A stretch of DNA of 64,000 bases from a virus. Below are positions 1-64,000 of this stretch, one piece after another. The stretch is taken from positions 1 through 64,000 of IMG/VR virus record IMGVR_UViG_3300044712_000538, one strand, 5' to 3'. The notes under the pieces are model-generated. The model was given only the letters and a program-made list of their open reading frames with translations. It did no database searches and was not told where the DNA came from. The position numbers and the translations under genes were made by a program. The stretch's first letter is position 1. Each line of letters opens with the position of its first letter.

Positions 1-21
1 CCCTCAGACTCGAATTATCAA

Positions 22-474
22 ATGATCAAGATTGACTCCTTCATCATCAATCCGGAAACCAAGAACTTTGGCGAGATCATATCCCGCCCATCGTCGATGC
101 TGCTGGACCAGTTCCTTATCTTTAATCCGCATGTCATATTTGCCCGGTTGGGGGATAATAACTGGATCGTTGTATGGGGTGGTAATCTCCGCAGCTTGAA
201 GCGCCTTACGGTCCGTCCGGATGACTATGCGCTGCAGATAAAGGCAATAGAGGAGGACATGCTCAAAATGGCTATTTGGCACCAAAAACAGTTGAAAGAT
301 GCTATCGCTAAGAGAGAGGCTGACACCGCAGAAAATACAAGAAAGAAACGCCGTTCGCGCCCTGGTCGTGCGAATAGGATGGCAAGTAAGAATGGCAAGG
401 CTCCGGGCCCGGCTGACGCAAGAAATGCTCGGCCAGAAGATCGGTGTATCGAGGGTGGAGATCTCCCGGATTGA
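22..474 (+). CDS. Hypothetical protein, 150 aa
   Basis: I do not recognise this product. Codon use is regular over about the first 105 residues, which then run into a Lys/Arg-rich stretch. The last 45 or so residues are low-complexity and lie where the XRE gene starting at 299 is read in another frame. Either the two genes overlap by 176 bases or a frame change near 300-340 fuses them. The ATG at 22 is the first available in this frame and only 21 bases precede it in the window, so an upstream extension cannot be excluded. Confidence 0.5.
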   Translation: MIKIDSFIINPETKNFGEIISRPSSMLLDQFLIFNPHVIFARLGDNNWIVVWGGNLRSLKRLTVRPDDYALQIKAIEEDMLKMAIWHQKQLKDAIAKREADTAENTRKKRRSRPGRANRMASKNGKAPGPADARNARPEDRCIEGGDLPD

Positions 475-616
475 AACCGGAAAAGCCGCGACCAATATCC
501 GGCGGCTGGCCACCATATCTGCCGCCCTTGGCTACCCGATCCTATTTCGATTCAAGATGAAGCCGAGGCGTTATAAGGTCAAAACAAAATTTGTGAAAAA
601 GAAAAAGAAGCAATAA
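299..616 (+). CDS. XRE-family helix-turn-helix regulator, 105 aa
   Basis: This is a small DNA-binding protein of the XRE/Cro-CI type, expected to bind operators as a dimer. The helix-turn-helix lies at about residues 28-75, with the recognisable core LTQEMLGQKIGVSRVEISRI followed by ETGKA and a stabilising helix (LATISAALG). A Lys-rich tail ends the protein. The first ATG in frame is at 299, inside the preceding gene; an internal ATG at 392 would cut into the first helix and is less likely. It could be an antitoxin-type regulator or the phage repressor that binds the nearby palindrome at 1032-1047, but neither role is shown by the sequence. Confidence 0.75.
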   Translation: MLSLRERLTPQKIQERNAVRALVVRIGWQVRMARLRARLTQEMLGQKIGVSRVEISRIETGKAATNIRRLATISAALGYPILFRFKMKPRRYKVKTKFVKKKKKQ

Positions 617-644
617 TTTCAATCAACTAAAACCCATCTTCATA

Positions 645-950
645 ATGAAAAATTTCATCATCGCTTTCCTGCTGTTCTTCTCCGCTGGAGCCTTCGCCCG
701 ATGTACTCCGGATCTGGACGCTTTTGCCAAGGTGCAAATTGAATCCCTCCAGATCCAAGACTATGAATGCGAAGATCCTTTCCTGGTTGCGGTCCCGGCT
801 TTTGCCATCCAGAAGCATGTGCATGATCCCGGTCCGCAGGATGCTTGTAAGCCGCCCGCTATTACTACCGTTAAAAAAAGCGGCAAGGCTAAAGTCTACG
901 ATGATGCGAAATGGCCCGGAAAAAACTCGAAGGTCCGATGGTGCATCTAA
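645..950 (+). CDS. Small exported protein with four cysteines
   Basis: A 101-residue protein with a clear signal peptide: a Lys near the start, a hydrophobic core (IIAFLLFFSAG) and a likely cleavage site after AFA. The mature part has four cysteines (near residues 20, 42, 68 and the penultimate residue), which suggests disulfides in the periplasm. I do not recognise a family. It follows the XRE gene by 28 bases and is closed by the terminator at 989-1014, so the two may form one short unit. A role in the cell envelope is inferred from export alone. Confidence 0.7.
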   Translation: MKNFIIAFLLFFSAGAFARCTPDLDAFAKVQIESLQIQDYECEDPFLVAVPAFAIQKHVHDPGPQDACKPPAITTVKKSGKAKVYDDAKWPGKNSKVRWCI

Positions 951-988
951 CCTGATACCAGAAACGAATCAATAATAAGATGAAGGGT

Positions 989-1014
989 CCCCCGATATTT
1001 CGGGGGATTTTTTT
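989..1014 (+). terminator. Intrinsic terminator
   Basis: A perfect 7-bp stem (CCCCCGA/TCGGGGG) with a 4-base loop is followed by ATTTTTTT. It ends the short XRE/exported-protein unit and its T-tract also supplies the TTTG of the next promoter. Confidence 0.85.
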
Positions 1015-1043
1015 GGCCGTTATCCGATCTACTTGTAAATTTA
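1012..1043 (+). promoter_or_regulatory. Bacteroidota-type promoter of the replication block
   Basis: TTTG at 1012-1015 is followed after exactly 20 bases by TAAATTTA at 1036-1043, close to the Bacteroidota consensus TTTG-N19/21-TAnnTTTG. The first start codon is at 1069. This is the only promoter I find ahead of the nearly continuous gene run from 1069 to 8520. Confidence 0.6.
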
Positions 1044-1047
1044 CAAG
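1032..1047. promoter_or_regulatory. 16-bp palindromic operator candidate
   Basis: CTTGTAAATTTACAAG is a perfect palindrome that covers the -7 box of the promoter at 1012-1043, where a bound protein would block transcription. It shares the pattern CTTKKAAATTTMMAAG with the sites at 13543-13558 and 23072-23087. Confidence 0.55.
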
Positions 1048-1068
1048 CGCACAAAACCACACATTATT

Positions 1069-1452
1069 ATGGCCAGTCTTGAATGCAACCACCCGACCTG
1101 TTCCGGCGCACATTGCCGCCGGCCCAAGAAAGAAAAGGAGCCCTACCGGATCAAGCCGGTATCCCTGAAACGCAAAGAGATCAACAAGATCTATGGACCC
1201 AAAGCGGCCGCGTTCCGGGAAGCCAATCCCCGGTGCGTAATTAATTCTCCATGGTGTAAAAACCATGAGGCAGACGAAAAGGAGAAGACAACCGAGGGTG
1301 TTCACCATGTAAAGGGGAAGCACTCTACTCAAATGCTGCTGGATGAGGACTACTGGCTGCCAGCATGTAATCCTTGCAACAATTACATTGAATCACATCC
1401 GGAATGGGCAACGGCCAACGGATTCAAATTACCCGACTATGGTAGAAATTAA
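1069..1452 (+). CDS. HNH-type nuclease/NinG-like zinc protein
   Basis: A 127-residue protein with two cysteine pairs (CNHPTC near the start, CVINSPWC near residue 56) and an HNH-like core: VHHVKGK, then YWLPACNPCNNYIESHPEWA near the C-terminus. The His-His and the final Asn/His match the metal-binding pattern of HNH endonucleases common in phage replication or recombination modules. It is the first gene after the promoter at 1012 and overlaps the next gene by 14 bases. Substrate is unknown. Confidence 0.65.
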   Translation: MASLECNHPTCSGAHCRRPKKEKEPYRIKPVSLKRKEINKIYGPKAAAFREANPRCVINSPWCKNHEADEKEKTTEGVHHVKGKHSTQMLLDEDYWLPACNPCNNYIESHPEWATANGFKLPDYGRN

Positions 1453-1864
1453 TATTGAGCCGACCACAATTCAGGATGCAGCCGAGGATATGCTTGCGTT
1501 CATTATGACGGCACCGGAAGCACCGACTGATCCAGAGAAATATCCTCCGATTGAATTTGCGTCATGGGTCCACCGGCACTTTGGTCCGTTCTTCCGCAAT
1601 TCGTGGAACCTATGGTGGTATCCTGGCCACAAAACAACGATCTGGCCTCAGGATAGGCCGAAGCTGCTGGAAACATTCGAGAAGAGCGGAATATCCAACC
1701 CGGACGATATTATTGTGCTTACGGCCGTATATGCGTGGAGCATATACCACAACAAGCCGATTCATTTCCTTCATTACATCAACCAATGCAAGGCTTATTG
1801 GGCCCAAAGGGGATACCCGAACGGCCTGTGGTCCAGATACAACAATAACCCGAATGGCGAATAA
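1439..1864 (+). CDS. Hypothetical protein, 141 aa
   Basis: I do not recognise this protein. It is rich in Trp, Tyr and Pro (FFRNSWNLWWYPGHK; AQRGYPNGLWSRY), looks globular and mostly helical, and has no membrane segment. The ATG at 1439 gives a 14-base overlap with the HNH gene before it and its stop overlaps the start of the nuclease gene after it, so it belongs to the same translationally coupled run. The larger possible start at 1343 would read through the HNH gene and is rejected. Confidence 0.6.
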   Translation: MVEINIEPTTIQDAAEDMLAFIMTAPEAPTDPEKYPPIEFASWVHRHFGPFFRNSWNLWWYPGHKTTIWPQDRPKLLETFEKSGISNPDDIIVLTAVYAWSIYHNKPIHFLHYINQCKAYWAQRGYPNGLWSRYNNNPNGE

Positions 1865-2342
1865 AAAGCATGTGTTTAAGGTTGGCGGCAAACCGATCAA
1901 GTGGTCCCCTGAGAACCTTGATGCGTATAGCCGGGCTATTGAAAAGCTTACGGTCCCAAAGGCCAAGGCTCCAGCAAGGAAGATCCAGAAGCCGAAACTG
2001 ATAAAGGAGATAGAAGTATTCTTGCAGGCAAACAATATTGAGTACGAACTTGAACATGCCTTCATGGCACCGGAGCGCAAGTTTCGGTTCGATGTGGCGA
2101 TAAAAAAGTACATGATCGCTATTGAGTATGAGGGATTGTTTGCTGAAAAACCAGAACACACCGGGAAGTCCGGACACACAACAAGGGGTGGATACCTTAG
2201 CGATCTGGAGAAATATAATCATGCCACAATGCGGGGATGGAGGATTTTGCGCTACTCAGCCAATAAGGAACAACACCGGGGATGGTCATCGCACATTTTT
2301 CACTTAATAAATACATATCATGAGCCAATTCAAAAAAATTGA
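1854..2342 (+). CDS. PD-(D/E)XK-like endonuclease
   Basis: A 163-residue protein with a nuclease-like core: a basic N-terminal region, then an acidic active-site pattern (FRFDVAI followed by IAIEYEG) and a C-terminal region ending GWRILRYSANKE, typical of phage restriction-like endonucleases (DUF559/Vsr-like). The Asp in FDVAI and the Glu residues in EYEG would form the metal site. It may resolve branched DNA or cut host DNA. ATG at 1854 overlaps the previous stop by 11 bases; longer frames upstream only read through the neighbouring gene. Confidence 0.6.
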   Translation: MANKKHVFKVGGKPIKWSPENLDAYSRAIEKLTVPKAKAPARKIQKPKLIKEIEVFLQANNIEYELEHAFMAPERKFRFDVAIKKYMIAIEYEGLFAEKPEHTGKSGHTTRGGYLSDLEKYNHATMRGWRILRYSANKEQHRGWSSHIFHLINTYHEPIQKN

Positions 2343-2733
2343 AGGAAGCATGCGGGAGCATGCTCTTCGCAACGAAGCGACCAAAGTAGAAATTGAAATG
2401 TACACACGGAATTTGACCGAGGGCGAAATCGCTCTTGCAAAGGACAGGTTTGCGGCATTGTCAATGCGAAAGAGCCAGATGGAAGAGGAAAAGAAAGAAC
2501 GGGTAAAGGAAATGAACGATGAGATTAAGCGGGTCGGCAAAGAGGCGAAGGATCAGCTTCTTCGCGCAATACAGCGTTGGGAAACTGTTACCGGGAAGGT
2601 TTACTACATCCCGAACTTTGAGGACGGCGTAATGGAAATGTATGATGCCGAGGGAGAACTTATCCATTCCCGGAAGCTTCATCCCGAAGAGCGCCAGCTT
2701 ACCATTGATGGCTCACTCAAAGCAGTAAAATAA
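2320..2733 (+). CDS. Coiled-coil hypothetical protein
   Basis: A 137-residue protein, highly charged and helical over about residues 10-90 (KSQMEEEKKERVKEMNDEIK), probably a coiled coil, followed by a small compact C-terminal part (GKVYYIPNFEDGVMEMYD). I do not recognise the family. Its start overlaps the nuclease gene by 23 bases, suggesting the two are made together. A structural resemblance to Gam-like DNA-end binders is possible but not demonstrated. Confidence 0.65.
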   Translation: MSQFKKIEGSMREHALRNEATKVEIEMYTRNLTEGEIALAKDRFAALSMRKSQMEEEKKERVKEMNDEIKRVGKEAKDQLLRAIQRWETVTGKVYYIPNFEDGVMEMYDAEGELIHSRKLHPEERQLTIDGSLKAVK

Positions 2734-2757
2734 TTCATCACTCATAAACCAACTATT

Positions 2758-3510
2758 ATGAATCATCAGATTAACATCACTCCGACCGGCAATGATATTG
2801 CTTTTGCAATGCGGACTGGAGAGTTGCCTAAGATCCCTGTCCTTACCGGGTTTAAGTTAGAGAATGTGTATCTTCCGTACATTGCTCAATACATTTCACA
2901 TCGGATCAACACGCCGCCGCATGATGAATCGCTCAGGAAGCCAGCAAACATTGCTACGGCGTTGGTGGTTGCAAAAATGCCCATGGGGCTTCAAACGCCA
3001 GTAATTACTTTTTACCAGGAGCCGGGTAATCCTTCTGCGGAAGTTGTTACCGGCGAACTGAAATTTTCTGAACAGTACATAACCTTTGTAGAGGAGATAA
3101 AGTTTACGAGGGACGCGCTTGTTCGGACACTTCGGGCCAACAAGAAGTATATTCCGGACTTCGATAATATCATACTGGCTGTAAGGACTTTTTCCGCAAG
3201 CATTGATGCAAACGTGTCTGCCGGGTCTGACAACAGGGCAAATAAGTCTTCTATGATCCTTAAAAATGTCGCCACCACCCTGCCGGAACAGATCAAAGTA
3301 GAGATACCGATCTTTCAGGGTCATGCGTTTTATTCTGCATGGGTTGATGTTTGCTTTGACGTATCGGATTCCGGATCAATGTCGTTTTGGTTCCAAAGTC
3401 CCGAACTAAGGGCTCTTGCCGTTGAAAAGGCTCAGGAGGAAATGAGCTTTACCATAAATAATATCATTGCCTCCTGCCCCGGAATCAACATCGTTTACCA
3501 AAACGTATAA
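2758..3510 (+). CDS. Hypothetical phage protein, 250 aa
   Basis: An apparently cytoplasmic, mixed alpha/beta protein with no signal or membrane segment and no motif I can assign. It has an Ala/Ser-rich middle (RTFSASIDANVSAGSDN) and a beta-rich second half. Its place in the replication run, with a 24-base A/C-rich leader, suggests a DNA-metabolism or recombination accessory role, which is inference from position only. A relation to DUF2303 proteins crossed my mind but I cannot support it. Confidence 0.65.
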   Translation: MNHQINITPTGNDIAFAMRTGELPKIPVLTGFKLENVYLPYIAQYISHRINTPPHDESLRKPANIATALVVAKMPMGLQTPVITFYQEPGNPSAEVVTGELKFSEQYITFVEEIKFTRDALVRTLRANKKYIPDFDNIILAVRTFSASIDANVSAGSDNRANKSSMILKNVATTLPEQIKVEIPIFQGHAFYSAWVDVCFDVSDSGSMSFWFQSPELRALAVEKAQEEMSFTINNIIASCPGINIVYQNV

Positions 3511-3512
3511 CC

Positions 3513-3926
3513 ATGGCCATCCCAAGATTAAAAAGGCCTACCAATCAAACCAGCGCGGTCCTGTGGCTTTTTATCAGGAAGCGCACATGGACCCGCTGGA
3601 AAATTGAGGAGTGGACCGGATCGTCCTATCCCCCGGCCAGGATAGCGGATCTACGGAAGGCCGGAATCGTGTTCAGCGACATATTCAAGACGGGGGTGAA
3701 TAAATTTGGGCATACCTTTAATTACCGGGTGTGGACAATGGAAACCCCGGCCCCTGAGGCAATCAAAATATACAACAACATCAATGGAGCAGCTTATTCT
3801 TCTACCAACAGAAAACCCGGAAACGACGACGACGAAAGATACGAAGAGTTCGATCTCGCCAATCTCGTCAGAGCCAGCGTCCTCCTTAAAGACATCGAAG
3901 CCAAACAAGGGAAAGCCAAAGGTTAG
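3513..3926 (+). CDS. Winged-helix DNA-binding protein
   Basis: A 137-residue protein whose first 60 residues form a likely winged helix-turn-helix: SAVLWLFIRKRTWTRWKIEE, a recognition segment (SSYPPARIADLRKAGIVF) and a wing (NKFGHTFNYRVW). The C-terminal half is acidic and probably flexible. Such proteins often act in phage replication initiation or regulation. It starts 2 bases after the previous stop, and its last 143 bases are also the start of the next gene in another frame. Confidence 0.6.
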   Translation: MAIPRLKRPTNQTSAVLWLFIRKRTWTRWKIEEWTGSSYPPARIADLRKAGIVFSDIFKTGVNKFGHTFNYRVWTMETPAPEAIKIYNNINGAAYSSTNRKPGNDDDERYEEFDLANLVRASVLLKDIEAKQGKAKG

Positions 3927-4344
3927 GGTTGTCTACCGGGAGCCGGCACTTTCTGATCGACAGAAGCGGCATAGGGATATGCTGGCGGCTTCGATTAAGA
4001 TCAAGGAGAAGGAGTTCCAGGACTGGCCTACTCATATGGAGGTACAGGGGGCGAGGGTATATAAGCAAGCCGGGGATTTGATGGCGGCTTGTACTGAGTA
4101 TAAGCAGTTGAAGAAACAGGAATCAGATCCAGTGTGGTTAGTTGGTAAGCAGTTTAATCAGGTTGAAAATCTTATTACACAATGCTATCGAAATATTGCT
4201 GCCAATATTCGATTCCTTGAAAAGCTTGAAATGCAAAAAAATCAACTATTGGACTTAATGGCTAGCTTATACGATGATAAGGTTTCTGACGGAGAGATAG
4301 ATATTTTTGATCAAACTAATCCGGAGGAAGTATGGGTACAATAA
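3784..4344 (+). CDS. Helical hypothetical protein with disordered N-terminus
   Basis: A 186-residue protein. The first 50 residues are Thr/Ser/Pro-rich and probably disordered; the rest is helical (EYKQLKKQESDPVWLVGKQF; FLEKLEMQKNQLLDLM) and may form a coiled coil. I do not recognise a family. The ATG at 3784 gives a 143-base overlap with the winged-helix gene, and the disordered N-terminus is encoded entirely in this overlap, as expected for an overprinted region. Starts further upstream would lengthen the overlap without adding recognisable sequence. It overlaps the following gene by 13 bases. Confidence 0.6.
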   Translation: MEQLILLPTENPETTTTKDTKSSISPISSEPASSLKTSKPNKGKPKVRVVYREPALSDRQKRHRDMLAASIKIKEKEFQDWPTHMEVQGARVYKQAGDLMAACTEYKQLKKQESDPVWLVGKQFNQVENLITQCYRNIAANIRFLEKLEMQKNQLLDLMASLYDDKVSDGEIDIFDQTNPEEVWVQ

Positions 4345-4694
4345 AGCGACTGACGCACGATTCGTTTATGCCTGGCGGCATTCATTCCAATAAGCAGATG
4401 AAGTACGTCCCGGCGAAGTACCTGTTGTATCTGTATCGGAACAATATGTGTTCTGATCAGGTCAAGGACTACGTTTCCCGATATATGGATGAACTGCAGC
4501 GGGAAGTAAAAACCGATGGTGGCTGGTTGCGGGGCCGGGAAGATCAGGTATCTGCTCAGGCAGAGATTATTTTCGAGCAACTGGCAAAGCAAAACATGCT
4601 ACGGTTCGACCTGAATCAGTTTAAGCAGGACTACCCATCGCTATTCAAGGTAATAATCGATACTGCCGTAAAATTAAAAACCACACAACCATGA
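4332..4694 (+). CDS. DUF3820-like protein
   Basis: A 120-residue protein whose first half resembles the DUF3820 family: FMPGGIHSNKQMKYVPAKYL, then LYLYRNNMCSDQVKDYVSRY. The usual glycine-lysine loop MPFGKYKG is altered here to MPGGIHSNKQ. The C-terminal half is helical. DUF3820 proteins are common in phages and often sit near nucleases, but the function is unknown. It lies between tightly coupled genes, overlapping the next by four bases (ATGA). Confidence 0.5.
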   Translation: MGTIKRLTHDSFMPGGIHSNKQMKYVPAKYLLYLYRNNMCSDQVKDYVSRYMDELQREVKTDGGWLRGREDQVSAQAEIIFEQLAKQNMLRFDLNQFKQDYPSLFKVIIDTAVKLKTTQP

Positions 4695-4966
4695 ACACGA
4701 CCACGGAAATTGAAAGGTTGGTAGCGCCAGCAAAAGAATTTCTGAAGGCTTATTTTTCAGATGGGAAAGAAAGGAGGCCGTCCGACTTTGACGATGACAT
4801 TATGGGTGGGCTTGATACCAGATTTTTGTATGATCGTCCCCCAAGGTGGAATGAATCACCATTTTGCCCGGCACTCGGAGAATTGGTGGAGGAGGGTGTT
4901 ATAATGTTCAAGACAACCGAAGATGGCCAATACGTTTACTGGATGCCAAAAACAGAAGGAGCATGA
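4691..4966 (+). CDS. Small hypothetical protein, 91 aa
   Basis: A short acidic protein with a possible winged-helix shape: a helical region (AKEFLKAYFSDGKERRPSDF), an aromatic segment and a C-terminal hairpin (EGVIMFKTTEDGQYVYWMPK) like a wing. I cannot assign a family. ATGA overlaps with both neighbours place it in the replication operon. Confidence 0.6.
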   Translation: MNTTTEIERLVAPAKEFLKAYFSDGKERRPSDFDDDIMGGLDTRFLYDRPPRWNESPFCPALGELVEEGVIMFKTTEDGQYVYWMPKTEGA

Positions 4967-5424
4967 ATTTTCTGATAAAAAAGCGTGATAACATTTTCAA
5001 CTACTGGAAGCCGGACCCGGAGGACCAGCTACGGAACACCGAGTTCCTGTCCTTTCAGGGGAAGATCCTGCGCTTCCTTGCCCCCAACCGGGTGCAAATG
5101 TTTGCCGTGTTCGCCCCTGGCGCAACGATCAGCTACTTTGATCACCGGAACTTAAAACAGCATACCAGCAAGTCCGAGATCGCGGTAGAAGTGTTCAACG
5201 ACAATTTCTCCCACCCTGAGAAGATGATGAAGGGGATTGATCCCGAAAAGGATTATGTCCTCAATACCCTGACCGGCATCCCGGTTACGGTCGAGCAGTT
5301 GATGGAGGAGGCCGAGAAGCAAAAGAAGATCGCACTGGAGTACGAAAAATTTCTGAACGACAAGAAAAATCCTCTGAAAGTAGATGGAATTGCTGACAGT
5401 ATCCCGGCACAACAAGGAAATTGA
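4963..5424 (+). CDS. Hypothetical protein, 153 aa
   Basis: I do not recognise this protein. The N-terminal part looks beta-rich (ILRFLAPNRVQMFAVFAPGA), and the C-terminal third is a charged helix (QLMEEAEKQKKIALEYEKFL). It starts within an ATGA overlap with the gene before it and its last 41 bases overlap the DnaB gene, so it may work with the helicase, for instance as a loader or accessory factor. That role is inferred from position. Confidence 0.6.
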   Translation: MNFLIKKRDNIFNYWKPDPEDQLRNTEFLSFQGKILRFLAPNRVQMFAVFAPGATISYFDHRNLKQHTSKSEIAVEVFNDNFSHPEKMMKGIDPEKDYVLNTLTGIPVTVEQLMEEAEKQKKIALEYEKFLNDKKNPLKVDGIADSIPAQQGN

Positions 5425-6727
5425 GGCTGCGGTCCTTGGGATGATCCTTGTGGATTCATCCTGTTTTGAACTGGTTCACTCTATCGTGCAACCTGACTGC
5501 TTTTACATTTCCGAGCATCAAGCAATTTTCAAAGCCATGGCATCGCTGGCTGCCCAAGGCACCGGCATCGAACTGCTGACTGTGGTGAACGCACTCAAAT
5601 CCAGGAATGAACTGGATGTGATTGGCGGTCCCTTTGTCGTGGCAAAACTGGTGAATCAGGTTACATCCACGGTGCATGCCGAAGACTATGCCCGGATCGT
5701 ATATCAGGACTATCTATCCCGGAGCATCGTCCGGATGGGGATGACCATGGCGGCTGATGGCCAGAATCCTGCCAAAGATCCCCTCCAGTTGGCCGAACAG
5801 GTCCACAAGGATTTTGAATCGCTCAGGGACAAGCTATACAGCGGCAAGGAAATCAGTTTCCAGCAGATCGTTACTGATACCGTCATTCACTCCCTGAAAG
5901 CCCGAGACAACGAAGGATTGGACCTTATAGGCCTGCCAACCGGATCTCCCAAACTGGACCGTTTTACGGGCGGCTGGCAGGCCCCGGACCTCATCATTAT
6001 CGCTGCCCGGCCGGGGTGCGGTAAAACGTCCCTGTCCCTTGATCTGGCCCACCGGCTGGCAGGGAACGGGCACCCGGTAGGGTTTATCAGTCTGGAGATG
6101 GCTGGTCGGCAGCTTGTGACCAAACTTCTGTCCAAGGAAGCCCGGCTATCAGCCCTGCAGATTATGCGCGGTAATTACGGCACGGATCAGGTAGACCGGA
6201 TGGCCAAGGCCGAGGAATCGCTCAGCAAACTACCCATCTATATAAACGACCGGGTTTCCGACATACATGAAATCCGGTCTTGGTGTTATAAGGTGGTAAG
6301 GAAGTTCGGGGTCCGGGCCATATTCATCGACTATCTGCAGTTGGCCGGGGCATATGCGCCTGGCCGGAGCCGGGAGAACGAAATAGCCGAGATCTCAAAG
6401 CAATGCAAGCGGATGGCGAAGGAACTGGACGTTCCGGTGTTCCTCCTCAGCCAGCTTTCCCGAGAGGCTGAGAAGAAGCAGAAGCCTACGCTGGCCACCC
6501 TCCGGGAGAGCGGTGCTATTGAGCAGGATGCGGATCAGGTGATCTTCATTTACGATGATCCGGATGTAGAATTTACCTACCAGATGGAGGATAGCGGGAT
6601 GGCAAAGCCGGTTCATGTTGAATGGGCCAAGTATCGACTGAATACCCCTGCAGCTTTGAAAGCAAGATTTAACCGTAAATATTCCTTCTTTGATTTCGAT
6701 GAACAGGAGGAATTACCCTTATTTTGA
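5384..6727 (+). CDS. dnaB: Replicative DNA helicase, DnaB family
   Basis: A 447-residue hexameric helicase that unwinds DNA 5' to 3' at the phage replication fork. The N-terminal helical domain (about 1-150) is typical of DnaB. The RecA-like domain carries Walker A RPGCGKT at 209-215, a Walker B region ending FIDYLQLAG, and the late motif SGAIEQDADQVIF. Length matches bacterial DnaB. The protein ends in EELPLF, close to the sliding-clamp ligand QLxLF (see findings). It overlaps the upstream gene by 41 bases and the downstream start by one base. No primase or loader is obvious nearby, so host DnaG is probably used. Confidence 0.95.
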   Translation: MELLTVSRHNKEIEAAVLGMILVDSSCFELVHSIVQPDCFYISEHQAIFKAMASLAAQGTGIELLTVVNALKSRNELDVIGGPFVVAKLVNQVTSTVHAEDYARIVYQDYLSRSIVRMGMTMAADGQNPAKDPLQLAEQVHKDFESLRDKLYSGKEISFQQIVTDTVIHSLKARDNEGLDLIGLPTGSPKLDRFTGGWQAPDLIIIAARPGCGKTSLSLDLAHRLAGNGHPVGFISLEMAGRQLVTKLLSKEARLSALQIMRGNYGTDQVDRMAKAEESLSKLPIYINDRVSDIHEIRSWCYKVVRKFGVRAIFIDYLQLAGAYAPGRSRENEIAEISKQCKRMAKELDVPVFLLSQLSREAEKKQKPTLATLRESGAIEQDADQVIFIYDDPDVEFTYQMEDSGMAKPVHVEWAKYRLNTPAALKARFNRKYSFFDFDEQEELPLF

Positions 6728-7068
6728 TGGCTAAAATGGAGTACCCATATTTCAATTACAATTCCCGCAAGATGGTAGTCAGCGAGCGCATTACCATTGA
6801 CTACAAACATAACTGCCTGCTGGAGTTAAATGGGGACCATGTGGAGGCAGCACATAGCCTTGAAGTGTTCCGGGAATACCTTTGGTCCGAATGGCCACTA
6901 CTGGTCTTCCAGTACCGAATAAAAACGATTTTGATTTATAGCAGGAAGGGCGTTCCGGCCCCGATTACAACCTTTGATTGGGAAAGCATTTTTTTGGAAG
7001 CCTGTAAAAATAGCCTTATTTTAGAACGGTTTTTACACATACAACACAACAATAACCGGCATGCGTAA
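6727..7068 (+). CDS. Hypothetical protein, 113 aa
   Basis: A small soluble protein rich in aromatic residues (MEYPYFNYN; WPLLVFQYRIKTILIYSRKG) with no motif I recognise. The ATG shares one base with the DnaB stop codon, and the gene overlaps the next by 8 bases, so it is almost certainly translated with the helicase. Confidence 0.65.
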   Translation: MAKMEYPYFNYNSRKMVVSERITIDYKHNCLLELNGDHVEAAHSLEVFREYLWSEWPLLVFQYRIKTILIYSRKGVPAPITTFDWESIFLEACKNSLILERFLHIQHNNNRHA

Positions 7069-7435
7069 AAAGGGCGTTTCAAGGGATGTGAAGCCAATCA
7101 TATCCTTGGACTCTATTGAGGTCGCAATGCGGCCAAACTTTTGCTGGATGCAGCATCATAGCCGGAGGTTTATGACTAATCCTACCTTCGAGGGCCATCA
7201 GAGCGTCGGCATTATCATCTTCATCAAGCTTGCTGAGTTGCATGGACATGATCCGGTAGACATTATGGATTACTTGGGGATTGAGCCAGACGAGTACCGG
7301 GAAAAGAAGTCCATGTTTGACGGCGAGTACAAGAATAAGAGATTCCAGGGCAAGGTTCATCTTGTCTTAAACGCTATCTCCAGACGGCATAAGTCGGATC
7401 TGGATATTTCTTCAATCTTAAAATTTAAAGCATGA
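7061..7435 (+). CDS. Possible HTH protein (DnaA C-terminal-like)
   Basis: A 124-residue basic protein. The segment from about residue 45 to 110 has the layout of a helix-turn-helix: a hydrophobic helix (VGIIIFIKLAELHG), a short turn and second helix (DPVDIMDYLGIEPDEYREK), then RFQGKVHLVLNAISR. This resembles the DNA-binding domain of DnaA-like phage proteins but lacks its signature motif, so the assignment is weak. It lies between replication genes with 8- and 4-base overlaps, which fits an origin-binding or regulatory role. Confidence 0.5.
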   Translation: MRKKGVSRDVKPIISLDSIEVAMRPNFCWMQHHSRRFMTNPTFEGHQSVGIIIFIKLAELHGHDPVDIMDYLGIEPDEYREKKSMFDGEYKNKRFQGKVHLVLNAISRRHKSDLDISSILKFKA

Positions 7436-7731
7436 AAAAGTTCTTGAACGTGGCAACACTTGTTGCTATTGGTGTTTTGCTATTTTTCGTGGGTGCCATC
7501 ATCCATGAGAAGAACGTATTGGCCTACGAATATGCTCGATCCGAAATGAAGATCCTTGTTTGGATCTGCCTTGGCATTGCCGTAGTGTACCCGCTGGTTG
7601 CAGACAACATCACCATTGTCCGCAACGAGAATCTGAATACATTTTTGGTCGTGGTAATTTGGGGCCTGATGATTGCTTTGGCATTCCTGTTCGCCGGGTA
7701 TCTTGAATCATTCGGAAATCCATACCTATGA
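7432..7731 (+). CDS. Small membrane protein, three TM segments
   Basis: A 99-residue protein with three hydrophobic stretches: VATLVAIGVLLFFVGAII, ILVWICLGIAVVYPLVA and TFLVVVIWGLMIALAFLFAG, joined by short charged loops. It is predicted to sit in the inner membrane. Size and topology are compatible with a holin or superinfection-exclusion protein, but no lysin is adjacent and I would not assign either role. It overlaps both neighbours by four bases. Confidence 0.65.
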   Translation: MKKFLNVATLVAIGVLLFFVGAIIHEKNVLAYEYARSEMKILVWICLGIAVVYPLVADNITIVRNENLNTFLVVVIWGLMIALAFLFAGYLESFGNPYL

Positions 7732-8228
7732 CAGTATTCACAACGACCAAAGGTCGTCGCCGTGCCCGGCCATGGTGGCTGATCCGACCTGTACTGCTGC
7801 CGCTGAGATATACATCAGTCGTTACGTTCACTCAGAATTGTAAATATTCGCTACCGGGCGAAGACTGGATGGACGCAAACAAGCTTTTGGGTGTCCGGCT
7901 GCTTACTTGGAAGAAAAACAGTTTCCGAATTGGATGGCGCTGGAATCCGTATGACGAATGCATTGAACTATGCGCTTACCGATATACCGATGGGGAGCGG
8001 TTTATCTACTGGTTCCCGGTAAAGTTCAATCGCTACGAAAACATTGTCATAACGCTTGCCTTTTCGGAGCCAGGGGAGGTCGATGTTTTTATCGCCAACA
8101 AGATCGCCACCCGGTTTAAATTCAACTGGACCAAAAGATCCAGACTTGGATTGAAGCATAATGTTTTCTTTGGCGGCAATAATCCCGCCCCTCAGGACGT
8201 TTCTATTTACATCACCACTTTAAATTAA
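7728..8228 (+). CDS. Beta-sandwich-like protein of unknown function
   Basis: A 166-residue protein with a basic N-terminus (TTKGRRRARPWW), then a beta-rich domain with many Trp/Tyr residues (LLTWKKNSFRIGWRWNPYDE; CAYRYTDGERFIYWFPVKF) and a conserved-looking end FFGGNNPAPQDVSIYI. Similar sequences occur as orphan proteins on Bacteroidota mobile elements; a lectin-like sandwich is my guess. There is no signal peptide. It starts in an ATGA overlap with the membrane protein. Confidence 0.6.
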   Translation: MTVFTTTKGRRRARPWWLIRPVLLPLRYTSVVTFTQNCKYSLPGEDWMDANKLLGVRLLTWKKNSFRIGWRWNPYDECIELCAYRYTDGERFIYWFPVKFNRYENIVITLAFSEPGEVDVFIANKIATRFKFNWTKRSRLGLKHNVFFGGNNPAPQDVSIYITTLN

Positions 8229-8235
8229 CACACAC

Positions 8236-8520
8236 ATGCAAGATCAAAACACGCCAACCGTAGAGCAACCGGAAACGTATGGAGAGCGCATTATCCGGTC
8301 GAAATTCAACCCCTCCGGCAGCGAGGATGTTCGGTTCATAAAAGAGTCAACGGCAGCCCTGATTGACAAAAATCGGGCTTCCCTGAAAGCGTATCTCGAA
8401 AAGAACACATCCCCGGAACTGGACGAGCAAAGGAAGGATGCGGCCAGGTGGTCCGCGCTGGCCACTACCTATTACGAAATGGCGGCAATGTTTGCCGTAA
8501 AAGTTGCTACTGCTCCTTAA
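8236..8520 (+). CDS. Acb2/Tad1-like hairpin-domain protein (candidate anti-CBASS)
   Basis: A 94-residue protein matching the small helical-hairpin family known as the Acb2/Tad1 hairpin domain (DUF7681). The two diagnostic blocks are present: a first helix region FNPSGSEDVRFIKESTAALI and a second helix ending AARWSALATTYYEMAAMFAV then KVATAP. Acb2 proteins form hexamers that bind cyclic nucleotides and stop them activating CBASS effectors. The family match is by recognition, not search, and not every member is proven to bind nucleotides. It is the last gene of the replication block, after a 7-base gap with an ACACACAC leader, and is closed by a strong terminator, which fits early expression. 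Confidence 0.75.
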   Translation: MQDQNTPTVEQPETYGERIIRSKFNPSGSEDVRFIKESTAALIDKNRASLKAYLEKNTSPELDEQRKDAARWSALATTYYEMAAMFAVKVATAP

Positions 8521-8570
8521 AGTCAGTATCTTCACATTTCGGAATCCATAAGCAGCATTTGCGGAAATTC

Positions 8571-8600
8571 AAAAACCCCTGATTTCTATCAGGGGTTTTT
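8571..8600. terminator. Strong bidirectional terminator
   Basis: A 13-bp perfect stem (AAAAACCCCTGAT and its complement) closes a 4-base loop (TTCT), giving a T-run on either strand. It separates the rightward replication block from the leftward block that converges on it. Confidence 0.9.
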
Positions 8601-8644
8601 CTTATATTTGGTTTCGCTTATCCATCGAGATTTTCTTCTCAACC

Positions 8645-8677
8645 GTCCTGGATTTTTATCCGGGACTTTTTTTCGCC
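8645..8677 (+). terminator. Second plus-strand terminator
   Basis: A stem GTCCTGGAT/ATCCGGGAC (one T-G pair) with a TTTT loop is followed by seven Ts. It lies in tandem after the terminator at 8571-8600 and its loop spans the stop codon of the converging HNH gene, so it protects the minus block from read-through. Confidence 0.7.
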
Positions 8678-9051
8678 CATTTCTCTTCCATCCTTCTGTA
8701 TTTTTCTTTTGAATCGTAGCGCAAATGACAAGCTTGGCATAGTGCCTTGAGCCTATCCAATGAAACATAATGGTTTGTTTCATCGTGATCAAGGTGAGCA
8801 ACAGTCAGCACGACTTTTATCTTTCTAACAGGCCTATTCCTACATTCTCTATTTGCATCTTTCTCGTTGCTGAACCATATCGATCTTAGCTTGTATCGGC
8901 CATCTGTATCCCTGATCGGGAAACGAACTGACCATACGGTTGCGTAATTTTCAAGACCGCACATTTCGCATTTCCCGTCTGCCCTTTTGATTACGGCTGG
9001 AACAATTTCCTTCTTCCAGTTTTCTGGATATTTTTTGTAGTCTATCGGCAT
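8656..9051 (-). CDS. HNH endonuclease
   Basis: A 131-residue nuclease with the zinc and active-site pattern of HNH enzymes: CEMC at 28-31, a long basic insert, then LTVAHLDHDETN with the catalytic His, and LKALCQACHLRYD with the second Cys pair and final His. It is the last gene of the leftmost minus operon, 6 bases after the Dam-like methyltransferase gene. The pair could be a modification/cleavage couple or a homing-type nuclease. Confidence 0.85.
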   Translation of the reverse strand: MPIDYKKYPENWKKEIVPAVIKRADGKCEMCGLENYATVWSVRFPIRDTDGRYKLRSIWFSNEKDANRECRNRPVRKIKVVLTVAHLDHDETNHYVSLDRLKALCQACHLRYDSKEKYRRMEEKWAKKSPG

Positions 9052-9057
9052 AATCTA

Positions 9058-9540
9058 TTACGGTAAGTGAATGAACTTTCCGGATATTCCGGATAGTATA
9101 AGCGATCTGGCATTATCTCGACCATATGCAATAAGGCATGACGGAGATCCTGCATTCCATGGCTTCCGGTCCCCGTCAAGGTGGTGGAACTTGATCCGGT
9201 TCCGGATGAACAGTATGCCATGGGCCTTGTACCAAACGTGATCGAAGAACATTTGTGTTTCCGTCCGGGCGAAGATCAGGACAATAGCATTACCATGCTC
9301 GGCGCATTTCTGGAGCCACTGGCCGGTCTTCTTTCCATATGGGGGATTGCAGAATACCCGTCCGGACCATGACTGGATCAGGCCATCATCCAGAACGGTA
9401 TAGTGCTTGTCGGCCGTATCCCATGGCCGGTTGATCGGGCTGCAGGGGTCCAAGTCGAAACGCCCCAAGGCTTTTATGATGCCTGGGGGCGTTAACCATT
9501 CCTCTTTCCCACCTTTCTTCCTGTCGAATGATGTATCCAT
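9058..9540 (-). CDS. Phage DNA N6-adenine methyltransferase (Dam-like)
   Basis: A 160-residue enzyme of the phage Dam family (PF05869 type). It opens with EEWLTPPGIIKALGRFDLDP, the usual family signature, and carries the catalytic NPPY at 65-68. It transfers methyl from AdoMet to adenine N6, most likely to protect phage DNA from host restriction. Target sequence is unknown. It overlaps the gene before it by one base and precedes the HNH gene. Confidence 0.85.
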   Translation of the reverse strand: MDTSFDRKKGGKEEWLTPPGIIKALGRFDLDPCSPINRPWDTADKHYTVLDDGLIQSWSGRVFCNPPYGKKTGQWLQKCAEHGNAIVLIFARTETQMFFDHVWYKAHGILFIRNRIKFHHLDGDRKPWNAGSPSCLIAYGRDNARSLILSGISGKFIHLP

Positions 9541-9920
9541 TAGCCTATGCTTTTCCAGTTCCTAAGGATCTTTTCAATAAACTCTTCGTCTGGCCCGTCT
9601 TCGCAAGCGGGTATGTGGCCGAAGAACATTTTTTGGTAGTTGACATGATCATTGCCCCTTGCCACCATCATGGAAGAAGCTATTGTCCATACCCTCATTG
9701 TGTACGAGGTAATTAACAACTGGTACTGGTTGCTCATTTCAATCCTATATGCGATGGTGGTAAGGGGCTGAGGGGAAATGTAAAATCCATGGTAATGATC
9801 GTCAAAATTACTAATGTACTCAACAAGTACATTTCCAGGAAAAGCCCTTTTGATTAATGCAAGGTGCTGCTCTGCTGCCAATTTGAGTTCTTCGTAAGGC
9901 TGGTCTGATCTTCTTTTCAT
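9540..9920 (-). CDS. Hypothetical protein, 126 aa
   Basis: A soluble protein with a helical start (YEELKLAAEQHLALIKRAF), a beta-rich middle and an acidic C-terminal helix (EDGPDEEFIEKILRNW). No family is recognised. It is tightly joined to the methyltransferase gene, its stop overlapping that gene's start by one base. Confidence 0.65.
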   Translation of the reverse strand: MKRRSDQPYEELKLAAEQHLALIKRAFPGNVLVEYISNFDDHYHGFYISPQPLTTIAYRIEMSNQYQLLITSYTMRVWTIASSMMVARGNDHVNYQKMFFGHIPACEDGPDEEFIEKILRNWKSIG

Positions 9921-9931
9921 GATGTGTGGTT

Positions 9932-10294
9932 TTATTTATTTAAAGCTTGTTCTGCAAATCGTACCGCTTCAAACCATTGTGCTGGTGTTGGCATTCCGGA
10001 TCGTAGCCCTTCCTGCTCGGATAAATGAAGATGGACGAGCCTCATAAGTGCTTTCCGGATTTCGGATTCTCTTGGATCTTTTTGTATTTTGAACTTGGCT
10101 TCATGGCTGAAAACAACCGTGATCCGTCCGCTGGCAGTTTCAGCGTATAGCTTCCCAACTTCATCCCTCCACCACTCCAGAATATCATTGTCTACGTCCT
10201 CCAGCGTAAACGGACATTGTAGTGCATACTCCACCCCATAGATTCCAACGCTCGGATCTCCTTGGTCGGTGACATAACAAATTAAGTTGCCCAT
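9932..10294 (-). CDS. Hypothetical protein, 120 aa
   Basis: An acidic soluble protein with no recognised family. It has a beta-rich N-terminal half (LICYVTDQGDPSVGIYGVEY) and a helical C-terminal half ending AQWFEAVRFAEQALNK. It is an operon member with an 11-base gap to the next gene; a 37-codon reading frame overlaps its start. Confidence 0.65.
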   Translation of the reverse strand: MGNLICYVTDQGDPSVGIYGVEYALQCPFTLEDVDNDILEWWRDEVGKLYAETASGRITVVFSHEAKFKIQKDPRESEIRKALMRLVHLHLSEQEGLRSGMPTPAQWFEAVRFAEQALNK

Positions 10295-10395
10295 ACATCA
10301 TATTTTAAAAGTCTTGAAATCATGAACATTGTCTTACAGTAGATCGGAGATCGATATATACTCATTTGAATCCGAACATCGTCGTACCTACTCAT
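10282..10395 (-). CDS. Possible 37-aa small protein
   Basis: An ATG at 10395 lies inside the end of the gene before it (ATGAGTAG, where TAG is that gene's stop) and the frame ends 13 bases inside the next gene. The product (MSRYDDVRIQMSIYRSPIYC and 17 more residues) is basic with a short hydrophobic helix. Tight coupling on both sides is the main support; it could equally be a spacer with chance coding. Confidence 0.35.
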   Translation of the reverse strand: MSRYDDVRIQMSIYRSPIYCKTMFMISRLLKYDVWAT

Positions 10396-10591
10396 CCTGT
10401 GCTTCATTCCTGAGGTGTTGGGTGTTAAGAATTTTGACGCTATAAGTGGCCATGGAAAGAAAATCAAGCCCTTCCTGCCTTCTTACCTTGGCCTTGATAG
10501 TTTCCATATCGTCGTTCTCATCGCAGCGGATTTTTGTTGTGCCGGAATATGATCCGTAAACAACACTTACTGTGTGAATTACCTGTGCCAT
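10388..10591 (-). CDS. Small hypothetical protein, 67 aa
   Basis: A compact acidic protein starting with two beta strands (VIHTVSVVYGSYSGTTKIRC) and a helix (DDMETIKAKVRRQEGLDFL), a layout like a beta-grasp fold. No family is recognised. It has an A/C-rich leader (ACCAATTATGGC) and sits 21 bases after the clamp-motif protein gene. Confidence 0.6.
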   Translation of the reverse strand: MAQVIHTVSVVYGSYSGTTKIRCDENDDMETIKAKVRRQEGLDFLSMATYSVKILNTQHLRNEAQDE

Positions 10592-10612
10592 AATTGGTTA
10601 TTGTTTAGTGGT

Positions 10613-11317
10613 TTAGAAAAGACATAATTGGCCAGTCTTGGTGGCTATAACCGTTTCTGGCTCCGGTTCCTGCTTTACTGGATCTTTCCATCTTTTAACT
10701 GGAGGGAGGCCGTTGGCCATCCTTGTTGCATCGTATGCATCTATAACGGACTTCTCCAGAATATCATAGTTGATTTTCATCCATCGCTCAATCCTATCCA
10801 GCGCCCATATCATTGCATCCTGCCTTGATTCGTAAAGGTGGTCATAGTGCATGAAGGCTCCAGAATATGATCCGGTATCCTTTGCTTCAAGCTTATACCC
10901 GTATAACCATTGCCCGTTTGGGCATTCGTAAAGCCTTATTGTTATCTCGGATTTTTTGGTCTTGGCAATGGTAACCGGGACCTCCTCAGGATAGGGGCAT
11001 TCTATCCAGCGGCCGCCGGCACTACACCTGAATGTCGTGTACCCGGCAATTTTGGCCGTATATATGGCCCTGATGCCCCATTTGATGATCCGCTTATCGT
11101 CGCATCCATCGTTCTCGTAATGAAGCCGGATGGCCTTGGCAACGTCTTTTATGGTTACTTCCTGCCATCCATGGTCGGTATCCAGTACGGCACCAAGGGG
11201 AGAAAGATAAGCCAGGATCGGGATGCGGACGTTATCGGGCAGGGAGTCAATTTCTTTTCGCTCAGGGCTCCACCTATTGGATGGGGGAGCGGCTGTGTCT
11301 TTGTTCTTTTTGGCCAT
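10613..11317 (-). CDS. Hypothetical protein ending in a clamp-binding-like motif
   Basis: A 234-residue soluble protein. The middle has a Trp/Tyr-rich domain (ECPNGQWLYGYKLEAKDTGS; ALDRIERWMKINYDILEKS) that I have no name for. It ends exactly in GQLCLF, which matches the beta-clamp ligand consensus QL(S/D)LF, so it may be brought to replicating DNA by the host clamp. ATG at 11317 follows the usual ACCACGACC leader; a start at 11368 would overlap the upstream membrane gene more and lacks that context. Confidence 0.65.
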   Translation of the reverse strand: MAKKNKDTAAPPSNRWSPERKEIDSLPDNVRIPILAYLSPLGAVLDTDHGWQEVTIKDVAKAIRLHYENDGCDDKRIIKWGIRAIYTAKIAGYTTFRCSAGGRWIECPYPEEVPVTIAKTKKSEITIRLYECPNGQWLYGYKLEAKDTGSYSGAFMHYDHLYESRQDAMIWALDRIERWMKINYDILEKSVIDAYDATRMANGLPPVKRWKDPVKQEPEPETVIATKTGQLCLF

Positions 11318-11426
11318 GGTCGTGGTTTTTTTGTTTGCGTTCTCTACGGGTATTATTGATCGTGTCAATTACCCATGCTGCAGCGAATAGGGCAATGATT
11401 GCCCAAAAGATGATCTTTCCTATCAT
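11274..11426 (-). CDS. Small single-TM protein, 50 aa
   Basis: A short protein with one transmembrane segment near its N-terminus (IGKIIFWAIIALFAAAWVI) and a Lys/His-rich cytoplasmic tail. The ATG at 11426 follows an AAAACCACA leader; longer starts read into the lipoprotein gene. It overlaps the next gene by 44 bases. No family is recognised. Confidence 0.5.
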   Translation of the reverse strand: MIGKIIFWAIIALFAAAWVIDTINNTRRERKQKNHDHGQKEQRHSRSPIQ

Positions 11427-11445
11427 TGTGGTTTTCTTTGGGTGG

Positions 11446-11640
11446 TCAATAGCAATTATAGCCGTCATCCCGCCATGGTCGCTGGCCGTCGATGACGCAA
11501 GTATCATAGGCGTATGTCATTGGAACTCGGTAGTTCACATAACACTTGTAGCACTTCACATTGGCTTGCTCCTCAGCCTTCTCGCAGGAGATAAAGAAAA
11601 GGAGCATGAACAGGGCGGCTAAGGCAATTTTAATTTTCAT
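11446..11640 (-). CDS. Small lipoprotein, 64 aa
   Basis: A lipoprotein with a signal peptide and lipobox: MKIKIALAALFMLLFFISCE, with Cys-19 the lipidation site. The mature part has two close cysteines (VKCYKCYVNYRV) and two more near the end. It would sit in the outer or inner membrane of the host. The ATG at 11640 is chosen because it starts the signal peptide directly; it forms an ATGA overlap with the small gene upstream. A role in surface exclusion is possible, inferred only from location and operon. Confidence 0.65.
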   Translation of the reverse strand: MKIKIALAALFMLLFFISCEKAEEQANVKCYKCYVNYRVPMTYAYDTCVIDGQRPWRDDGYNCY

Positions 11641-11732
11641 TTTCGTTGTTCCCATTTTTGATAAATGCATCGAATTATCCACCAGAATACGGTAGTTATC
11701 AAGCACCAAAAAACTACATCACCTAATGCCAT
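11637..11732 (-). CDS. Very small membrane protein, 31 aa
   Basis: The ATG at 11732 starts one base after the stop of the DUF4082 gene and the frame ends in an ATGA overlap with the lipoprotein gene. The product (MALGDVVFWCLITTVFWWII, then RCIYQKWEQRK) is one hydrophobic helix with a basic tail, as for a single-pass membrane peptide. The seamless junctions and sensible topology support a real gene. Confidence 0.55.
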   Translation of the reverse strand: MALGDVVFWCLITTVFWWIIRCIYQKWEQRK

Positions 11733-11733
11733 C

Positions 11734-12579
11734 CTAAAAATTCCATATCGTCCAAACGCCATTTATTTGCCTTTCCCTTATCCATGCTCCGGTTTTATAG
11801 AGGGTGAATCTTACGGCAGTTTTAACCCCGGAAACGGTATAATATCGGGTGAATCTATACATCCTTATGCTGGTGTCTTCCTTGAATCGAATATGCGGCC
11901 TTTCTGCCCCCGTCAACGCCTTATGGGCATCCAGCGTATCGCTTACCCTTGCCACCCCAACGGTGTCCGTCATGTGGATCGACATTGAAAATTCAATGAT
12001 CTTGGAGTAGTCGATGGAGCATGTATCTCGGTCGATGTAGACGGTATCCTTCACCGGTCTTGTACTGTCTGGCGGTGGCAGTTCGCCTATTACCGGCTCG
12101 ATAAAATACTGGCTATTGCCGAATTGGGAGGCAGGGAAGGTAACCGTGGGAGAATAGGTGTATGTCCCTCCGATCCCAGTATATTTCGGAAGCTTCATCG
12201 GGAATACGGCCGGGCTGGAAAAGTAGTTCCCGAACGGGCTGAGGTAGCTGATAATGTATTCCTGCCCGGCCGCCACCGGGATGGGAGAAGCGAATAGCAC
12301 TTCCTTCCATCCGGTTGTTTCGTCCATGCTGGTTGCCGAGGCCAGCAAATAACCGTTCCTCCACAATCCGATCGATACATCGCCCCGAAATCCCCGGTAG
12401 TACCTGGCTCCGGTAACCATTGCATTCTGTTTCGGGACAAAGCGCAGCCCCAAGTTGATTGCCATGCCATCGCTGGTAAGCATCCCGCTATCCGGGGTCA
12501 TGAGACCCTGAGCGGTCAATCGGTAGGCCAACAGGGACATGGCCACAAAAAACAAAAGGGCGATGATGATCTTTTTCAT
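11734..12579 (-). CDS. Exported DUF4082-domain protein
   Basis: A 281-residue secreted protein. The signal peptide is MKKIIIALLFFVAMSLLAYR. Residues about 40-150 match DUF4082, a beta-sandwich found in Bacteroidota surface and carbohydrate-related proteins (LGLRFVPKQNAMVTGARYYR; WKEVLFASPIPVAAGQEYII; YLSPFGNYFSS). The C-terminal 130 residues are beta-rich and unassigned. The protein would act in the periplasm or on the cell surface of the infected host. It is followed at once by two small envelope genes, which suggests a shared envelope function such as blocking superinfection. Confidence 0.75.
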   Translation of the reverse strand: MKKIIIALLFFVAMSLLAYRLTAQGLMTPDSGMLTSDGMAINLGLRFVPKQNAMVTGARYYRGFRGDVSIGLWRNGYLLASATSMDETTGWKEVLFASPIPVAAGQEYIISYLSPFGNYFSSPAVFPMKLPKYTGIGGTYTYSPTVTFPASQFGNSQYFIEPVIGELPPPDSTRPVKDTVYIDRDTCSIDYSKIIEFSMSIHMTDTVGVARVSDTLDAHKALTGAERPHIRFKEDTSIRMYRFTRYYTVSGVKTAVRFTLYKTGAWIRERQINGVWTIWNF

Positions 12580-12580
12580 T

Positions 12581-12973
12581 CTATTTGGATTTTCTTGTTC
12601 GGCTTACTTCCGGAACCCTCCAAAGGGCCAGTTTTTCGGAATCGACATGCGGATTAAAAAGGACATTGCCATCCAGCTTGAATCCTTCCATCATTTCATG
12701 CTCTATGGCAGCCCTGTAAGCGGCATATGCCGTTTTAATGATCTCGTCCGTGGTCATGTATTCGCTGAGATACCACTTTCGGCCGTGCCATGTTTCAGTC
12801 GTGCCAGTTTTGGTGCATCTGGCTGAATACTTGACCTGAATATACAACCTTCCTCCCTTTTCCGGGTGGATGTAAATCTGGTCCTCAATAACGTGCAGGG
12901 AGAATTGCTTTTCGAGGCATTCTGCTTTGATCCGGGAGAGGATGCGGGTAACCTTGGGCATCATTTTGTTCAT
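12581..12973 (-). CDS. Conserved-looking hypothetical protein, 130 aa
   Basis: A basic soluble protein with a distinctive core (GGRLYIQVKYSARCTKTGTT, then WHGRKWYLSEYMTTDEIIKT and HEMMEGFKLDGNVLFNPHVD). I believe related sequences exist on Bacteroidota mobile elements, but no function is known to me. It lies between the MutS-domain-I-like gene and the DUF4082 gene, with an ACCACACAACC leader. Confidence 0.65.
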   Translation of the reverse strand: MNKMMPKVTRILSRIKAECLEKQFSLHVIEDQIYIHPEKGGRLYIQVKYSARCTKTGTTETWHGRKWYLSEYMTTDEIIKTAYAAYRAAIEHEMMEGFKLDGNVLFNPHVDSEKLALWRVPEVSRTRKSK

Positions 12974-12984
12974 GGTTGTGTGGT

Positions 12985-13440
12985 TTAGTTCATATTGAAA
13001 TTGTAGGTGCCTATGCTGGTCTTGGTCTGGCGCATGGAATAGTATCCCATGTCATAGGCCAAGGCTCCGCTGGCGAATAGCTTGTAGTCGCCGGAAACGA
13101 GGTCGATCTTGTCAATTACCATGGGGACATACCCTGCAGCCTCAAATGTCTTCGTTACGTCTTTTAGGGCGGTCACCGGGATGACGCAATGAGGGTTCTT
13201 GTTAACCTGAAATCCGATCTCCCCCCTGGAATTGATCATTGCCTGTTTGGCATCCTCCCCGAAGCAATATATAAAAGTGGTGCCGGGATAGACAACAAAC
13301 ATGATGATCTTGCGGTCCTGCAGGATTGGATAAATCTTCTTTACCTCTGTGCTGGCATGCTTGTAGACTTGGTAAAGCTTGTCGATGATGGACCAGTCGC
13401 GGTTGCTCAGGTGGTCCATAATTGGTCCGAAATTGTTCAT
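12985..13440 (-). CDS. MutS domain-I-like protein
   Basis: A 151-residue protein. The region about 40-115 resembles the mismatch-recognition domain I of MutS: a hydrophobic strand (IIMFVVYPGTTFIYCFGEDA) followed by VIPVTALKDVTKTFEAAGYV and a closing strand VPMVID, in the order and spacing of MutS. The mismatch-contacting FYE of true MutS is not conserved, so it may bind DNA without reading mismatches. It is the first gene of its operon, about 90 bases after the promoter and with a hairpin in the leader. Stand-alone copies could interfere with host repair. The fold call is tentative. Confidence 0.45.
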   Translation of the reverse strand: MNNFGPIMDHLSNRDWSIIDKLYQVYKHASTEVKKIYPILQDRKIIMFVVYPGTTFIYCFGEDAKQAMINSRGEIGFQVNKNPHCVIPVTALKDVTKTFEAAGYVPMVIDKIDLVSGDYKLFASGALAYDMGYYSMRQTKTSIGTYNFNMN

Positions 13441-13460
13441 GTTATTGGGTTTGGTTTTGT

Positions 13461-13496
13461 GGAATAAAAAGGGCCCCGCTATGGAAATAGAGGGCC
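13461..13496 (-). terminator. Terminator-like hairpin in the operon leader
   Basis: Read on the minus strand, GGCCC-T-CTAT pairs with ATAG-CG-GGGCC around a TTCC loop, followed by CTTTTTATT. It lies between the promoter at 13527-13557 and the first start codon at 13440, so it can act as an attenuator as well as stopping read-through from the operon upstream. Confidence 0.6.
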
Positions 13497-13526
13497 GTCA
13501 ACCATTTCTAACTTGTGAGTCCGAAA

Positions 13527-13557
13527 TAAAGGTACGAGAGTGCTTTGAAATTTCAAA
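13527..13557 (-). promoter_or_regulatory. Promoter of the leftmost minus operon
   Basis: On the minus strand TTTG (13557-13554) is followed after 19 bases by TACCTTTA (13534-13527), near the Bacteroidota consensus. It serves the genes from 13440 down to 8656. No 13-bp activator boxes lie upstream, unlike the other three minus promoters. Confidence 0.65.
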
Positions 13558-13558
13558 G
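13543..13558. promoter_or_regulatory. 16-bp palindromic operator candidate over -33 box
   Basis: CTTTGAAATTTCAAAG is a perfect palindrome whose left half contains the -33 TTTG of the promoter. The 16 bp element and its 8-bp distance to the -7 box are the same as at 23072-23103. Confidence 0.55.
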
Positions 13559-13573
13559 GGCTGGATTGTATTT

Positions 13574-13831
13574 TTAGGCAAGAAGATCTGTTTCTGGATT
13601 TTCTAGCCTTACAATTTCCCCTTTTACTTCGTAATGGACGCAGCCTTCCGGGATGTAGCTTTCCCCGTCTGGATTACAATGAGGTACTTTTTTGATCGTT
13701 TGGATGAGCGCTTCGACTTCCTTTGCAATTTCATCCATCTGGTCCTGATCCAGTATCCCATCGTCCGGGATCTTGTCAATGGAAATGTCAAAGGTGATCC
13801 CTACCCTTGCCCATACTTTAATCTTTGCCAT
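13574..13831 (-). CDS. Small hypothetical protein, 85 aa
   Basis: An acidic protein beginning with strands (KIKVWARVGITFDISIDKIP), then a helix rich in Asp/Glu (DQDQMDEIAKEVEALIQTIK) and a C-terminal strand pair. No family is recognised. It is the last gene of the operon that starts at 15231 and overlaps the zinc-ribbon gene by 14 bases. Confidence 0.6.
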   Translation of the reverse strand: MAKIKVWARVGITFDISIDKIPDDGILDQDQMDEIAKEVEALIQTIKKVPHCNPDGESYIPEGCVHYEVKGEIVRLENPETDLLA

Positions 13832-14009
13832 GTGTGTCGATTTTTCGGTTTTTAAGTTTACGTTCTGTGACTTGCTTCTTGTGGCATTCTATGCATAGGT
13901 GGAAGCGGCGCATCTTGAGTTTGCCGAAACGGGTATCTTTCTCCCAATAGAATCCGTATTTAGCATCCTTGTGCTGTCCGCAATATTTACAGTAATGAAG
14001 GTTTTCCAT
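13818..14009 (-). CDS. Zinc-ribbon protein, 63 aa
   Basis: A small basic protein with two CxxC knuckles (YCKYCGQ near residue 7 and LCIECHKKQ near residue 41), which should bind one zinc ion. ATG at 14009 is preferred over a TTG six bases upstream. It could bind nucleic acid or protein; the partner is unknown. It lies just after the cytosine methyltransferase gene. Confidence 0.65.
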   Translation of the reverse strand: MENLHYCKYCGQHKDAKYGFYWEKDTRFGKLKMRRFHLCIECHKKQVTERKLKNRKIDTHGKD

Positions 14010-14018
14010 GCTCAATGG

Positions 14019-14780
14019 TTAAAATAGTGGCAGTTGAACTGTTTGTTTATGGCTCTGGTAGTCCTTGTTGGCCTCATAGAAGGCTCTGGAGAATCCCTTG
14101 GGGGTATTGGACCGGATTTCCTTGGTGCGGTCGGATTTGCCCCCTAATCGCATATGTGGGCTGCCCCACTCGTTCCCCTTCACCGGCTCAATGGGCATTT
14201 TCTTCATGTTCCGGTTAAAGTTGCCCCACAATCCGGTTTTCTTGGTGTATGCTTCCATCTGCAGGATAAAATCGCTTTCCTCCGGGGTTACTCCCTTCCC
14301 GTTCTTGGTCCGGATCTCGGAAAGCTTTTTCAGGTCTTCGCTGGATGGGGAGTTCCATCCGGCAAATTCCGATGGGTGGAAGTAGTAGGGGTTGTCCAGT
14401 CCTGTGAGGCTGCCGATCCTTCCAACCGGGTTTTCAATGGCCCAAAAGAATGTACCCTCATACTCCGGGTCGGTCGGCTCAAACACGTCCACAATTTTCA
14501 TTACCTGGCTTACCAGTAGGATGGAAGCTGCGGTCTGTCCTGTCTGGTCCTTGATGTTAAACCAGCGGGCGCCGGAACTGGCAAAATCCGTGCATGGGAC
14601 TGCAGCAATAATGCCGTCTACGTTCTCGAAGTTTTCAAGGCAATATTCCACGGAATCAATATTGTGGATGTCCATGAGTTCATCCAGTTTTATGTCCCAT
14701 TTGATCACGTTCCAACCCGCTTGGAAAAACGGGTCGGACCATGTTCCTGAGTAGTCAAAAAGGCTGAGTAATGTTTTCAT
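14019..14780 (-). CDS. DNA cytosine methyltransferase-like protein
   Basis: A 253-residue AdoMet-dependent methyltransferase of the Dcm-like group found in Bacteroidota phages. The AdoMet-binding start is LLSLFDYSGTWSDPFFQAGW, and the catalytic Pro-Cys is VPCTDFAS with Cys-63. Compared with full C5 methylases it is short and the target-recognition region is reduced. The C-terminus is VQLPLF, an exact match to the sliding-clamp ligand pattern QLxLF, suggesting modification of newly replicated DNA. It likely shields phage DNA from restriction. The start overlaps the previous gene by four bases. Confidence 0.75.
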   Translation of the reverse strand: MKTLLSLFDYSGTWSDPFFQAGWNVIKWDIKLDELMDIHNIDSVEYCLENFENVDGIIAAVPCTDFASSGARWFNIKDQTGQTAASILLVSQVMKIVDVFEPTDPEYEGTFFWAIENPVGRIGSLTGLDNPYYFHPSEFAGWNSPSSEDLKKLSEIRTKNGKGVTPEESDFILQMEAYTKKTGLWGNFNRNMKKMPIEPVKGNEWGSPHMRLGGKSDRTKEIRSNTPKGFSRAFYEANKDYQSHKQTVQLPLF

Positions 14781-14971
14781 TCCGGATAGATTTTAACGGC
14801 GCTGGCGGGGGCCCCTGTGTATTTGCAAATGAGGTCCTTGGCTTCCTGTTCGGTCCGGGCGCGCATGGAATACCGGTCGTATCCCCTGCCTCCGCATTTT
14901 ACTGTTGCCCGCCACTTTGGATCGGTAGCTGGAGCGCCGGTGTGAACGAATTTGAACGTGTCCTTTTTCAT
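14777..14971 (-). CDS. Small hypothetical protein, 64 aa
   Basis: A basic protein (KWRATVKCGGRGYDRYSMRA followed by a helix TEQEAKDLICKY). The pattern of two strands and a helix resembles small nucleic-acid-binding folds but no family is assigned. It overlaps the methyltransferase start by four bases (ATGA). Confidence 0.6.
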   Translation of the reverse strand: MKKDTFKFVHTGAPATDPKWRATVKCGGRGYDRYSMRARTEQEAKDLICKYTGAPASAVKIYPE

Positions 14972-14973
14972 AA

Positions 14974-15231
14974 TTACCAGTTGAAAGATTTCAGGGTTTT
15001 AAGGACAATTTTTTCTGAATTTGTAAGCGGAAGGTTTTTGGGGCTTTCCATTTGCTTTGAAAACTTTCCATCCTCCAGCACTTCGTCGGGGCTAAATGGC
15101 TGCGGGCTTACTATGTCTGATTCATCAAGGTCCCGGTTGTCGTAATCGACAATTACAAACCGAACATCGTCGGTATTTGCGGAGATAGATTGGATCAGTC
15201 CTCCTTCAATCGTGATCAATACTTTGGTCAT
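14974..15231 (-). CDS. Small hypothetical protein, 85 aa
   Basis: An acidic protein starting MTKVLITIEGGLIQSISANT and continuing with an Asp-rich loop (VIVDYDNRDLDESDI), a type seen often on Bacteroidota mobile elements though I know no function. It is the first gene of the operon with its start 22 bases from the -7 box of the promoter at 15254-15285. Confidence 0.65.
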   Translation of the reverse strand: MTKVLITIEGGLIQSISANTDDVRFVIVDYDNRDLDESDIVSPQPFSPDEVLEDGKFSKQMESPKNLPLTNSEKIVLKTLKSFNW

Positions 15232-15253
15232 GGCCTGTGGTTTTAAATTTCAA

Positions 15254-15285
15254 TCAAGATACTGTACGGTCCCTGTACTTCCAAG
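15254..15285 (-). promoter_or_regulatory. Promoter with phased boxes (operon 15231-13574)
   Basis: On the minus strand CTTG (15285-15282) is followed after exactly 20 bases by TATCTTGA (15261-15254). The CTTG-N20-TATMTT design and the 8-bp link (ACAATTCC) to the upstream boxes match the promoter at 17774-17805 base for base in spacing. Confidence 0.7.
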
Positions 15286-15293
15286 GGAATTGT

Positions 15294-15326
15294 GATGGGC
15301 GGCAATATGCCGGGATGAGCGGTTAG
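15294..15326 (-). repeat. Two 13-bp activator-type boxes, 20-bp phase
   Basis: Boxes at 15294-15306 (GATGGGCGGCAAT) and 15314-15326 (GATGAGCGGTTAG) start exactly 20 bp apart. The distal box contains the TAA stop codon of the gene ending at 15323. The nearer box ends 8 bp from the -33 CTTG. Confidence 0.8.
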
Positions 15327-15601
15327 GGGCGATATGGGCCCCCTACCTTAACGGTCTGCCCGGTAGCGGATACCACGGCATACCCATCAATTTTAAGGCG
15401 CTCATAGTCCTGGCGGATCATGTCATGGACCTGTTGATACTCGGGCTGGTGGTCGTATATCTTCATGACGAGCGGGTTAAACGTAATCCTGCCTATTTCT
15501 GCATAGCTTCCACGGTGTTCTTTCCGGCGATCCGTGTAAACGTATGCATTCGGATAGGTGCCGCAAAATAGGTCCGTAGCGGGGTTAAATGGCGGTGTCA
15601 T
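15323..15601 (-). CDS. Small hypothetical protein, 92 aa
   Basis: A soluble protein rich in Tyr and His (GTYPNAYVYTDRRKEHRGSY; YDHQPEYQQVHDMIRQDYER), with no assigned family. It is the last gene of the operon starting at 17750. Its TAA stop is part of the distal box of the next promoter. The start overlaps the previous gene by four bases. Confidence 0.6.
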   Translation of the reverse strand: MTPPFNPATDLFCGTYPNAYVYTDRRKEHRGSYAEIGRITFNPLVMKIYDHQPEYQQVHDMIRQDYERLKIDGYAVVSATGQTVKVGGPYRP

Positions 15602-15921
15602 GCTTCCTGAAAATTTAAAAGTTGAGTAAGTACAAAGCTTTCCAGTATGTCGAAAAATCCTCCTTCCTCAACGTCCGGATCGTCACGGAGTCTGCGGGTA
15701 AATTCCATAGTACACTCCATGGCGAAAATCCACATTCCTCCCTGTCCATGCTCGGCCATTACATCCAGCAGTTTGCATTCCAACGGATCGAGTTCTTCGC
15801 CTATCTTCTTAGCGGCAATATCACCATGTATGTCTTCTATGATGGCAACAACGTGGTAGTGGGTTTCCAGAAAATCCTCCAGTCCGTGCTTGCTGATAAG
15901 GGCTATTTGTTCCTGTGTCAT
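15598..15921 (-). CDS. Hypothetical acidic protein, 107 aa
   Basis: A strongly acidic helical protein (EQIALISKHGLEDFLETHYH; DPDVEEGGFFDILESF). Acidity and size are compatible with a DNA-mimic or inhibitor, but this is not shown. It sits four bases after the preceding gene in the same operon. Confidence 0.6.
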   Translation of the reverse strand: MTQEQIALISKHGLEDFLETHYHVVAIIEDIHGDIAAKKIGEELDPLECKLLDVMAEHGQGGMWIFAMECTMEFTRRLRDDPDVEEGGFFDILESFVLTQLLNFQEA

Positions 15922-15925
15922 GGCG

Positions 15926-16147
15926 TCATTGTTTGGTGGCTTCTAATTTTTGAACGAGGTGAATCCAAAGGTCGTCGGCTGACATTGCCGGGAGTTTATT
16001 CTCACGCAGCCATGCGTTATACAGTTCGGAAAGTACATTGTGGTGGCTCTCGTCCGTATCGTTCCACAATTCGGTAAACTGCTCCAGAATGATTAGCTGG
16101 CGGTCCGTGGTCTTATGCTTGGCTCCTTTTTCGTAATCGTATGGCAT
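15926..16147 (-). CDS. Small hypothetical protein, 73 aa
   Basis: A helical soluble protein (DRQLIILEQFTELWNDTDES; SADDLWIHLVQKLEATKQ). ATG at 16147 follows an AAATACCTACC leader; the longer frame reads through the hairpin at 16164-16183 and is rejected. No family is recognised. Confidence 0.6.
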   Translation of the reverse strand: MPYDYEKGAKHKTTDRQLIILEQFTELWNDTDESHHNVLSELYNAWLRENKLPAMSADDLWIHLVQKLEATKQ

Positions 16148-16157
16148 GGTAGGTATT

Positions 16158-16183
16158 TTTAAAGGGCAGGGTTTCCCCTGCCC
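16158..16183 (-). terminator. Hairpin, probable weak terminator
   Basis: On the minus strand GGGCAGGG pairs perfectly with CCCTGCCC around GAAA, followed by TTTAAAAA. It separates the large LPD-like gene from the small genes after it and would reduce their expression. Confidence 0.6.
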
Positions 16184-16194
16184 CTGTTGGTTAA

Positions 16195-17433
16195 TCAAAG
16201 GTGGGATGAGGCCCAATTATCTGCGGCTTGGTCAAGGGATGCATCCAGCATGTCCCCGCCATGGTCATGCTCAGGTTGCTGGTCTGCATCGGCTCCTGTC
16301 CAGCCGAGGGTGCGCAGGTAGTTCCGGGTGGCTGGCGTGTCCTTCTTGTACCACAATTTCCCGAAGCGGCTCCACCGAAAACCGTTCCTTTTCAAGCTAT
16401 CCAGTACGTCCGGGTCCGGCTTCCGGGCGAACTTTACTTCAATCCCTCCTTTTGCCGGGTTGGAAGTTACCAGTAGTTCACCGGCCGGGTGTTCTTGTGG
16501 TGCGGGGATTGGTACTACCGGCTCCTGATTGGCGAAATTTTCTCCCATGGCTCCGGCTCTGGCTCCTTCCTTTAAGTCCACCTTCCTGATCCTCCATCCG
16601 GTGCCATGGTATCTTTCCGTGGATGAGATCCCGAAAGAGATTTCCCGGTTGCGGATTTCAAACCAGTGCGGGGTGTCGGCTATTTCCTCCATGTTCCGGG
16701 CTGCCTGTTTCAGTTCGTTCATGTCGTTCCGTGTGTACGGGGACCATGCGAGGAGGGCTCGGCGTTCCGTGCGGGTGGCGAAGTAGTCGCTATACAGGTC
16801 GCAAGCATCGACTTCGTAGGTGGCCACAATGGCGGCCGCTGCCCATGACGGGCGGGAGTCCAGGATTTCATTCTGCCGGGTTTCCTGTGCCAGTCGTTCC
16901 GAAGCTTCCACGATCTGCCGCTCCTGCCGTTCCCGTTGTTGGGCATCGGCCAGTGCGTTGGCTTTCTGGATGATCTCCTCCATCTCTTCCGGTGTTGCCT
17001 GAGTGTGGCTCTCATAGCTGGCCTTCACATCAATGGCCAATCGCTGGTACTTCTCACCGGCTCCGTCGATCTGGATGCAGGGAAAGCCGCCAAAACTGTT
17101 CCGCTGGCTGGATTCTACTACATAGAGGTCCCCGTTTTTCTCGAACACATGGCCGACCGGGGGGATAAACCGTACCGGGAGTTCGCCGGCCTCCAGTTTG
17201 GCGTTGAAATTGCGGATGCCTTGGTTCAAAGCTTTCTGGAGTGCGGCCTCCGTTGCCCGGCTGCAGGGAGTCCGGAGAAGCAGGATGTTCGGGTCGGAAA
17301 AGATGGCGATGGACCACATACCGTCATGGCTGGTGCCACCGGCTGCGGTTACGTCGATGGTCTGCGTTCTACTGTTTTTGCTGGCATAGATTTCCCAGTC
17401 ATACCCGTTTACTGATACTTTGTGCTTTAACAT
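16195..17433 (-). CDS. Polyvalent-type protein with C-terminal LPD-like domain
   Basis: A 412-residue soluble protein and the largest in the minus block. Residues 1-135 form a mixed alpha/beta region of unknown family, 150-200 a Gln/Glu/Arg-rich coiled coil (ANALADAQQRERQERQIVEA), and 322-378 a compact domain (KGGIEVKFARKPDPDVLDSL; GFRWSRFGKLWYKK) like one of the small domains repeated in large polyvalent proteins of phages and conjugative elements. The last 30 residues are acidic. Such proteins tend to be anti-host factors; no enzymatic motif is seen here. ATG at 17433 follows a TTAAAGC context and avoids running into the terminator at 17461-17491. Confidence 0.6.
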   Translation of the reverse strand: MLKHKVSVNGYDWEIYASKNSRTQTIDVTAAGGTSHDGMWSIAIFSDPNILLLRTPCSRATEAALQKALNQGIRNFNAKLEAGELPVRFIPPVGHVFEKNGDLYVVESSQRNSFGGFPCIQIDGAGEKYQRLAIDVKASYESHTQATPEEMEEIIQKANALADAQQRERQERQIVEASERLAQETRQNEILDSRPSWAAAAIVATYEVDACDLYSDYFATRTERRALLAWSPYTRNDMNELKQAARNMEEIADTPHWFEIRNREISFGISSTERYHGTGWRIRKVDLKEGARAGAMGENFANQEPVVPIPAPQEHPAGELLVTSNPAKGGIEVKFARKPDPDVLDSLKRNGFRWSRFGKLWYKKDTPATRNYLRTLGWTGADADQQPEHDHGGDMLDASLDQAADNWASSHL

Positions 17434-17460
17434 GGTCTTATGGTTTTGTGTGTGAAAAAT

Positions 17461-17491
17461 GAAAAAGAAAAGGACCGGCCGGGACCGGTCC
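17461..17491 (-). terminator. Intrinsic terminator
   Basis: On the minus strand GGACCGG pairs with CCGGTCC (7 bp, loop TCCCGG), followed by TTTTCTTTTTC. It comes after the small gene ending at 17502, before the LPD-like gene, so only part of the operon transcript should pass it. Confidence 0.75.
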
Positions 17492-17501
17492 ATGGGCTAG
17501 G

Positions 17502-17750
17502 CTACCAGCTAATTTCCTCAATATACTCCGGGGTTACTTCGGACAAAATCTCGTTAATCTGGCGCTTCATTTCCTTCTCGTCGTTATTGCTGACGATGGC
17601 CTCCTCAATCTCTTCGCTGAGGTTGGCCATTTCGGACGTGTCCGGGAGGTCACTGAGGGATACTCCCATAATCCGCTGAACGTGACGATTGAGGAGGGTC
17701 CGGGCGGTTCCGTATGCTCCGTGTTTGGCTGCGTGTTCTTTGATGGTCAT
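17502..17750 (-). CDS. Small hypothetical protein, 82 aa
   Basis: A helical acidic protein with a basic start (TIKEHAAKHGAYGTARTLLN) and an acidic helix (SEEIEEAIVSNNDEKEMKRQ). It is the first gene of the operon driven by the promoter at 17774-17805, with an AAAACCACAGTACC leader. No family is recognised. Confidence 0.65.
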   Translation of the reverse strand: MTIKEHAAKHGAYGTARTLLNRHVQRIMGVSLSDLPDTSEMANLSEEIEEAIVSNNDEKEMKRQINEILSEVTPEYIEEISW

Positions 17751-17773
17751 GGTACTGTGGTTTTAAATTTGAT

Positions 17774-17805
17774 GTAATATAGGGCACGGATTAAGGCAAT
17801 ACAAG
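17774..17805 (-). promoter_or_regulatory. Promoter with phased boxes (operon 17750-15323)
   Basis: On the minus strand CTTG (17805-17802) is followed after exactly 20 bases by TATATTAC (17781-17774). The 8 bp before CTTG (CCAATTCC) differ in one base from the promoter at 15254-15285. Confidence 0.7.
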
Positions 17806-17813
17806 GGAATTGG

Positions 17814-17846
17814 GATGAACGGTCTGGTAAAATGATGAGCGGTTAA
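17814..17846 (-). repeat. Two 13-bp activator-type boxes, 20-bp phase
   Basis: Boxes at 17814-17826 (GATGAACGGTCTG) and 17834-17846 (GATGAGCGGTTAA) start exactly 20 bp apart, the nearer one 8 bp from CTTG. The distal box again contains the TAA stop codon of the gene upstream. Confidence 0.8.
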
Positions 17847-18046
17847 TGAAGATCAAATACTTGTCTTTTGGTTACCTTTTTGCACATTTCAATCTCCCTG
17901 CAGTCCACGATGTCCGGTTCTGGCGGGTGCGGTCCTTCCACGATTTCAATGGCTAGTTTCTCGGCCGCCTGTTGGTCCTTGGCGGCTACATTGAACGTGT
18001 AAATCTTGGTATCTCTTACGGTGACTTCAAAAAATTGCTTGGCCAT
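17843..18046 (-). CDS. Small DpnD/PcfM-like protein
   Basis: A 67-residue protein with the alternating strand-helix-strand pattern of DpnD/PcfM-like domains: FFEVTVRDTKIYTFNVAAKD, a helix QQAAEKLAIEIVEG and a final strand CREIEM. Function of this family is not well established; members occur on plasmids and phages. It is the last gene of the rightmost minus operon. Confidence 0.45.
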   Translation of the reverse strand: MAKQFFEVTVRDTKIYTFNVAAKDQQAAEKLAIEIVEGPHPPEPDIVDCREIEMCKKVTKRQVFDLH

Positions 18047-18050
18047 GGTC

Positions 18051-18617
18051 TTAGTGGTTTAACTGTTTCAAATAATGGTGTTGGTCCATGTCGTCCATCA
18101 TGTCTATGATCTTCTTTAGTTCTGCCGGGCTAATCGGATTTGATTTTGGCTTTTCCGTTTCCTCCTCCGGCTGGCTCTCTGGAAATATGTCGTTTCTGTG
18201 AATGAACGCTTTAAAGAAAAGTTTTTCCCGCTCCTTTTGCTCCTTCTTGAATCGTTCCATTTCCTTCTTGTATGCCTGAGCATAGAAATGAAACTTGGCT
18301 TCAATCTCAACGTGCTGGCTCGGGGTTACTTCAATCTCTATGCTCCGGAACTTTCCCCGCTCGTTCTTCCGGGAATAGTAGGTTTTGATCCTTACCACGG
18401 TCCGCACAACTTGGAAGAATAGCGGCACCATGTCCGTGGGGACCTTGTACCATTTCCCGGTAGCGTGTTCATCGTCTATGTCTTCCATGGATATTCCGTG
18501 CTTTTCCATGGCGGCGTATAGCATCCTTTTTGCGTTCTCTTTCTCTCCTCCTTCTCCCTTATCGGCCAAAGCTTTTAGTTTCCTGAGGAGGTCCAAAATG
18601 CGGTTGTTGTCGGTCAT
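18051..18617 (-). CDS. DUF2786-domain protein
   Basis: A 188-residue protein. Residues about 5-50 match DUF2786 (RILDLLRKLKALADKG, then ENAKRMLYAAMEKHGISMED). The middle has a beta/alpha region (VRTVVRIKTYYSRKNERGKF) and the C-terminal third is a charged helix. DUF2786 proteins are common on phages and plasmids; function is unknown. ATG at 18617 is chosen because a longer frame reads through the upstream gene. It ends four bases before the next gene. Confidence 0.65.
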   Translation of the reverse strand: MTDNNRILDLLRKLKALADKGEGGEKENAKRMLYAAMEKHGISMEDIDDEHATGKWYKVPTDMVPLFFQVVRTVVRIKTYYSRKNERGKFRSIEIEVTPSQHVEIEAKFHFYAQAYKKEMERFKKEQKEREKLFFKAFIHRNDIFPESQPEEETEKPKSNPISPAELKKIIDMMDDMDQHHYLKQLNH

Positions 18618-18844
18618 GGCTGACTGATTTTGCTCGTTTGTAAAATGATGGCTTTGCCGGTGGCGGTAGTCCTGACTGATTTCGGTCCGCACATCGCAGC
18701 CCCCAAAATGAGGGATACGATGATCCAAAAAATGCCGGGGTGGCTGGCTGACTGTCTGAGCGGGTGCTGGTTGTACTCTTGGCGGGTCATGGTCCGGTAG
18801 TTGATGGGTCGGGCGTGTGCTGGTTTGCGGTCTTTGTTCTGCAT
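18614..18844 (-). CDS. Small single-TM protein, 76 aa
   Basis: A basic N-terminal half (QNKDRKPAHARPINYRTMTR) precedes one transmembrane helix (GIFWIIVSLILGAAMCG) and a short tail, so the N-terminus is probably cytoplasmic. It overlaps the DUF2786 start by four bases. No family is recognised. Confidence 0.55.
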   Translation of the reverse strand: MQNKDRKPAHARPINYRTMTRQEYNQHPLRQSASHPGIFWIIVSLILGAAMCGPKSVRTTATGKAIILQTSKISQP

Positions 18845-18854
18845 GGTTATGGTT

Positions 18855-19139
18855 TTAAAGATTTTCGGCTATCCATATCTCCCGGTAGCTGGAGGACCGG
18901 GGCAGGGCGGTGGTGTGTTTGGCATCATTCAGGTCATGGGCAAAGGTTGCACGAATGGCGTGTTGGGCGTTGAATCCTTGGGACTCCCTTTCCATTCGGA
19001 TGGCGAACAGGTAAAAACCGGCCAGTCCTTCAAGGGATTCAGGTCCCTTGTGGTCCTCCATGGTCATTAGTTTGTATATCCATGTGGCTCTGTCAATGGT
19101 AAATGGGTTGCGGTCTGCTAAAAATTGGAATGCGTCCAT
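18855..19139 (-). CDS. Hypothetical protein, 94 aa
   Basis: A soluble helical protein (DAFQFLADRNPFTIDRATWI; LEGLAGFYLFAIRMERESQG). No family is recognised. It has an AAAATCACAACC leader and is separated by 10 bases from the next gene. Confidence 0.6.
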   Translation of the reverse strand: MDAFQFLADRNPFTIDRATWIYKLMTMEDHKGPESLEGLAGFYLFAIRMERESQGFNAQHAIRATFAHDLNDAKHTTALPRSSSYREIWIAENL

Positions 19140-19150
19140 GGTTGTGATTT

Positions 19151-19405
19151 TTAAAGTTCGGAAAATTTGCTTTCTGCGTCGACCAGTTCTTGAGCAAGTA
19201 CGTCTTTCAGTTCCCGGAAAAATCCCTCACAAAGGTCTTCCCATATCTGGTCTCCGGTGGCGTTCTTTACGATCCCGGAAATGCCGGGAGGAAGGTTTAA
19301 ATGGTTGGCGGGTTTCCTTATCTCGCTGAGGGCATGAAGTGCCTCTTTTATCTTTCCCGCCTTGTAGATAAAAAAGCTTGCTGCGTTGTACTGTTCGTTG
19401 GTCAT
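19151..19405 (-). CDS. Hypothetical protein, 84 aa
   Basis: A helical soluble protein (EQYNAASFFIYKAGKIKEAL; EGFFRELKDVLAQELVDAES). No family is recognised. It starts just after the terminator that follows RadC. Confidence 0.6.
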   Translation of the reverse strand: MTNEQYNAASFFIYKAGKIKEALHALSEIRKPANHLNLPPGISGIVKNATGDQIWEDLCEGFFRELKDVLAQELVDAESKFSEL

Positions 19406-19423
19406 GGTAGTGTGTTATGTGGT

Positions 19424-19449
19424 GGAAAATAGCGGGGATTGCTCCCCGC
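19424..19449 (-). terminator. Terminator after the RadC-like gene
   Basis: On the minus strand GCGGGGA pairs perfectly with TCCCCGC around GCAA, followed by TATTTTCC. It probably lowers expression of the downstream part of the operon. Confidence 0.65.
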
Positions 19450-19456
19450 CTGTTAA

Positions 19457-20062
19457 TTAGATTAATCCTTCGTCGGCAAAGGAATAGTATCCGGTTCCTT
19501 GGCCTCCTACGATGATGTGATCCAGCAGCCGGATGTCGAAGTAGCGGGCGGCCTCCCGTATCTTAATGGTCAGTTCTTCATCTGCCCGGCTCGGTTTCAG
19601 GCTCCCGGACGGGTGGTTGTGGCAAAGGATCATGGAAACAGCGTTATGGGATAATGCCCGGCGCAGGATCGTGCGGGGATCGGCCACGGTCCCGGTTATT
19701 CCTCCTTGGCTGGTCTTCTCAATGGCCATGACTACATTGGCCCTATTGAGGTATGCAACGTGAAATTCTTCCACCTGCAAATCATTCAACCGGGCCTGAA
19801 AATGGCGGGCCATGGATGCAGCCCCCGTAATCGGGTCCACCGGTGCGGTGTCCTGCATATCTGCCCGGCGGCTAAATTCGATTATGGCGGCTGCACGGTG
19901 GGCAATTTTGGCGGGTATGCCATTGAGGGTCATTCCATCATATCCTGCCCGGCGAATGGCAGAAACGGTCGGGAAAACAGCAAAGAGGGCATTTGCATCC
20001 TTCTCGCCTAAAATAGCGGCAATTACTTGCCGGTCGGTCCTAAGGTCTGTGCTGGTGAACAT
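19457..20062 (-). CDS. radC: RadC-like JAB/MPN-domain protein
   Basis: A 201-residue RadC-type protein. The JAMM metal site is complete: His-148 and His-150 in LCHNHPSG and Asp-161 in SRAD, with Glu-98/99 upstream. The N-terminal part holds the usual helix-hairpin-helix-like region (TLNGIPAKIAHRAAAIIEF). Proteins of this group are frequent on phages and conjugative elements, where they are thought to act in DNA processing or anti-restriction rather than repair. It lies between terminators, in the operon starting at 21324. Confidence 0.9.
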   Translation of the reverse strand: MFTSTDLRTDRQVIAAILGEKDANALFAVFPTVSAIRRAGYDGMTLNGIPAKIAHRAAAIIEFSRRADMQDTAPVDPITGAASMARHFQARLNDLQVEEFHVAYLNRANVVMAIEKTSQGGITGTVADPRTILRRALSHNAVSMILCHNHPSGSLKPSRADEELTIKIREAARYFDIRLLDHIIVGGQGTGYYSFADEGLI

Positions 20063-20065
20063 GGT

Positions 20066-20257
20066 CTATTTGGTTTTGATGAGTTCGCAATAAAATGAGA
20101 GGTCCTCCGGGTCAATGCGGCCAAACCGGACGCTGGAATAAAAGCCTTGGCGGTAATATTGCTCTTTCCATTGCTCGAAGTAGCGGATCGCTGCCCGCTT
20201 GGTCTTGAAGTCTTCCATCCGGATCGTGAATCCATCAGGCGAAAGAATGTTAAACAT
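20066..20257 (-). CDS. Small hypothetical protein, 63 aa
   Basis: A short basic protein, probably one helix and a few strands (MEDFKTKRAAIRYFEQWKEQ; YSSVRFGRIDPEDLSFYCEL). ATG at 20257 is chosen by its ACCACAAACCC leader; the longer frame passes through a hairpin. No family is recognised. Confidence 0.6.
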   Translation of the reverse strand: MFNILSPDGFTIRMEDFKTKRAAIRYFEQWKEQYYRQGFYSSVRFGRIDPEDLSFYCELIKTK

Positions 20258-20273
20258 GGTCATTGGGTTTGTG

Positions 20274-20301
20274 GTGAAAATTGCCCGGAATTTCACCGGG
20301 C
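20274..20301 (-). terminator. Weak terminator-like hairpin
   Basis: On the minus strand GCCCGG pairs with CCGGGC (6 bp) around TGAAATT, followed by AATTTTCA. It lies between the DUF6876 gene and the small gene after it. Confidence 0.45.
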
Positions 20302-20325
20302 TGGTCTGGCCGTCCGTCCTCCCGG

Positions 20326-20712
20326 TCAATATTCGGAAGGTAATAACATCACTCCATCGGCAAAGTAAAACCGGATACTGCCATGGGGAAAATCGGTGAA
20401 TCCGATACGCTGAGTGACAATAGGATCGCCACCGTTCCCGTCCGTGCATATGGCCGTTATTCCGTCCGTGGTCTTGCTCCTCTTAAAATCCCATACTTGG
20501 AAATGTTCGGCCCTAACTTTCGGGTTAGTCTGGTGGCTCACTACTACATCGATCATCCAAAATGCACCCATGGTAGCGGCCACATATTGCACTCCGTCCG
20601 TGTGCATGGCTCTGCGGGTCCAATGGGGATAGTAGTGATCGGTGCCGGTGAATTGCTGGAGGGCTGGCTCGTCGTTTGCATGGCTGGTGGGCCTCTTGGT
20701 CTTTGTCAACAT
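20326..20712 (-). CDS. DUF6876-family protein
   Basis: A 128-residue protein with the full family layout: LQQFTGTDHYYPHW near the start, TDGVQYVAATMGAFWMIDVV, VRAEHFQVW in the middle, then TQRIGFTDFPHGSIRFYFAD and GVMLLPSEY at the end. The family is widespread on phages and mobile elements; biochemical role is unknown. It sits in the rightmost minus operon with an ACCACACAAACC leader. Confidence 0.75.
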   Translation of the reverse strand: MLTKTKRPTSHANDEPALQQFTGTDHYYPHWTRRAMHTDGVQYVAATMGAFWMIDVVVSHQTNPKVRAEHFQVWDFKRSKTTDGITAICTDGNGGDPIVTQRIGFTDFPHGSIRFYFADGVMLLPSEY

Positions 20713-20738
20713 GGTATTTGGTTTGTGTGGTTAATGGC

Positions 20739-20954
20739 TCAATTATCTTTGCTGGTCAATGGCTTGTTGCATACATGGCAATATTCCTGCTCCTCTTCAT
20801 AATCCGGATGGTCCTCCTTATAACTGAAACAGTTACCACGGGTGTCTGGCCCATCGCCTAAATTGCCATACTCTTTTATGGCCTCTGCTTTGGTCGGAAA
20901 ACATAAACGGCAAAAATCTAGGGGATCGCTTTCGCTGGTATAAATTCTAGGCAT
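20739..20954 (-). CDS. Zinc-binding small protein, 71 aa
   Basis: Two CxxC motifs (DFCRLCF near residue 14 and EYCHVCNKPL near residue 58) flank an acidic middle, so the protein should fold around one zinc ion. No family is recognised. It is followed by the DUF6876 gene after 26 bases. Confidence 0.6.
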   Translation of the reverse strand: MPRIYTSESDPLDFCRLCFPTKAEAIKEYGNLGDGPDTRGNCFSYKEDHPDYEEEQEYCHVCNKPLTSKDN

Positions 20955-20970
20955 ATACTTTGGTTTTTGG

Positions 20971-21000
20971 TTTGAAAATAGGGCGGGATTTTCACCCGCC
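20971..21000 (-). terminator. Terminator after the first operon gene
   Basis: On the minus strand GGCGGG pairs with CCCGCC around TGAAAAT, followed by CTATTTTC. It lies between the first gene of the operon (ending 21031) and the zinc-binding gene. Confidence 0.55.
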
Positions 21001-21030
21001 TGATCTGGCTTCCATCCGTCCGGGAAAGGG

Positions 21031-21324
21031 CTAGAATAGCCCCCGGAATTTGTTTACTGACTGGTCGGCTATCATAGCCTCCAACTGGTTAATCTTCGCC
21101 TGTTGCAAATCAATCGTTTCACGCAGGGCGCTAATGGCTCTGTTTGCGTTGTCGAACTTCTTTCCCATATCCATCAGGTCCTCGGCGGCTTGCTGCTTGC
21201 CTTCTTCGCTGCCGTCTAACATAATGAGGACGTAAATACCGGCAGCCTGTTCCCATGTCGGGGTCAGGTCGATTGCTTCTACCATCTGCCCGTTGTACTC
21301 TACCATTTTCGTGTTGTGTCCCAT
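21031..21324 (-). CDS. Hypothetical protein, 97 aa
   Basis: An acidic helical protein beginning MGHNTKMVEYNGQMVEAIDL and PTWEQAAGIYVLIMLDGSEE, a pattern I have seen on Bacteroidota mobile elements without known function, then a coiled coil (RETIDLQQAKINQLEAMIAD). It ends KFRGLF. It is the first gene of the operon with four upstream boxes; ATG at 21324 follows an AAAACCACGACC leader. Confidence 0.6.
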   Translation of the reverse strand: MGHNTKMVEYNGQMVEAIDLTPTWEQAAGIYVLIMLDGSEEGKQQAAEDLMDMGKKFDNANRAISALRETIDLQQAKINQLEAMIADQSVNKFRGLF

Positions 21325-21355
21325 GGTCGTGGTTTTGTGTTGTTGTAAATTTCCA

Positions 21356-21387
21356 CTAAGATATAGCGCAGGATAGGCCATGTCAAG
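21356..21387 (-). promoter_or_regulatory. Promoter with phased boxes (operon 21324-17843)
   Basis: On the minus strand CTTG (21387-21384) is followed after exactly 20 bases by TATCTTAG (21363-21356). The -7 box differs by two bases from that of the promoter at 15254-15285. The nearest box is 9 bp upstream of CTTG. Confidence 0.7.
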
Positions 21388-21396
21388 CTATAACTG

Positions 21397-21469
21397 GACA
21401 AGCGGCAAAATAACTTGATGAGCGGTAAATGCCAGGGATGAGCGGTAAACGGGTATGATGAACGGTAGG
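21397..21469 (-). repeat. Four 13-bp boxes in exact 20-bp phase
   Basis: Direct repeats start at 21397 (GACAAGCGGCAAA), 21417 and 21437 (both GATGAGCGGTAAA) and 21457 (GATGAACGGTAGG). All steps are exactly 20 bp, about two helical turns, so a protein would bind along one face of the DNA. They lie directly upstream of the promoter at 21356-21387 and abut the stop of the gene ending at 21470. Confidence 0.85.
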
Positions 21470-22105
21470 CTATTTCCGGGGCTGCATCATGCGCATAAAT
21501 TCGGCGCCTGCCATTAGGATCAGGGCGGCGTTTGGGTCCTTGGCCGTGGTCTGGTGGCTGGCCTGCTCCATGGCTCGGGTGAACTGGTCAATGGTCCCGA
21601 TGATCTTCTTGGCTATGGCCTGCCCTATTGGGGATAGCATCCATTTATTCTTTGCTGGATGCAGGAAGTATTGCGGCCATTGGCGGCGAAGGCTATACAT
21701 CCACCCGCCACCGTATTCTGGCCTCAGGTTAAATAGTGCGGACCATTGCCGGCCTGTTGCCGGTCGTCCTTCGTTGGCCTGCTGGGCATAATGCAGGGCC
21801 AATAACAGGCGCATGAATTGGGAGCGGTGGCCGATGGTCCTGCACATTACATCATGCCAAAGGAAAGCAGCGGATAGATAAGCGAGGTAATGGGATCGGT
21901 CCCGCTTGGTGTTTCTTCTCCCCCGCCTGAGCGGTTGGCCCGGCCATGGCGACCGGCCGAGGTATCCCGGCTGGCCCGGCTGGCGGGCTTGCCTTGGCCT
22001 CTTCTCTGGCTTCCTTGGTCCCTTGTCCTTTGCTCCCTTGGGTCTGCCCTTGGGCCTTTTCGGTGCCGGTTTCCCTCCGGTTTCTGCCATGTCATTATGT
22101 CCCAT
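21470..22105 (-). CDS. Basic DNA-binding candidate, 211 aa
   Basis: The N-terminal 65 residues are extremely rich in Arg, Lys, Pro and Gly, with an AT-hook-like run (KRPKGRPKGAKDKGPR). The rest is a helical domain (HYLAYLSAAFLWHDVMCRTI; SQFMRLLLALHYAQQANEGR) with a possible HTH near GRQWSALFNLRPEYGGG. No family is recognised. It is the first gene of the minus block, and the phased boxes begin at its stop codon, so it is a reasonable but unproven candidate for the factor that binds them. ATG at 22105 or 22090 are both possible starts. Confidence 0.6.
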   Translation of the reverse strand: MGHNDMAETGGKPAPKRPKGRPKGAKDKGPRKPEKRPRQARQPGQPGYLGRSPWPGQPLRRGRRNTKRDRSHYLAYLSAAFLWHDVMCRTIGHRSQFMRLLLALHYAQQANEGRPATGRQWSALFNLRPEYGGGWMYSLRRQWPQYFLHPAKNKWMLSPIGQAIAKKIIGTIDQFTRAMEQASHQTTAKDPNAALILMAGAEFMRMMQPRK

Positions 22106-22155
22106 TTTTAGAGGATATTCAATAAAACGCCAATATTCTGAAATCAGCGTTATAA

Positions 22156-22174
22156 CTGATTGATTATCAATCAG
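22156..22174. promoter_or_regulatory. 19-bp palindrome upstream of the minus block
   Basis: CTGATTGATTATCAATCAG is a perfect palindrome around a central base, 51 bp upstream of the gene starting at 22105. It is likely a binding site for a dimeric regulator of that gene. It does not match the CTTKKAAATTTMMAAG family. Confidence 0.5.
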
Positions 22175-22558
22175 GAAATCTGCTAATAATTTCTATTATG
22201 TTAAATAGGATGTAGTTCCCCGCTATGACTCCTGCCCGGCCGGTGGCCATGTCCTCCCTTCCATTTGTCTTCCCTTTTGCCCCTATATATGGCAGCGTGC
22301 AGGGTGCTGGTCGGCAAGTTTTTTGGCCATCGAAAATGGACCCCACCCGGTTGCAGTTTTCGCGTTTCCCTTTCGCTGCGCGGCCCCCGGCTTTTTACGC
22401 GTTGGTGCGCCAGGTCAGCTACGGACTTCCGGGACCGTTTTTTTAATACTGGTTACAAATATGAATCTTTTCGTTGAAAAACAACCCCACCCGGTCTGAT
22501 ATTTTGGGTCCCCTTTTTGTGACAGTTTGTGTACGCGCCTGTTTTGGCTGGAATCCAA

Positions 22559-22579
22559 TACCCGTAAGAGATACGGGTA
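22559..22579. repeat. Perfect 8-bp inverted repeat
   Basis: TACCCGTA and TACGGGTA are separated by AGAGA. No T-run follows on either strand, so it is not a terminator; it may be part of an RNA or a protein-binding site. Confidence 0.5.
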
Positions 22580-22637
22580 GATCTTTGGTTCGGCTGCTGC
22601 AAGGGAAAATGTTACATATCCTTATTTGCCTATGGGC

Positions 22638-22663
22638 AAAAAAAACCCCCCTGGGGAGGGGGG
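22638..22663 (-). terminator. Perfect minus-strand terminator
   Basis: On the minus strand CCCCCC pairs with GGGGGG around a TCCCCA loop, followed by eight Ts. No protein-coding gene ends just before it, which is the main reason to suspect a non-coding transcript arriving from about 23050. Confidence 0.8.
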
Positions 22664-23050
22664 AAATGATAGTGATCATTACTGAACACGACCGACTGCT
22701 TGAACAAAATTATTTTTTTGGTAGTTACCAGCAAAATTTTATTTTCGTCGCCCGGCTGGAGTTTATCGGGACAAATATCTACGTTTTGGCCAGTCGCAGA
22801 CGCTGTAAAAAGGGTGGTTCCAAGCAGCAAGGGCAGTCCGAGGGAAGAAGCCCGGAACCTGGGGATGGGAAACCCCATAAGTCGCTTCCGAGTAACGGCC
22901 CCCCATTGGCCGGGACCCCACACTATACGCGACCGACTGCCGGCGACGCATAGCGGGAGGACTGCCGCCGGTTAACCCCCGGTTTTAGGCATCGTCCTGT
23001 CCCACCTACCGCTCCCTCTTGCCAGTAACACTCCCTACCGAGTAGATCAA
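22638..23050 (-). ncRNA. Candidate structured RNA on the minus strand
   Basis: On the minus strand several stems can form in sequence: GGTTCC/GGAACC (22816-22859), TGGGG/CCCCA (22860-22877), CGGCC/GGCCG (22896-22912), CTATGCG/CGTATAG (22923-22953) and CCGGCG/CGCCGG (22940-22971). The last two cross, which would make a pseudoknot. In CTATGCG/CGTATAG the odd pair is G-U when read as minus RNA but A-C when read as plus RNA, which favours the minus sense. The transcript would end at a perfect terminator. The 5' end and promoter are not clear and no known RNA family is recognised. Confidence 0.4.
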
Positions 23051-23071
23051 AAAAAAAGATTCTCCACATTG

Positions 23072-23087
23072 CTTGGAAATTTAAAAG
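23072..23087. promoter_or_regulatory. Imperfect palindromic operator candidate
   Basis: CTTGGAAATTTAAAAG matches the palindromes at 1032 and 13543 with two mismatches to perfect symmetry. It covers the -33 CTTG and sits 8 bp before the -7 box, the same geometry as at 13527-13558. Confidence 0.45.
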
Positions 23088-23103
23088 TGCGGTCGTATTT
23101 TGC
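23072..23103 (+). promoter_or_regulatory. Late-block promoter
   Basis: CTTG (23072-23075) is followed after exactly 20 bases by TATTTTGC (23096-23103). The first gene starts at 23235, leaving a leader of about 120 bases. It is the first promoter of the rightward structural block. Confidence 0.6.
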
Positions 23104-23234
23104 ATGCGCTCGTCCGGGGAGAGCATTACAAGTGACCCGACCAGGGGGCAGCGGAAATTAACCCACTATTTTTGGGGTCTGGATTTTTGAAGTACCCGCT
23201 GCCCTCTTAATTCCAAACCACAAAACGACAGATT

Positions 23235-23621
23235 ATGTCTGCAGATTCATCAGTACGCGACACTCGCGGGTTTTTCCCGGAAGAACAAATTGCTTATGTA
23301 TGCCACTCCGCGAACAAGGCGTGGTGCGATCTCCATGGAGATTTTTCTCAAAAGCGTTGGGAGGATGCCGAGGAATGGCAGCGCCAGTCGGCTATTGCCG
23401 GGGTAAAATTCAGGCTGGAGAATCCCGGTGCCAGCCCGAAGATGCAGCATGAAGCCTGGCGGCAGGCGAAAGCGGCTGACGGATGGGTGTACGGGGAAGA
23501 GAAGGACGCGGAGAAAAAGACGCATCCCTGCATGGTCCCGTATGCTGAACTGCCCGAATTTCAGCGCCGGAAGGATGCGCTTTTCGCGGCTATCTGCAAT
23601 GCTTTAACCGGCGAGATATGA
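23235..23621 (+). CDS. RyR-domain protein
   Basis: A 128-residue protein matching the RyR domain, first defined in ryanodine receptors and also found in phages and bacterial conflict systems. The diagnostic part is DGWVYGEEKDAEKKTHPCMV then PYAELPEFQRRKDALFAAIC at about residues 80-122, preceded by a helical segment with Trp residues (SANKAWCDLHGDFSQKRWED). RyR domains have been proposed to sense nucleotides or nucleotide-derived signals in bacteria. It is the first gene of the late block. It overlaps the next start by four bases. Confidence 0.75.
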   Translation: MSADSSVRDTRGFFPEEQIAYVCHSANKAWCDLHGDFSQKRWEDAEEWQRQSAIAGVKFRLENPGASPKMQHEAWRQAKAADGWVYGEEKDAEKKTHPCMVPYAELPEFQRRKDALFAAICNALTGEI

Positions 23622-23797
23622 CGGACGAGCAAAGGGCGGTGCTGGCCGCTGCGGTTTCCGAAATCCGGCATAAGGTGGTGGAGGCTTTTGAGAACTGCGG
23701 CGCCAAAGAGAAATACTCTGCCATCATTTCCGACCAGTTTACCGGGAAATGGTTTCGGCTGACATTTGAAGAGGTCCCCCCAAATACTACTGCTTGA
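23618..23797 (+). CDS. Small hypothetical protein, 59 aa
   Basis: The ATG at 23618 forms an ATGA overlap with the RyR gene and the TGA at 23795 overlaps the next ATG by one base. The product begins MTDEQRAVLAAAVSEIRHKV and continues with strands (GKWFRLTFEEV). The exact junctions on both sides make this a likely real gene. No family is recognised. Confidence 0.65.
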   Translation: MTDEQRAVLAAAVSEIRHKVVEAFENCGAKEKYSAIISDQFTGKWFRLTFEEVPPNTTA

Positions 23798-24171
23798 TGG
23801 CTTACGTTCACGATGCCTCCGAGGTTGATCCGCTATTGAAGGAGCGGCTGGCTGCAGAAGTGGCCCGGCTGAAACGGCTCCATCCGACCTGGAAGCGGGC
23901 ACGGCTTTATCGGAAGGCCGGGGAGCGGTACAATGTAAATCTGGTTATTGAACCCTCAACCAAGGAAAAACTGACTTATGGAATTGCTGGACAACCGGGT
24001 AATGATACGCCCAATCAGAAAGGAAAAGATAACGGCCGGGGGGATCATAATCCCGGAAACGACAAAAAACATGAACCTATCGGTGGGGGAAGCCCTGTCG
24101 GTGGGGAAGACGGATTGGGTAAAGGAGGGGATGAAGATCTTGTACCTGGAGAACACGGGCAGCAAGATTGA
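23797..24171 (+). CDS. Hypothetical protein overlapping GroES-like gene
   Basis: A 124-residue product. The first 60 residues look normal (LKERLAAEVARLKRLHPTWK; RARLYRKAGERYNVNLVIEP). From residue 61 on it is read from the same bases as the GroES-like gene, in another frame, and is Gly/Asp/Lys-rich and probably disordered. The overlap is 194 bases. Either the tail is a tolerated by-product of overlap, or translation changes frame near 23970 and makes a fusion. The start shares one base with the previous stop. Confidence 0.55.
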   Translation: MAYVHDASEVDPLLKERLAAEVARLKRLHPTWKRARLYRKAGERYNVNLVIEPSTKEKLTYGIAGQPGNDTPNQKGKDNGRGDHNPGNDKKHEPIGGGSPVGGEDGLGKGGDEDLVPGEHGQQD

Positions 24172-24250
24172 CTGGAAGGGAGAGGTCGTCCAGGTTGTTT
24201 TCGAGGATGACGTTATTGCCATCGTGGATGACCCCGATGCTATTTTCTAA
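23978..24250 (+). CDS. groES: GroES-like co-chaperonin
   Basis: A 90-residue Cpn10-family protein: LLDNRVMIRPIRKEKITAGG then IIIPETTKNMNLSVGEALSV, a mobile-loop region, and the C-terminal strands (GEVVQVVFEDDVIAIVDD). GroES proteins cap the GroEL chamber with ATP-driven folding. Phage versions such as T4 gp31 adapt host GroEL to fold large capsid proteins, which fits its position at the start of the structural block. The usual YAGTEVK-like segment before the end is replaced by DWKGEVVQ. Confidence 0.8.
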   Translation: MELLDNRVMIRPIRKEKITAGGIIIPETTKNMNLSVGEALSVGKTDWVKEGMKILYLENTGSKIDWKGEVVQVVFEDDVIAIVDDPDAIF

Positions 24251-24266
24251 CCATAAAAAATGATCT

Positions 24267-24557
24267 ATGCTTACTGATGTGATCGACTACTCAAAAAAAA
24301 ATGCGCTCGGCAATTCAAATCTGAATGGCCCTGAGCCGCCAGAAATGTCGGATTCTGACATGAAACTGATCGAAGAAATTGCGAATTTGATTTATGGCCG
24401 TGGGCCCGATGAAGGCAACTGGCTTTTCGAGAAAATTGCTCAATCCATTTTGAGGATGAGAGAAGAAGAAATTAAGCGACTGATAGCTGGCGTTCAAAAA
24501 GCAAATGAGCAAATCCGCATACTGGAGCAATCTTGCGAACTGCTTGGAAAACGGTAA
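24267..24557 (+). CDS. Helical hypothetical protein, 96 aa
   Basis: An acidic N-terminal part (LNGPEPPEMSDSDMKLIEEI) precedes a long helix (RMREEEIKRLIAGVQKANEQ) that may form a coiled coil. No family is recognised. It is followed by a promoter and an intrinsic terminator, so it is probably the last gene of the first late unit. Confidence 0.6.
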   Translation: MLTDVIDYSKKNALGNSNLNGPEPPEMSDSDMKLIEEIANLIYGRGPDEGNWLFEKIAQSILRMREEEIKRLIAGVQKANEQIRILEQSCELLGKR

Positions 24558-24573
24558 AAAAATGTTATTTTTG
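24543..24573 (+). promoter_or_regulatory. Promoter of the main structural operon
   Basis: CTTG (24543-24546) is followed after 19 bases by TATTTTTG (24566-24573), a perfect match to TAnnTTTG. The CTTGGAAA at its -33 box equals the left half of the operator at 23072. The promoter overlaps the end of the upstream gene. Confidence 0.7.
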
Positions 24574-24606
24574 AATCCCAACAGGTCAAGTTGGTTTTGT
24601 GGTTTC

Positions 24607-24637
24607 GGGGTACGTTTGGTCGCGTACCCCTTTTTTT
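24607..24637 (+). terminator. Terminator in the leader of the structural operon
   Basis: GGGGTACG pairs perfectly with CGTACCCC (8 bp, loop TTTGGTCG), followed by seven Ts. It lies about 30 bases after the likely start of transcription and 19 bases before the start codon at 24656. Either it only stops the upstream unit, or it is an attenuator that must be passed for structural gene expression. Confidence 0.75.
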
Positions 24638-24655
24638 ATTCCAAAATTTATTGCC

Positions 24656-25537
24656 ATGGTACATACACCAGTTGATTACTGCCTTGTGAAGATTGACAGG
24701 GCTTTCCAGGACGAGATTATTACCGAGGGTGGCGTTAAGTTCTTTCTCGATACGTCATACCACCCTGAACATCATGCCACCATTACCGGGGAGCTGGTAT
24801 CGGTCCCGAAACGGCTTGGGCCGGATTACCGCCAGCAGGGCAATTTCGTGAACATGGAGGCTGGCGACAAAATCTGCTTTTCGTATCTGGTTGTGTTCGA
24901 CCGGGGCTTTGATGATACCGCGAAGCATTTTTACAAGGTCGAGGAGATTGAGGGTGTGATGCAGCTATGGGTGAACAATTCTTTCGAGAAAATCCGGATC
25001 ACCCGGTTTGATGATATGGTGGCCGGGGTTTATACGAATGAGGCCGGGTTGCTGGTGGACGGCATCCAGCACAAAGGGCACCGTGCATGGGATGTGGTTC
25101 AGGCATGGCTTGGAAAATTCAGCCTGGAGGGAAGCGCCATCATAAACTACAACAATGCCCTTGAAATTGACGGAGATGTGTACTGGCGCTGCGACTGGCG
25201 GTATGTGTTTTTTAAAGTGGATCGGCTTGTGAGTGAATCTGGCGAGCAGCTTCGGCAGGAGATCACCATGGCACCGGGATACTGTCTGGTGTTCCCGGAA
25301 TCTCGGCAGACTGAATACCAAGGAAGGATCGAACTCCTGCAGCCGGTGCTTTCAAATTACACGGCTGAAAGTGCCGGCCGCGTCATCGCCAACGGACCGA
25401 CATTGTGGGGCCGTAAAGAGTACGGATTGAAAAATGGCGACAAGATCTTGTTCGATAAAAACTTCGCTGAAAAGTATGTCATAAATGGACAGGAAGTGCT
25501 TATTTTGAAGCATCGCTACATTATTGCGAAACTGTGA
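24656..25537 (+). CDS. Large protein with GroES-like segments
   Basis: A 293-residue protein with two regions resembling Cpn10: one at about 3-105 (TPVDYCLVKIDRAFQDEIIT; GDKICFSYLVVFDRGF) and one at about 205-293 (APGYCLVFPESRQTEYQGRI; LKNGDKILFDKNFAEKYVIN). A beta-rich linker joins them. It may be a divergent tandem co-chaperonin or a virion protein that reuses the fold. ATG at 24656 follows the leader terminator; a longer frame would read through it. Its stop overlaps the next start by one base. Confidence 0.55.
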   Translation: MVHTPVDYCLVKIDRAFQDEIITEGGVKFFLDTSYHPEHHATITGELVSVPKRLGPDYRQQGNFVNMEAGDKICFSYLVVFDRGFDDTAKHFYKVEEIEGVMQLWVNNSFEKIRITRFDDMVAGVYTNEAGLLVDGIQHKGHRAWDVVQAWLGKFSLEGSAIINYNNALEIDGDVYWRCDWRYVFFKVDRLVSESGEQLRQEITMAPGYCLVFPESRQTEYQGRIELLQPVLSNYTAESAGRVIANGPTLWGRKEYGLKNGDKILFDKNFAEKYVINGQEVLILKHRYIIAKL

Positions 25538-26199
25538 TGGATCTAAAATTTCTTCACGACTTCCTGAATTTCATAGCTGACAAAGAGATGGGCGGCATGA
25601 TCCCGCATGATGAGATTGATATGGCTCTTCATGTCACCAGCATTCAGCTATTCAACGACTACAAGAAGGTGTATGACCTGAGCCAGGACGCGAAGGATGC
25701 GCTTTCTCCGTTCATGCGAAAGAAGCAATATACCTCTTCCGCAAAATGGGAAGTTCCGCAAGATTGCGGTTTCATTCTTTCCGCGATCCCTCAATTCTAC
25801 AATAACGCATTGGGTAAAAACGTGTACGGCGTAAATCGCCTGATTACCGAAACTGAGTTTGCATCGCGGATGAACTCCCAGGTCCGGCCGGTGTCGGCCA
25901 CCAAGCCGATATGTGTTCAGGAATGGGGCGAGGAGAAGCAGGCCGTTGTTTGGTATCCTGCAGGAGAATATTCCGGGACCATTTTTTACCTAAAATATCC
26001 CACCAAGCCAAAATACGTTTTCACCGTCAATGAAACGACCAGGAAGGAAACGTACATAGAGGGGAAAAGCACGACATTCGAGTGGAGTGAGGCTGACATA
26101 AACCGGATCATCTACCGGGCGGCACCGATCCTGGGCTTAACCATTGATGACAATGCCCTGATCCAGTATTCCATGCAACGTAAAATGGAAAATGCATGA
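25537..26199 (+). CDS. Probable head-tail connector protein
   Basis: A 220-residue protein (HDFLNFIADKEMGGMIPHDE; a beta-rich middle; ending SEADINRIIYRAAPILGLTI then DDNALIQYSMQRKMENA). Position directly upstream of other neck-like genes and the tail-tube gene suggests a ring or connector protein of a podovirus-like particle. I cannot assign it to a named family. ATG at 25537 is preferred to a GTG three bases earlier. Confidence 0.5.
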   Translation: MDLKFLHDFLNFIADKEMGGMIPHDEIDMALHVTSIQLFNDYKKVYDLSQDAKDALSPFMRKKQYTSSAKWEVPQDCGFILSAIPQFYNNALGKNVYGVNRLITETEFASRMNSQVRPVSATKPICVQEWGEEKQAVVWYPAGEYSGTIFYLKYPTKPKYVFTVNETTRKETYIEGKSTTFEWSEADINRIIYRAAPILGLTIDDNALIQYSMQRKMENA

Positions 26200-26828
26200 C
26201 AAGGTATTATCTGGCTGAACAAGTCATACTGTCGCTCAAAGGGGGGAAATACCACGTTTCTTCCTCCATTGAGATTGATGATGTGATCGCGTACATGCGG
26301 ACCATCATGCCGGGGATCGTCAAGCAGGAGTGGTTTCAGATGGCCAATGCCCCGGAAGGGGAAACGCTGCCGCAAAATCTGGCCCTGTCCCTGCATGAGA
26401 ATATCCCGGTCGAGCCGAAGGGGAAACGCTGGATCTCAAAATTGCCGGTTATGCCGGTATTCCTGCCCCGGAACATGGGCGTGTTTGAAATTTACAACCC
26501 GGACGATCCGGACTGTGTTTACATCCCGATCCTTCCGGGCCTGTGGACCAGCTTCGTGAAAGACAAGCTGATCTCCGATGCCGGTGGCCAGATTTTCTAT
26601 GAAACATACGGCAACATCGTGGAGTACAAGGTAAATCCGAAGGTGAACGCGGTAAGCATGAAGCTGGTGATTCAGGATATTTCATCGTATAGCGATAATG
26701 ATCTCCTGCCGATTTCGGCCGATCATGCCAAGATCGCCATCGACCAGGCGTTTCAGTATTTCGCCAACCAGCGGCCCCCGGCCCCAATCTCCGATCCGAC
26801 AACAGACACTCAATTCCGTAGGCAATGA
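26196..26828 (+). CDS. Probable structural (connector) protein
   Basis: A 210-residue protein with a beta-rich middle (KRWISKLPVMPVFLPRNMGV; DDPDCVYIPILPGLWTSFVK) and a helical end (ADHAKIAIDQAFQYFANQRP). It is coupled to both neighbours by four-base overlaps. A neck or ring role is inferred from place and size. Confidence 0.5.
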   Translation: MTRYYLAEQVILSLKGGKYHVSSSIEIDDVIAYMRTIMPGIVKQEWFQMANAPEGETLPQNLALSLHENIPVEPKGKRWISKLPVMPVFLPRNMGVFEIYNPDDPDCVYIPILPGLWTSFVKDKLISDAGGQIFYETYGNIVEYKVNPKVNAVSMKLVIQDISSYSDNDLLPISADHAKIAIDQAFQYFANQRPPAPISDPTTDTQFRRQ

Positions 26829-27568
26829 GTTTTATATCGATTGACTATATCGCATCAAAATGGCTGGTGGACCGGCGATACCCGAAGCACTGGTATGTCG
26901 ATGCCATCGGCTATATTTCAAACTGGCTCCGCGAATCGCAGCTTCATTCGCTGCCGATGATCGAGTCCCATACCATTACCCTGAACTCCTACAAGGCTGG
27001 TCCGCTGCCCTGCGGATACCTGTCGTGGGTCCGGGTGGGCATCAAGGACGGACAGTTTATCAAGCCGATTGCTGGCCGCCAGGGGTTGATCAATACCGTC
27101 AACACGGACGAAAACGGCAATAAGGTTCCACATGGAACATCGGAGATTACCGAGGAGGAAGGATACCGAATGTACTGGCTGGAGAATTTGGGGACCTACG
27201 GGGAAGATCTCGGCCGGCAGTACGGCGGCAGCGGGGATGATACCGGCCTTTTCAAGATCATGAAGGAGCGGAACGAGATCCAGATGGTCGAAACTTACAC
27301 GGAAGATACCGTGTATATGGACTGTCTGGTGTCGCTGAACAATGCCAAATTTTTCTCCAAAATCGACGAAATGTGCCTCCCGGCCGCAAAGTCGTTCGCT
27401 GACTGGCAGCATGAGCGCAACCGGAAGACGCGGAACGAAACCGTTGTGAGGGAAGCTGAGGCCCGCTACCGCGAGCATATGCGTATCCTCCGGGCCAATA
27501 TGTTCGACTACGGAATGGCCGACATTATCAATATCTGGTATCAAAGCGTAAAAGGGTCGCCTAAATGA
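26825..27568 (+). CDS. Probable structural (connector) protein
   Basis: A 247-residue protein (DYIASKWLVDRRYPKHWYVD; NSYKAGPLPCGYLSWVRVGI; ending HMRILRANMFDYGMADIINI). It is the third of three connector-sized genes ending at the tail-tube gene, joined by four-base overlaps. The beta-rich centre with a helical tail fits a tail-adaptor ring, as inference. Confidence 0.5.
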   Translation: MSFISIDYIASKWLVDRRYPKHWYVDAIGYISNWLRESQLHSLPMIESHTITLNSYKAGPLPCGYLSWVRVGIKDGQFIKPIAGRQGLINTVNTDENGNKVPHGTSEITEEEGYRMYWLENLGTYGEDLGRQYGGSGDDTGLFKIMKERNEIQMVETYTEDTVYMDCLVSLNNAKFFSKIDEMCLPAAKSFADWQHERNRKTRNETVVREAEARYREHMRILRANMFDYGMADIINIWYQSVKGSPK

Positions 27569-30500
27569 TTCCTATAAAACTGAGTTTTTTCAGCGGCGTA
27601 AATAATGATCTGGCCCCTCACCTGATGCAGGATGGCCAGTATATTACCATCGTCAATGGCCGGGTGCTTACCTCTGAAAAGGGAGAAATCGGGGTTGTGT
27701 CGGAACTTGGGGGCCACCTGGCGCTGAGTGCCCCGGATTCCGAGGACAAGCTTGGGGTATGCCTGATTGAGGATGTGGTCCGGCAGCGGGTTATCTGTTT
27801 TCGTTGCGATACGTCCGGCAATGGTAACCACGATATTCTGTGCTATGACGTTTTTGAGCAGACGTTTTATACCATCGCCAAAGGGGCTTACCTGAATTTT
27901 TCAAGCACCCGGCTGATTACCGCGCACATTATCGGGGATCTCCTGTTTTTCAATGACCGGGGCATCAACCCGCCGCGCCGGATCAACATGGAGGCCGGGA
28001 TCAAGACTTTCCATCCCCTGTATCAGACCAGCCAGCGTCCATATGAAAGCCCGGACAAATACACCATCACGGTCCTGCGGAATCCTCCGATCTATCCCCC
28101 GGTGGCCTTGAAAGGGTACAATCCAGCCTTCCCGAACAACTACATTGCTGACCTGGCGCTGCGCTTTTCCTGGAGGTTTATCTACCGGGACGGGGAAGAA
28201 ACGGTTTTCTCGGTGCCGAGCCATACCATGCTCCCCAACGTCAATTCGCGGGACAACCCTACCGATATTTTCAACTATATCAAGGTTGATATTCCCCTCT
28301 TCCAGAAAATCCCGTCCGATGTGGATCTGGTGGAAGTCGGGGTTAAGTTCGACCTGGATACCGGCTTTTTCATCGTCAAGCGGTGGGACCGGTCGGTAAC
28401 GGCTGACGCTACCGCGATCCTGAACCACAATGCCGGTATTTCCGCGCTGACATACGACTTCTACAATGATACGGCTGGCGAGGCCGTGTCTGAATTTGAT
28501 AGCATTGAACCGTACCACGATGTTCCCGAAACCGCACAATGGCAAGTAGTCGGCAGGGACCGCATCTACTACTTGGGGCCGGAGAATGGCAAAGACAAGC
28601 CAGAAAAAACGAGTATGACTACCGAAGCCATCACGGCCACGGTTTCCGATACTCCTCCGGTCCCTCCTGTTTTGCCTACCATGCAGTTCGAGCGCGACCC
28701 GGACGAGCCGGGCGGCGGCGGCTTCCGGTATATGGGGTGGATCTACTTCCAGGGGGCTCCTGTCGCAGGAAGCACATACACCATCATGCTTTCCGACAAG
28801 CAGTACAATGGCGGGAATCCCTTTGTCTGGATGCAGTACACGGTCCAAGCCGGTGATGACCTTGAAACCGTCATTCTGGCCCTGATCAATAGCAACCAGT
28901 TCAGCCCCGTAACCACTTACCCTCAGCCGGTGCCCAATTCCGTTCAGATCTACCTTGAAAGCGTTGTGGACCCGGACATAAACCGGTTTTCCATCACTTT
29001 TCTTGGTGTTTCCGGGGCGGGAGGATCGTCCGGAGGGACCTTATCGCCTGGTACTCAGGTTTTCAAGTCTGGCGCCAGCTTTACACCGAGCATCGTATTT
29101 TTTGATGAAGGCTTGCGGAATTGCGGGGTGATCCCGGCCGCGTCCTTTGATGTTCCTGAGCCGACCTTTGGCCAGACGGTTTTTGTTACCGCTCGGAAAT
29201 GGACCCTTTCCAATCTGGATGCGCTGGCAGAAATTCCTTCCTGGGCAGTTGCGTACGCACCGTGCCTGACCCTGAACTCCCGGACGCGCACCTTCCTGCA
29301 GATCCGGCCGGCAGCCATCGGCTATATCGATAAGGACGGGGCCGATGCTCTGACCTATTCCGATACGCATACCGGCATTTACCTTGATCTGGAATCCCTG
29401 CTTGAATATGGCATGGGGTACACCTATCAGGCCGGGAACAAGGATACCGCCTATATCTGGCTGGATACCGGTGGCCAGCGGTTTACGGCCCGGATCATTG
29501 GTCAGGAAGAAAACCGGGTGATCTGCCAAATGAAAGATCTTGGAAACCTGACCGGCCGGACCGCCAAGGTCGAGATCTTTACTCCATTCCTTCGCCCGTC
29601 CATTGAACTATTTTACGAGCAAGGGGAGGTTTTCCCCATAGCCAATCCCGGCACGGCCAACCGCCAGTACACCACGACGGTCGGTTACTTTACCGGGGAT
29701 GTGCGCCTGTTGAAGCGGAAAGCTGGAGCGTCCGATTACTATGTCGAGGCCATGAATTGCAACGACCTGACATGGAAGGACTGGCACACGGATACCGGTC
29801 GACCGAATACCGTTTTTAAGTCGAAGCGGGAGAAGCGGACCAATATCATCCAGTTTAGCGAAAAGCGGGTGCCTGGCACGACCATCAACGGATTGTCGCG
29901 GTTTTCGGTCGGCAATGAGGCGCTGGTCCCGATTGAGGCGGGTCATATCCAGTGTGCTGCTCTGTCGAACCAGGTTCAGTCCGAAGGATCGGTCATGTTC
30001 GTTATATGCTCCATGCACTCCGTTTCCGTCTACCTTGGCGAGCAGCAGCTACGCGATAACTCCGGGGATACCTATCTTGTCCAGTCCCAATCGGTGATTG
30101 GCACCATGAACGTGATGCGTTTCAGGAGCGGGACAGCCCATCCGGAATCCATGATTGAGCGGAACGGCAATGTCTACTGGTACGACATGGAGAATGCTCA
30201 GGTCTGCCGGTATGGTGGAAATGGGGTATATCCGATCTCGCGGGACGGAATCTCGCAAGATCTTAAAAAGCTGAGTGATGCCCTCCGGGCACTTTCGGAT
30301 GCGGACCTTGAAACAATGGAGCCTGGCCAGCGTCCGTATGTCATCGGCGGGTTTGATCCATACCACAATGAGTACCTGTTGGCGGTCCCGACCGTAAGCG
30401 AAACCGGGTTTGAGCCTCCCTTGGAGGATTATGGCACCGGTACGCTGCCCCCGGCCATGCCCTACCCGTATGCCTTTTACAATGGATTTGGCGGGGTGCT

Positions 30501-31062
30501 GGTCTTCAAGACCGGTGATGATGACGGAAAGGGCATGTGGATCGGTAGCCGGACGTACCGGCCGGAATGTTTTGGGTCAGTCGGAAGCTTCTTGTTTTCT
30601 ATGAAAGACGGGGAGTTGTATATGCATAATCAGGATTCGGCAGGGCTGAACAACTTCTACGGGGTGGCGTACCCTATGAAAATTATTTCTGTATGCTCCC
30701 CGCCAACCCCGACCAAGACGGCCCCGAAAGTTTACCAGGGCATCGCGGTAGAAGCGCGAAGGCCGCCATCCTTCATTCATTTCCGGACCGAGGGCGTTGA
30801 TCGGCTTGGAAATTACTTCCACCAAAGTTCGGATTTGTGGGACATGAATTTTTACAATAAGGAAGGTAACTGGTATGCGCCGATCATGCGCGACAGGCTT
30901 TCCCCGAATGTCGATGGGACCTTTTTGTATAAGTCGTACATTGGAGATAAGATGCGGGGATCGTACCTGAAATTTATGGCCGAATTTTCCAACGACAATT
31001 CGCGCTCTCAGGTTAAATTTGTTTCAATCATACACGCGGAAAGCCGCGGACACAAAATTTAA
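27565..31062 (+). CDS. Tail-tube/nozzle-like protein, 1,165 aa
   Basis: A large beta-rich protein beginning FFSGVNNDLAPHLMQDGQYI and TIVNGRVLTSEKGEIGVVSE, a start seen in podovirus tail-tube or stabilisation proteins (T7 gp12, P22 gp10 or crAss muzzle type). The body holds repeated beta-sheet segments with Asn/Gly turns (ALRFSWRFIYRDGEETVFSV; YWYDMENAQVCRYGGNGVYP). It would form the tube through which DNA and internal proteins leave the capsid. Family identity is by pattern and position only. Confidence 0.65.
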   Translation: MIPIKLSFFSGVNNDLAPHLMQDGQYITIVNGRVLTSEKGEIGVVSELGGHLALSAPDSEDKLGVCLIEDVVRQRVICFRCDTSGNGNHDILCYDVFEQTFYTIAKGAYLNFSSTRLITAHIIGDLLFFNDRGINPPRRINMEAGIKTFHPLYQTSQRPYESPDKYTITVLRNPPIYPPVALKGYNPAFPNNYIADLALRFSWRFIYRDGEETVFSVPSHTMLPNVNSRDNPTDIFNYIKVDIPLFQKIPSDVDLVEVGVKFDLDTGFFIVKRWDRSVTADATAILNHNAGISALTYDFYNDTAGEAVSEFDSIEPYHDVPETAQWQVVGRDRIYYLGPENGKDKPEKTSMTTEAITATVSDTPPVPPVLPTMQFERDPDEPGGGGFRYMGWIYFQGAPVAGSTYTIMLSDKQYNGGNPFVWMQYTVQAGDDLETVILALINSNQFSPVTTYPQPVPNSVQIYLESVVDPDINRFSITFLGVSGAGGSSGGTLSPGTQVFKSGASFTPSIVFFDEGLRNCGVIPAASFDVPEPTFGQTVFVTARKWTLSNLDALAEIPSWAVAYAPCLTLNSRTRTFLQIRPAAIGYIDKDGADALTYSDTHTGIYLDLESLLEYGMGYTYQAGNKDTAYIWLDTGGQRFTARIIGQEENRVICQMKDLGNLTGRTAKVEIFTPFLRPSIELFYEQGEVFPIANPGTANRQYTTTVGYFTGDVRLLKRKAGASDYYVEAMNCNDLTWKDWHTDTGRPNTVFKSKREKRTNIIQFSEKRVPGTTINGLSRFSVGNEALVPIEAGHIQCAALSNQVQSEGSVMFVICSMHSVSVYLGEQQLRDNSGDTYLVQSQSVIGTMNVMRFRSGTAHPESMIERNGNVYWYDMENAQVCRYGGNGVYPISRDGISQDLKKLSDALRALSDADLETMEPGQRPYVIGGFDPYHNEYLLAVPTVSETGFEPPLEDYGTGTLPPAMPYPYAFYNGFGGVLVFKTGDDDGKGMWIGSRTYRPECFGSVGSFLFSMKDGELYMHNQDSAGLNNFYGVAYPMKIISVCSPPTPTKTAPKVYQGIAVEARRPPSFIHFRTEGVDRLGNYFHQSSDLWDMNFYNKEGNWYAPIMRDRLSPNVDGTFLYKSYIGDKMRGSYLKFMAEFSNDNSRSQVKFVSIIHAESRGHKI

Positions 31063-31066
31063 GCAT

Positions 31067-31750
31067 ATGGCAATCGGTCTTGCATTAGCTGCCGCCGGAA
31101 CAATTGCCGGCATTGTCCAGAAAGGAATTGCCGCGCGCCGCCAGCGGAAAGCTGCGAATAAAATCAACCCGGTAAACCCGGTGTATGAAGCTACCAAAGA
31201 AAGCGCCCAGGAACTCGCCATGGCCCGGCAGGCAAACAATGCTGATGTGGCTGGTGGTGCCGCCATGGAGCGATCCGCGTACACCCAAGGTGCCAATACT
31301 GTTGCGGCCGTCATGAAAGCTGGTGGATCTCCTGCCCAAGTCGCGGCCACCATCGCTCGGTCAAACATGGCCACCAATAAAGCCATGGCCGATCTGACCA
31401 TCAGGCGCACTCAGCAAAAGCTTGCCACCATGGGACTTGTCCAAGGTGCCCTCCGGGCCAGAAGCCAGCAACGGATGATGGAGCATCAGGACAAGATTCG
31501 CCGGTACGAAGGGGATCAGGCCGCCAAGGATGCGCTCTACCAATCTGCCGATCAGAACGTGGCTGGTATGTTCAATGATGCCGCTGGATTTGGCCTTACC
31601 GCTGCCATGGGCGGCCTGGATAAGGGTGTTGGGAAAAAACTTGGTGGCATTTTCGGTAAAAGCATGAAGGCATCCAAGTTCCAAAAATCCCTCAAAGCCG
31701 CACAAACGGCCGGGAAAATTGTAGGCTCAACAGACTTCCTACCCGGATAA
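31067..31750 (+). CDS. Internal virion (ejection) protein, T7 gp14-like
   Basis: A 227-residue Ala/Gly-rich protein. It starts with a hydrophobic segment (MAIGLALAAAGTIAGIVQKG) and basic patch, then a long helix with many Ala, Gln and Arg, and ends in Gly-rich turns (AAGFGLTAAMGGLDKG). This matches internal core proteins of T7-like phages that form a channel in the host envelope during DNA ejection. ATG at 31067 is chosen as it starts the hydrophobic segment directly. Confidence 0.6.
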   Translation: MAIGLALAAAGTIAGIVQKGIAARRQRKAANKINPVNPVYEATKESAQELAMARQANNADVAGGAAMERSAYTQGANTVAAVMKAGGSPAQVAATIARSNMATNKAMADLTIRRTQQKLATMGLVQGALRARSQQRMMEHQDKIRRYEGDQAAKDALYQSADQNVAGMFNDAAGFGLTAAMGGLDKGVGKKLGGIFGKSMKASKFQKSLKAAQTAGKIVGSTDFLPG

Positions 31751-31751
31751 T

Positions 31752-33647
31752 ATGCAAACACATCCAAATACAGGACGCGAGAAGGCCGGGGTGCTGCCAA
31801 GAATGTTTGCCCCCGTTGGATCATTGTGGCAACAATATTCGGCGCAGAAATCGCGCGAATCTACGCTTGCACAACAGCGATTGAAAGAAGAGCAAGCCCG
31901 GCAGGATGCATTGTCCAAGTACGCGAATAGCCTGATGGACAAAGATCTTGGCACCGGGACCGCGATTGACCCGGTGATCACTCAGGCCCAGGCTGACGTA
32001 AAGCAAGTGCTGGCCGAGGCAATAAAAGCCAACCCAAACATGCGGATGGCTGATCTGGACCTTATGGCCGGGAAATCGGCCGCCCGGATCAAGTCCGCGT
32101 CGGACAGGATGAGGGCGCTGGACAACAATATCAAAGGGTATGCTGCCAGCCTGAACAAGATACCGGGTGTTTCCGGTAAAGATCTGGAGCAAATGGCTCG
32201 GTTTGAAATGCTTTATGCCGATGACGGGAAAGGTGGCTACCGTCTGAAAACGATTGAAGAGATCAACTCCTATGATGGAGATCCGGTTGCCGTGGCCCTT
32301 GAAAAGCATGCAGACAAAATTGTTACCAGGGAGGCGCTGGATACCCATCTGGCAAAGCTCGGCGCGGCACATAAGGATGTTACGGTCCAGTCTGAAAAGA
32401 ATGGTGTTACTACCAAGAATTCCGTCAACGTAACCTATCTTCCCGGCCTGCATGATGTGAACGATGACGGGACCATATCTACCAAGAAGGAAATAAAGGA
32501 TCTGTCTGGCGTTTATGCCAATGTCCTTCCGAATAAAAGCTTTGGGCCCATGGCATCAAGTGTGATGTGGAGCCCTGATCCCGGTGCCGAATTCTCTAAG
32601 AGCAAAAAACTTCCCTTCCCGGCAAAGTTCGCAGAATACTACCCTGACGGTAAAATACCTCAACTGGCTGCAGATGCATACGACCGGATTTTCGGAACGG
32701 AAGGCGGCTCTATGTATCTTGAAAAGGAACTGAAAAAGCAGTACCCGGATCTCGACAAACTGAGCCCGTATTATGAAACCGCGAAGCGCGAAGTAGCTTT
32801 CAATCTGGTGAAAGATTATTCGGACCGAACCGGCATCAAGACCAATGACATGCAACGGAACTCGCCATGGGTCACCAAGATACAACTCGGCATTCCTACC
32901 AGCAGGGTAACGAAAGGCGATGGCGGTCCGGGTGGTGGCATTGACGAGAAGCTGAATAACTCACCGCTGGCCATCGTCGCCCGCGCGATGAATGGCGAAA
33001 CGTCTATCCTGGAAGGCGCAAGGCCAGAAACGATAACGGTCAATGGTGAGAAAAAACAGGTCATGAATTTTGCTCGCGGCCTTGCCGGTAACTTCAAGCT
33101 TCCCGATGATATATTCGGGAAAGGTGTTGAGGCCAGAACTGTTGCCGCGCACCCGGATGATCCGAATACTTTGCTGGTCGTATCTACTGACGGCCGGATG
33201 AAAACATTCAAGGGACCAGCCCTCAGGTCATTCTTCATAAACGTCGGTAAGCTTCAATCGCCGCCGATGGTCCCGGATGATGTTCAGAAAATCGTCAACT
33301 TCTACTTCAAGACTGGAGATACCAAAACGGAAGGATCTTTGGCCAGGTATAACCAGCAGGGATGGGATGAAGCATCTGCAAAGCTTGACCAGCAATACAG
33401 GCAGGAAAGGCTTGCCACATTCAAGACCCTGAAATCATTTGATGGGTCAAAAACAAAGGAGTTTGGAGAGTTCGCAAACAAGAGCGTTTCTATTCCCGGA
33501 AAGCCAGCAAAAACCATAAAATCGTTTACCTTTAAAAAGGGCGGGTGGTTCTCTTCGGACAAATATCTCTTGGAGTTTGCTGATGGAGAAAAAATGGAAT
33601 TTACGAGCAAAGGCGCAGCAGAAGATTTTCTGAACTACATCAATTAA
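31752..33647 (+). CDS. Probable internal virion protein, 631 aa
   Basis: A large, mostly helical protein with a Gln/Glu-rich start (QYSAQKSRESTLAQQRLKEE) and an unassigned middle. It ends in a small beta domain (FKKGGWFSSDKYLLEFADGE). It lies one base after the gp14-like gene and seven bases before the giant gene, the usual place for gp15-like internal proteins that leave the capsid with the DNA. No enzymatic motif is seen. Confidence 0.55.
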   Translation: MQTHPNTGREKAGVLPRMFAPVGSLWQQYSAQKSRESTLAQQRLKEEQARQDALSKYANSLMDKDLGTGTAIDPVITQAQADVKQVLAEAIKANPNMRMADLDLMAGKSAARIKSASDRMRALDNNIKGYAASLNKIPGVSGKDLEQMARFEMLYADDGKGGYRLKTIEEINSYDGDPVAVALEKHADKIVTREALDTHLAKLGAAHKDVTVQSEKNGVTTKNSVNVTYLPGLHDVNDDGTISTKKEIKDLSGVYANVLPNKSFGPMASSVMWSPDPGAEFSKSKKLPFPAKFAEYYPDGKIPQLAADAYDRIFGTEGGSMYLEKELKKQYPDLDKLSPYYETAKREVAFNLVKDYSDRTGIKTNDMQRNSPWVTKIQLGIPTSRVTKGDGGPGGGIDEKLNNSPLAIVARAMNGETSILEGARPETITVNGEKKQVMNFARGLAGNFKLPDDIFGKGVEARTVAAHPDDPNTLLVVSTDGRMKTFKGPALRSFFINVGKLQSPPMVPDDVQKIVNFYFKTGDTKTEGSLARYNQQGWDEASAKLDQQYRQERLATFKTLKSFDGSKTKEFGEFANKSVSIPGKPAKTIKSFTFKKGGWFSSDKYLLEFADGEKMEFTSKGAAEDFLNYIN

Positions 33648-33654
33648 GACTATC

Positions 33655-36600
33655 ATGCCAGATTGGAGAGAACAATTACTTTCTGATATATCCAAGATAA
33701 AAGACCGGGACGCTGTATTGAAAAAATATCCTCAGTTGAAAGGGGATAAGAAAATGCTCCAGTCCCTTTACTCTTGGAATAACGCAAAAGCATCTGGCAT
33801 CCCGCCTACGGATCTTGATGAAATGTATCCGGAGGTAAAGTCGTTTCTGATCCAGCCCGATGCTGCTCCGGCTCCGCAGCCTGGCGCTACCGTTCCTCCG
33901 CAAAAAACAGTTCCGGTAAAGCCGGTCCAGACTGTTCCGGCACCGGCAGCAAATACCCCGAAACCATTTCAGCAGCTTGAAGCCTCTATTCAAAAGCATG
34001 CTACTATCGCCAAGGCTATCCCGGAAAAGGGATGGGGCGAAGATCTTACCAAAAAGATACTCGGCGGTATCTACCCGAATGTGGGAAATACAAAATCTGC
34101 GCAGCATCGGGAAATGATGATTGCCGAGGCCGACAAGGCTCTTTCTGAAAAGAAGTCGCTGATCGAAAAAACGAAGCCGCTGATTGATGAGGTAGCGAAA
34201 TGGTTCTCGCAGGATTACCAGACCGCAAAAAAGAAATACACGGTTGACGGTACTGACATGGGTGAGATCCGGGAAGACGTTGTGAGGGCCGAAGCCCGTA
34301 ATTGGGCAAAGCGATACGGCGGCGGCTCCGGCGTTGAAGAGATCTTGTTTGCGTCGGCCCTTGGCGCAATTCAGGTTGAGCAAGTAAAGCCGAAATATGA
34401 GGCAGAACTCAAAAGCCTGTATAAGCAGAAGTACGGGAAAGACATGCCGACTGAAAAGGAAGCAGATCTTTTCCAGAATGCTATCGTATCTGCCGCGAAG
34501 GATCAGGTAAACAAGCAGATCGAAAAATCCAGCCAGGAATTGAAGTTGAAGGTATCCCAAACATGGGATGAGCAATTCCGGAAGCAACTGGATGATTCGG
34601 CAAAGCGGTTTGGCTCCGATTCTCCTGAGTATAAAAACCAGTTTGCTCAGTCCGTTGCCGCAATAGGAAAGCTGGAGAAGCAATGGCGGCAAAAGGAGAT
34701 CGCCAGAATCGAGCGGATCAAGTCCGAACTGGAAGCTGGTTTGAAGAAAAAGATTGAATCCTTCAATGCTGAGGAGCAAATGAGGATTGGTGCCATATCG
34801 GACGAGGCATACAAAAAAGCATCTCAGGCATATTCCGAAGCAAAAGGCGAGAAGAAATACCGCGAGGTTGCTGCCGCCAGCGACTTTTTTGGGAAGTCCC
34901 AACTGAACATTGGATTTAATAGGGCGCTTACCGGCCGGCTCCTTTATGGGGTGGCCAGCCTTGGCGATTACCTGGCGAGCGAAGGCTACCAATCGGCCGC
35001 GATTGACTGGATGCGTTCCATGGCTACTACCGGGGGAGAGCTGGACGTTCCGGACCTGAAACTCGGGTTCGATCGGAATCTGGCCATGGCCCTTGCCACA
35101 AGGACCGGTGGCGGTATTGGCTCGTCTGCCGTGCCCATGGGAGCCGCCATGCTGACTATGAATCCGCTGGCCGGAGCCCTTGTTTCCTATAAGATGGAAA
35201 CGGCGATGATGGAGGCCGACATATGGAAAGAGCGTATGATGGCTGGAGATCCTGAAGCAAAGCAAAAGGCCGATAAGGCTGGCGCGCAGACCGCGATACT
35301 CCTGCCCCTTTATGTGCTTGAAATGGACCGCCTTTTCGCGGGCATGAAGAAGGGTGGATGGGTGAACAAGGCGCTGAACATTTATGCCCCGGAACTGGCC
35401 CAGGAAGTCCCTACGGAATACTGGCAGCAGTATCTACAAGCAAAGTCCTCCGGGTTTAAGGGGGATTTTGCTGATTTTGTTGCCGAGGACAAGGGTAACA
35501 TTGCCCTTGAAACCGCTATCGCCACCATCGGAATGTCCACCGTATTTGCCTCCATGGGCAAAAGCACGGAAGCCGTTGGCCGGGCTCTTGGCCCCAAGGC
35601 AAAGGATCAGGCTATTATCTCGCTGGCGCAGCGGACGCAGATGGCCCCGGTGGATTTTGTTCCTACTCCATCCCCGTATAAAGGTCCGGACAATGACCCG
35701 GCCGCTCCGGCTGCCCCGGCCGGCACCGCCCAGGCGGTAGATCCTCAGGCCGCCACACCCTCAGTATCCCCGATTACCATGGTCAATGCCGCCTTGGAGC
35801 AGGCATGGATGAACGGGGAAATGAGTGATGAGCAGCTTGTCGATGAGAAAAAGCATGCTGAAATGATCCTTGCCAAGCAGGATGAACTCGCCAAGCTTGG
35901 TCTGGAGCCGGACATGATCCGGCACTATATCGGCCTGCAGGCTGAAATGGTCTATCTGCAAAACCAAATGGCTGCCGCCAAGGACCCGGTCCTGCAGGCG
36001 AAATTTGAAAAGGACATTGCCGCGATTCAGACGCAGATGGCCAAGGTGATCGACGACAAGATCGAGGAAACCATATTTTCTGTTACCACCCCCTTTGGAG
36101 ATACCTATACCGCGACCGAGAAAGAATTGGATGAGATCATGAACAACCCCCTGTTTGGGGCCCCGGAAGATCTTGTCATTACCCCGATCAAGGGTCGGCT
36201 TACCCCGGACGAACAAAAGGTTGCCGATGCCTTAGCCGGGGCGAAGCTTCCGGACGGCCTATCCGACATGAGCGTTGAGAAGCTGGTCCAGAAGTTTGCC
36301 GGGTCGAAGGATTTCAATGAGCAACGGGAAGCGATAAAAATGTACCGGGATCAGCTTAATGATCCCCTGGGCCCAACTCCCCGGAAGCAAATGATCGCCG
36401 CTTTTGGGCAAGATCTTGCCGACCAGGTTGCCCCTCTTCCCTTTGGAGAGGTTGACAAAAAAGAGGTTGGTGAAAAACAGTTCAAAAACGTAACCGAAAG
36501 GCTAAAGTCCCGAGAGCCAGAAAGCTTTGAGGAAGAGGTTCTGCAAGGGTTCCTGCGTGATCTCCGTTTCTCTTCTGAGGACTTTACTCGGTATGCCGGG

Positions 36601-39600
36601 TTTGGCGGTAATTCCCGCTTGACGGGTGATAAAATTGGCGGCCGGGAAATGCGCCAGTACGCAATGAAGCGCCTCCGAAAAAAGTCGGAAGGCGGCATTC
36701 CCATTGACAAATACGTTCTCCAGCTTGCCGAAAAATGGGGCATTCCTCAGGGACAAGAAACGGACTATATCAATACGGTTATTGACCTGATATTGGAGCA
36801 TCCGGGACAGGCCAGCGTTATTTCTCGGCTGGAAGCCCTGCAGAGCGGTGCCAAAACACAGGAAGAGTATGATGCCTGGCTAGAAAGAAAATATGGAAAT
36901 GCGCAGGCCGCGAAGGATGCATTGGATGCCATGGATGACGACCTTACCGAGGATGTAAATGATGTAATTGAAAAGATTGACCAGATTACAGACGAAGAGG
37001 CAGAAAGCATCGCGGATGGAGCGATGAACAACTTCATCGACGAAAACGGGAACATCGATCTCTCCGCGATAAAGACATTCCTTGCCAGCGATGAGTTTAA
37101 CGCAATGCCTGAAAAGGTAAAATCAATCATAAAGGAGGTTACAAATGGACTCGACCAAGCTGAAACAGACACTCAGGATGATGGCAATACAGATAGCAGC
37201 GAAGAAGAAGACCAAGACGAAGAAGAAACGCCGGAAGAGTTAAAAGACGCCTATCAGACCGAGAACTACAATGATCTGGTGAAGGCGTGGGAAAGCGGAA
37301 ATAAGATATATGCGGTATCGGAACAAGATGAGGCCCCAACCCCTGTTACCAGTTGGGAAATGCTCAATAACTATCCCCTTGATGCATTGTGGATTGTTGA
37401 CCAGCAGGCCGAATCTCAATCCGAAAATGTTGTTGCTCCCAAGAAAGAAACCAAGGCTAAGGTCCGGCAGGAAACAAAAACTAAGCTGGCTGATGAAACA
37501 AAAAAGGCGCTGGATGACTTCCTTGATGCCTTTGATGAACTTGGCAATCTTGGGTTTGCATATGATCCGGAAGAGCAAGCCAAAAAGCAATTCAAGCTTT
37601 ATACTGCTGGCGCAAAGTTTGTTGCCGCCATGGCCAAGCAGGGCATATACCAGTTTAAGGATATGGTCCTTACCCTTGCAGAAAAGATGGGCGAAATACC
37701 CGGTGAACTTTTCCAGGCATTGAAAAAGGCATATGCTATGGCCTATGCTGATGATGAAACGGGCCTGATGGAAGATCCGAAGACATTGCGGACGCTTACG
37801 CTGGAAGACATTCTTGCGGAAAAGGATGATAGCAATGAATTATCTGGAATCGAAGCATTTAAAGAGGCTTTCCATAAGAATCTTTTTTCATTATGGGCTG
37901 ATTTATCAATAAACCCTGATGCAAATCCCCGTCCATCAAACATTATTGACCTTCGGAATATGGCCGTTGAAGCAAACTGGACTGGTGAAAACGGACTACC
38001 GGCTACGGACAATGAAATATTTGAGGCGGTTGAATCTGTTTTGATCAGATTTTCAAGGGAAATTGTTGCCATGTCTAAGGATAACCAAAAGGTTATGAAA
38101 AACCTGATGACGCTTTATAAAGTTCAGCCAACAATTTCAATGCGAGATAGCGACAGGGTAATGCTCCAGCAATACTCTACGCCTATACCATATGCATACG
38201 CTGCTGGCGTGTGGATGAAAAACCAGAACAAGTATCTTGAACCAACGGCCGGAAATGGCCTCCTTACGGTCGCCTTGGACCCGTCTAAGGTCGATGTGAA
38301 CGAAATCGACAAGACGCGCTTTGATATGCTGGCCGATCAGGGATTTTCATCAGTATCAAGCCGCGATGCCCTGGAGGGTTTTTCTGGAAAATATGATGGG
38401 ATAATTGCCAATCCACCGTTTGGGTCAACGGATAAAATAACCACCCAAGACGGGTATCCTATATCCGAACTCGCGCAAAGAATTGTTTATGAATCGTTAA
38501 AAACGCTGACTACAGACGGGAAGGCATCATTTGTCATAGGTGGACATACAGAATATGACGAAAAGGGGATCATGAAGGGGCGGGATCGCTTTTTCTTTAA
38601 CTACCTTTATGACAACTTCAATGTTGTCGATGTTATAAATGTAGCCGGAGATCTGTACGGCAAACAAGGAACCACATACCCTACCAGGCTGATTCTTATC
38701 GACGGAAGAAGGAATGTTGAAGGATCGCCAAGGAAAGAAACTCGGCATGCTCCGATGAAGTCCGTTAAAGGATTTGAAACGGTCGGACTGCAGGCTCCAG
38801 ACGATGCCGTTATATCCAGCTACCCCGAATTACTTAACCGTGTCTTAAAACCTAAAGACTATGGCCAACAAATTGATATTCCATCCGGAATGGACACCGA
38901 CAAGGGATCTGGCAACAATATTCCTGGCAACCGGCCCGGAGGACGCAACCAAGGAGGATCTGGTGGAAGAAATACTTCCGGCACGGTATCGAAACCTGGC
39001 AAAGGAGTATCTCAGGGAGGGGCACGACCTCCAGTATCTGGAAACCTATTTGCCGGAAGCGACGTTCAGAAGCCATCTGAGTCCAAATCAGGTCGCGCAG
39101 GAAATAATGGTAACGCCGCAGTTTTTGAGGGCCAAGGAAATGCTTTACCTCCAGGAGCCGGTCCCCGGCCTGCAGTTAGACCGGAAGTTGGCCGGACAAA
39201 TTTACAGGGACGCAACGCTCCTGACGCTGGTGGAAGCTTTGCAGGAGTTAGAAATGTAAGCATCGAAAACCTGTCTTCCGAAAACGTAGAATACATCCCG
39301 TCTAGCAATATGCAGTTTGAGGTTGGTACGGTTATCCCGCCAAAGATGGCGGTTGAAGTGTATCGGCATCAGGACATGCTTATTGAAATGTATGGGAACC
39401 TTGCCGATTTTGTTCAATCTGAATTAGAGTACGAGCCGGATGAATTTGCTGCTGCTTTTTCTTCCGAACAGGTTGATGCTCTTGCAATGGCCATACATAA
39501 GGCCAAGATGGGATCTGCAATGATTATCGGTGATCAGACTGGTGTTGGTAAGGGCCGGATCGCTGCCGGCATGGTCCGGTGGGCAGTAATTAACGGGTAT

Positions 39601-42600
39601 AAGCCGGTATTCATTACCGCAAAAGCAGATCTTTTTAGCGATTTCTGGCGAGATCTTAAAGATACCTTTAACGCACACCTTCGGTACTTTATCGTTAATA
39701 ATCAAACTCCGGTTACGGAATATCACCTTGATGAGAGTGGTGATGAAGTTCCTGTTGATATATTCCGTTCACCAGAGAAGTCAAATCCAGACTACAAGAA
39801 GATTCTTTTTAATGAATCGGAAAATTCGCAAGATTCATTTGATTTTGTCATGGCTACCTATTCTCAGTTTTCTGGAAAGAAAATGGCCGACAAAATAGGG
39901 TTCATGAAAGGGATGCTCAAAAGAGGATTCTTCATAATGGATGAATCACATTGGGCATCTGGAGATTCAAATACTGGAGAATTATTCAGGGAAATGACTT
40001 CAAGCGCCGATGCCGGGTTGTTCCTTTCTGCAACATTCGCAAAGAGGCCTGATAATATGCCGGTATATGCTACCAAAACGGCAATGAAGGATACTGGGCT
40101 TGATGATGAGGCTCTTGCTGACGCGATATTGTATGGCGGTCCGGCGCTGCAGGAGGCAGTTGCGGCGCAGCTTTCTGAAAGCGGAGAAATGATCAGGAGG
40201 GAGCGCGACTTTAAGGGTGTTGAGATAGATTATATCCCTCTTGACAAAGAAGGAGAATCTTGGGGGGTAAAAGACCAGAGCGAATACCATTGGGATGTTT
40301 CCAGGAGAATGTCTGAAATGATGATGGACATTATCCATTTTCAGAGGCATCACATTCGTCCGTATCTTGATGGTATCCGCGAGGCGGTTAAGGAATCTAA
40401 TCCAGAAATGAGTATAACCAATACTCCGTTTGCCTCAAAGGTTTTCAATATCAATAAGCAAATGCTTCTTGCCCTAAAAGCTGACGCATCGGTTGACTTG
40501 GCTATTAAGGAATTGAAAGAGGGGAAAAAGCCTGTAATATCCCTTTCTTACACAATGGAATCATTCCTGTCTGAGGAACTTGCCGTTGGTGATGTTGTCC
40601 CGAGGTTTGATTTTTCAAGTATCCTTATAAAGGGGCTTGAAGGAACTCTAAAAACAAGGACCCAAAATGGTTGGGGGAAGGTAACCACATCGAAAATAGA
40701 TATTGCGTCGCTCCCTGAGGAGTCCCAGGCCGCATACTGGTCGCTCGTTAAAAAGATTAAGGACAATACCATTGACTTGAACGCATCGCCTATTGACCAT
40801 ATAACGCATCGTCTTGAAAAGGCTGGATATTCTGTTGGCGAACTTACTGGCCGGCAGACAAGGCTTGTTCCGGTTGAAGATGGAGGATGGGCAATGACGA
40901 AATTCAAAAAGAGGAACAAGATAGATCTGGTTAAGAAATTCAACTCAGGGAAGATTGATGTAATTATCATGAATCGTTCCGTGGCTCAGGGTATTTCAAT
41001 GCATGCGTCATCGAAGTTTTCGGACCAGCGGCAGAGGGTGATGATTATCACAGAGCCAGAACTTGACGTAAATGATGAGATCCAAAAGCGCGGTCGTATT
41101 GATCGGGTTGGACAGGTTGTAAGGGGGGCGTATAGGTATCTTGTTTCATCAATCCCCGCCGAGCAGCGATTGATGATGATGTTCAAAAAGAAAGTAGCCA
41201 GCCTTGATGCAAACGCAAAGACAACGCAAACAAACAAGGCCAATGAAGTGAAGGTTGTTGACTTTTTGAATAAATACGGTGATCAGATTGTTGTTGATTA
41301 CTTATTTGAGAATGCTGCACTTAATGATGAAATACTTGATCCGCTAAAAATATCAGATCAGATCTTTTCTGGCGAACGCGATTACAAGCCTCAGTCCGGA
41401 GATGCCCATAAGGTAACAGGAAAGGTTGCGCTGCTTTCTCCAGAAAAGCAAAAGCAGTTTTACGATGACATTTCAAATCGGTACACCGATTTGATGAATA
41501 GCAAGCTTGCTACTGGAGAGTGGGATCTTGAATCAGAGGTAATGAAGCTGAACGCAGAAAAGATCTCTTCAAATATCCTTATTGAGGGAAACAACAATAG
41601 TCCTTTCTCGCGCGACGTTATTCTTGATGAATATGAAATTGACGTTCCGCGCGTTCCGATAAAAAAGGAAGAGTTAATCAAAATGGTTAATGACGAAAAA
41701 GCCGGAAATGATGTTGCTGATTATACCGCTGAAATAATAGACAGGGTTGAGGAGTTTTATGAAAAAAGGAAAGAGGCCATAAAAGAAGATATTACAAAAA
41801 ATCTACTTGAAAAAAGGATACTGATTGTTAATACGATAAGGGCAAAAATGACTGAGAAGAACGCCCCGGCCGAAGAGATTGAGCGTGCGGTAAAAGAGGC
41901 CGAGGAGAGAAATGATTATGAAAGGGAGGAGAAGATAAGGGCTGAGTTTGCGAAAGCTAATAGCTACAAGGACAGGCTTACTAGGTTTGCTAGGTTTTTC
42001 TACCCTGGAAGATCTGTCCGGTTCCCGGTAGGAGAAGGGAAGAACATGGTTACGCACCCTGCCGTTTTTGTTAAGATCTCGTTTTCGGAAAAAGGAATAT
42101 CCGAAAGCGATAGCATATACAGGCTTTCTCCGTCTGGAGTAAAGTTCCATTTTGCCGTCGATAGCGAGATTGTAAGAGATCAGCGTCCGGCTACATCAAA
42201 CGATTGGTTGTATGAAGCCATGATGAACTCTCAAATGGACTTTGAGAATAACCTTGATAATTGGGGCAAGTTTTCTGGAGGCTTAAGGAGGAAGGCGAGC
42301 ATCGTTTCTGGAAACCTTTTGAAGGGGTACGGAACTGTTAAGGTAGGGCGCGTTGTGAACTTTACTACGAGCGAAAATGATATTGCGAAAGGAATATTAA
42401 TGCCGTTTGGCGCTACTGCTGGAGAAGGGTTTAAGGGTAAAAGAATTGTTCCAATATCAAAGGCCATATCTATCCTTTTGGGACAGAGGGGTGCGGTATC
42501 TCTTGGCAAAGATGGTTTTTCTCTTTCCTTTTATGGGAAAATAATGAGCATAATCGTTCCTAAGTCAAGGAAAGAGGGCGGCGTTATATTCACCAATAAG

Positions 42601-45600
42601 GAAATACTCGACATAACCGGACCGTTTTATCAGAATGGAGGAAGCATGATTCAAGAGGTAAACGGTGAATCTTCTGCAAAAAAGGTTGGAGAGGTTCTTA
42701 CAAAATTGGGTTTTACCGCCGTAATTGATGAAAAACACCTTCCCAAGTCAGATGGCAATATAAGCAAGCTTGTTTCGGCTCCGGCTGGCCAGCAAGTAAT
42801 CCCATCAAGGGTCCCGGAAGAGTATATTTCAAGTACGCCCATTTCTCTTGAAGACATGGGTATTGGCCCGAATGATACTGCAGGGGAGATTGTTGACAAA
42901 ATGATTTCCTATGGCGGTCCGTTTACCGAGATCTTGAAGTTCATACGGGCTCTTCCTGGATTTAAAGACATAAGCATCCAGCAAGTTGAATCGCTTGACG
43001 CAAACCATCCAGTTAGGAAAGTAATTGGTGCGCTCGCAAGCGATGCATCCGGCGTTTACTTCAATATGAAGGACCGTCCGGACACAATCGTAACAGAAAT
43101 AGCGGGGAAGCCTATACAGGGTATTGTGGCTATTAATCAGGGTAAAACCAATAACGCATACTATACCCTTACGCACGAATTGCTTCACTTTTTGACCATC
43201 GATGGCATCGACTCAAAAGATCCTGAGGTCAAAAAGAAGCTTAAAAAGCTGGAGGACATTTACCTGTTTATGAGGTCTAAGCGGGATCGCTGGCTGATGG
43301 ATGCCATGGAATCCTCTTCTCAGCTTCCTGGCGGGGACAAAATGCCTGGAAAGAATGTTGAACTGGCTGGCGCGCAAAAGGAACTGGATGGAGCCCTGAG
43401 GGAACTGGAATCGGCCAAAAAGGCTTTTGATGCAAAGAGGAAGGAACTGGATAAAGGAATCGTTGCTGACCAGACAGATCTTTTTGGAAACCGGAAGAGC
43501 GATACCGGCAACTCTCTTTTTGATGAAAGGGCATCTCAATCAGGCCGCGATGCTGCCATGAAGCCTTTCCGCGACCGGCTGAACAAAGCTGAATCGGAAG
43601 CCAACCGTCTTCGGAAAAAAGTCGAAGGTCTTTTGGCTTCTGGCGGCGTGAGCCAGGGCGATCTTTTCTCGGCATTCGGATTTGGTCTGCAGGAATCGTA
43701 TGGCTTTACCAATTTTAGGGAATTTATGGTCGAATTGCTTATGAACCCGATGTTCCGGGCAAACATAAGCAACATAGCGGCACGGTCCGAAATGGAATTT
43801 GCGAATGCAATATGGGCTGGCGCAGATCCGGACAAGAGGTCTATTTTGGCAATGATTAAGGACTATATCCGGTCCCTGTTCAAATCCATTTTTGGAAAAT
43901 CATCTGTAAACCTTAACTCCCCGCTGGTTGATCAGGCGGTTACGCTGGCTGAGGATATTTTCTTCTCCGGGGAAAGCATTGTTGACCGGGTGTACGATAC
44001 CGAGGCGGGGAACTACTTTACCATATACAGTAACTACAATTCTGGACGATCCAGCCGTGGACCAGCATCGAAAACACTTTCTTTCTTCCCCGGATCTGGT
44101 GGCCAGGATACCGATTTCATCCTCAAAAACTATATCGCTCGGAAGGTTGTCGAGGGCATATTGTCGGATGCTACCATTTTGAATGTAGTTCAACGGCAGG
44201 GGATGGACCCGGTACAGGCAAAACAGATCATTGATCAGTACCGGAAGAATCCTCCCGGCAAAAAGGCAATGGCGAAGCTTTCTACGTTGGCCAGGGCTGA
44301 AAAAGTTGGCCCGGTAGAAGATGGCGAAAAGGAAAGGAAGCTGAATCGAATGATACCGGTATTTGATCCAAAGGGTATAGAAAGGATCAATGAGCATGCA
44401 ACAAGGTATTTGCCGAAGTCAATGAAGGTAAGCATGGAAGAGGCAGACAAGTTTATTGTCAATATCCCGACCCAAGATCTGAAGGACTTTGCAACCAATG
44501 TTCATAGCGTCCTGAACACCCTTCCGATTGACGTTCAGACTGCAATACGGATCGCGGCAATCCTGCGCATGCAGAGCGAGGTTACTTTGCTCCGGGCTCA
44601 GGGCGATCACGCCCAGGCTGATCGGGTTTCAGAAGATAGTGCCGAGATCTGGAATCACATGACCCCGCTTTCAACCGAATTGGGCCGGGCCGTGAATCTT
44701 TACAAGCGTCTTATCTCCGACCCGGCATTCTCTAAAATGTCCATCCAAAACAAGTTCAGGGCGTTTGTGGCTATGGCCGAAAAGGCTATTGGCCGGAAGC
44801 TTACAGATGGGGAGAAGAAAAAGTTGTTTGAAATGTTCCAAGCATGGGACGCGGCCCCGGACGGAATTGGAAAGCAAATTGCCATGGCCAAGATTATGGC
44901 CTACATCAATACGCTCCGGCCGATTAATTTGTGGGATCTGCTCACAAACATATGGTACTCAAAAATCCTTTCGGGACCGGCGACGCACTTTACTAACCTG
45001 TTCAGCAATATCTTCAACGGTCCGATGGAAATGTTTGTCCAGTCGTTGGCCATTGGGAAGAAATACAAGTCCAATCCTGGGAAAATTGCCTTTGATCTGA
45101 CCAAGGCTTGGTTCTCCGGGATAAGAAAAGGGTATGTTGAATCGAGGCACATTATGATTTATGGCCCGACGAAAGAGGAATCCACCAAGCTATACCAGAA
45201 TCACCTTATGGAGGAACTGGACTGGACGAAGGCGAATATTCCGTCATTCTGGAAAAAAGTCCTGAACTCGCCAGTCCTCCTATCCTTTAATCCTAAGATC
45301 TTGAAGTATGTCGGCCGGATGCTGGCTGCAGAGGACGCTATGCTCCAGAATGCCGGTGAGCATTCTTTTGCTGAGGTTCTGGCGTATCTGGAGGCCGCGA
45401 AGTCAAACAAGGGTGCCGACAAGAAGCTTTTGAAGCAAATGGCTCAGGCCATGGTGGCCAGCGATTCCATTTCATATGCCAAGGCGCAGCAGCAGGCATT
45501 AGACGAGGCCGTTGCCGCGCTGGATATGCTCCGGGATATGAGGTCCGAGGCTGAAATAGCTGGTAACATGGCTGAGGTAAAAGCTATTTCCAGGGAGATT

Positions 45601-46989
45601 GCCATGTGGGATCGCCAGGTTAAGGGGAAGCATAAAAACATTGCATTCCGGAAGCGGGTGTATGAGATACTGGAGGCCAAGGCTACCGAAACAGAAGAGG
45701 GTGCCCGCATTATGCATGACGCGGCCGCAAGGGCTTCAAAGGTTACATACAATTTCCCTCCAAAAGGATTGTTTACCAGAACGATGTACGATGTTCTAAT
45801 CTATGCCAGCGAGAAAGTCCTTCCGTTCAAGTTCTTTGTTCCGTTTGTCCGGATTGTTTCCAATCTGGTTGACAATATGATCAATTACTCGCCTGCAGGA
45901 TTTGTAACGCCGCTTATCTCTTATGCCAAGCCAAGCGCAAATACCACAAAGGATGAAAAGGGAGCAAGGCCTTTAACCGATGAAGAGCGTACGGAGGTAA
46001 TGATTAAGGCGATGATCGGAACTATTACATGGGTATTCCTTTACAATCTGGCCGTCCCGGACGGGGACGATGACGAGCCGTGGTTTTCTATTACCGGTGC
46101 TGGTCCATCCGACCAGGCGAAGGTATATGAGGCCCAAGAAACCGGCTGGAGGCCATACTCTATCCAGACAAGGGATGGAGAAACCATATCCTACAAGGCT
46201 ACTCCGTTTTTCGCCCTTCTTGCTTCCATTGGTGCCATATCCGATGAAATGAAGTTTGGCAAAAAGGATATATCCGAGAAGGATATATGGGACAAAATGG
46301 CTATCTCGGCATCTGGATTCGTAAAGTCTATTTTTGATAACTCTTGGATGCAGGGGCTTGATGAGTTGCTTAATTCTGCCAAAGCAGAAAACCGGTTTGG
46401 TAAGTTGGATTTCAACGTGGTTGACAAGGTTACAAAAAAAGGTGTTGATGTGGCTGGCGCTTTTGTTATGTCTAACCTGTCGAAGCAGATCGTAAGGATG
46501 CACGACCGGATTACCGAAACGCCAATGAAGAAAGCAGAAACGCCATATGAGCGAATTATAACCAACATGCCGATTGTTCGGAATGTTCTTCCGCATGAGA
46601 TAACCAATGTTTGGGGAGATCCTGTTGTGAACGAAACATATCTCGGGTTCCTTCCCCTGAGGGCCCAGGTAACAGAAAAGGATGACGTAATCTCCCTGCT
46701 GGTTAAAAACGGCGTTTGGATTGGCCGACCCAGGAACAATAAGGAGATTTATGACGGTGATGTACTTCGCCCGCTGACCAACGATGAATATTACAGGTAT
46801 TACGTTCTGGCATCACAAAAGCTGAAGTCCATGCTGAATGACCGGGAAACTATTGAGTACATAACCGAAATGGACCGCGAGGGAAATTCGGACGCGATAA
46901 AGACATTCATTCAATCTCGCAAGCAGAATGCCAACCAGGAAGCATTTATGGAACTGTTTGGCAATAGCGGAATAAATTCAGAGTGGTAA
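33655..46989 (+). CDS. Giant polyvalent internal protein, 4,444 aa
   Basis: One uninterrupted frame of 4,444 codons. Visible parts: Pro-rich linker at 69-104; helical region to about 415; Gly/Ala-rich hydrophobic, possibly membrane-active region at 416-640; a polyvalent-type small domain around 850-1100; acidic linker near 1170-1200; N6-adenine methyltransferase-like domain with EPTAGNG at 1529-1535 and NPPF at 1586-1589; Gly-rich linker at 1746-1864; Strawberry-notch/DarB-type SF2 helicase with GDQTGVGKGR at 1959-1968, DESH at 2096-2099 and QKRGRIDRVGQ at 2477-2487; zincin-like peptidase with HELLH at 3174-3178 and a possible third ligand in FREFMVE at 3354-3360; and a long helical C-terminal region with ILSGPATHFTNLFSNIFNGP near 3770. 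Position after ejection proteins suggests it is packaged and injected. QTDLF (3273) and QGDLF (3334) resemble clamp ligands. Confidence 0.85.
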   Translation: MPDWREQLLSDISKIKDRDAVLKKYPQLKGDKKMLQSLYSWNNAKASGIPPTDLDEMYPEVKSFLIQPDAAPAPQPGATVPPQKTVPVKPVQTVPAPAANTPKPFQQLEASIQKHATIAKAIPEKGWGEDLTKKILGGIYPNVGNTKSAQHREMMIAEADKALSEKKSLIEKTKPLIDEVAKWFSQDYQTAKKKYTVDGTDMGEIREDVVRAEARNWAKRYGGGSGVEEILFASALGAIQVEQVKPKYEAELKSLYKQKYGKDMPTEKEADLFQNAIVSAAKDQVNKQIEKSSQELKLKVSQTWDEQFRKQLDDSAKRFGSDSPEYKNQFAQSVAAIGKLEKQWRQKEIARIERIKSELEAGLKKKIESFNAEEQMRIGAISDEAYKKASQAYSEAKGEKKYREVAAASDFFGKSQLNIGFNRALTGRLLYGVASLGDYLASEGYQSAAIDWMRSMATTGGELDVPDLKLGFDRNLAMALATRTGGGIGSSAVPMGAAMLTMNPLAGALVSYKMETAMMEADIWKERMMAGDPEAKQKADKAGAQTAILLPLYVLEMDRLFAGMKKGGWVNKALNIYAPELAQEVPTEYWQQYLQAKSSGFKGDFADFVAEDKGNIALETAIATIGMSTVFASMGKSTEAVGRALGPKAKDQAIISLAQRTQMAPVDFVPTPSPYKGPDNDPAAPAAPAGTAQAVDPQAATPSVSPITMVNAALEQAWMNGEMSDEQLVDEKKHAEMILAKQDELAKLGLEPDMIRHYIGLQAEMVYLQNQMAAAKDPVLQAKFEKDIAAIQTQMAKVIDDKIEETIFSVTTPFGDTYTATEKELDEIMNNPLFGAPEDLVITPIKGRLTPDEQKVADALAGAKLPDGLSDMSVEKLVQKFAGSKDFNEQREAIKMYRDQLNDPLGPTPRKQMIAAFGQDLADQVAPLPFGEVDKKEVGEKQFKNVTERLKSREPESFEEEVLQGFLRDLRFSSEDFTRYAGFGGNSRLTGDKIGGREMRQYAMKRLRKKSEGGIPIDKYVLQLAEKWGIPQGQETDYINTVIDLILEHPGQASVISRLEALQSGAKTQEEYDAWLERKYGNAQAAKDALDAMDDDLTEDVNDVIEKIDQITDEEAESIADGAMNNFIDENGNIDLSAIKTFLASDEFNAMPEKVKSIIKEVTNGLDQAETDTQDDGNTDSSEEEDQDEEETPEELKDAYQTENYNDLVKAWESGNKIYAVSEQDEAPTPVTSWEMLNNYPLDALWIVDQQAESQSENVVAPKKETKAKVRQETKTKLADETKKALDDFLDAFDELGNLGFAYDPEEQAKKQFKLYTAGAKFVAAMAKQGIYQFKDMVLTLAEKMGEIPGELFQALKKAYAMAYADDETGLMEDPKTLRTLTLEDILAEKDDSNELSGIEAFKEAFHKNLFSLWADLSINPDANPRPSNIIDLRNMAVEANWTGENGLPATDNEIFEAVESVLIRFSREIVAMSKDNQKVMKNLMTLYKVQPTISMRDSDRVMLQQYSTPIPYAYAAGVWMKNQNKYLEPTAGNGLLTVALDPSKVDVNEIDKTRFDMLADQGFSSVSSRDALEGFSGKYDGIIANPPFGSTDKITTQDGYPISELAQRIVYESLKTLTTDGKASFVIGGHTEYDEKGIMKGRDRFFFNYLYDNFNVVDVINVAGDLYGKQGTTYPTRLILIDGRRNVEGSPRKETRHAPMKSVKGFETVGLQAPDDAVISSYPELLNRVLKPKDYGQQIDIPSGMDTDKGSGNNIPGNRPGGRNQGGSGGRNTSGTVSKPGKGVSQGGARPPVSGNLFAGSDVQKPSESKSGRAGNNGNAAVFEGQGNALPPGAGPRPAVRPEVGRTNLQGRNAPDAGGSFAGVRNVSIENLSSENVEYIPSSNMQFEVGTVIPPKMAVEVYRHQDMLIEMYGNLADFVQSELEYEPDEFAAAFSSEQVDALAMAIHKAKMGSAMIIGDQTGVGKGRIAAGMVRWAVINGYKPVFITAKADLFSDFWRDLKDTFNAHLRYFIVNNQTPVTEYHLDESGDEVPVDIFRSPEKSNPDYKKILFNESENSQDSFDFVMATYSQFSGKKMADKIGFMKGMLKRGFFIMDESHWASGDSNTGELFREMTSSADAGLFLSATFAKRPDNMPVYATKTAMKDTGLDDEALADAILYGGPALQEAVAAQLSESGEMIRRERDFKGVEIDYIPLDKEGESWGVKDQSEYHWDVSRRMSEMMMDIIHFQRHHIRPYLDGIREAVKESNPEMSITNTPFASKVFNINKQMLLALKADASVDLAIKELKEGKKPVISLSYTMESFLSEELAVGDVVPRFDFSSILIKGLEGTLKTRTQNGWGKVTTSKIDIASLPEESQAAYWSLVKKIKDNTIDLNASPIDHITHRLEKAGYSVGELTGRQTRLVPVEDGGWAMTKFKKRNKIDLVKKFNSGKIDVIIMNRSVAQGISMHASSKFSDQRQRVMIITEPELDVNDEIQKRGRIDRVGQVVRGAYRYLVSSIPAEQRLMMMFKKKVASLDANAKTTQTNKANEVKVVDFLNKYGDQIVVDYLFENAALNDEILDPLKISDQIFSGERDYKPQSGDAHKVTGKVALLSPEKQKQFYDDISNRYTDLMNSKLATGEWDLESEVMKLNAEKISSNILIEGNNNSPFSRDVILDEYEIDVPRVPIKKEELIKMVNDEKAGNDVADYTAEIIDRVEEFYEKRKEAIKEDITKNLLEKRILIVNTIRAKMTEKNAPAEEIERAVKEAEERNDYEREEKIRAEFAKANSYKDRLTRFARFFYPGRSVRFPVGEGKNMVTHPAVFVKISFSEKGISESDSIYRLSPSGVKFHFAVDSEIVRDQRPATSNDWLYEAMMNSQMDFENNLDNWGKFSGGLRRKASIVSGNLLKGYGTVKVGRVVNFTTSENDIAKGILMPFGATAGEGFKGKRIVPISKAISILLGQRGAVSLGKDGFSLSFYGKIMSIIVPKSRKEGGVIFTNKEILDITGPFYQNGGSMIQEVNGESSAKKVGEVLTKLGFTAVIDEKHLPKSDGNISKLVSAPAGQQVIPSRVPEEYISSTPISLEDMGIGPNDTAGEIVDKMISYGGPFTEILKFIRALPGFKDISIQQVESLDANHPVRKVIGALASDASGVYFNMKDRPDTIVTEIAGKPIQGIVAINQGKTNNAYYTLTHELLHFLTIDGIDSKDPEVKKKLKKLEDIYLFMRSKRDRWLMDAMESSSQLPGGDKMPGKNVELAGAQKELDGALRELESAKKAFDAKRKELDKGIVADQTDLFGNRKSDTGNSLFDERASQSGRDAAMKPFRDRLNKAESEANRLRKKVEGLLASGGVSQGDLFSAFGFGLQESYGFTNFREFMVELLMNPMFRANISNIAARSEMEFANAIWAGADPDKRSILAMIKDYIRSLFKSIFGKSSVNLNSPLVDQAVTLAEDIFFSGESIVDRVYDTEAGNYFTIYSNYNSGRSSRGPASKTLSFFPGSGGQDTDFILKNYIARKVVEGILSDATILNVVQRQGMDPVQAKQIIDQYRKNPPGKKAMAKLSTLARAEKVGPVEDGEKERKLNRMIPVFDPKGIERINEHATRYLPKSMKVSMEEADKFIVNIPTQDLKDFATNVHSVLNTLPIDVQTAIRIAAILRMQSEVTLLRAQGDHAQADRVSEDSAEIWNHMTPLSTELGRAVNLYKRLISDPAFSKMSIQNKFRAFVAMAEKAIGRKLTDGEKKKLFEMFQAWDAAPDGIGKQIAMAKIMAYINTLRPINLWDLLTNIWYSKILSGPATHFTNLFSNIFNGPMEMFVQSLAIGKKYKSNPGKIAFDLTKAWFSGIRKGYVESRHIMIYGPTKEESTKLYQNHLMEELDWTKANIPSFWKKVLNSPVLLSFNPKILKYVGRMLAAEDAMLQNAGEHSFAEVLAYLEAAKSNKGADKKLLKQMAQAMVASDSISYAKAQQQALDEAVAALDMLRDMRSEAEIAGNMAEVKAISREIAMWDRQVKGKHKNIAFRKRVYEILEAKATETEEGARIMHDAAARASKVTYNFPPKGLFTRTMYDVLIYASEKVLPFKFFVPFVRIVSNLVDNMINYSPAGFVTPLISYAKPSANTTKDEKGARPLTDEERTEVMIKAMIGTITWVFLYNLAVPDGDDDEPWFSITGAGPSDQAKVYEAQETGWRPYSIQTRDGETISYKATPFFALLASIGAISDEMKFGKKDISEKDIWDKMAISASGFVKSIFDNSWMQGLDELLNSAKAENRFGKLDFNVVDKVTKKGVDVAGAFVMSNLSKQIVRMHDRITETPMKKAETPYERIITNMPIVRNVLPHEITNVWGDPVVNETYLGFLPLRAQVTEKDDVISLLVKNGVWIGRPRNNKEIYDGDVLRPLTNDEYYRYYVLASQKLKSMLNDRETIEYITEMDREGNSDAIKTFIQSRKQNANQEAFMELFGNSGINSEW

Positions 46990-47660
46990 TGACAGGACAC
47001 ACACAACTATGCAGTATCGATCCATTTGCTCCAGACTTTGAAAAAAAGGAGTCGGTAAATGGATTGTGTTCGATGGCAATGTCCATCTGGTCTGGATGGG
47101 TTATTGATGTATCCGGGGAGGATGATGCCGATCCTGGGCCCAATTCGGAGATAATTACCAAGTATGGACACATGCCGGAAACGGTTTTTGACCTATTGAG
47201 GTGGGTTATACTGGTCTATGATCCGAGGTCCCCGCTGGTAAAGGACTATCCGGATCTTCCGACCAGAAAGTTCAGGGCCCTTGTAGCTATTGGTATTGAC
47301 GAAAAGGAATCTGATTGGGACTGGCTGATCTTGAATCGGGACAAAGGGGTTACAACAATGATTACCGCATACATGCGGAATTATTGCAAAAGCCGATTGT
47401 GGGCAATGATTGTTGCCAATAACGAGGCTTTTTGGGAGTTCTTTTCTACGATGATCGAAAGGAATCAGGAAGGGGCCGATGACATGAATGGCGTAAACGC
47501 CAAGATTAAAACGTCCGACGGGATGGTTTCGCTTCTGGAGAAGATTGATAAGCAGATGAATGACTTTTATGGCGAGGATAAGGAAACCATAGCGGAAGGG
47601 GACGAAATGTTTATGAGCGTAGAAAAAATGGCCGATGTACTATCCAATAGAAAACGGTAG
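46989..47660 (+). CDS. Hypothetical protein, possible small terminase
   Basis: A 223-residue acidic protein with several Trp residues (MPETVFDLLRWVILVYDPRS; DWDWLILNRDKGVTTMITAY) and a helical C-terminus. It sits directly before the large terminase and overlaps it by 26 bases, the usual place for the small terminase subunit, but I see no clear DNA-binding HTH. ATG at 46989 shares one base with the stop of the giant gene. Confidence 0.45.
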   Translation: MTGHTQLCSIDPFAPDFEKKESVNGLCSMAMSIWSGWVIDVSGEDDADPGPNSEIITKYGHMPETVFDLLRWVILVYDPRSPLVKDYPDLPTRKFRALVAIGIDEKESDWDWLILNRDKGVTTMITAYMRNYCKSRLWAMIVANNEAFWEFFSTMIERNQEGADDMNGVNAKIKTSDGMVSLLEKIDKQMNDFYGEDKETIAEGDEMFMSVEKMADVLSNRKR

Positions 47661-49725
47661 CATATTCGAGGTCCAGGGACTTAAATGCAACGTGCCTCCG
47701 GTAGGGTACGTTTGGGATGTTATCTCTAATAAGCTTGTTCATACCGGTGTTTATAAAAGATCCAGTAAGCCGACTGAGCAATATTGGGAGCGGTTTGAAT
47801 TGCCTCCGTGGTTTAAGGATCGGCGCAAGAAGGAACTTCGGATGCAGGAAACGGACCCGAATTATTACGATCCGGATCTTGCTGAGATTATAAAAAGGGA
47901 ATGGTTCCGCAGGCTGAATGGATTTTGGTTCTGGAACTATAACCCAAACAAAAAGGAAAGCGAGCCGTGCTATATTACCGGGTCGCATTATTTCTATGTT
48001 CAATGGTGGTGCCTTGATACTGGATACCCTGATTTCCGGATAACAGACCTTGAATACTACTACTTTCAGGCATATTGCATTGCAGATCCGTACTGTCTTG
48101 GCATGATTGAGATCGCAAAGCGTAGGCACGGAAAGACGTTCAAGGGCGGTCTATTTATCTATGAGTACGTTTCCAGGATGAAAGAAGCCATCGGCGCACT
48201 TCAATCTAAAACAAACATTGATGGAAGAAAAGTATTCAGAAAAGCAATCGTTCGACCGTTTAGGAAATTACCATATTTCTTCCAGCCACACTATGACACA
48301 ACTACTGGTAAAAGCCCTCAGAAAGAACTTCGTTTCATGGCTGGCAACATTCGTGGTAAGCTGGCCGAAACAATTGATGATATTGATGAATTGAACTCCC
48401 ATATCGACTTTGGGCCGAGCGATGAAGAATACTATGATGGCCAGAAGATCCACCGATACCTTGGGGATGAGGTTGGGAAAACAAAGGTAGTTGACGTTTA
48501 TGAACGCCACCAGATTGTCCGGTATTGTCTTATGTCCCCGGACGGGAAGGTTCTTGGGAAATGCCTATATACTACCACGGTTGAGGATATGGGCAAGGAC
48601 CAGTTCTCCATTAAGAAATTCAGGAAGCTTTGGGACAACTCCAGCCAGTATGAGAAAGAGGAGAAGGGTCAGAAATGGACGAAGACGGGCCTTTATCGTT
48701 ATCTGGTAAAGGCGTACCGCTGCCGGCATGTTGACAAATACGGGTACGCCAATGAGAAGCTTGCGCTGGAAGAAATGATGGAGGAGCGCGCAATACATGC
48801 CGATGATCCTAAGGCGCTGAGTGCGCTTATCCGAAAGGAGCCTAATGATGAGGGAGAAGCTTTCCGGGTAGACGCTTCCAGGTGCCACTACAATCCGAAC
48901 ATCCTTTACAACAGGCGTGACTATCTTACCATCCACGATTCGTCAACATTCTATGTTCGGGGGAATTTTGCATGGAAGGACAATAAGCCGTTTACAGAGG
49001 TGGTTTTCAATAAAAACCCGAAGGGAAGATGGCGCGTTGCTTTATTGTTTGGCGACAGGAAAGAGGCGAATAATGTCCAAAAAAGAGGCAATTTGTTTTT
49101 CCCAGGGAATAAATTGCGATTCATAACGGGGGCTGACCCGTATGATCACGATATTACCGAGGATGATAGCCGGGCAAGTGATGGCGCAGGGGCTACCCTG
49201 CATCGGAATGACAGGAAGAGCCCGTATCATAAAGACTATGGAATGTCATTCGTGTGCATATACTTGGCAAGGCCGTCAAACGCTGACCTATATTACATGG
49301 ACATGATTCTCCAGTGCTGGTATTATGGATCTCCATTGATCTTTGAGAGCCAGAAGCCGGGGATCAAGAAGTTTTTTATTCGGCACCGGATGGAGCCCTT
49401 CTTGGTTATGGTTCCGGGATATTCTGATTACGGCATTCCTTCAACCATTGAGAACAAAAACGAGATAGTTTACGCTACGGAAAACCTTATCGATAATCAT
49501 TCTTCAAAGATATATTTCATCGAATGTATTGATGACTGGTTGGAATTTGACATAAAAAATACGAAGCCATTTGACTTGTCGATGGCAACAGGATGGGCGG
49601 CAGTAGGTGATAGCATTTTGTTGAGTACGGAAAAGAAGTATGATGATCTTGTTGATATACCTATGGTAAATTCCCTGGAAAGCTATTTCGATGAATTTGA
49701 AATACCCTCAATAAACAGAAGATAA
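47635..49725 (+). CDS. terL: Terminase large subunit
   Basis: A 696-residue packaging motor. The ATPase has a Walker A-like loop AKRRHGKT at 161-168 and Walker B YLGDE at 275-279; the C-terminal RNase H-like nuclease has its first acidic residue in ITGADPYDH (Asp-501), with later acidic positions toward the end. It cuts and pumps phage DNA into the prohead. The N-terminal 150 residues are longer than usual and Trp/Tyr-rich. It is followed one base later by the portal gene. Confidence 0.9.
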   Translation: MYYPIENGSIFEVQGLKCNVPPVGYVWDVISNKLVHTGVYKRSSKPTEQYWERFELPPWFKDRRKKELRMQETDPNYYDPDLAEIIKREWFRRLNGFWFWNYNPNKKESEPCYITGSHYFYVQWWCLDTGYPDFRITDLEYYYFQAYCIADPYCLGMIEIAKRRHGKTFKGGLFIYEYVSRMKEAIGALQSKTNIDGRKVFRKAIVRPFRKLPYFFQPHYDTTTGKSPQKELRFMAGNIRGKLAETIDDIDELNSHIDFGPSDEEYYDGQKIHRYLGDEVGKTKVVDVYERHQIVRYCLMSPDGKVLGKCLYTTTVEDMGKDQFSIKKFRKLWDNSSQYEKEEKGQKWTKTGLYRYLVKAYRCRHVDKYGYANEKLALEEMMEERAIHADDPKALSALIRKEPNDEGEAFRVDASRCHYNPNILYNRRDYLTIHDSSTFYVRGNFAWKDNKPFTEVVFNKNPKGRWRVALLFGDRKEANNVQKRGNLFFPGNKLRFITGADPYDHDITEDDSRASDGAGATLHRNDRKSPYHKDYGMSFVCIYLARPSNADLYYMDMILQCWYYGSPLIFESQKPGIKKFFIRHRMEPFLVMVPGYSDYGIPSTIENKNEIVYATENLIDNHSSKIYFIECIDDWLEFDIKNTKPFDLSMATGWAAVGDSILLSTEKKYDDLVDIPMVNSLESYFDEFEIPSINRR

Positions 49726-49726
49726 T

Positions 49727-52126
49727 ATGGAGTACACAGGCAATAGTTCGGCTTACCCGGACCACAATATAGATCCAGAGAAAAAGGGTCATTCGTTCCA
49801 TCTTGATTATGCGAAAGCCATGTGGAACGATTCAATGAACTCGTTCCCGAATACAATATTCTACCACAATGCGGAGAACTATCGCCTGATCGACCAGTAC
49901 ATGACTGGAGATATTCCCATTGACAGGTTCAAAAAACTGCTGAATCAGGACGCGGACGCAAATACCAGCCCGCTGGCAATCGACTGGACACCCCGGAGAT
50001 TGTTTTCCAAGTTCAGGGACATTGGTATTTCAAAGATACTCCAGCGTGGATCGAATATCCGGGCTACCCCAATCGACGCTATCTCAAAGAATGAGATTGA
50101 TGATTACTATGCCGAAATGAAGGCCAAGATCGCCCTCCGGCAGGCCATGGAGAAGCAGGGGGCGGCTGAACTGGTTGATGGACCGGAACTGGCAAAGGGT
50201 GCCACAAATGAGCCGGAAACGCCCGAGGAACTGGAAATGCACATGGAGTACGACTACAAGCCTGGACTGGCGATGGAGTGCGAACTTGCCATCGATGTTA
50301 TTTTCAATGACAATAACATCCACACGGACCAGCGGGAATTTGCCGTTAAGCAGGCATTTGACTATGGTGTTGTTGGGTATTGCGATGGGCATGATAATGA
50401 CGGAAGGGTTACGGCATCTGCGGTTGACGTAAGGAGGATTATCACCAATTATTGCCGCAAGAAGGATTTCTCCGACATGATACATTGGGGGGAGGTCATT
50501 CGCGTTCGGATTGCTGATCTGGCCGACATGAGGAATGAGAAAGGAGAGCAGATCTTTAGCGTAGAAGATATAAAGGAAATCGAGAAAGTTAGTCAGATAC
50601 AAAGCATCAGGGATACCAGCGCGGGAGAAACAAACTCAATTGGACCGAATAAGGGCCATGTGTATGTGTTGCGGTATGAGTTTTTCACATGGAACACCCA
50701 GGTTTTCCGCAGGGATATTAACCCGGAAGGTAATTTCATTTTCAAGGATTCAAAGTACGAGAATAAGGACAAGCCGGAAACATTCATCATGGATGGGGTT
50801 GTTCACAAAAAGTACATTACTCGTACCAATCAGGCTATTTGCGAGGGATTCTGGATCATAGATAGCAATTTCGTCTATAACCATGGATTCCAGAAAAACA
50901 CTAAGCGTAGCCTTAATCCGCGATCCTCTACACGGACTTCCCTTTCCCTGCATCTAATGGCTGCAGATCTGGTAAACATGAAGGCCTATGGCATTGGTGA
51001 AAGGGCTATCCCGCTGATTGACGAATATCACCAGATAATTTTCAAGGCCCAAAACCTAAGAAACCGGATGATCCCGTCCGGGTATGACATTGATCTGGAT
51101 GCCCTGGAGGATGTTTCGCTTGTAAAAGGAGGCACCCCAATGCATCCAAAGGACGTACTGAAGTTCTTTTTCTCTACTGGCATATTGCTTTCGAGGAGAA
51201 GGGATGTGGCAGGCAACCAGAATGCGAATTACAAGGCGGTAAACGTCCTTCAAAATTCTATCGCAAACGATCTGGCGGCTTTATGGAACGACATTGCTAA
51301 TGTGGTAAACCAGATGCGGGACATTACCGGGCTGAATGAGCTTACAGACGGATCTACTCCGAATGCCAAAACGCTGGTCCCGGTTGCGAATATGGCCTAT
51401 GAATCAACAAACAATTCCCTGTATCTGTATGCCAACGCTGAAAAGAGGGCGAGAGAGCGCCTGGCTGCCGGCTGCGTCATGCGCCTGCAATCTTCCCTCA
51501 GGAGGGGTATTGTGTACGACGGGTATGCGTATTCTATGGGCCGTGAATCGCTGAGGTTTATCAAGATCTCCTCCGATGTTGGATTCCGGGAGTTTGCCAT
51601 CAAGCTGGAAGACCAGCCAACGGACGAGGAGCGCCAGTTGCTTGTCGCGGCCTTTACCGAGAAGAAGCAGCAGGGGTTGTTGACGGAAGAGGATGTGATT
51701 ACGATCATGGAAACGAAAAATCTCAAACAGGCTTACCGGCAAATGGCATACAAGATCCGGAAGCGGGAAGAGAAACTGCAGGCCCAAAAAGAAAGGGAGA
51801 TACAACTTAATGCTGAGGCCCAAAAAGAATCGAACATTGTCGCTGAATCGGAAAAAAGGAAAACGCTGAAAGATGAGATTGCAAAGAAAATGGCACTCCA
51901 GAAGCAAATCGACAACGCCAAGAGAAGGCTCCAGTATGAAAAGTTTCAGCAGGACGCATACATTAAGTGGCTGGAAATTTCCGGGAAAGATGGTAAGGAA
52001 ATTCCTGCCCCGCCGATGCCTGACCCGGTTTTACCGGAAGATGGAGAGGTTCCAGAAATAGGAGAGGAGGAAATGGCCGAAGGTGGATCTGAGGCCGAAT
52101 ACTCCGAAGAGGAGCCCATGATGTAA
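49727..52126 (+). CDS. Portal protein
   Basis: A 799-residue protein in the place and of the size of portals of large podoviruses. The core has helical clip and stem regions (DIPIDRFKKLLNQDADANTS; HPKDVLKFFFSTGILLSRRR) and beta segments in the wing, and the C-terminal 180 residues form a long Lys/Glu/Gln-rich coiled coil (REEKLQAQKEREIQLNAEAQ) then a Pro/Glu-rich acidic tail. It forms the twelve-fold ring at the DNA entry vertex and docks TerL. Identity rests on context and length more than on a sequence motif. Confidence 0.75.
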   Translation: MEYTGNSSAYPDHNIDPEKKGHSFHLDYAKAMWNDSMNSFPNTIFYHNAENYRLIDQYMTGDIPIDRFKKLLNQDADANTSPLAIDWTPRRLFSKFRDIGISKILQRGSNIRATPIDAISKNEIDDYYAEMKAKIALRQAMEKQGAAELVDGPELAKGATNEPETPEELEMHMEYDYKPGLAMECELAIDVIFNDNNIHTDQREFAVKQAFDYGVVGYCDGHDNDGRVTASAVDVRRIITNYCRKKDFSDMIHWGEVIRVRIADLADMRNEKGEQIFSVEDIKEIEKVSQIQSIRDTSAGETNSIGPNKGHVYVLRYEFFTWNTQVFRRDINPEGNFIFKDSKYENKDKPETFIMDGVVHKKYITRTNQAICEGFWIIDSNFVYNHGFQKNTKRSLNPRSSTRTSLSLHLMAADLVNMKAYGIGERAIPLIDEYHQIIFKAQNLRNRMIPSGYDIDLDALEDVSLVKGGTPMHPKDVLKFFFSTGILLSRRRDVAGNQNANYKAVNVLQNSIANDLAALWNDIANVVNQMRDITGLNELTDGSTPNAKTLVPVANMAYESTNNSLYLYANAEKRARERLAAGCVMRLQSSLRRGIVYDGYAYSMGRESLRFIKISSDVGFREFAIKLEDQPTDEERQLLVAAFTEKKQQGLLTEEDVITIMETKNLKQAYRQMAYKIRKREEKLQAQKEREIQLNAEAQKESNIVAESEKRKTLKDEIAKKMALQKQIDNAKRRLQYEKFQQDAYIKWLEISGKDGKEIPAPPMPDPVLPEDGEVPEIGEEEMAEGGSEAEYSEEEPMM

Positions 52127-52166
52127 AAAAAACTCCAAAAAAGGCGATCAGGTATTTACTGAGATA

Positions 52167-52174
52167 TAAATTTG
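52167..52174 (+). promoter_or_regulatory. Possible promoter (-7 box only)
   Basis: TAAATTTG is a perfect TAnnTTTG, 18 bases before the start codon at 52193, but no TTTG-like -33 box lies 19-21 bases upstream. It could give extra transcription of scaffold and capsid genes. Confidence 0.35.
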
Positions 52175-52192
52175 AAACATAAAACCAAACAC

Positions 52193-52609
52193 ATGGACAA
52201 GTACATCAAGAAGTCCCGTACTGTTGTGGCTGCAGAACAAGTGGCTTTCACGGACGAAGAAAAAGAGGCCGTTCTCAGGAAGCAGAACGTGGCCAAATAT
52301 GGCGGCATCGTAAAGGTTACCCGCCCTGGCGATAATGGAGAGGATGCTTTCCATGTGGGCCTGTCGGTTGATTACTCTTTTGTGCTGGTTCCGGAAGGGG
52401 ACTACCTGGTTACAGATCTGGCTACCGGCAAGCGGTCTGTATGGGCAAAAGACCATTTTGAGAGGGAGTTTGAGCCCGAAACAAAGCCGGAAGAGTCTGA
52501 TCCTGTTACCGATGGCGAAGGTGGCGAAGGGGATGAGAGCGGCGAAGGGGATGGGGACGATCCAAAGGTAGAAGAGAAGACTTCTGGCAATAAAAAGAAG
52601 AATCAATAA
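52193..52609 (+). CDS. Hypothetical acidic virion-region protein, 138 aa
   Basis: A basic start (MDKYIKKSRTV), a central beta-rich domain (GDNGEDAFHVGLSVDYSFVL; VPEGDYLVTDLATGKRSVWA) and an acidic Gly/Glu/Asp tail. It lies between portal and scaffold, where head-completion or decoration proteins are often found. ATG at 52193 follows the ACCAAACAC leader. No family is recognised. Confidence 0.55.
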   Translation: MDKYIKKSRTVVAAEQVAFTDEEKEAVLRKQNVAKYGGIVKVTRPGDNGEDAFHVGLSVDYSFVLVPEGDYLVTDLATGKRSVWAKDHFEREFEPETKPEESDPVTDGEGGEGDESGEGDGDDPKVEEKTSGNKKKNQ

Positions 52610-52630
52610 TCCAAACACATACACACAACT

Positions 52631-53704
52631 ATGGAAGTAGCAAACATCAATTTTGACGAAGTAAAGCAGGGAGATTTCCAAGTAGTCGATCCCTTGGCAA
52701 TGCCTTCTGGCCAGCAATCTACGGATGGCGATGGCCAAGGTCAGGCGCCGGCAGGCGACGGAACTCCCCCCGCCGGTCAGGCACCGGATGCGCCTCCCGC
52801 CGGTCAAGCACCGGCCACCCCGGCACCGGCCGGGCAAGACGCTCCTCCCGCCGGTCAAACACCCCCGGCCACCCCGCCTACTAGCCAACCGGCCGCCCAG
52901 GCTGCTCCTACGGACTGGAAGGATACGCTCAAACAGTTCGGCTTCAATGATGATTTCATCAAGCTGGCTGAGTTTGCAAAAACAAAGGGAGATCTCACGG
53001 AGTATCTGAAAGTCAAGAGCGCAAACTTCAAAGAAATGGACCCCATTTCGCTGGTGCGCATGGAGTTTGACGAAAAGTATTCCACCCTGTCAGCGGAAGA
53101 GAGGGAGGTTCTGTGGGATGTGGAGGTTGTTGAAAAATACAATCTGGACCGGGACAGGTTCCCGGAAACGGACCGGGCCGCTCAGGCCGGGATGATCAAG
53201 CTGAAGCTTGAAGCTGATCGCATCCGTCAGGACAAAATCAAGTATCAGGAATCTTTTGGGGCCCCAAGCTATGAGGACCCTGCAGTAAATACCGTGAATC
53301 AGGTCTTGGACAGTATTAAATCTTCCCAGGAAATGTCGGCGCTCCTGCAGAGCAAGACGCTGCCGTTTCAGGTAGAGGGGAAGCCTGTGTTCAATCTACG
53401 GGTCGAAGATCCGGATGAACTCGGGAATATGTTCATTGACCCCGATAAGTTCGGCGCGCATGCGTTCGACGAAAATGACAAGCCAAGGGTCCAGAGGATG
53501 CTTATGGCTGCTGCCATTTTGAAAGAGGGGGATCTTGTCGTTAAAAAGATCTTCGAGGCCGGTGTCGCTGCAGGGAGAAACAATCAGTATGAGGTAACCG
53601 AAGATGCCCAACAGTTCGGTGGTGGCGCTGCTCCGTCCGCTCCTGAGGAAAGCATTTTTGAGGCTTTCAGGAATCGCGGCAGGCTGGTTGAGCCGAACAA
53701 TTAA
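52631..53704 (+). CDS. Scaffold protein candidate
   Basis: A 357-residue protein just upstream of the major capsid gene. Residues 40-83 are a Pro/Ala/Gly/Gln repeat (PPAGQAP), followed by an acidic helical body (EFDEKYSTLSAEEREVLWDV; KLKLEADRIRQDKIKYQESF) and a short basic C-terminal part (EAFRNRGRLVEPNN), as in scaffolds that bind capsid through their C-terminus. The role is inferred from position, helicity and charge pattern. Confidence 0.7.
   Translation: MEVANINFDEVKQGDFQVVDPLAMPSGQQSTDGDGQGQAPAGDGTPPAGQAPDAPPAGQAPATPAPAGQDAPPAGQTPPATPPTSQPAAQAAPTDWKDTLKQFGFNDDFIKLAEFAKTKGDLTEYLKVKSANFKEMDPISLVRMEFDEKYSTLSAEEREVLWDVEVVEKYNLDRDRFPETDRAAQAGMIKLKLEADRIRQDKIKYQESFGAPSYEDPAVNTVNQVLDSIKSSQEMSALLQSKTLPFQVEGKPVFNLRVEDPDELGNMFIDPDKFGAHAFDENDKPRVQRMLMAAAILKEGDLVVKKIFEAGVAAGRNNQYEVTEDAQQFGGGAAPSAPEESIFEAFRNRGRLVEPNN
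52748..52879 (+). repeat. Pro/Ala/Gly/Gln coding repeat
   Basis: Short in-frame repeats encode variants of PPAGQAP. High GC and repetition make length variation by slippage likely. Confidence 0.7.
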
Positions 53705-53730
53705 TTACAAACCCATTAAATTCTCAAACT

Positions 53731-55077
53731 ATGGCGTACACACGCGGGATCACGGATAAGAAGTATATCTCAGCGATCCCTTTCATGGACCAGCGGGAGA
53801 TCCTCCCCCAAGTGTCAGACATCCACAATGATGCGGGTCTGACCGACATCATGGTACTCGGCAAGCAGTATAAGCGGGCCAAAATGGGTACTTATCACAA
53901 TTTCGTGAACGAAGCCCTGTATGTTCAGGGCGATACCACCGGCGCAACAGTAACCGGATCAGGTACGGCCACGGTAAATACCGCCCTGACTGCCGGCACC
54001 TCCGGTTATGTCCGGGTGGGCGATCTGGTGAAGTTCATCAACGCTGGCGGCAAAATCGGTCTGGTGATCGCGGTAACGCCCGGCACCAACGATGCCCTGC
54101 AGATCCAGTCTGTTGACGGAACCACCATCACCCACGTTGCCGGGGAAAAACTGTCTTTCTTCTCGAATGCATACGGCGAAAAGTCCAAGGCCGCGAGCAA
54201 CAGGAAGACCGGTGTTACCAAATATCTGAACAAGCTGCAGATCTTCCGCGAGGTAAATACCATCACGGACGTTCAGAAAGCTTCTCCGATCGAGGTAACC
54301 TACAAGGGACAAAACCTGGTGGTCTACAAAGACCTGTATGAAAAAGCCGTGAAGCTGAAAGGCGACATTAATGCGGCCGTGATCATGGGCGAAATGTCTG
54401 CCACCTCCTGGGATGATGCAAACCCCGCACTGGTTGATCCGACCAACAGCGGCGCCGTTCAGACCACCCGTGGTTTGGACTCGTACATCATCGGTCAGGG
54501 TGGCATCGACGATACCGTAGCCTCCCTGGGCACATTCGCGCTGGCCGATGCCGAGGATATTGTAAACCAGTTCGTTGCCAAGAAAGCGCCAAAGAGCCAC
54601 TATGGCTTCCACTCGACTGCCGTTGGCATGAAGGTGAGCAATATGCTGAAGGCTCTCGGAAGCGCCGGCACCATGCCTCAGCGGATGATGATTCAGGGTC
54701 AGTCCATCAACTACGATGCGACCGAATGGACCTACGGCGGCCACAAATTCCAGTTGACGAATTTGCCGATCCTTGACCATGTGGAAATCATGGGCGGTAC
54801 GATCATGGCAAAGTCGATCTATTGGGTTCCCACCGACCGGGTTAAAACCCACGGTGAAGACGGTGGCACCCATCCCCGCATCCAGATGAGGTACTGGCCC
54901 CATCAGATCGCATCCAACACCGGCACGGAACTGATTGCTGAGTGGCATGGTGGTGCAAAAGCACCTACCGGCCCGAACGGTGATCCCGAAGCCGTGTGGA
55001 ACACCTACTGGCTGACCTATCAGGGTCTGGAGTGCCTTGGCCTCCAGCACTTCGGTCGGACCAGGGTGATCAGCTAA
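53731..55077 (+). CDS. Major capsid protein
   Basis: A 448-residue protein of HK97-like type: an N-terminal arm (AIPFMDQREILPQVSDIHND), a beta-rich insert about residues 70-140 (GSGTATVNTALTAGTSGYVR), a spine-helix region (KAVKLKGDINAAVIMGEMSA) and a C-terminal beta part (YWPHQIASNTGTELIAEWHG). It follows the scaffold gene by 26 bases and is closed by a strong terminator, as expected for a very abundant product. The family assignment rests on size, order and general pattern. Confidence 0.8.
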   Translation: MAYTRGITDKKYISAIPFMDQREILPQVSDIHNDAGLTDIMVLGKQYKRAKMGTYHNFVNEALYVQGDTTGATVTGSGTATVNTALTAGTSGYVRVGDLVKFINAGGKIGLVIAVTPGTNDALQIQSVDGTTITHVAGEKLSFFSNAYGEKSKAASNRKTGVTKYLNKLQIFREVNTITDVQKASPIEVTYKGQNLVVYKDLYEKAVKLKGDINAAVIMGEMSATSWDDANPALVDPTNSGAVQTTRGLDSYIIGQGGIDDTVASLGTFALADAEDIVNQFVAKKAPKSHYGFHSTAVGMKVSNMLKALGSAGTMPQRMMIQGQSINYDATEWTYGGHKFQLTNLPILDHVEIMGGTIMAKSIYWVPTDRVKTHGEDGGTHPRIQMRYWPHQIASNTGTELIAEWHGGAKAPTGPNGDPEAVWNTYWLTYQGLECLGLQHFGRTRVIS

Positions 55078-55102
55078 TCGCTGGCACATTTCCAGATAAA
55101 AC

Positions 55103-55130
55103 GGGGGAGGATTTTCCTCCCCCATATTTT
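55103..55130 (+). terminator. Terminator after the capsid gene
   Basis: GGGGGAGG pairs perfectly with CCTCCCCC around ATTTT, followed by ATATTTT. Confidence 0.85.
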
Positions 55131-55150
55131 AACACACACAAAAAAAAGAC

Positions 55151-56041
55151 ATGAGAAAAATTGGATCGCTTAATGCGTTTTCTGAAAAGTACCTGCAGAA
55201 GTTTCAGTTGAAGCCCGGCCAGGTTGTTGAGTACAAGCTACTGAACGGGAAAAAGAATGATGACCCGGATACGGCCAAGCAGCGGCCGATGAACTATCCA
55301 AGGACAACTTTCAGCTTGAAAGGCGCTGAGGCAGGGATATTCGATACCGAACTGAAAAGGAGGATTCCATGTGGTATTTTGCGGTCATACGATGTTACTG
55401 CTGCTGGAGAAATTGCAAATGCCGTATGGGAAAAATACATTGTTGATTCTCCGGATGGCGTATTTGCGCTGGTTGGTGGACAGGGGATCAACGATGAGAT
55501 CTACTTCATGTTGGAGCATCATCCGGAAAATGAAGCAACTCCTCAGGACCCGAATTTTCCGAAAAAATTCAAGAAGATCGACAAGGTTGCTGATTCTAAG
55601 GCGAAGATCCAAAAGAATGATCAGTTGCTCGAAGCCCTTGATTTTATCAAGCAGCTTGAGGTATCTGAAATACAAGAGTTCGCGCAAGCGTCTGGATGGA
55701 ATGCAAAAGAAGATCCATCTGTTCTTTATGCAATGATGCAAGAAATGGCAATGCAGGACCCTGCCAAGTTCCTTGCTCGCGCCAATGATCGTCGTACCGC
55801 AATCATGGCGCTGGTCCGCAAAGCATTGAGCGAAAATGTGATCGGGTATTCCCCTGTTCAGAACAAGTTTACATGGGCTGGCACCGATGATGTTATTGCT
55901 CAGTTTGAAAAGGCTGACGGGGTGGTTGCAGAAGACATGCTCGCGGACTATCTCTATACCGGCGGCAAGGAAACCGAGGCAAAGATGAATCAAATGAAGC
56001 GGGCCTTGGGCCTGATAGTCGATAAAAGCGACAAAAAGTAA
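55151..56041 (+). CDS. Hypothetical protein following the capsid gene, 296 aa
   Basis: A protein with a beta-rich N-terminal part (NAFSEKYLQKFQLKPGQVVE; MNYPRTTFSLKGAEAGIFDT), a Lys/Gln-rich helical middle (KKFKKIDKVADSKAKIQKND) and a helical end. It lies between two terminators, so its amount may be controlled apart from the capsid protein. A head-completion or minor virion role is possible; no family is recognised. Confidence 0.6.
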   Translation: MRKIGSLNAFSEKYLQKFQLKPGQVVEYKLLNGKKNDDPDTAKQRPMNYPRTTFSLKGAEAGIFDTELKRRIPCGILRSYDVTAAGEIANAVWEKYIVDSPDGVFALVGGQGINDEIYFMLEHHPENEATPQDPNFPKKFKKIDKVADSKAKIQKNDQLLEALDFIKQLEVSEIQEFAQASGWNAKEDPSVLYAMMQEMAMQDPAKFLARANDRRTAIMALVRKALSENVIGYSPVQNKFTWAGTDDVIAQFEKADGVVAEDMLADYLYTGGKETEAKMNQMKRALGLIVDKSDKK

Positions 56042-56066
56042 GTTGTGTGTGTTTTGGAAAACACAG

Positions 56067-56094
56067 GCCCCCCGTTTCTACGGGAGGCATTTTT
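56067..56094 (+). terminator. Terminator
   Basis: GCCCCCCGT pairs with ACGGGAGGC (one mismatch) around TTCT, followed by ATTTTT. Confidence 0.75.
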
Positions 56095-56112
56095 GAACCT
56101 TTTATTTAGAAT

Positions 56113-57786
56113 ATGGAACTGCCTGGCGTTGACTTTACCGTGCATATCGATCAATCCGCAAAGACAATGCGGCTTGCTGACAATGGCGTATATGCGCCGG
56201 GTGTTCAGTCTGGCATAAAAGGTTACTTCTCTGTCATTCAGCCGGATGGCATGGAGATTCCGGGAAGTGCGCTAAATCCGTCTGTTGTATGGACCGGACT
56301 TTCGCTTACCTACTATGTAATAGGCCTCCGGCTGGCCATTGACGGGTGCATCCAGAATGGGGAGTATAAGGTTTCATACACGGTAAATTATCCCGGATAC
56401 GACCCGACTACTGTTACCAAAACATTCGTCATTGACTTTCCGGCAATAACATTGGATGTTGTTCCGGATATGAACGTCTTCATCCCGGATCTGAAAGTAA
56501 GGGACAAGACAAACTATTCCAGGGACGGATATACGCACTCTATTTTGAGGAATTGGGCATATGAAATTCTCAATGTTGCCCCCAAGGTAGAGATCACCAC
56601 TCCGCTCGACTATGTAGATCTTTCCTACAACGGCGAGTATTATGATGCCTACTATAATGTTGATTTTGCAGCCGTTGTAACCTATGTGAGTGTTGCCAAC
56701 TCTTGGCTGACGATAGCGGAATCGTTTTCTACATCACTCCAGACATTTGCCCAAAATCCCGGAAGCTTCGAGAATCTTATCAGCCGGCTTGAATGCCTGA
56801 AATCAAAGTATGATTCATATAAGTCTGGCTGCGTAGAATCGGAGATATACCGCAATAAATATTCTTTCGCATCTTCCCTTTTCCAGCACCTTGTTGATCT
56901 GGTTAAAATAGGTGACGCATTTTCGTCTACCGTTCTGGAGAACTACATGCAGGCCACCGAGGAATGCTCCAGCGGGGCTTATGTTCCATCAAATACGGTC
57001 ATTCCCCCTTTCGACATAAATGAAATTGTCGTTACCCAGGGGGATGTTGACATGCAGAATATTGGCGGTGAGGAAGGGATATACAAAGACTCTGTTGGCA
57101 CAAATCCTAAGGTATTCAGGCTGAAAACATTGAAGACGGCTGGCCTTATGGTTATCACTCCAGTCGGCGATGTTCTTGAATTTGAATACAGAAACAAGGA
57201 CATTTTCATCGAATTTGCTGATACATCAAGATCTTATGAGGCGGGAATGCTTGTGGAAAAGGCAATCGTCATTCCTACTGGAGGAGGACTTATGAATTTC
57301 CGTATAGGTACTACGCCTGGCGGGGAGGAACTTATCATGTCGCAGCCCATCCCTCAGAACGCGGTTAGGTCGTTTACCATTGACAGGTATCAGGAAGTCG
57401 CGCAAACTATATACTTTTCTGGAATTAATGCCGAAACGAAGATCATTGTCATTCTGGACAAGGTTTTGGGCGTATATTCTGATAGCGGATTTGATACAGG
57501 GAACGGGATGGGGTCCGGCGGGAAGCTTACGGTAAATGCGTCTACCGATGTATCTGTTCCGTTTGATACCGGATTTTATGTGAAGCATGCGGTTCTGGTG
57601 CCATCCGTTCCGTTGTCCGCGTTTAAGGTCGGCACGACAAATGGAGGAACGGAAATCATAAATGAAAGTTCAATCCCTGCAGGAGCATCGTTCCCCATAA
57701 AGATTGATACCTACTGCGAGATACCAAAAACCTTTTATTTCGGCGGCATAACCGGTCCGGTAGTTTTAATTGTCTACTATGAATAG
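56113..57786 (+). CDS. Probable tail or fibre-attachment protein, 557 aa
   Basis: A beta-rich protein with an N-terminal Ig-like region (about 1-115, ending TVTKTFVIDFPAITLDVVPD), a helical middle with three cysteines and a C-terminal part built of two similar units near residues 385-450 and 490-557: MNFRIGTTPGGEELIMSQPI and AFKVGTTNGGTEIINESSIP, each followed by a pattern Tyr/Phe-Phe-Gly/Ser-Gly-Ile. The gene precedes exported fibre-like genes and overlaps the next by 8 bases. Tail or receptor-binding function is inferred. Confidence 0.6.
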   Translation: MELPGVDFTVHIDQSAKTMRLADNGVYAPGVQSGIKGYFSVIQPDGMEIPGSALNPSVVWTGLSLTYYVIGLRLAIDGCIQNGEYKVSYTVNYPGYDPTTVTKTFVIDFPAITLDVVPDMNVFIPDLKVRDKTNYSRDGYTHSILRNWAYEILNVAPKVEITTPLDYVDLSYNGEYYDAYYNVDFAAVVTYVSVANSWLTIAESFSTSLQTFAQNPGSFENLISRLECLKSKYDSYKSGCVESEIYRNKYSFASSLFQHLVDLVKIGDAFSSTVLENYMQATEECSSGAYVPSNTVIPPFDINEIVVTQGDVDMQNIGGEEGIYKDSVGTNPKVFRLKTLKTAGLMVITPVGDVLEFEYRNKDIFIEFADTSRSYEAGMLVEKAIVIPTGGGLMNFRIGTTPGGEELIMSQPIPQNAVRSFTIDRYQEVAQTIYFSGINAETKIIVILDKVLGVYSDSGFDTGNGMGSGGKLTVNASTDVSVPFDTGFYVKHAVLVPSVPLSAFKVGTTNGGTEIINESSIPAGASFPIKIDTYCEIPKTFYFGGITGPVVLIVYYE

Positions 57787-59404
57787 GATTTTGTCTTTCC
57801 TGCTTTGTTTTCTTTTTGCCCAGGCTGCGGCACAGGATATTAACGCGCAAGGCCTTATGGAGCCGAAAAGGCTATTCCCGAGGGAGAACTTTGCGCCTCC
57901 TATTGATACTGTAATCCCCCCTGCTCGGCTTGGAGAATTAAGGTCAAGGCCTACCGAAGGAAGGGTTTATATGTGCGTTTCATATGTTGGTCAAAGGTGG
58001 ATCTCTATTTCCGGAGGAGGAGCCTTGCTGGTTGACAGTTCCATTTATTCGACCATCGCTCAGGCAAGGAAGATCGTCGGAGATTCTGTTGTAGCCGCTC
58101 ATATATTTAACAATGGTGTAACGAGAGATCCATCAAACCCGAGAGTAATTCAGCTTGGCGGCGCTTTGACTAAATCGACTGTTATTGGAGAGGGAGCGGG
58201 TGTATATTCTACTACTTTCCGGGATAGCCTTATCACTAATGATCGGGCTTTTTACATTCAGCTTCCATCCAGTTCGACACCTATGCGGTGGTGGGCTGGT
58301 ATGGGGCCGCTCAGGGATACCACTACTGTTGTATTGGGATGGAATGTCGGCCGATCCCTTTCCAGCCTGAACAGGTCTGGAGTTTTTATTGGGTCAAATG
58401 CTGGATCTGGTGCAACTTCCGGATTGGGTAATGCGGTTGTGGGATTTGAGGCAGGCCGGGACCTGACTACCGGCCAGGTGAATACATTTTTTGGATATAG
58501 GGCTGGACGGGGAATGACAAATGGATTAAACCATGTTGCCATCGGCCCTTCCGCTTTGCTTAGTTATACGTCCGGTACTTCTGCCTCTACAAATATGATG
58601 GCCTTTGGAACCGGATCTTTGCAGTTGGTTACATCCGGCGGCGCAACTACTGCTATCGGATATTCTTCAAATAGCAATGCAACTTCTTCTACTGAGAATA
58701 CTTCTGTTGGGCACCAAGTTCAATGGCAAGCCCTGACAACAACCGGCAACGTAGTGGTCGGTAAAGATGCGATGCGCGAAGGCCAGGTCCAGCTTTACAA
58801 TACAATATTGGGGACGAGGGGGCTTGTTGGATCAGCCAACTCAGTAAATCAGCCTACCGGGAATGTCGGTGCTGGATATGAGGTGATGCAGAACAATGAT
58901 GGTGGTGACTACAATGTAATGCTTGGGTTTCAGGTAGGAAAAAACCTTGGAAGCGTTAGCAATAAGCTGGTCATTGACAATTTCGACAATACGGTAAATC
59001 CTTTCCTTTACGGGGACTTCTCCGCTGATAGCCTTAGGGTGAACGCTTATTTGTCCGTGGAAAAGGTCGATAGCAGCGAGGAGGCTCAAAACACGATTTG
59101 GATTACCCAATCTGGAAGATTTATGAAATCGGCTGCTCGCCCGAGGATTTTGAGCGGCCAGGCAACTCTTGACTTTCCGAGTACGGCATCTGCAAACCAG
59201 TCTGAATTGACCGTTACGGTTACTGGCGCTGCCGTTGGTGATGCCGTTTCTATTGGCGCTCCGGTGGGATCAATTCTTGCAAATGGCGTTTACACTGGAT
59301 ATGTGAGTGCGGCAGATACGGTAACAGTTGTTTTTTTCAATGGAGCAAGCGGGCCTTCGCTGGACCCGGCAAGCGGGGTATTCAATGTTCGCGTCATTAA
59401 ATAA
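57779..59404 (+). CDS. Exported fibre protein with YadA-like head repeats
   Basis: A 541-residue protein with a signal peptide (MNRILSFLLCFLFAQAAAQD). After it comes a domain shared with the next long fibre (ENFAPPIDTVIPPARLGELR). Residues about 200-400 hold repeats of the trimeric-autotransporter head type (GVFIGSNAGSGATSGLGNAV; VVGFEAGRDLTTGQVNTFFG; YRAGRGMTNGLNHVAIGPSA). These form left-handed beta-rolls that trimerise. It is likely a tail fibre or an adhesin on the host surface; the export signal is odd for a virion part. ATG at 57779 starts the signal peptide directly. Confidence 0.75.
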   Translation: MNRILSFLLCFLFAQAAAQDINAQGLMEPKRLFPRENFAPPIDTVIPPARLGELRSRPTEGRVYMCVSYVGQRWISISGGGALLVDSSIYSTIAQARKIVGDSVVAAHIFNNGVTRDPSNPRVIQLGGALTKSTVIGEGAGVYSTTFRDSLITNDRAFYIQLPSSSTPMRWWAGMGPLRDTTTVVLGWNVGRSLSSLNRSGVFIGSNAGSGATSGLGNAVVGFEAGRDLTTGQVNTFFGYRAGRGMTNGLNHVAIGPSALLSYTSGTSASTNMMAFGTGSLQLVTSGGATTAIGYSSNSNATSSTENTSVGHQVQWQALTTTGNVVVGKDAMREGQVQLYNTILGTRGLVGSANSVNQPTGNVGAGYEVMQNNDGGDYNVMLGFQVGKNLGSVSNKLVIDNFDNTVNPFLYGDFSADSLRVNAYLSVEKVDSSEEAQNTIWITQSGRFMKSAARPRILSGQATLDFPSTASANQSELTVTVTGAAVGDAVSIGAPVGSILANGVYTGYVSAADTVTVVFFNGASGPSLDPASGVFNVRVIK

Positions 59405-59410
59405 TGAATC

Positions 59411-59545
59411 ATGAAAAAGACAAATAAAAAGCCCAATCCAATGCTGTTTTTCGCAATAGTTTGGACCATTGTAATATTTGTCGTCCATGTTCTCCCGCAA
59501 AAAGCAGTCAATAGTATTTTTAGCTGGATCTCTGCTATTTTTTGA
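59411..59545 (+). CDS. Small single-TM protein, 44 aa
   Basis: ATG at 59411 opens a 44-codon frame encoding MKKTNKKPNPMLFFAIVWTI then VIFVVHVLP and an amphipathic end. A basic start and one hydrophobic helix suggest a membrane peptide. It fills the gap between two fibre genes; a holin-like role is possible but unsupported by a nearby lysin. Confidence 0.6.
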   Translation: MKKTNKKPNPMLFFAIVWTIVIFVVHVLPQKAVNSIFSWISAIF

Positions 59546-59567
59546 TGGCAAACGAAACTCAATATAA

Positions 59568-62396
59568 ATGAAGCGGTTACTCAACATCATATTTTTCTTT
59601 TCGCTACTTCTTTCGTCCAGCGTGTTTGGGCAAAGTATTATTCAGCCGGACAGGGCGGTAGTGAAGGAGAATTTCAGGCCGCCTCTTGATACGCTTATCG
59701 CTCCCGTATTTTTGGGAGAGCTGCGTACCAGGACTGCGGACAGTTCAATCTACATATCAATTTCTTTGACCGCTCCGAAGAAATGGATAAAAGCATCTGG
59801 ATCTGGAGGGGCAGATGGGAACAATTACCCAACGGCTTTAAGCTTCAATCAGTCAAATGACACCCTTACCCTTTCTTTATTTGGCAGGCCAAGCCTGAGT
59901 ACCGCCATACCAAGGGCGGTATATGACGGGTCAGAAACAAAGATTGGTGCCGGAACAGGCGGGGTTATCGTAACCGGGCTCGGAACTACTCCAAGCCCGT
60001 ATTTGATTTCAGTCCCGTCCTATAATGGATCAGAAACAAAGTTGTCTGCCGGGCCACGGATCTCTATTAGCGGGAGCGGCACTATACCTCAGCCATACCT
60101 TATTACCGCGGCCGATACGGACAGTTCAAGGTATTCGACCATAGCGAGGGTGATGCAAAAGATTGACAGTCTGGCGGCTCTTGCCTCCATACGGTCTATT
60201 GTGAGCGGGGACAGTTCGATACTGGTTACGTCCGGCACCGGCCCTACAGTCGATCTCAGGTCGAGGGATTCCGCGATTGACATTGTGTATATCTCTTCCG
60301 ATGGGTCAGTATTGTTTGAGCATTGGGGATCTGGTGATGGGGTGGATACGATTGATGTTCGGGCATTGGCCGGTGGTCCTGGCGGGGATAATTGGGGATC
60401 GCAGGCCGTTGTTAAGGATGGCACCCTTGTTGGGGATGGAACTACGATCAGCCCTCTTGGAGTTAATCTGGCTGCAATATCCGGGCTGGCCACCTATTAT
60501 ACGGCAGACGGAAAGTTTACCGGGAACAGATCCGTTGACCTTGATGGGTTATATACCCAATACCTTGACACGGTTGCTGGCGTTTCTTCCATATTCAGGA
60601 TCTCGCATGCTGGCATTCTGGTCCAGAAGAGCAATGCTCCTCCAATTGCCAGCGTACAGGACAGTTCTTTCATTTTCCAGTCTGGCGGCACTTATCTTTC
60701 CTCCACCACCAGAAAGCTTAATCTGGTTGCCCCGGATTCCATCTACGCCAGTTCCAGGATAACGCACCAAGGATACCTACCGATCCTTTCCCCCTTCCAG
60801 CTTACCACAAAAGCATATGTCGATAGCCTTCTTTCGACCATAAACGGTTCCGAAACAAAGATCTCGGCCGGGGCAAATGTTACTGTTACCGGTGCCGGAA
60901 CGACGGGAAGCCCATACATCATATCCGCGACGGCCGGTGGCGGCCCGGCTGGCGTTACCAGCGTAAACCTCACAATGCCATCGGCATTTACGGTCCTTGG
61001 CGGCCCCATCACTTCTGCCGGCACGTTTTCTGTAACCGCAAACGGAACGGCATCGGACTACATCGCGGGCAATGGTGCCATCCTCCCTTTCCCGGCCATC
61101 CCGACATATGACGGATCGGAAACGAAAATATCTGCAGGACCGGGCATCGGTGTTACCGGATCTGGAACGACCGGCAGCCCATATGTCATAACCAATCTGT
61201 CTAGCGGGAGCGTGGTGAGCGTAGGGATGAGCGTTCCGGCAGGCCTATCGGTATCTCCCGCAACAATTACCACAAGTGGCACCTTTGCCATCACTACATC
61301 CCTGAATGGATTGGTTATAGGAACAGGATCGGGGTTCTCTACCGCGTCCGTGTCCGCTCCGCTTACCTATTCCGGCGGCAACCTTTCAATTACTCAGTCC
61401 AGTGCATCGACAAATGGTTGGATAACCAGTACCAACTTTCAGAATTGGGAATCCAAGCAGCAACCATTGCAGTTCCGGGATGAAAGCAACCCGGTTGGTG
61501 CCCTGGGTGTTGTCCGGAACGTAAACTTTGTCGGGGCCAGGATCGCGGCAAGCCTAACCGATGCCAATACCGTAACCGTTACGGTGTCTGATCCTACCCC
61601 GGACGGGAATAACTACCCCCTTTCTGTTTCAACGTCTGGAGGCCTTATTACCATCGCGCGGTCTGGATTATCCGATATTGTTGATTCCCTGACCACGACA
61701 AGGGTATTGGAGGGCAGCAGGCTATACTTTACAACTGACCGGGCCCGGCAGTCCGTTTCTGCCAGTACGGGCCTCAGCTACAATGCCTCTACCGGTGTTT
61801 TTACCAACACATCCCCCGACCAGGTTGTTTCGATCTCCGGGACCAGCGGCATATCCGTTACCGGTTCATATCCCAACTTTACAATATCCGGATCTGGAAT
61901 TACAGGCATATTTTCTCAGAAATCATCCATTACTCCCGAGGGATCTTTTAACATCGCCTATGTCAAATCCCTTGGCGGGACATATGAAATTTCAGACAAG
62001 GTATTGAAGCTTGGGAACGTGAATGTCGATCCGCACAGGACAATAACGGTCAACGCAATGCTTTATGCGGATGCCTCATCCGTATTCCCTGGATTGTGGT
62101 ATCATGTGGCAACCCTTCCTTCCGGGTATAGGCCCACCGGGATTGTAAACTTCTCGCTGGCCAATTACGTCCCGACCATAGGCAACCCGGCCACAACTCC
62201 AATTCGGGCCAATGACAATTCCACCGGCATAACCGGGACCGCTGGCGCAGAATATAACTCCGCGAGCGGTTATATAGATCCAGATACTGGCTATATTTAT
62301 GTCAAATTGGGAACGATAGTATCGACCCCTACAAGGTCTGGTGTTTCTACGGTCCTGATACCTATTGTTGTAACTTTTTTCAATAACAATAATTAA
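59568..62396 (+). CDS. Exported long fibre protein with DGSETK repeats
   Basis: A 942-residue beta-rich protein with a signal peptide (MKRLLNIIFFFSLLLSSSVF), a domain homologous to the previous fibre (ENFRPPLDTLIAPVFLGELR) and four ~30-residue repeats near nucleotides 59922, 60019, 60840 and 61107 of the form DGSETKISAGPGIGVTGSGT then GSPYVI. Ser, Thr and Gly dominate, as in trimeric fibres. It probably binds a host surface glycan; no enzyme motif is seen. Start at 59568 follows an AATATAA leader. Confidence 0.75.
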   Translation: MKRLLNIIFFFSLLLSSSVFGQSIIQPDRAVVKENFRPPLDTLIAPVFLGELRTRTADSSIYISISLTAPKKWIKASGSGGADGNNYPTALSFNQSNDTLTLSLFGRPSLSTAIPRAVYDGSETKIGAGTGGVIVTGLGTTPSPYLISVPSYNGSETKLSAGPRISISGSGTIPQPYLITAADTDSSRYSTIARVMQKIDSLAALASIRSIVSGDSSILVTSGTGPTVDLRSRDSAIDIVYISSDGSVLFEHWGSGDGVDTIDVRALAGGPGGDNWGSQAVVKDGTLVGDGTTISPLGVNLAAISGLATYYTADGKFTGNRSVDLDGLYTQYLDTVAGVSSIFRISHAGILVQKSNAPPIASVQDSSFIFQSGGTYLSSTTRKLNLVAPDSIYASSRITHQGYLPILSPFQLTTKAYVDSLLSTINGSETKISAGANVTVTGAGTTGSPYIISATAGGGPAGVTSVNLTMPSAFTVLGGPITSAGTFSVTANGTASDYIAGNGAILPFPAIPTYDGSETKISAGPGIGVTGSGTTGSPYVITNLSSGSVVSVGMSVPAGLSVSPATITTSGTFAITTSLNGLVIGTGSGFSTASVSAPLTYSGGNLSITQSSASTNGWITSTNFQNWESKQQPLQFRDESNPVGALGVVRNVNFVGARIAASLTDANTVTVTVSDPTPDGNNYPLSVSTSGGLITIARSGLSDIVDSLTTTRVLEGSRLYFTTDRARQSVSASTGLSYNASTGVFTNTSPDQVVSISGTSGISVTGSYPNFTISGSGITGIFSQKSSITPEGSFNIAYVKSLGGTYEISDKVLKLGNVNVDPHRTITVNAMLYADASSVFPGLWYHVATLPSGYRPTGIVNFSLANYVPTIGNPATTPIRANDNSTGITGTAGAEYNSASGYIDPDTGYIYVKLGTIVSTPTRSGVSTVLIPIVVTFFNNNN

Positions 62397-62408
62397 ACAC
62401 ACACACGA

Positions 62409-62654
62409 ATGAAAAGGAAAATTGCATTGATCGCGCTACTCACGGCCCTATTCTCTTTTTCCCCCAAGCAGGAAGACGTAAAGTCATCCACGCAGGAAAA
62501 AAAGGTAAAGATTGAACTGACGGTAACCGGGTTGAATACCGTTCTTACGGCCCTGCAGGATCGTCCAATGAAAGAGGTTGGCGGCCTTGTCCTTGATATT
62601 ATCCAGCAAGCCGAGCCTCAGCTTAAAGACACCACATCCACCAAAAAGAAATAA
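62409..62654 (+). CDS. Small exported protein, 81 aa
   Basis: A signal-peptide-like start (MKRKIALIALLTALFSFSPK) precedes a Lys/Glu-rich part and a beta/helix region (KIELTVTGLNTVLTALQDRP). It has an ACACACACGA leader 12 bases after the fibre gene. It could be a chaperone or cap for the fibres; no family is recognised. Confidence 0.55.
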   Translation: MKRKIALIALLTALFSFSPKQEDVKSSTQEKKVKIELTVTGLNTVLTALQDRPMKEVGGLVLDIIQQAEPQLKDTTSTKKK

Positions 62655-62666
62655 AAGCATTTAGGT

Positions 62667-64000
62667 ATGAAGCGAGCATTGTTCCTTGTTTTTTTACTGG
62701 TTTCAATGGTAGGAATGTCCCAGGTTCAAACTTATTTGACCTGGGACTCTCCTCTTGGAAATTATATCCAGATAAACTCCAATCAGGGTATCCAGCGAAA
62801 TGCCGGAAATACATTCGGATATGATCAGGGGGACGTTGAATCTGTCCAAACCATATCCAGCGGCGAGTCTGTTACTTTTCAGATTGGTGCGCCCGGATCT
62901 CAGTTTTATATTGGCCTTATATCATCGAAGCCGAAGGGCCAAATCGTTGCAGATAATAACGAAGATGGAACCTGGGTGGGATCTGATGCCACGGTAAAAT
63001 TTGGTCAGGTCTTTGGTGTTTTCGGGAATGACAGTACCAGCGCATTTGAAGACGGTATTACAAAGGGAACAAAATATAGGGCCACGATAAATCAATGGTT
63101 CCGGATTAATTATACGGGGTCTTCCATCCAGTACCAGTATTCTACGGACAATGCCGCTACGTTCAACACCTTTTATACATCAACAAATACGGCATCTGGT
63201 TCATACTACGTCTACTTCTCTGCCTTTATTCTGAATGTTTCCCTGCAATCGATTTATAAAACTGGCGCAGGGGGCGGTAATCAGGCTCCTACCGTTTCAG
63301 CTACGGCCTCAAACAGTACCGTAACCTCCCCGGTAACAACCAATACCCTCACGGCATCAGCATCCGATCCGGACGGATCAATTTCATCCTATTCTTGGGT
63401 CAAAATTTCCGGACCGACTGGCGGCAGCATAACATCGCCTACGGCCTCTTCGACCGGAATTACCGGCCTTACGAATGCCGGGACATATGTTTACCGTGTT
63501 ACCGTAACCGACAATGGAGGAGCAACGGCAACTGCTGATGTGGCTTTCTTGGTAACTGGAGCAACTCAGCAGCTTGTAAATGCTGGTCCAGATCAGGCGC
63601 TTCCCATTGGTACAACGTCTACTACCCTATCTGGGACCGCAGTAACCGCCAGCCAAACCGACCTAATTATATTTTTTGGAGAATCAAATGCATCCGGCCA
63701 GGCACCGAATACTTCTGCGACCAGCATCGAGCGGCTGCCAAGGAGTTCCGTTAAGATCTACAACAATTTCAATGGGCTGATCGAAAACCTTGATCTGGAC
63801 CAGAACAATAATCTTGATGTATGCGGAATCCCGAGTACCCATGGTTGGGAAATTGGTCTGGCCGATGCGGTCGAGGCTGGACGGCTGAACAACCCTACAT
63901 ATCTTCTGAAAGTCGCATGCGCAGGCACCAGAATCGACCAATGGCTGAATGGCTCCGGAAACCCGTCTTGGAATGAGTTTGTACGGAAGGTGGATGACAT
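62667..64000 (+). CDS. Exported multi-domain protein with PKD-like and SGNH/SASA-like esterase parts (3' end cut)
   Basis: The frame is open from ATG 62667 to the window edge (444 codons seen). It starts with a signal peptide (MKRALFLVFLLVSMVGMSQV), then a beta-rich region, a PKD/Ig-like domain at about 210-310 (NTLTASASDPDGSISSYSWV), and the start of an SGNH-type hydrolase like SASA sialate O-acetylesterases: IIFFGESNASGQAPN with the nucleophile Ser, then HGWEIGLADAVEAG and KVACAGTRIDQWL. The expected C-terminal Asp-x-x-His lies outside the window. It probably removes acyl groups from host surface glycans. Confidence 0.7.
   Translation, partial: MKRALFLVFLLVSMVGMSQVQTYLTWDSPLGNYIQINSNQGIQRNAGNTFGYDQGDVESVQTISSGESVTFQIGAPGSQFYIGLISSKPKGQIVADNNEDGTWVGSDATVKFGQVFGVFGNDSTSAFEDGITKGTKYRATINQWFRINYTGSSIQYQYSTDNAATFNTFYTSTNTASGSYYVYFSAFILNVSLQSIYKTGAGGGNQAPTVSATASNSTVTSPVTTNTLTASASDPDGSISSYSWVKISGPTGGSITSPTASSTGITGLTNAGTYVYRVTVTDNGGATATADVAFLVTGATQQLVNAGPDQALPIGTTSTTLSGTAVTASQTDLIIFFGESNASGQAPNTSATSIERLPRSSVKIYNNFNGLIENLDLDQNNNLDVCGIPSTHGWEIGLADAVEAGRLNNPTYLLKVACAGTRIDQWLNGSGNPSWNEFVRKVDD

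Follow-up and report, generated by a model that had tools for sequence, protein, structure and literature searches.

The window analysed here covers 64 kb of the 75,939 bases of a virus record and carries at positions 33655-46989 (+) a single open reading frame that starts with ATG and runs without interruption over 13.3 kb. It encodes a giant protein of 4,444 amino acids with no cysteine in the frame, in agreement with the single frame of that length named in the original prediction, and occupies 17.6% of the record. This gene closes a set of three ejection genes located behind the tail genes and is the longest of them, the order being muzzle, 227 aa, 631 aa, 4,444 aa. The muzzle-like virion protein (1,165 aa; 27565-31062, +) was recognized by a match to phrog_14478, a weak match to Pfam crAss_MUZ and an hhalign match of 99.1% to flavophage homologues. 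The giant gene lies before the terminase, as had been stated, with one small ORF (46989-47660) between them; the terminase large subunit (47635-49725, +; phrog_6681, E 2e-62) is followed by the portal protein (49727-52126, +; phrog_6547, E 2e-58).

The terminase and the muzzle-like protein have their nearest relatives in Flavobacteriia podoviruses, namely Elemovirus, Cellulophaga phi38:1 and phi18:3, Maribacter Panino, and Tenacibaculum Gundel, and the muzzle also weakly resembles the crAss muzzle; single-sequence scans of viral contigs with the terminase gave no relatives. Judged from its sequence, the virus is a short-tailed phage with kinship to Bacteroidota phages (flavobacterial, and distantly crAss-like). 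The two smaller proteins of the set, one of 227 aa (31067-31750, +; 243 aa if started from the TTG at 31019) and one of 631 aa (31752-33647, +), stand in the gp14 and gp15 slots, respectively, and both lack cysteine. They had been described as gp14-like and gp15-like genes, a description that agrees with their layout and size but not with their sequences, for which no link to flavophage, T7, Bcep or crAss counterparts was found; their assignment is therefore made from layout and lack of cysteine only. Elsewhere in the window, a separate small DNA methyltransferase is encoded at 14019-14780 (-) (phrog_757, E 1e-44), so the phage encodes a free-standing methylase as well, and the protein at 62667-63998 has a K319L-like PKD domain (E 4e-22) and probably serves adhesion as a component of the tail or of a fibre. 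A PADLOC match to DrmD was rejected as insignificant (13 bits).

The N-terminal part of the giant, residues 1-1260 (33655-37434, +), had no detectable relatives in an iterated HMM search. It contains an EVPTEYWQQ motif at residue 584, which a motif scan also located near position 541 of BS-TP4, and a GFGG motif at residue 982, considered as a possible trace of LPD36, which lies 500 residues before the enzyme cassette in a region with no family match. The next segment, residues 1261-1387 (37435-37815, +), is common to the crAss-like cr10_1 gp32 and to the giant of a further viral locus, L035 (blastp E 3e-10; HMM). An adenine methyltransferase follows (37999-38724, +), with a TP motif at 1509, EPTAGNG at 1529 and the predicted NPPF at 1586. 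It was identified by Pfam MTS (1561-1637, E 6e-6) and by HsdM matches in PDB, where the cassette profile matched type I restriction methylase subunits (2okc, E 6e-4); with the TP motif upstream of NPPF, it is assigned from its motifs to the gamma-type adenine methyltransferases.

Behind the methyltransferase lies a Strawberry-notch SF2 ATPase, residues 1935-2550 (39457-41304, +), with the Walker A motif GDQTGVGKGR at 1959, DESH at 2096 and motif VI, QKRGRIDR, at 2477. Pfam recognized AAA_34 at 1935-2195 (E 4e-11) and, at 2380-2550 (E 5e-19), Helicase_C_4, which is the C-terminal domain of Strawberry-notch proteins; PF13872 and PF13871 both passed the cut-off. Profile searches of the segments thus returned both the helicase and the methyltransferase, which disposes of the objection that such searches would match neither. 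The Strawberry-notch branch is counted within the SWI2/SNF2 clade (PMC5512222), and in the giant an SF2 ATPase of this clade is fused C-terminal to a methyltransferase, as in DarB-like polyvalent proteins. Of the expected "Strawberry-notch/DarB-type" helicase, the Strawberry-notch half was confirmed and the P1 DarB branch was not, direct kinship with P1 DarB being rejected at a blastp E of 0.27 to the giant. The cassette ends with a C-terminal extension, residues 2551-3034 (41305-42756, +), which was recognized by HMM and is kept in standalone and giant homologues; the blastp alignments with BS-TP4 and L035 end at 3030-3034. Catalytic positions are near-invariant among 93 homologues (the TP motif, EPxAGNG, NPPF, GDQTGxGKGR, DE[AS]H, SAT and QxxGRxxR), and the window copy retains all motifs.

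The limits of the cassette are also marked by composition. Four-fold-site GC is 0.377 inside it vs 0.559 outside (0 of 2000 permutations), the best contrasting segment comprises residues 1398-3177, and the homology breakpoints at about 1260 and about 3030 coincide with the GC shift. Relatives of the core came from alignment-based search, single-sequence scans of viral contigs having given none, and since E-values from HMM iteration lack independence, those quoted come from blastp without iteration and from PHROG. Cassette matches were obtained at 38 viral loci and in 326 genome matches, chiefly from Bacteroidota among the matches listed; the cassette occurs both as standalone proteins, mostly of 1.5-2 kaa, and inside giants of up to 6.6 kaa. 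In a tree of the core, the window, L035, the BS-TP4 clade and the standalone clade form four lineages without resolved branching, so that single and repeated capture of the cassette are not told apart, and the window cassette sits on a long divergent branch.

Shortly after the cassette, a HELLH motif occurs at residues 3174-3178 (43174-43188, +), with Glu 3356 or 3360 in NFREFMVELLMNP as a possible third ligand. HExxH alone appeared in 2% of shuffles and a stricter zincin pattern in 0 of 2000. The motif stands at the place matching the zincin of DarB-like polyvalent proteins, and it marks a candidate zincin and putative peptidase on motif grounds. Of the HELLH zincin predicted earlier, the motif is there but the fold was not recovered: the region had no Pfam family match and no PDB match, its AlphaFold model was uninformative (pLDDT 44), and no profile link was detected to the HEAVAH domains of BS-TP4-like giants.

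The C-terminal part, residues 3675-4395 (44677-46839, +), is an internal virion (ejection) protein module. Searched alone, the C-terminus matched phrog_6651, "internal virion protein", with an E of 1e-7, as did 16 of 16 aligned relatives. Un-iterated blastp connected residues 3675-3923 with internal virion protein D of Fussvirus (E 2e-8) and residues 3974-4395 with a 1,121-aa protein of MW202801 (E 1e-28), and a profile of the marine phage proteins matched the single window sequence with an hhalign probability of 97%. The enzyme cassette (about 1260-3030) therefore sits inside an ejection protein. The same C-terminus is present in another cassette-bearing giant, of 3,386 aa (L051), and in Fussvirus and other marine T7-like phages the C-terminal 720 or so residues are colinear with those of the window giant; like the giant, Fussvirus internal virion protein D has no cysteine, but it is only 1.2 kaa long and lacks the enzyme cassette. 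No homology to T7 gp16 was found (hhalign probability 0.2%); gp16-like proteins diverge greatly from one another (PMC8954989). An LPD38-type C-terminus, as in the tails of BS-TP4 and Bcep22, was rejected (hhalign probability 1.5%).

Structure prediction, which had been proposed as a check, gave models of low confidence both here (pLDDT 50) and for the HELLH region, and a PDB fold search with the C-module model returned nothing significant. A BFVD fold search gave low-confidence matches to a Synechococcus phage internal virion protein and to a polyvalent ADP-ribosyltransferase protein. The "membrane-active regions" that had been read into the protein were not recovered as transmembrane helices, no 19-residue Kyte-Doolittle window exceeding 1.5 (the best were 1.49 at 4116 and 1.46 at 616).

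In the flavophages, the muzzle homologue shares a late region with three genes, two of them for proteins of about 200 and about 500 aa and one for a giant of 1.7-3.7 kaa. The giants phi18:3 gp123, phi38:1 gp101, Elemovirus gp21 and Gundel_74 occupy the same slot in the three-gene set as the window giant, beside a muzzle homologue, and have no cysteine; in Cellulophaga phi18:3, gp120, gp121 and gp123 are all annotated from MS/MS proteomics. Sequence comparison, N-termini included, detected no similarity between them and the window giant, and neither a methyltransferase nor a helicase was found in these proteins, so the slot is all that they have in common with it. In phi-crAss001, the muzzle is followed by the cargo proteins gp45 and gp46 and by RNA polymerase proteins, which were found in virions (PMC10172136).

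Closer in architecture are the DarB-like giants of Bcep22-like phages, JC1 gp69 and BcepIL02 gp70 (4.5-4.7 kaa). As in the window, they come third, after virion proteins of about 200 and about 510-530 aa, and combine an NPPF methyltransferase, an SF2 helicase, an HExxH-like motif behind it and an ejection-type C-terminus, with no cysteine. They differ in having a SNF2-type helicase, an N-terminal transglycosylase and LPD3 and LPD38 domains (BcepIL02 gp70 shows the transglycosylase, NPPF, the SNF2-type helicase, LPD3, a HEAFH motif and LPD38), and blastp found no significant similarity between them and the window protein. CsCl-purified virions of JC1 contain gp67 (196 aa), gp68 (510 aa) and the DarB-like gp69 (4,515 aa), the last identified by 51 unique peptides (PMC9144972). 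Gp3 of Bacteroides phage BS-TP4 and the related prophage proteins (5.4-6.6 kaa) are 33% identical to the window protein over residues 1385-3034 of the latter and also carry a zincin-like motif just behind the methyltransferase-Strawberry-notch cassette; unlike the window giant, gp3 has HEAVAH rather than HELLH, a BcepIL02-like C-terminus, four cysteines and, by eye, a DdrB-like, ParB-looking segment. The L035 giant (IMG/VR 3300008267_000030, 4,026 aa) reaches 36% over window residues 1266-3030 and adjoins a muzzle homologue, but its N- and C-termini are different, it has no HExxH, and its muzzle gene is located downstream rather than upstream. Relatives reach 4.0-6.6 kaa, and because cassette giants extend to 6.6 kaa, the 4,444-aa length is ordinary, contrary to what had been supposed.

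P1 DarB, a methyltransferase-helicase, is packaged and forms part of a system protecting DNA against type I restriction (PMC9024508; also PMC5512222); it differs from the window giant in belonging to the SNF2 branch, in its length (2,255 aa) and in coming from a contractile-tailed phage. Polyvalent proteins with a methylase, a SWI2/SNF2 ATPase and a zincin were described in 2017, Strawberry-notch versions being noted in a few cases (PMC5512222); no experiment on a packaged protein of the Strawberry-notch type was found. By its domain composition, the window protein resembles the known giant injected anti-restriction proteins, with a Strawberry-notch cassette and a phrog_6651 tail in place of the SNF2 cassette and the LPD38 tail.

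The complete absence of cysteine distinguishes the giant from the rest of the phage, the other genes of which would lead one to expect 33 cysteines in 4,444 residues (P 4e-15); the other two frames of the giant gene contain 87 and 214 cysteine codons. Ejection proteins of 11 podoviruses, a sample rather than a full survey (including loci L004-L014 and L157-L162) with comparison genes chosen by annotation and position, had 3 cysteines in 35,183 aa, vs 192 in 38,608 aa (4.97 per 1000) for the other virion proteins and 167 in 14,540 aa (11.5 per 1000) for the non-virion proteins of the same phages. None was found in vRNAP, gp51 and gp52 of N4 (4,294 aa), in gp7, gp20 and gp16 of P22 (1,309 aa) or in the BcepIL02 trio (5,431 aa); the T7 ejection proteins have one and crAss001 gp45 has two, and the crAss001 RNA polymerase cargo is nearly free of it (1, 1 and 3 cysteines in 2,341, 1,349 and 2,412 aa, respectively). 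DarB of the contractile-tailed phage P1 has nine. Near-absence of cysteine is thus a hallmark common to the window giant and the injected proteins of T7, P22 and N4.

The same tendency is seen within the cassette family, where the median number of cysteines per 1000 residues is 0.77 in giants vs 3.17 in standalone proteins (p 5e-15, a value that ignores relatedness), and two alignment columns with cysteine in 58 of 60 standalone homologues have mostly Ala or His in giants. Podovirus ejection proteins, including the 3,500-residue RNA polymerase of N4, are essentially cysteine-free and homologous cytoplasmic enzymes are not. This pattern fits avoidance of oxidation or of disulfides during unfolded passage through the periplasm. 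A limited check of the ejection-protein literature, not a full one, found no mention of cysteine avoidance.

We consider it likely that the giant is a packaged ejection protein that enters before the DNA and becomes anchored at the inner membrane, bringing in a methylase-translocase that, like DarB, protects the incoming genome. As the largest of three internal virion proteins, it would be packaged in the head and extruded unfolded through portal and tail ahead of the DNA, crossing the oxidising periplasm, which is proposed as the reason for its lack of cysteine. The C-terminal helical module would then lodge at the inner membrane as part of a DNA entry channel, thereby exposing the methyltransferase-translocase cassette to incoming DNA in the cytoplasm. 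There the cassette might run along the DNA, methylating it or shielding it against type I restriction, as proposed for DarB, and once inside, the chain may be split into units by its HELLH segment. The module make-up, the intact catalytic motifs, the ejection-protein module, the trio layout and the absence of cysteine are properties of the sequence itself. Packaging and ejection, deduced from the module, the slot, the precedents and the lack of cysteine, appear well supported by comparison; blocking of host restriction is suggested by functional likeness to DarB alone, and the membrane role and self-cleavage are conjectural. That the protein both aids ejection and acts like DarB was part of the original prediction, with which the C-module, the slot proteins detected by mass spectrometry in phi18:3 and JC1, and the lack of cysteine agree, and from which its placement outside the P1 DarB branch departs; what the analysis adds to it is the ejection-protein module, the limits of the cassette and the signature of missing cysteine.

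The cassette could instead serve mainly as an entry motor, a membrane-held Strawberry-notch translocase that pulls DNA in with ATP, methylation being secondary. An intact ATPase of the dsDNA-translocase type fused to an internal-virion-protein module would suit such a role, and T7 gp16-C is thought to be cytoplasmic, DNA-binding and involved in genome entry (PMC8954989). Sister flavophages without the cassette must nevertheless enter without such a motor, standalone cassettes exist outside phage particles, and the methyltransferase is intact in 93 of 93 homologues, all of which makes this reading rather unlikely. The broader proposal that a membrane-anchored, ATP-driven import motor methylates the genome while reeling it in, and that absence of cysteine is a general law for proteins of short-tailed phages threaded through the periplasm, is likewise improbable.

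It is considerably less probable that the giant stays out of the virion and works inside the cell as an ordinary enzyme, made late from the structural operon, even though the phage encodes a separate small DNA methyltransferase (14019-14780). Against this stand the phrog_6651 module, the trio layout with members detected by mass spectrometry in phi18:3 and JC1, and the lack of cysteine, standalone homologues having 3-4 per 1000 residues. A decaying enzyme passenger, carried passively within a mosaic ejection protein, is marginally the least probable of these readings. The long divergent branch of the window cassette and the 1,260 N-terminal residues without relatives would be in keeping with decay, but all catalytic motifs are intact, the frame is intact over 13.3 kb, and similar fusions occur in L035, L051, BS-TP4-like and Bcep22-like phages.

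The domain boundaries show that a mobile methylase-translocase cassette has been inserted in a DNA-ejection protein, a finding that joins the idea of anti-restriction by DarB to the ejectosome of podoviruses. Near-absence of cysteine may serve as a sequence signature for injected proteins, which, if this is true, would be recognizable from sequence alone. Should the signature hold widely, it would offer a sequence test for the injection of phage proteins through the periplasm, which at present is decided for each protein singly by mass spectrometry and cryo-EM.

Other cargo domains may swap into the same slot, as suggested by a segment looking by eye like a GNAT acetyltransferase before the cassette of the L035 giant (6983-19063) and by a weak GNAT match in the Gundel giant (L011, 12058-19506). 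A cassette nearly identical to that of BS-TP4 (tree distance about 0.002) was found in the type strain Phocaeicola massiliensis DSM 17679 (L060, NZ_KB905472), within a 5.4-kaa chromosomal gene that probably belongs to a prophage; this strain would be convenient for laboratory work. Standalone copies (L106, 3641-16149; L080; L097) adjoin serine recombinases and defence-like genes, the latter including a MukB-like protein of 1,113 aa, which stands among ORFs of 442, 221 and 282 aa in an arrangement reminiscent of Wadjet, and a HEPN protein; a neighbour of about 490-540 aa lies directly behind the standalone methylase-Strawberry-notch gene. These loci possibly represent a mobile, defence-carrying element. 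A 1,986-aa cassette relative with nine cysteines is encoded in the record of Acinetobacter phage MD-2021a (L003, 18555-24515), which also has a TraY-like gene and may be a plasmid-like element, not a podovirus.
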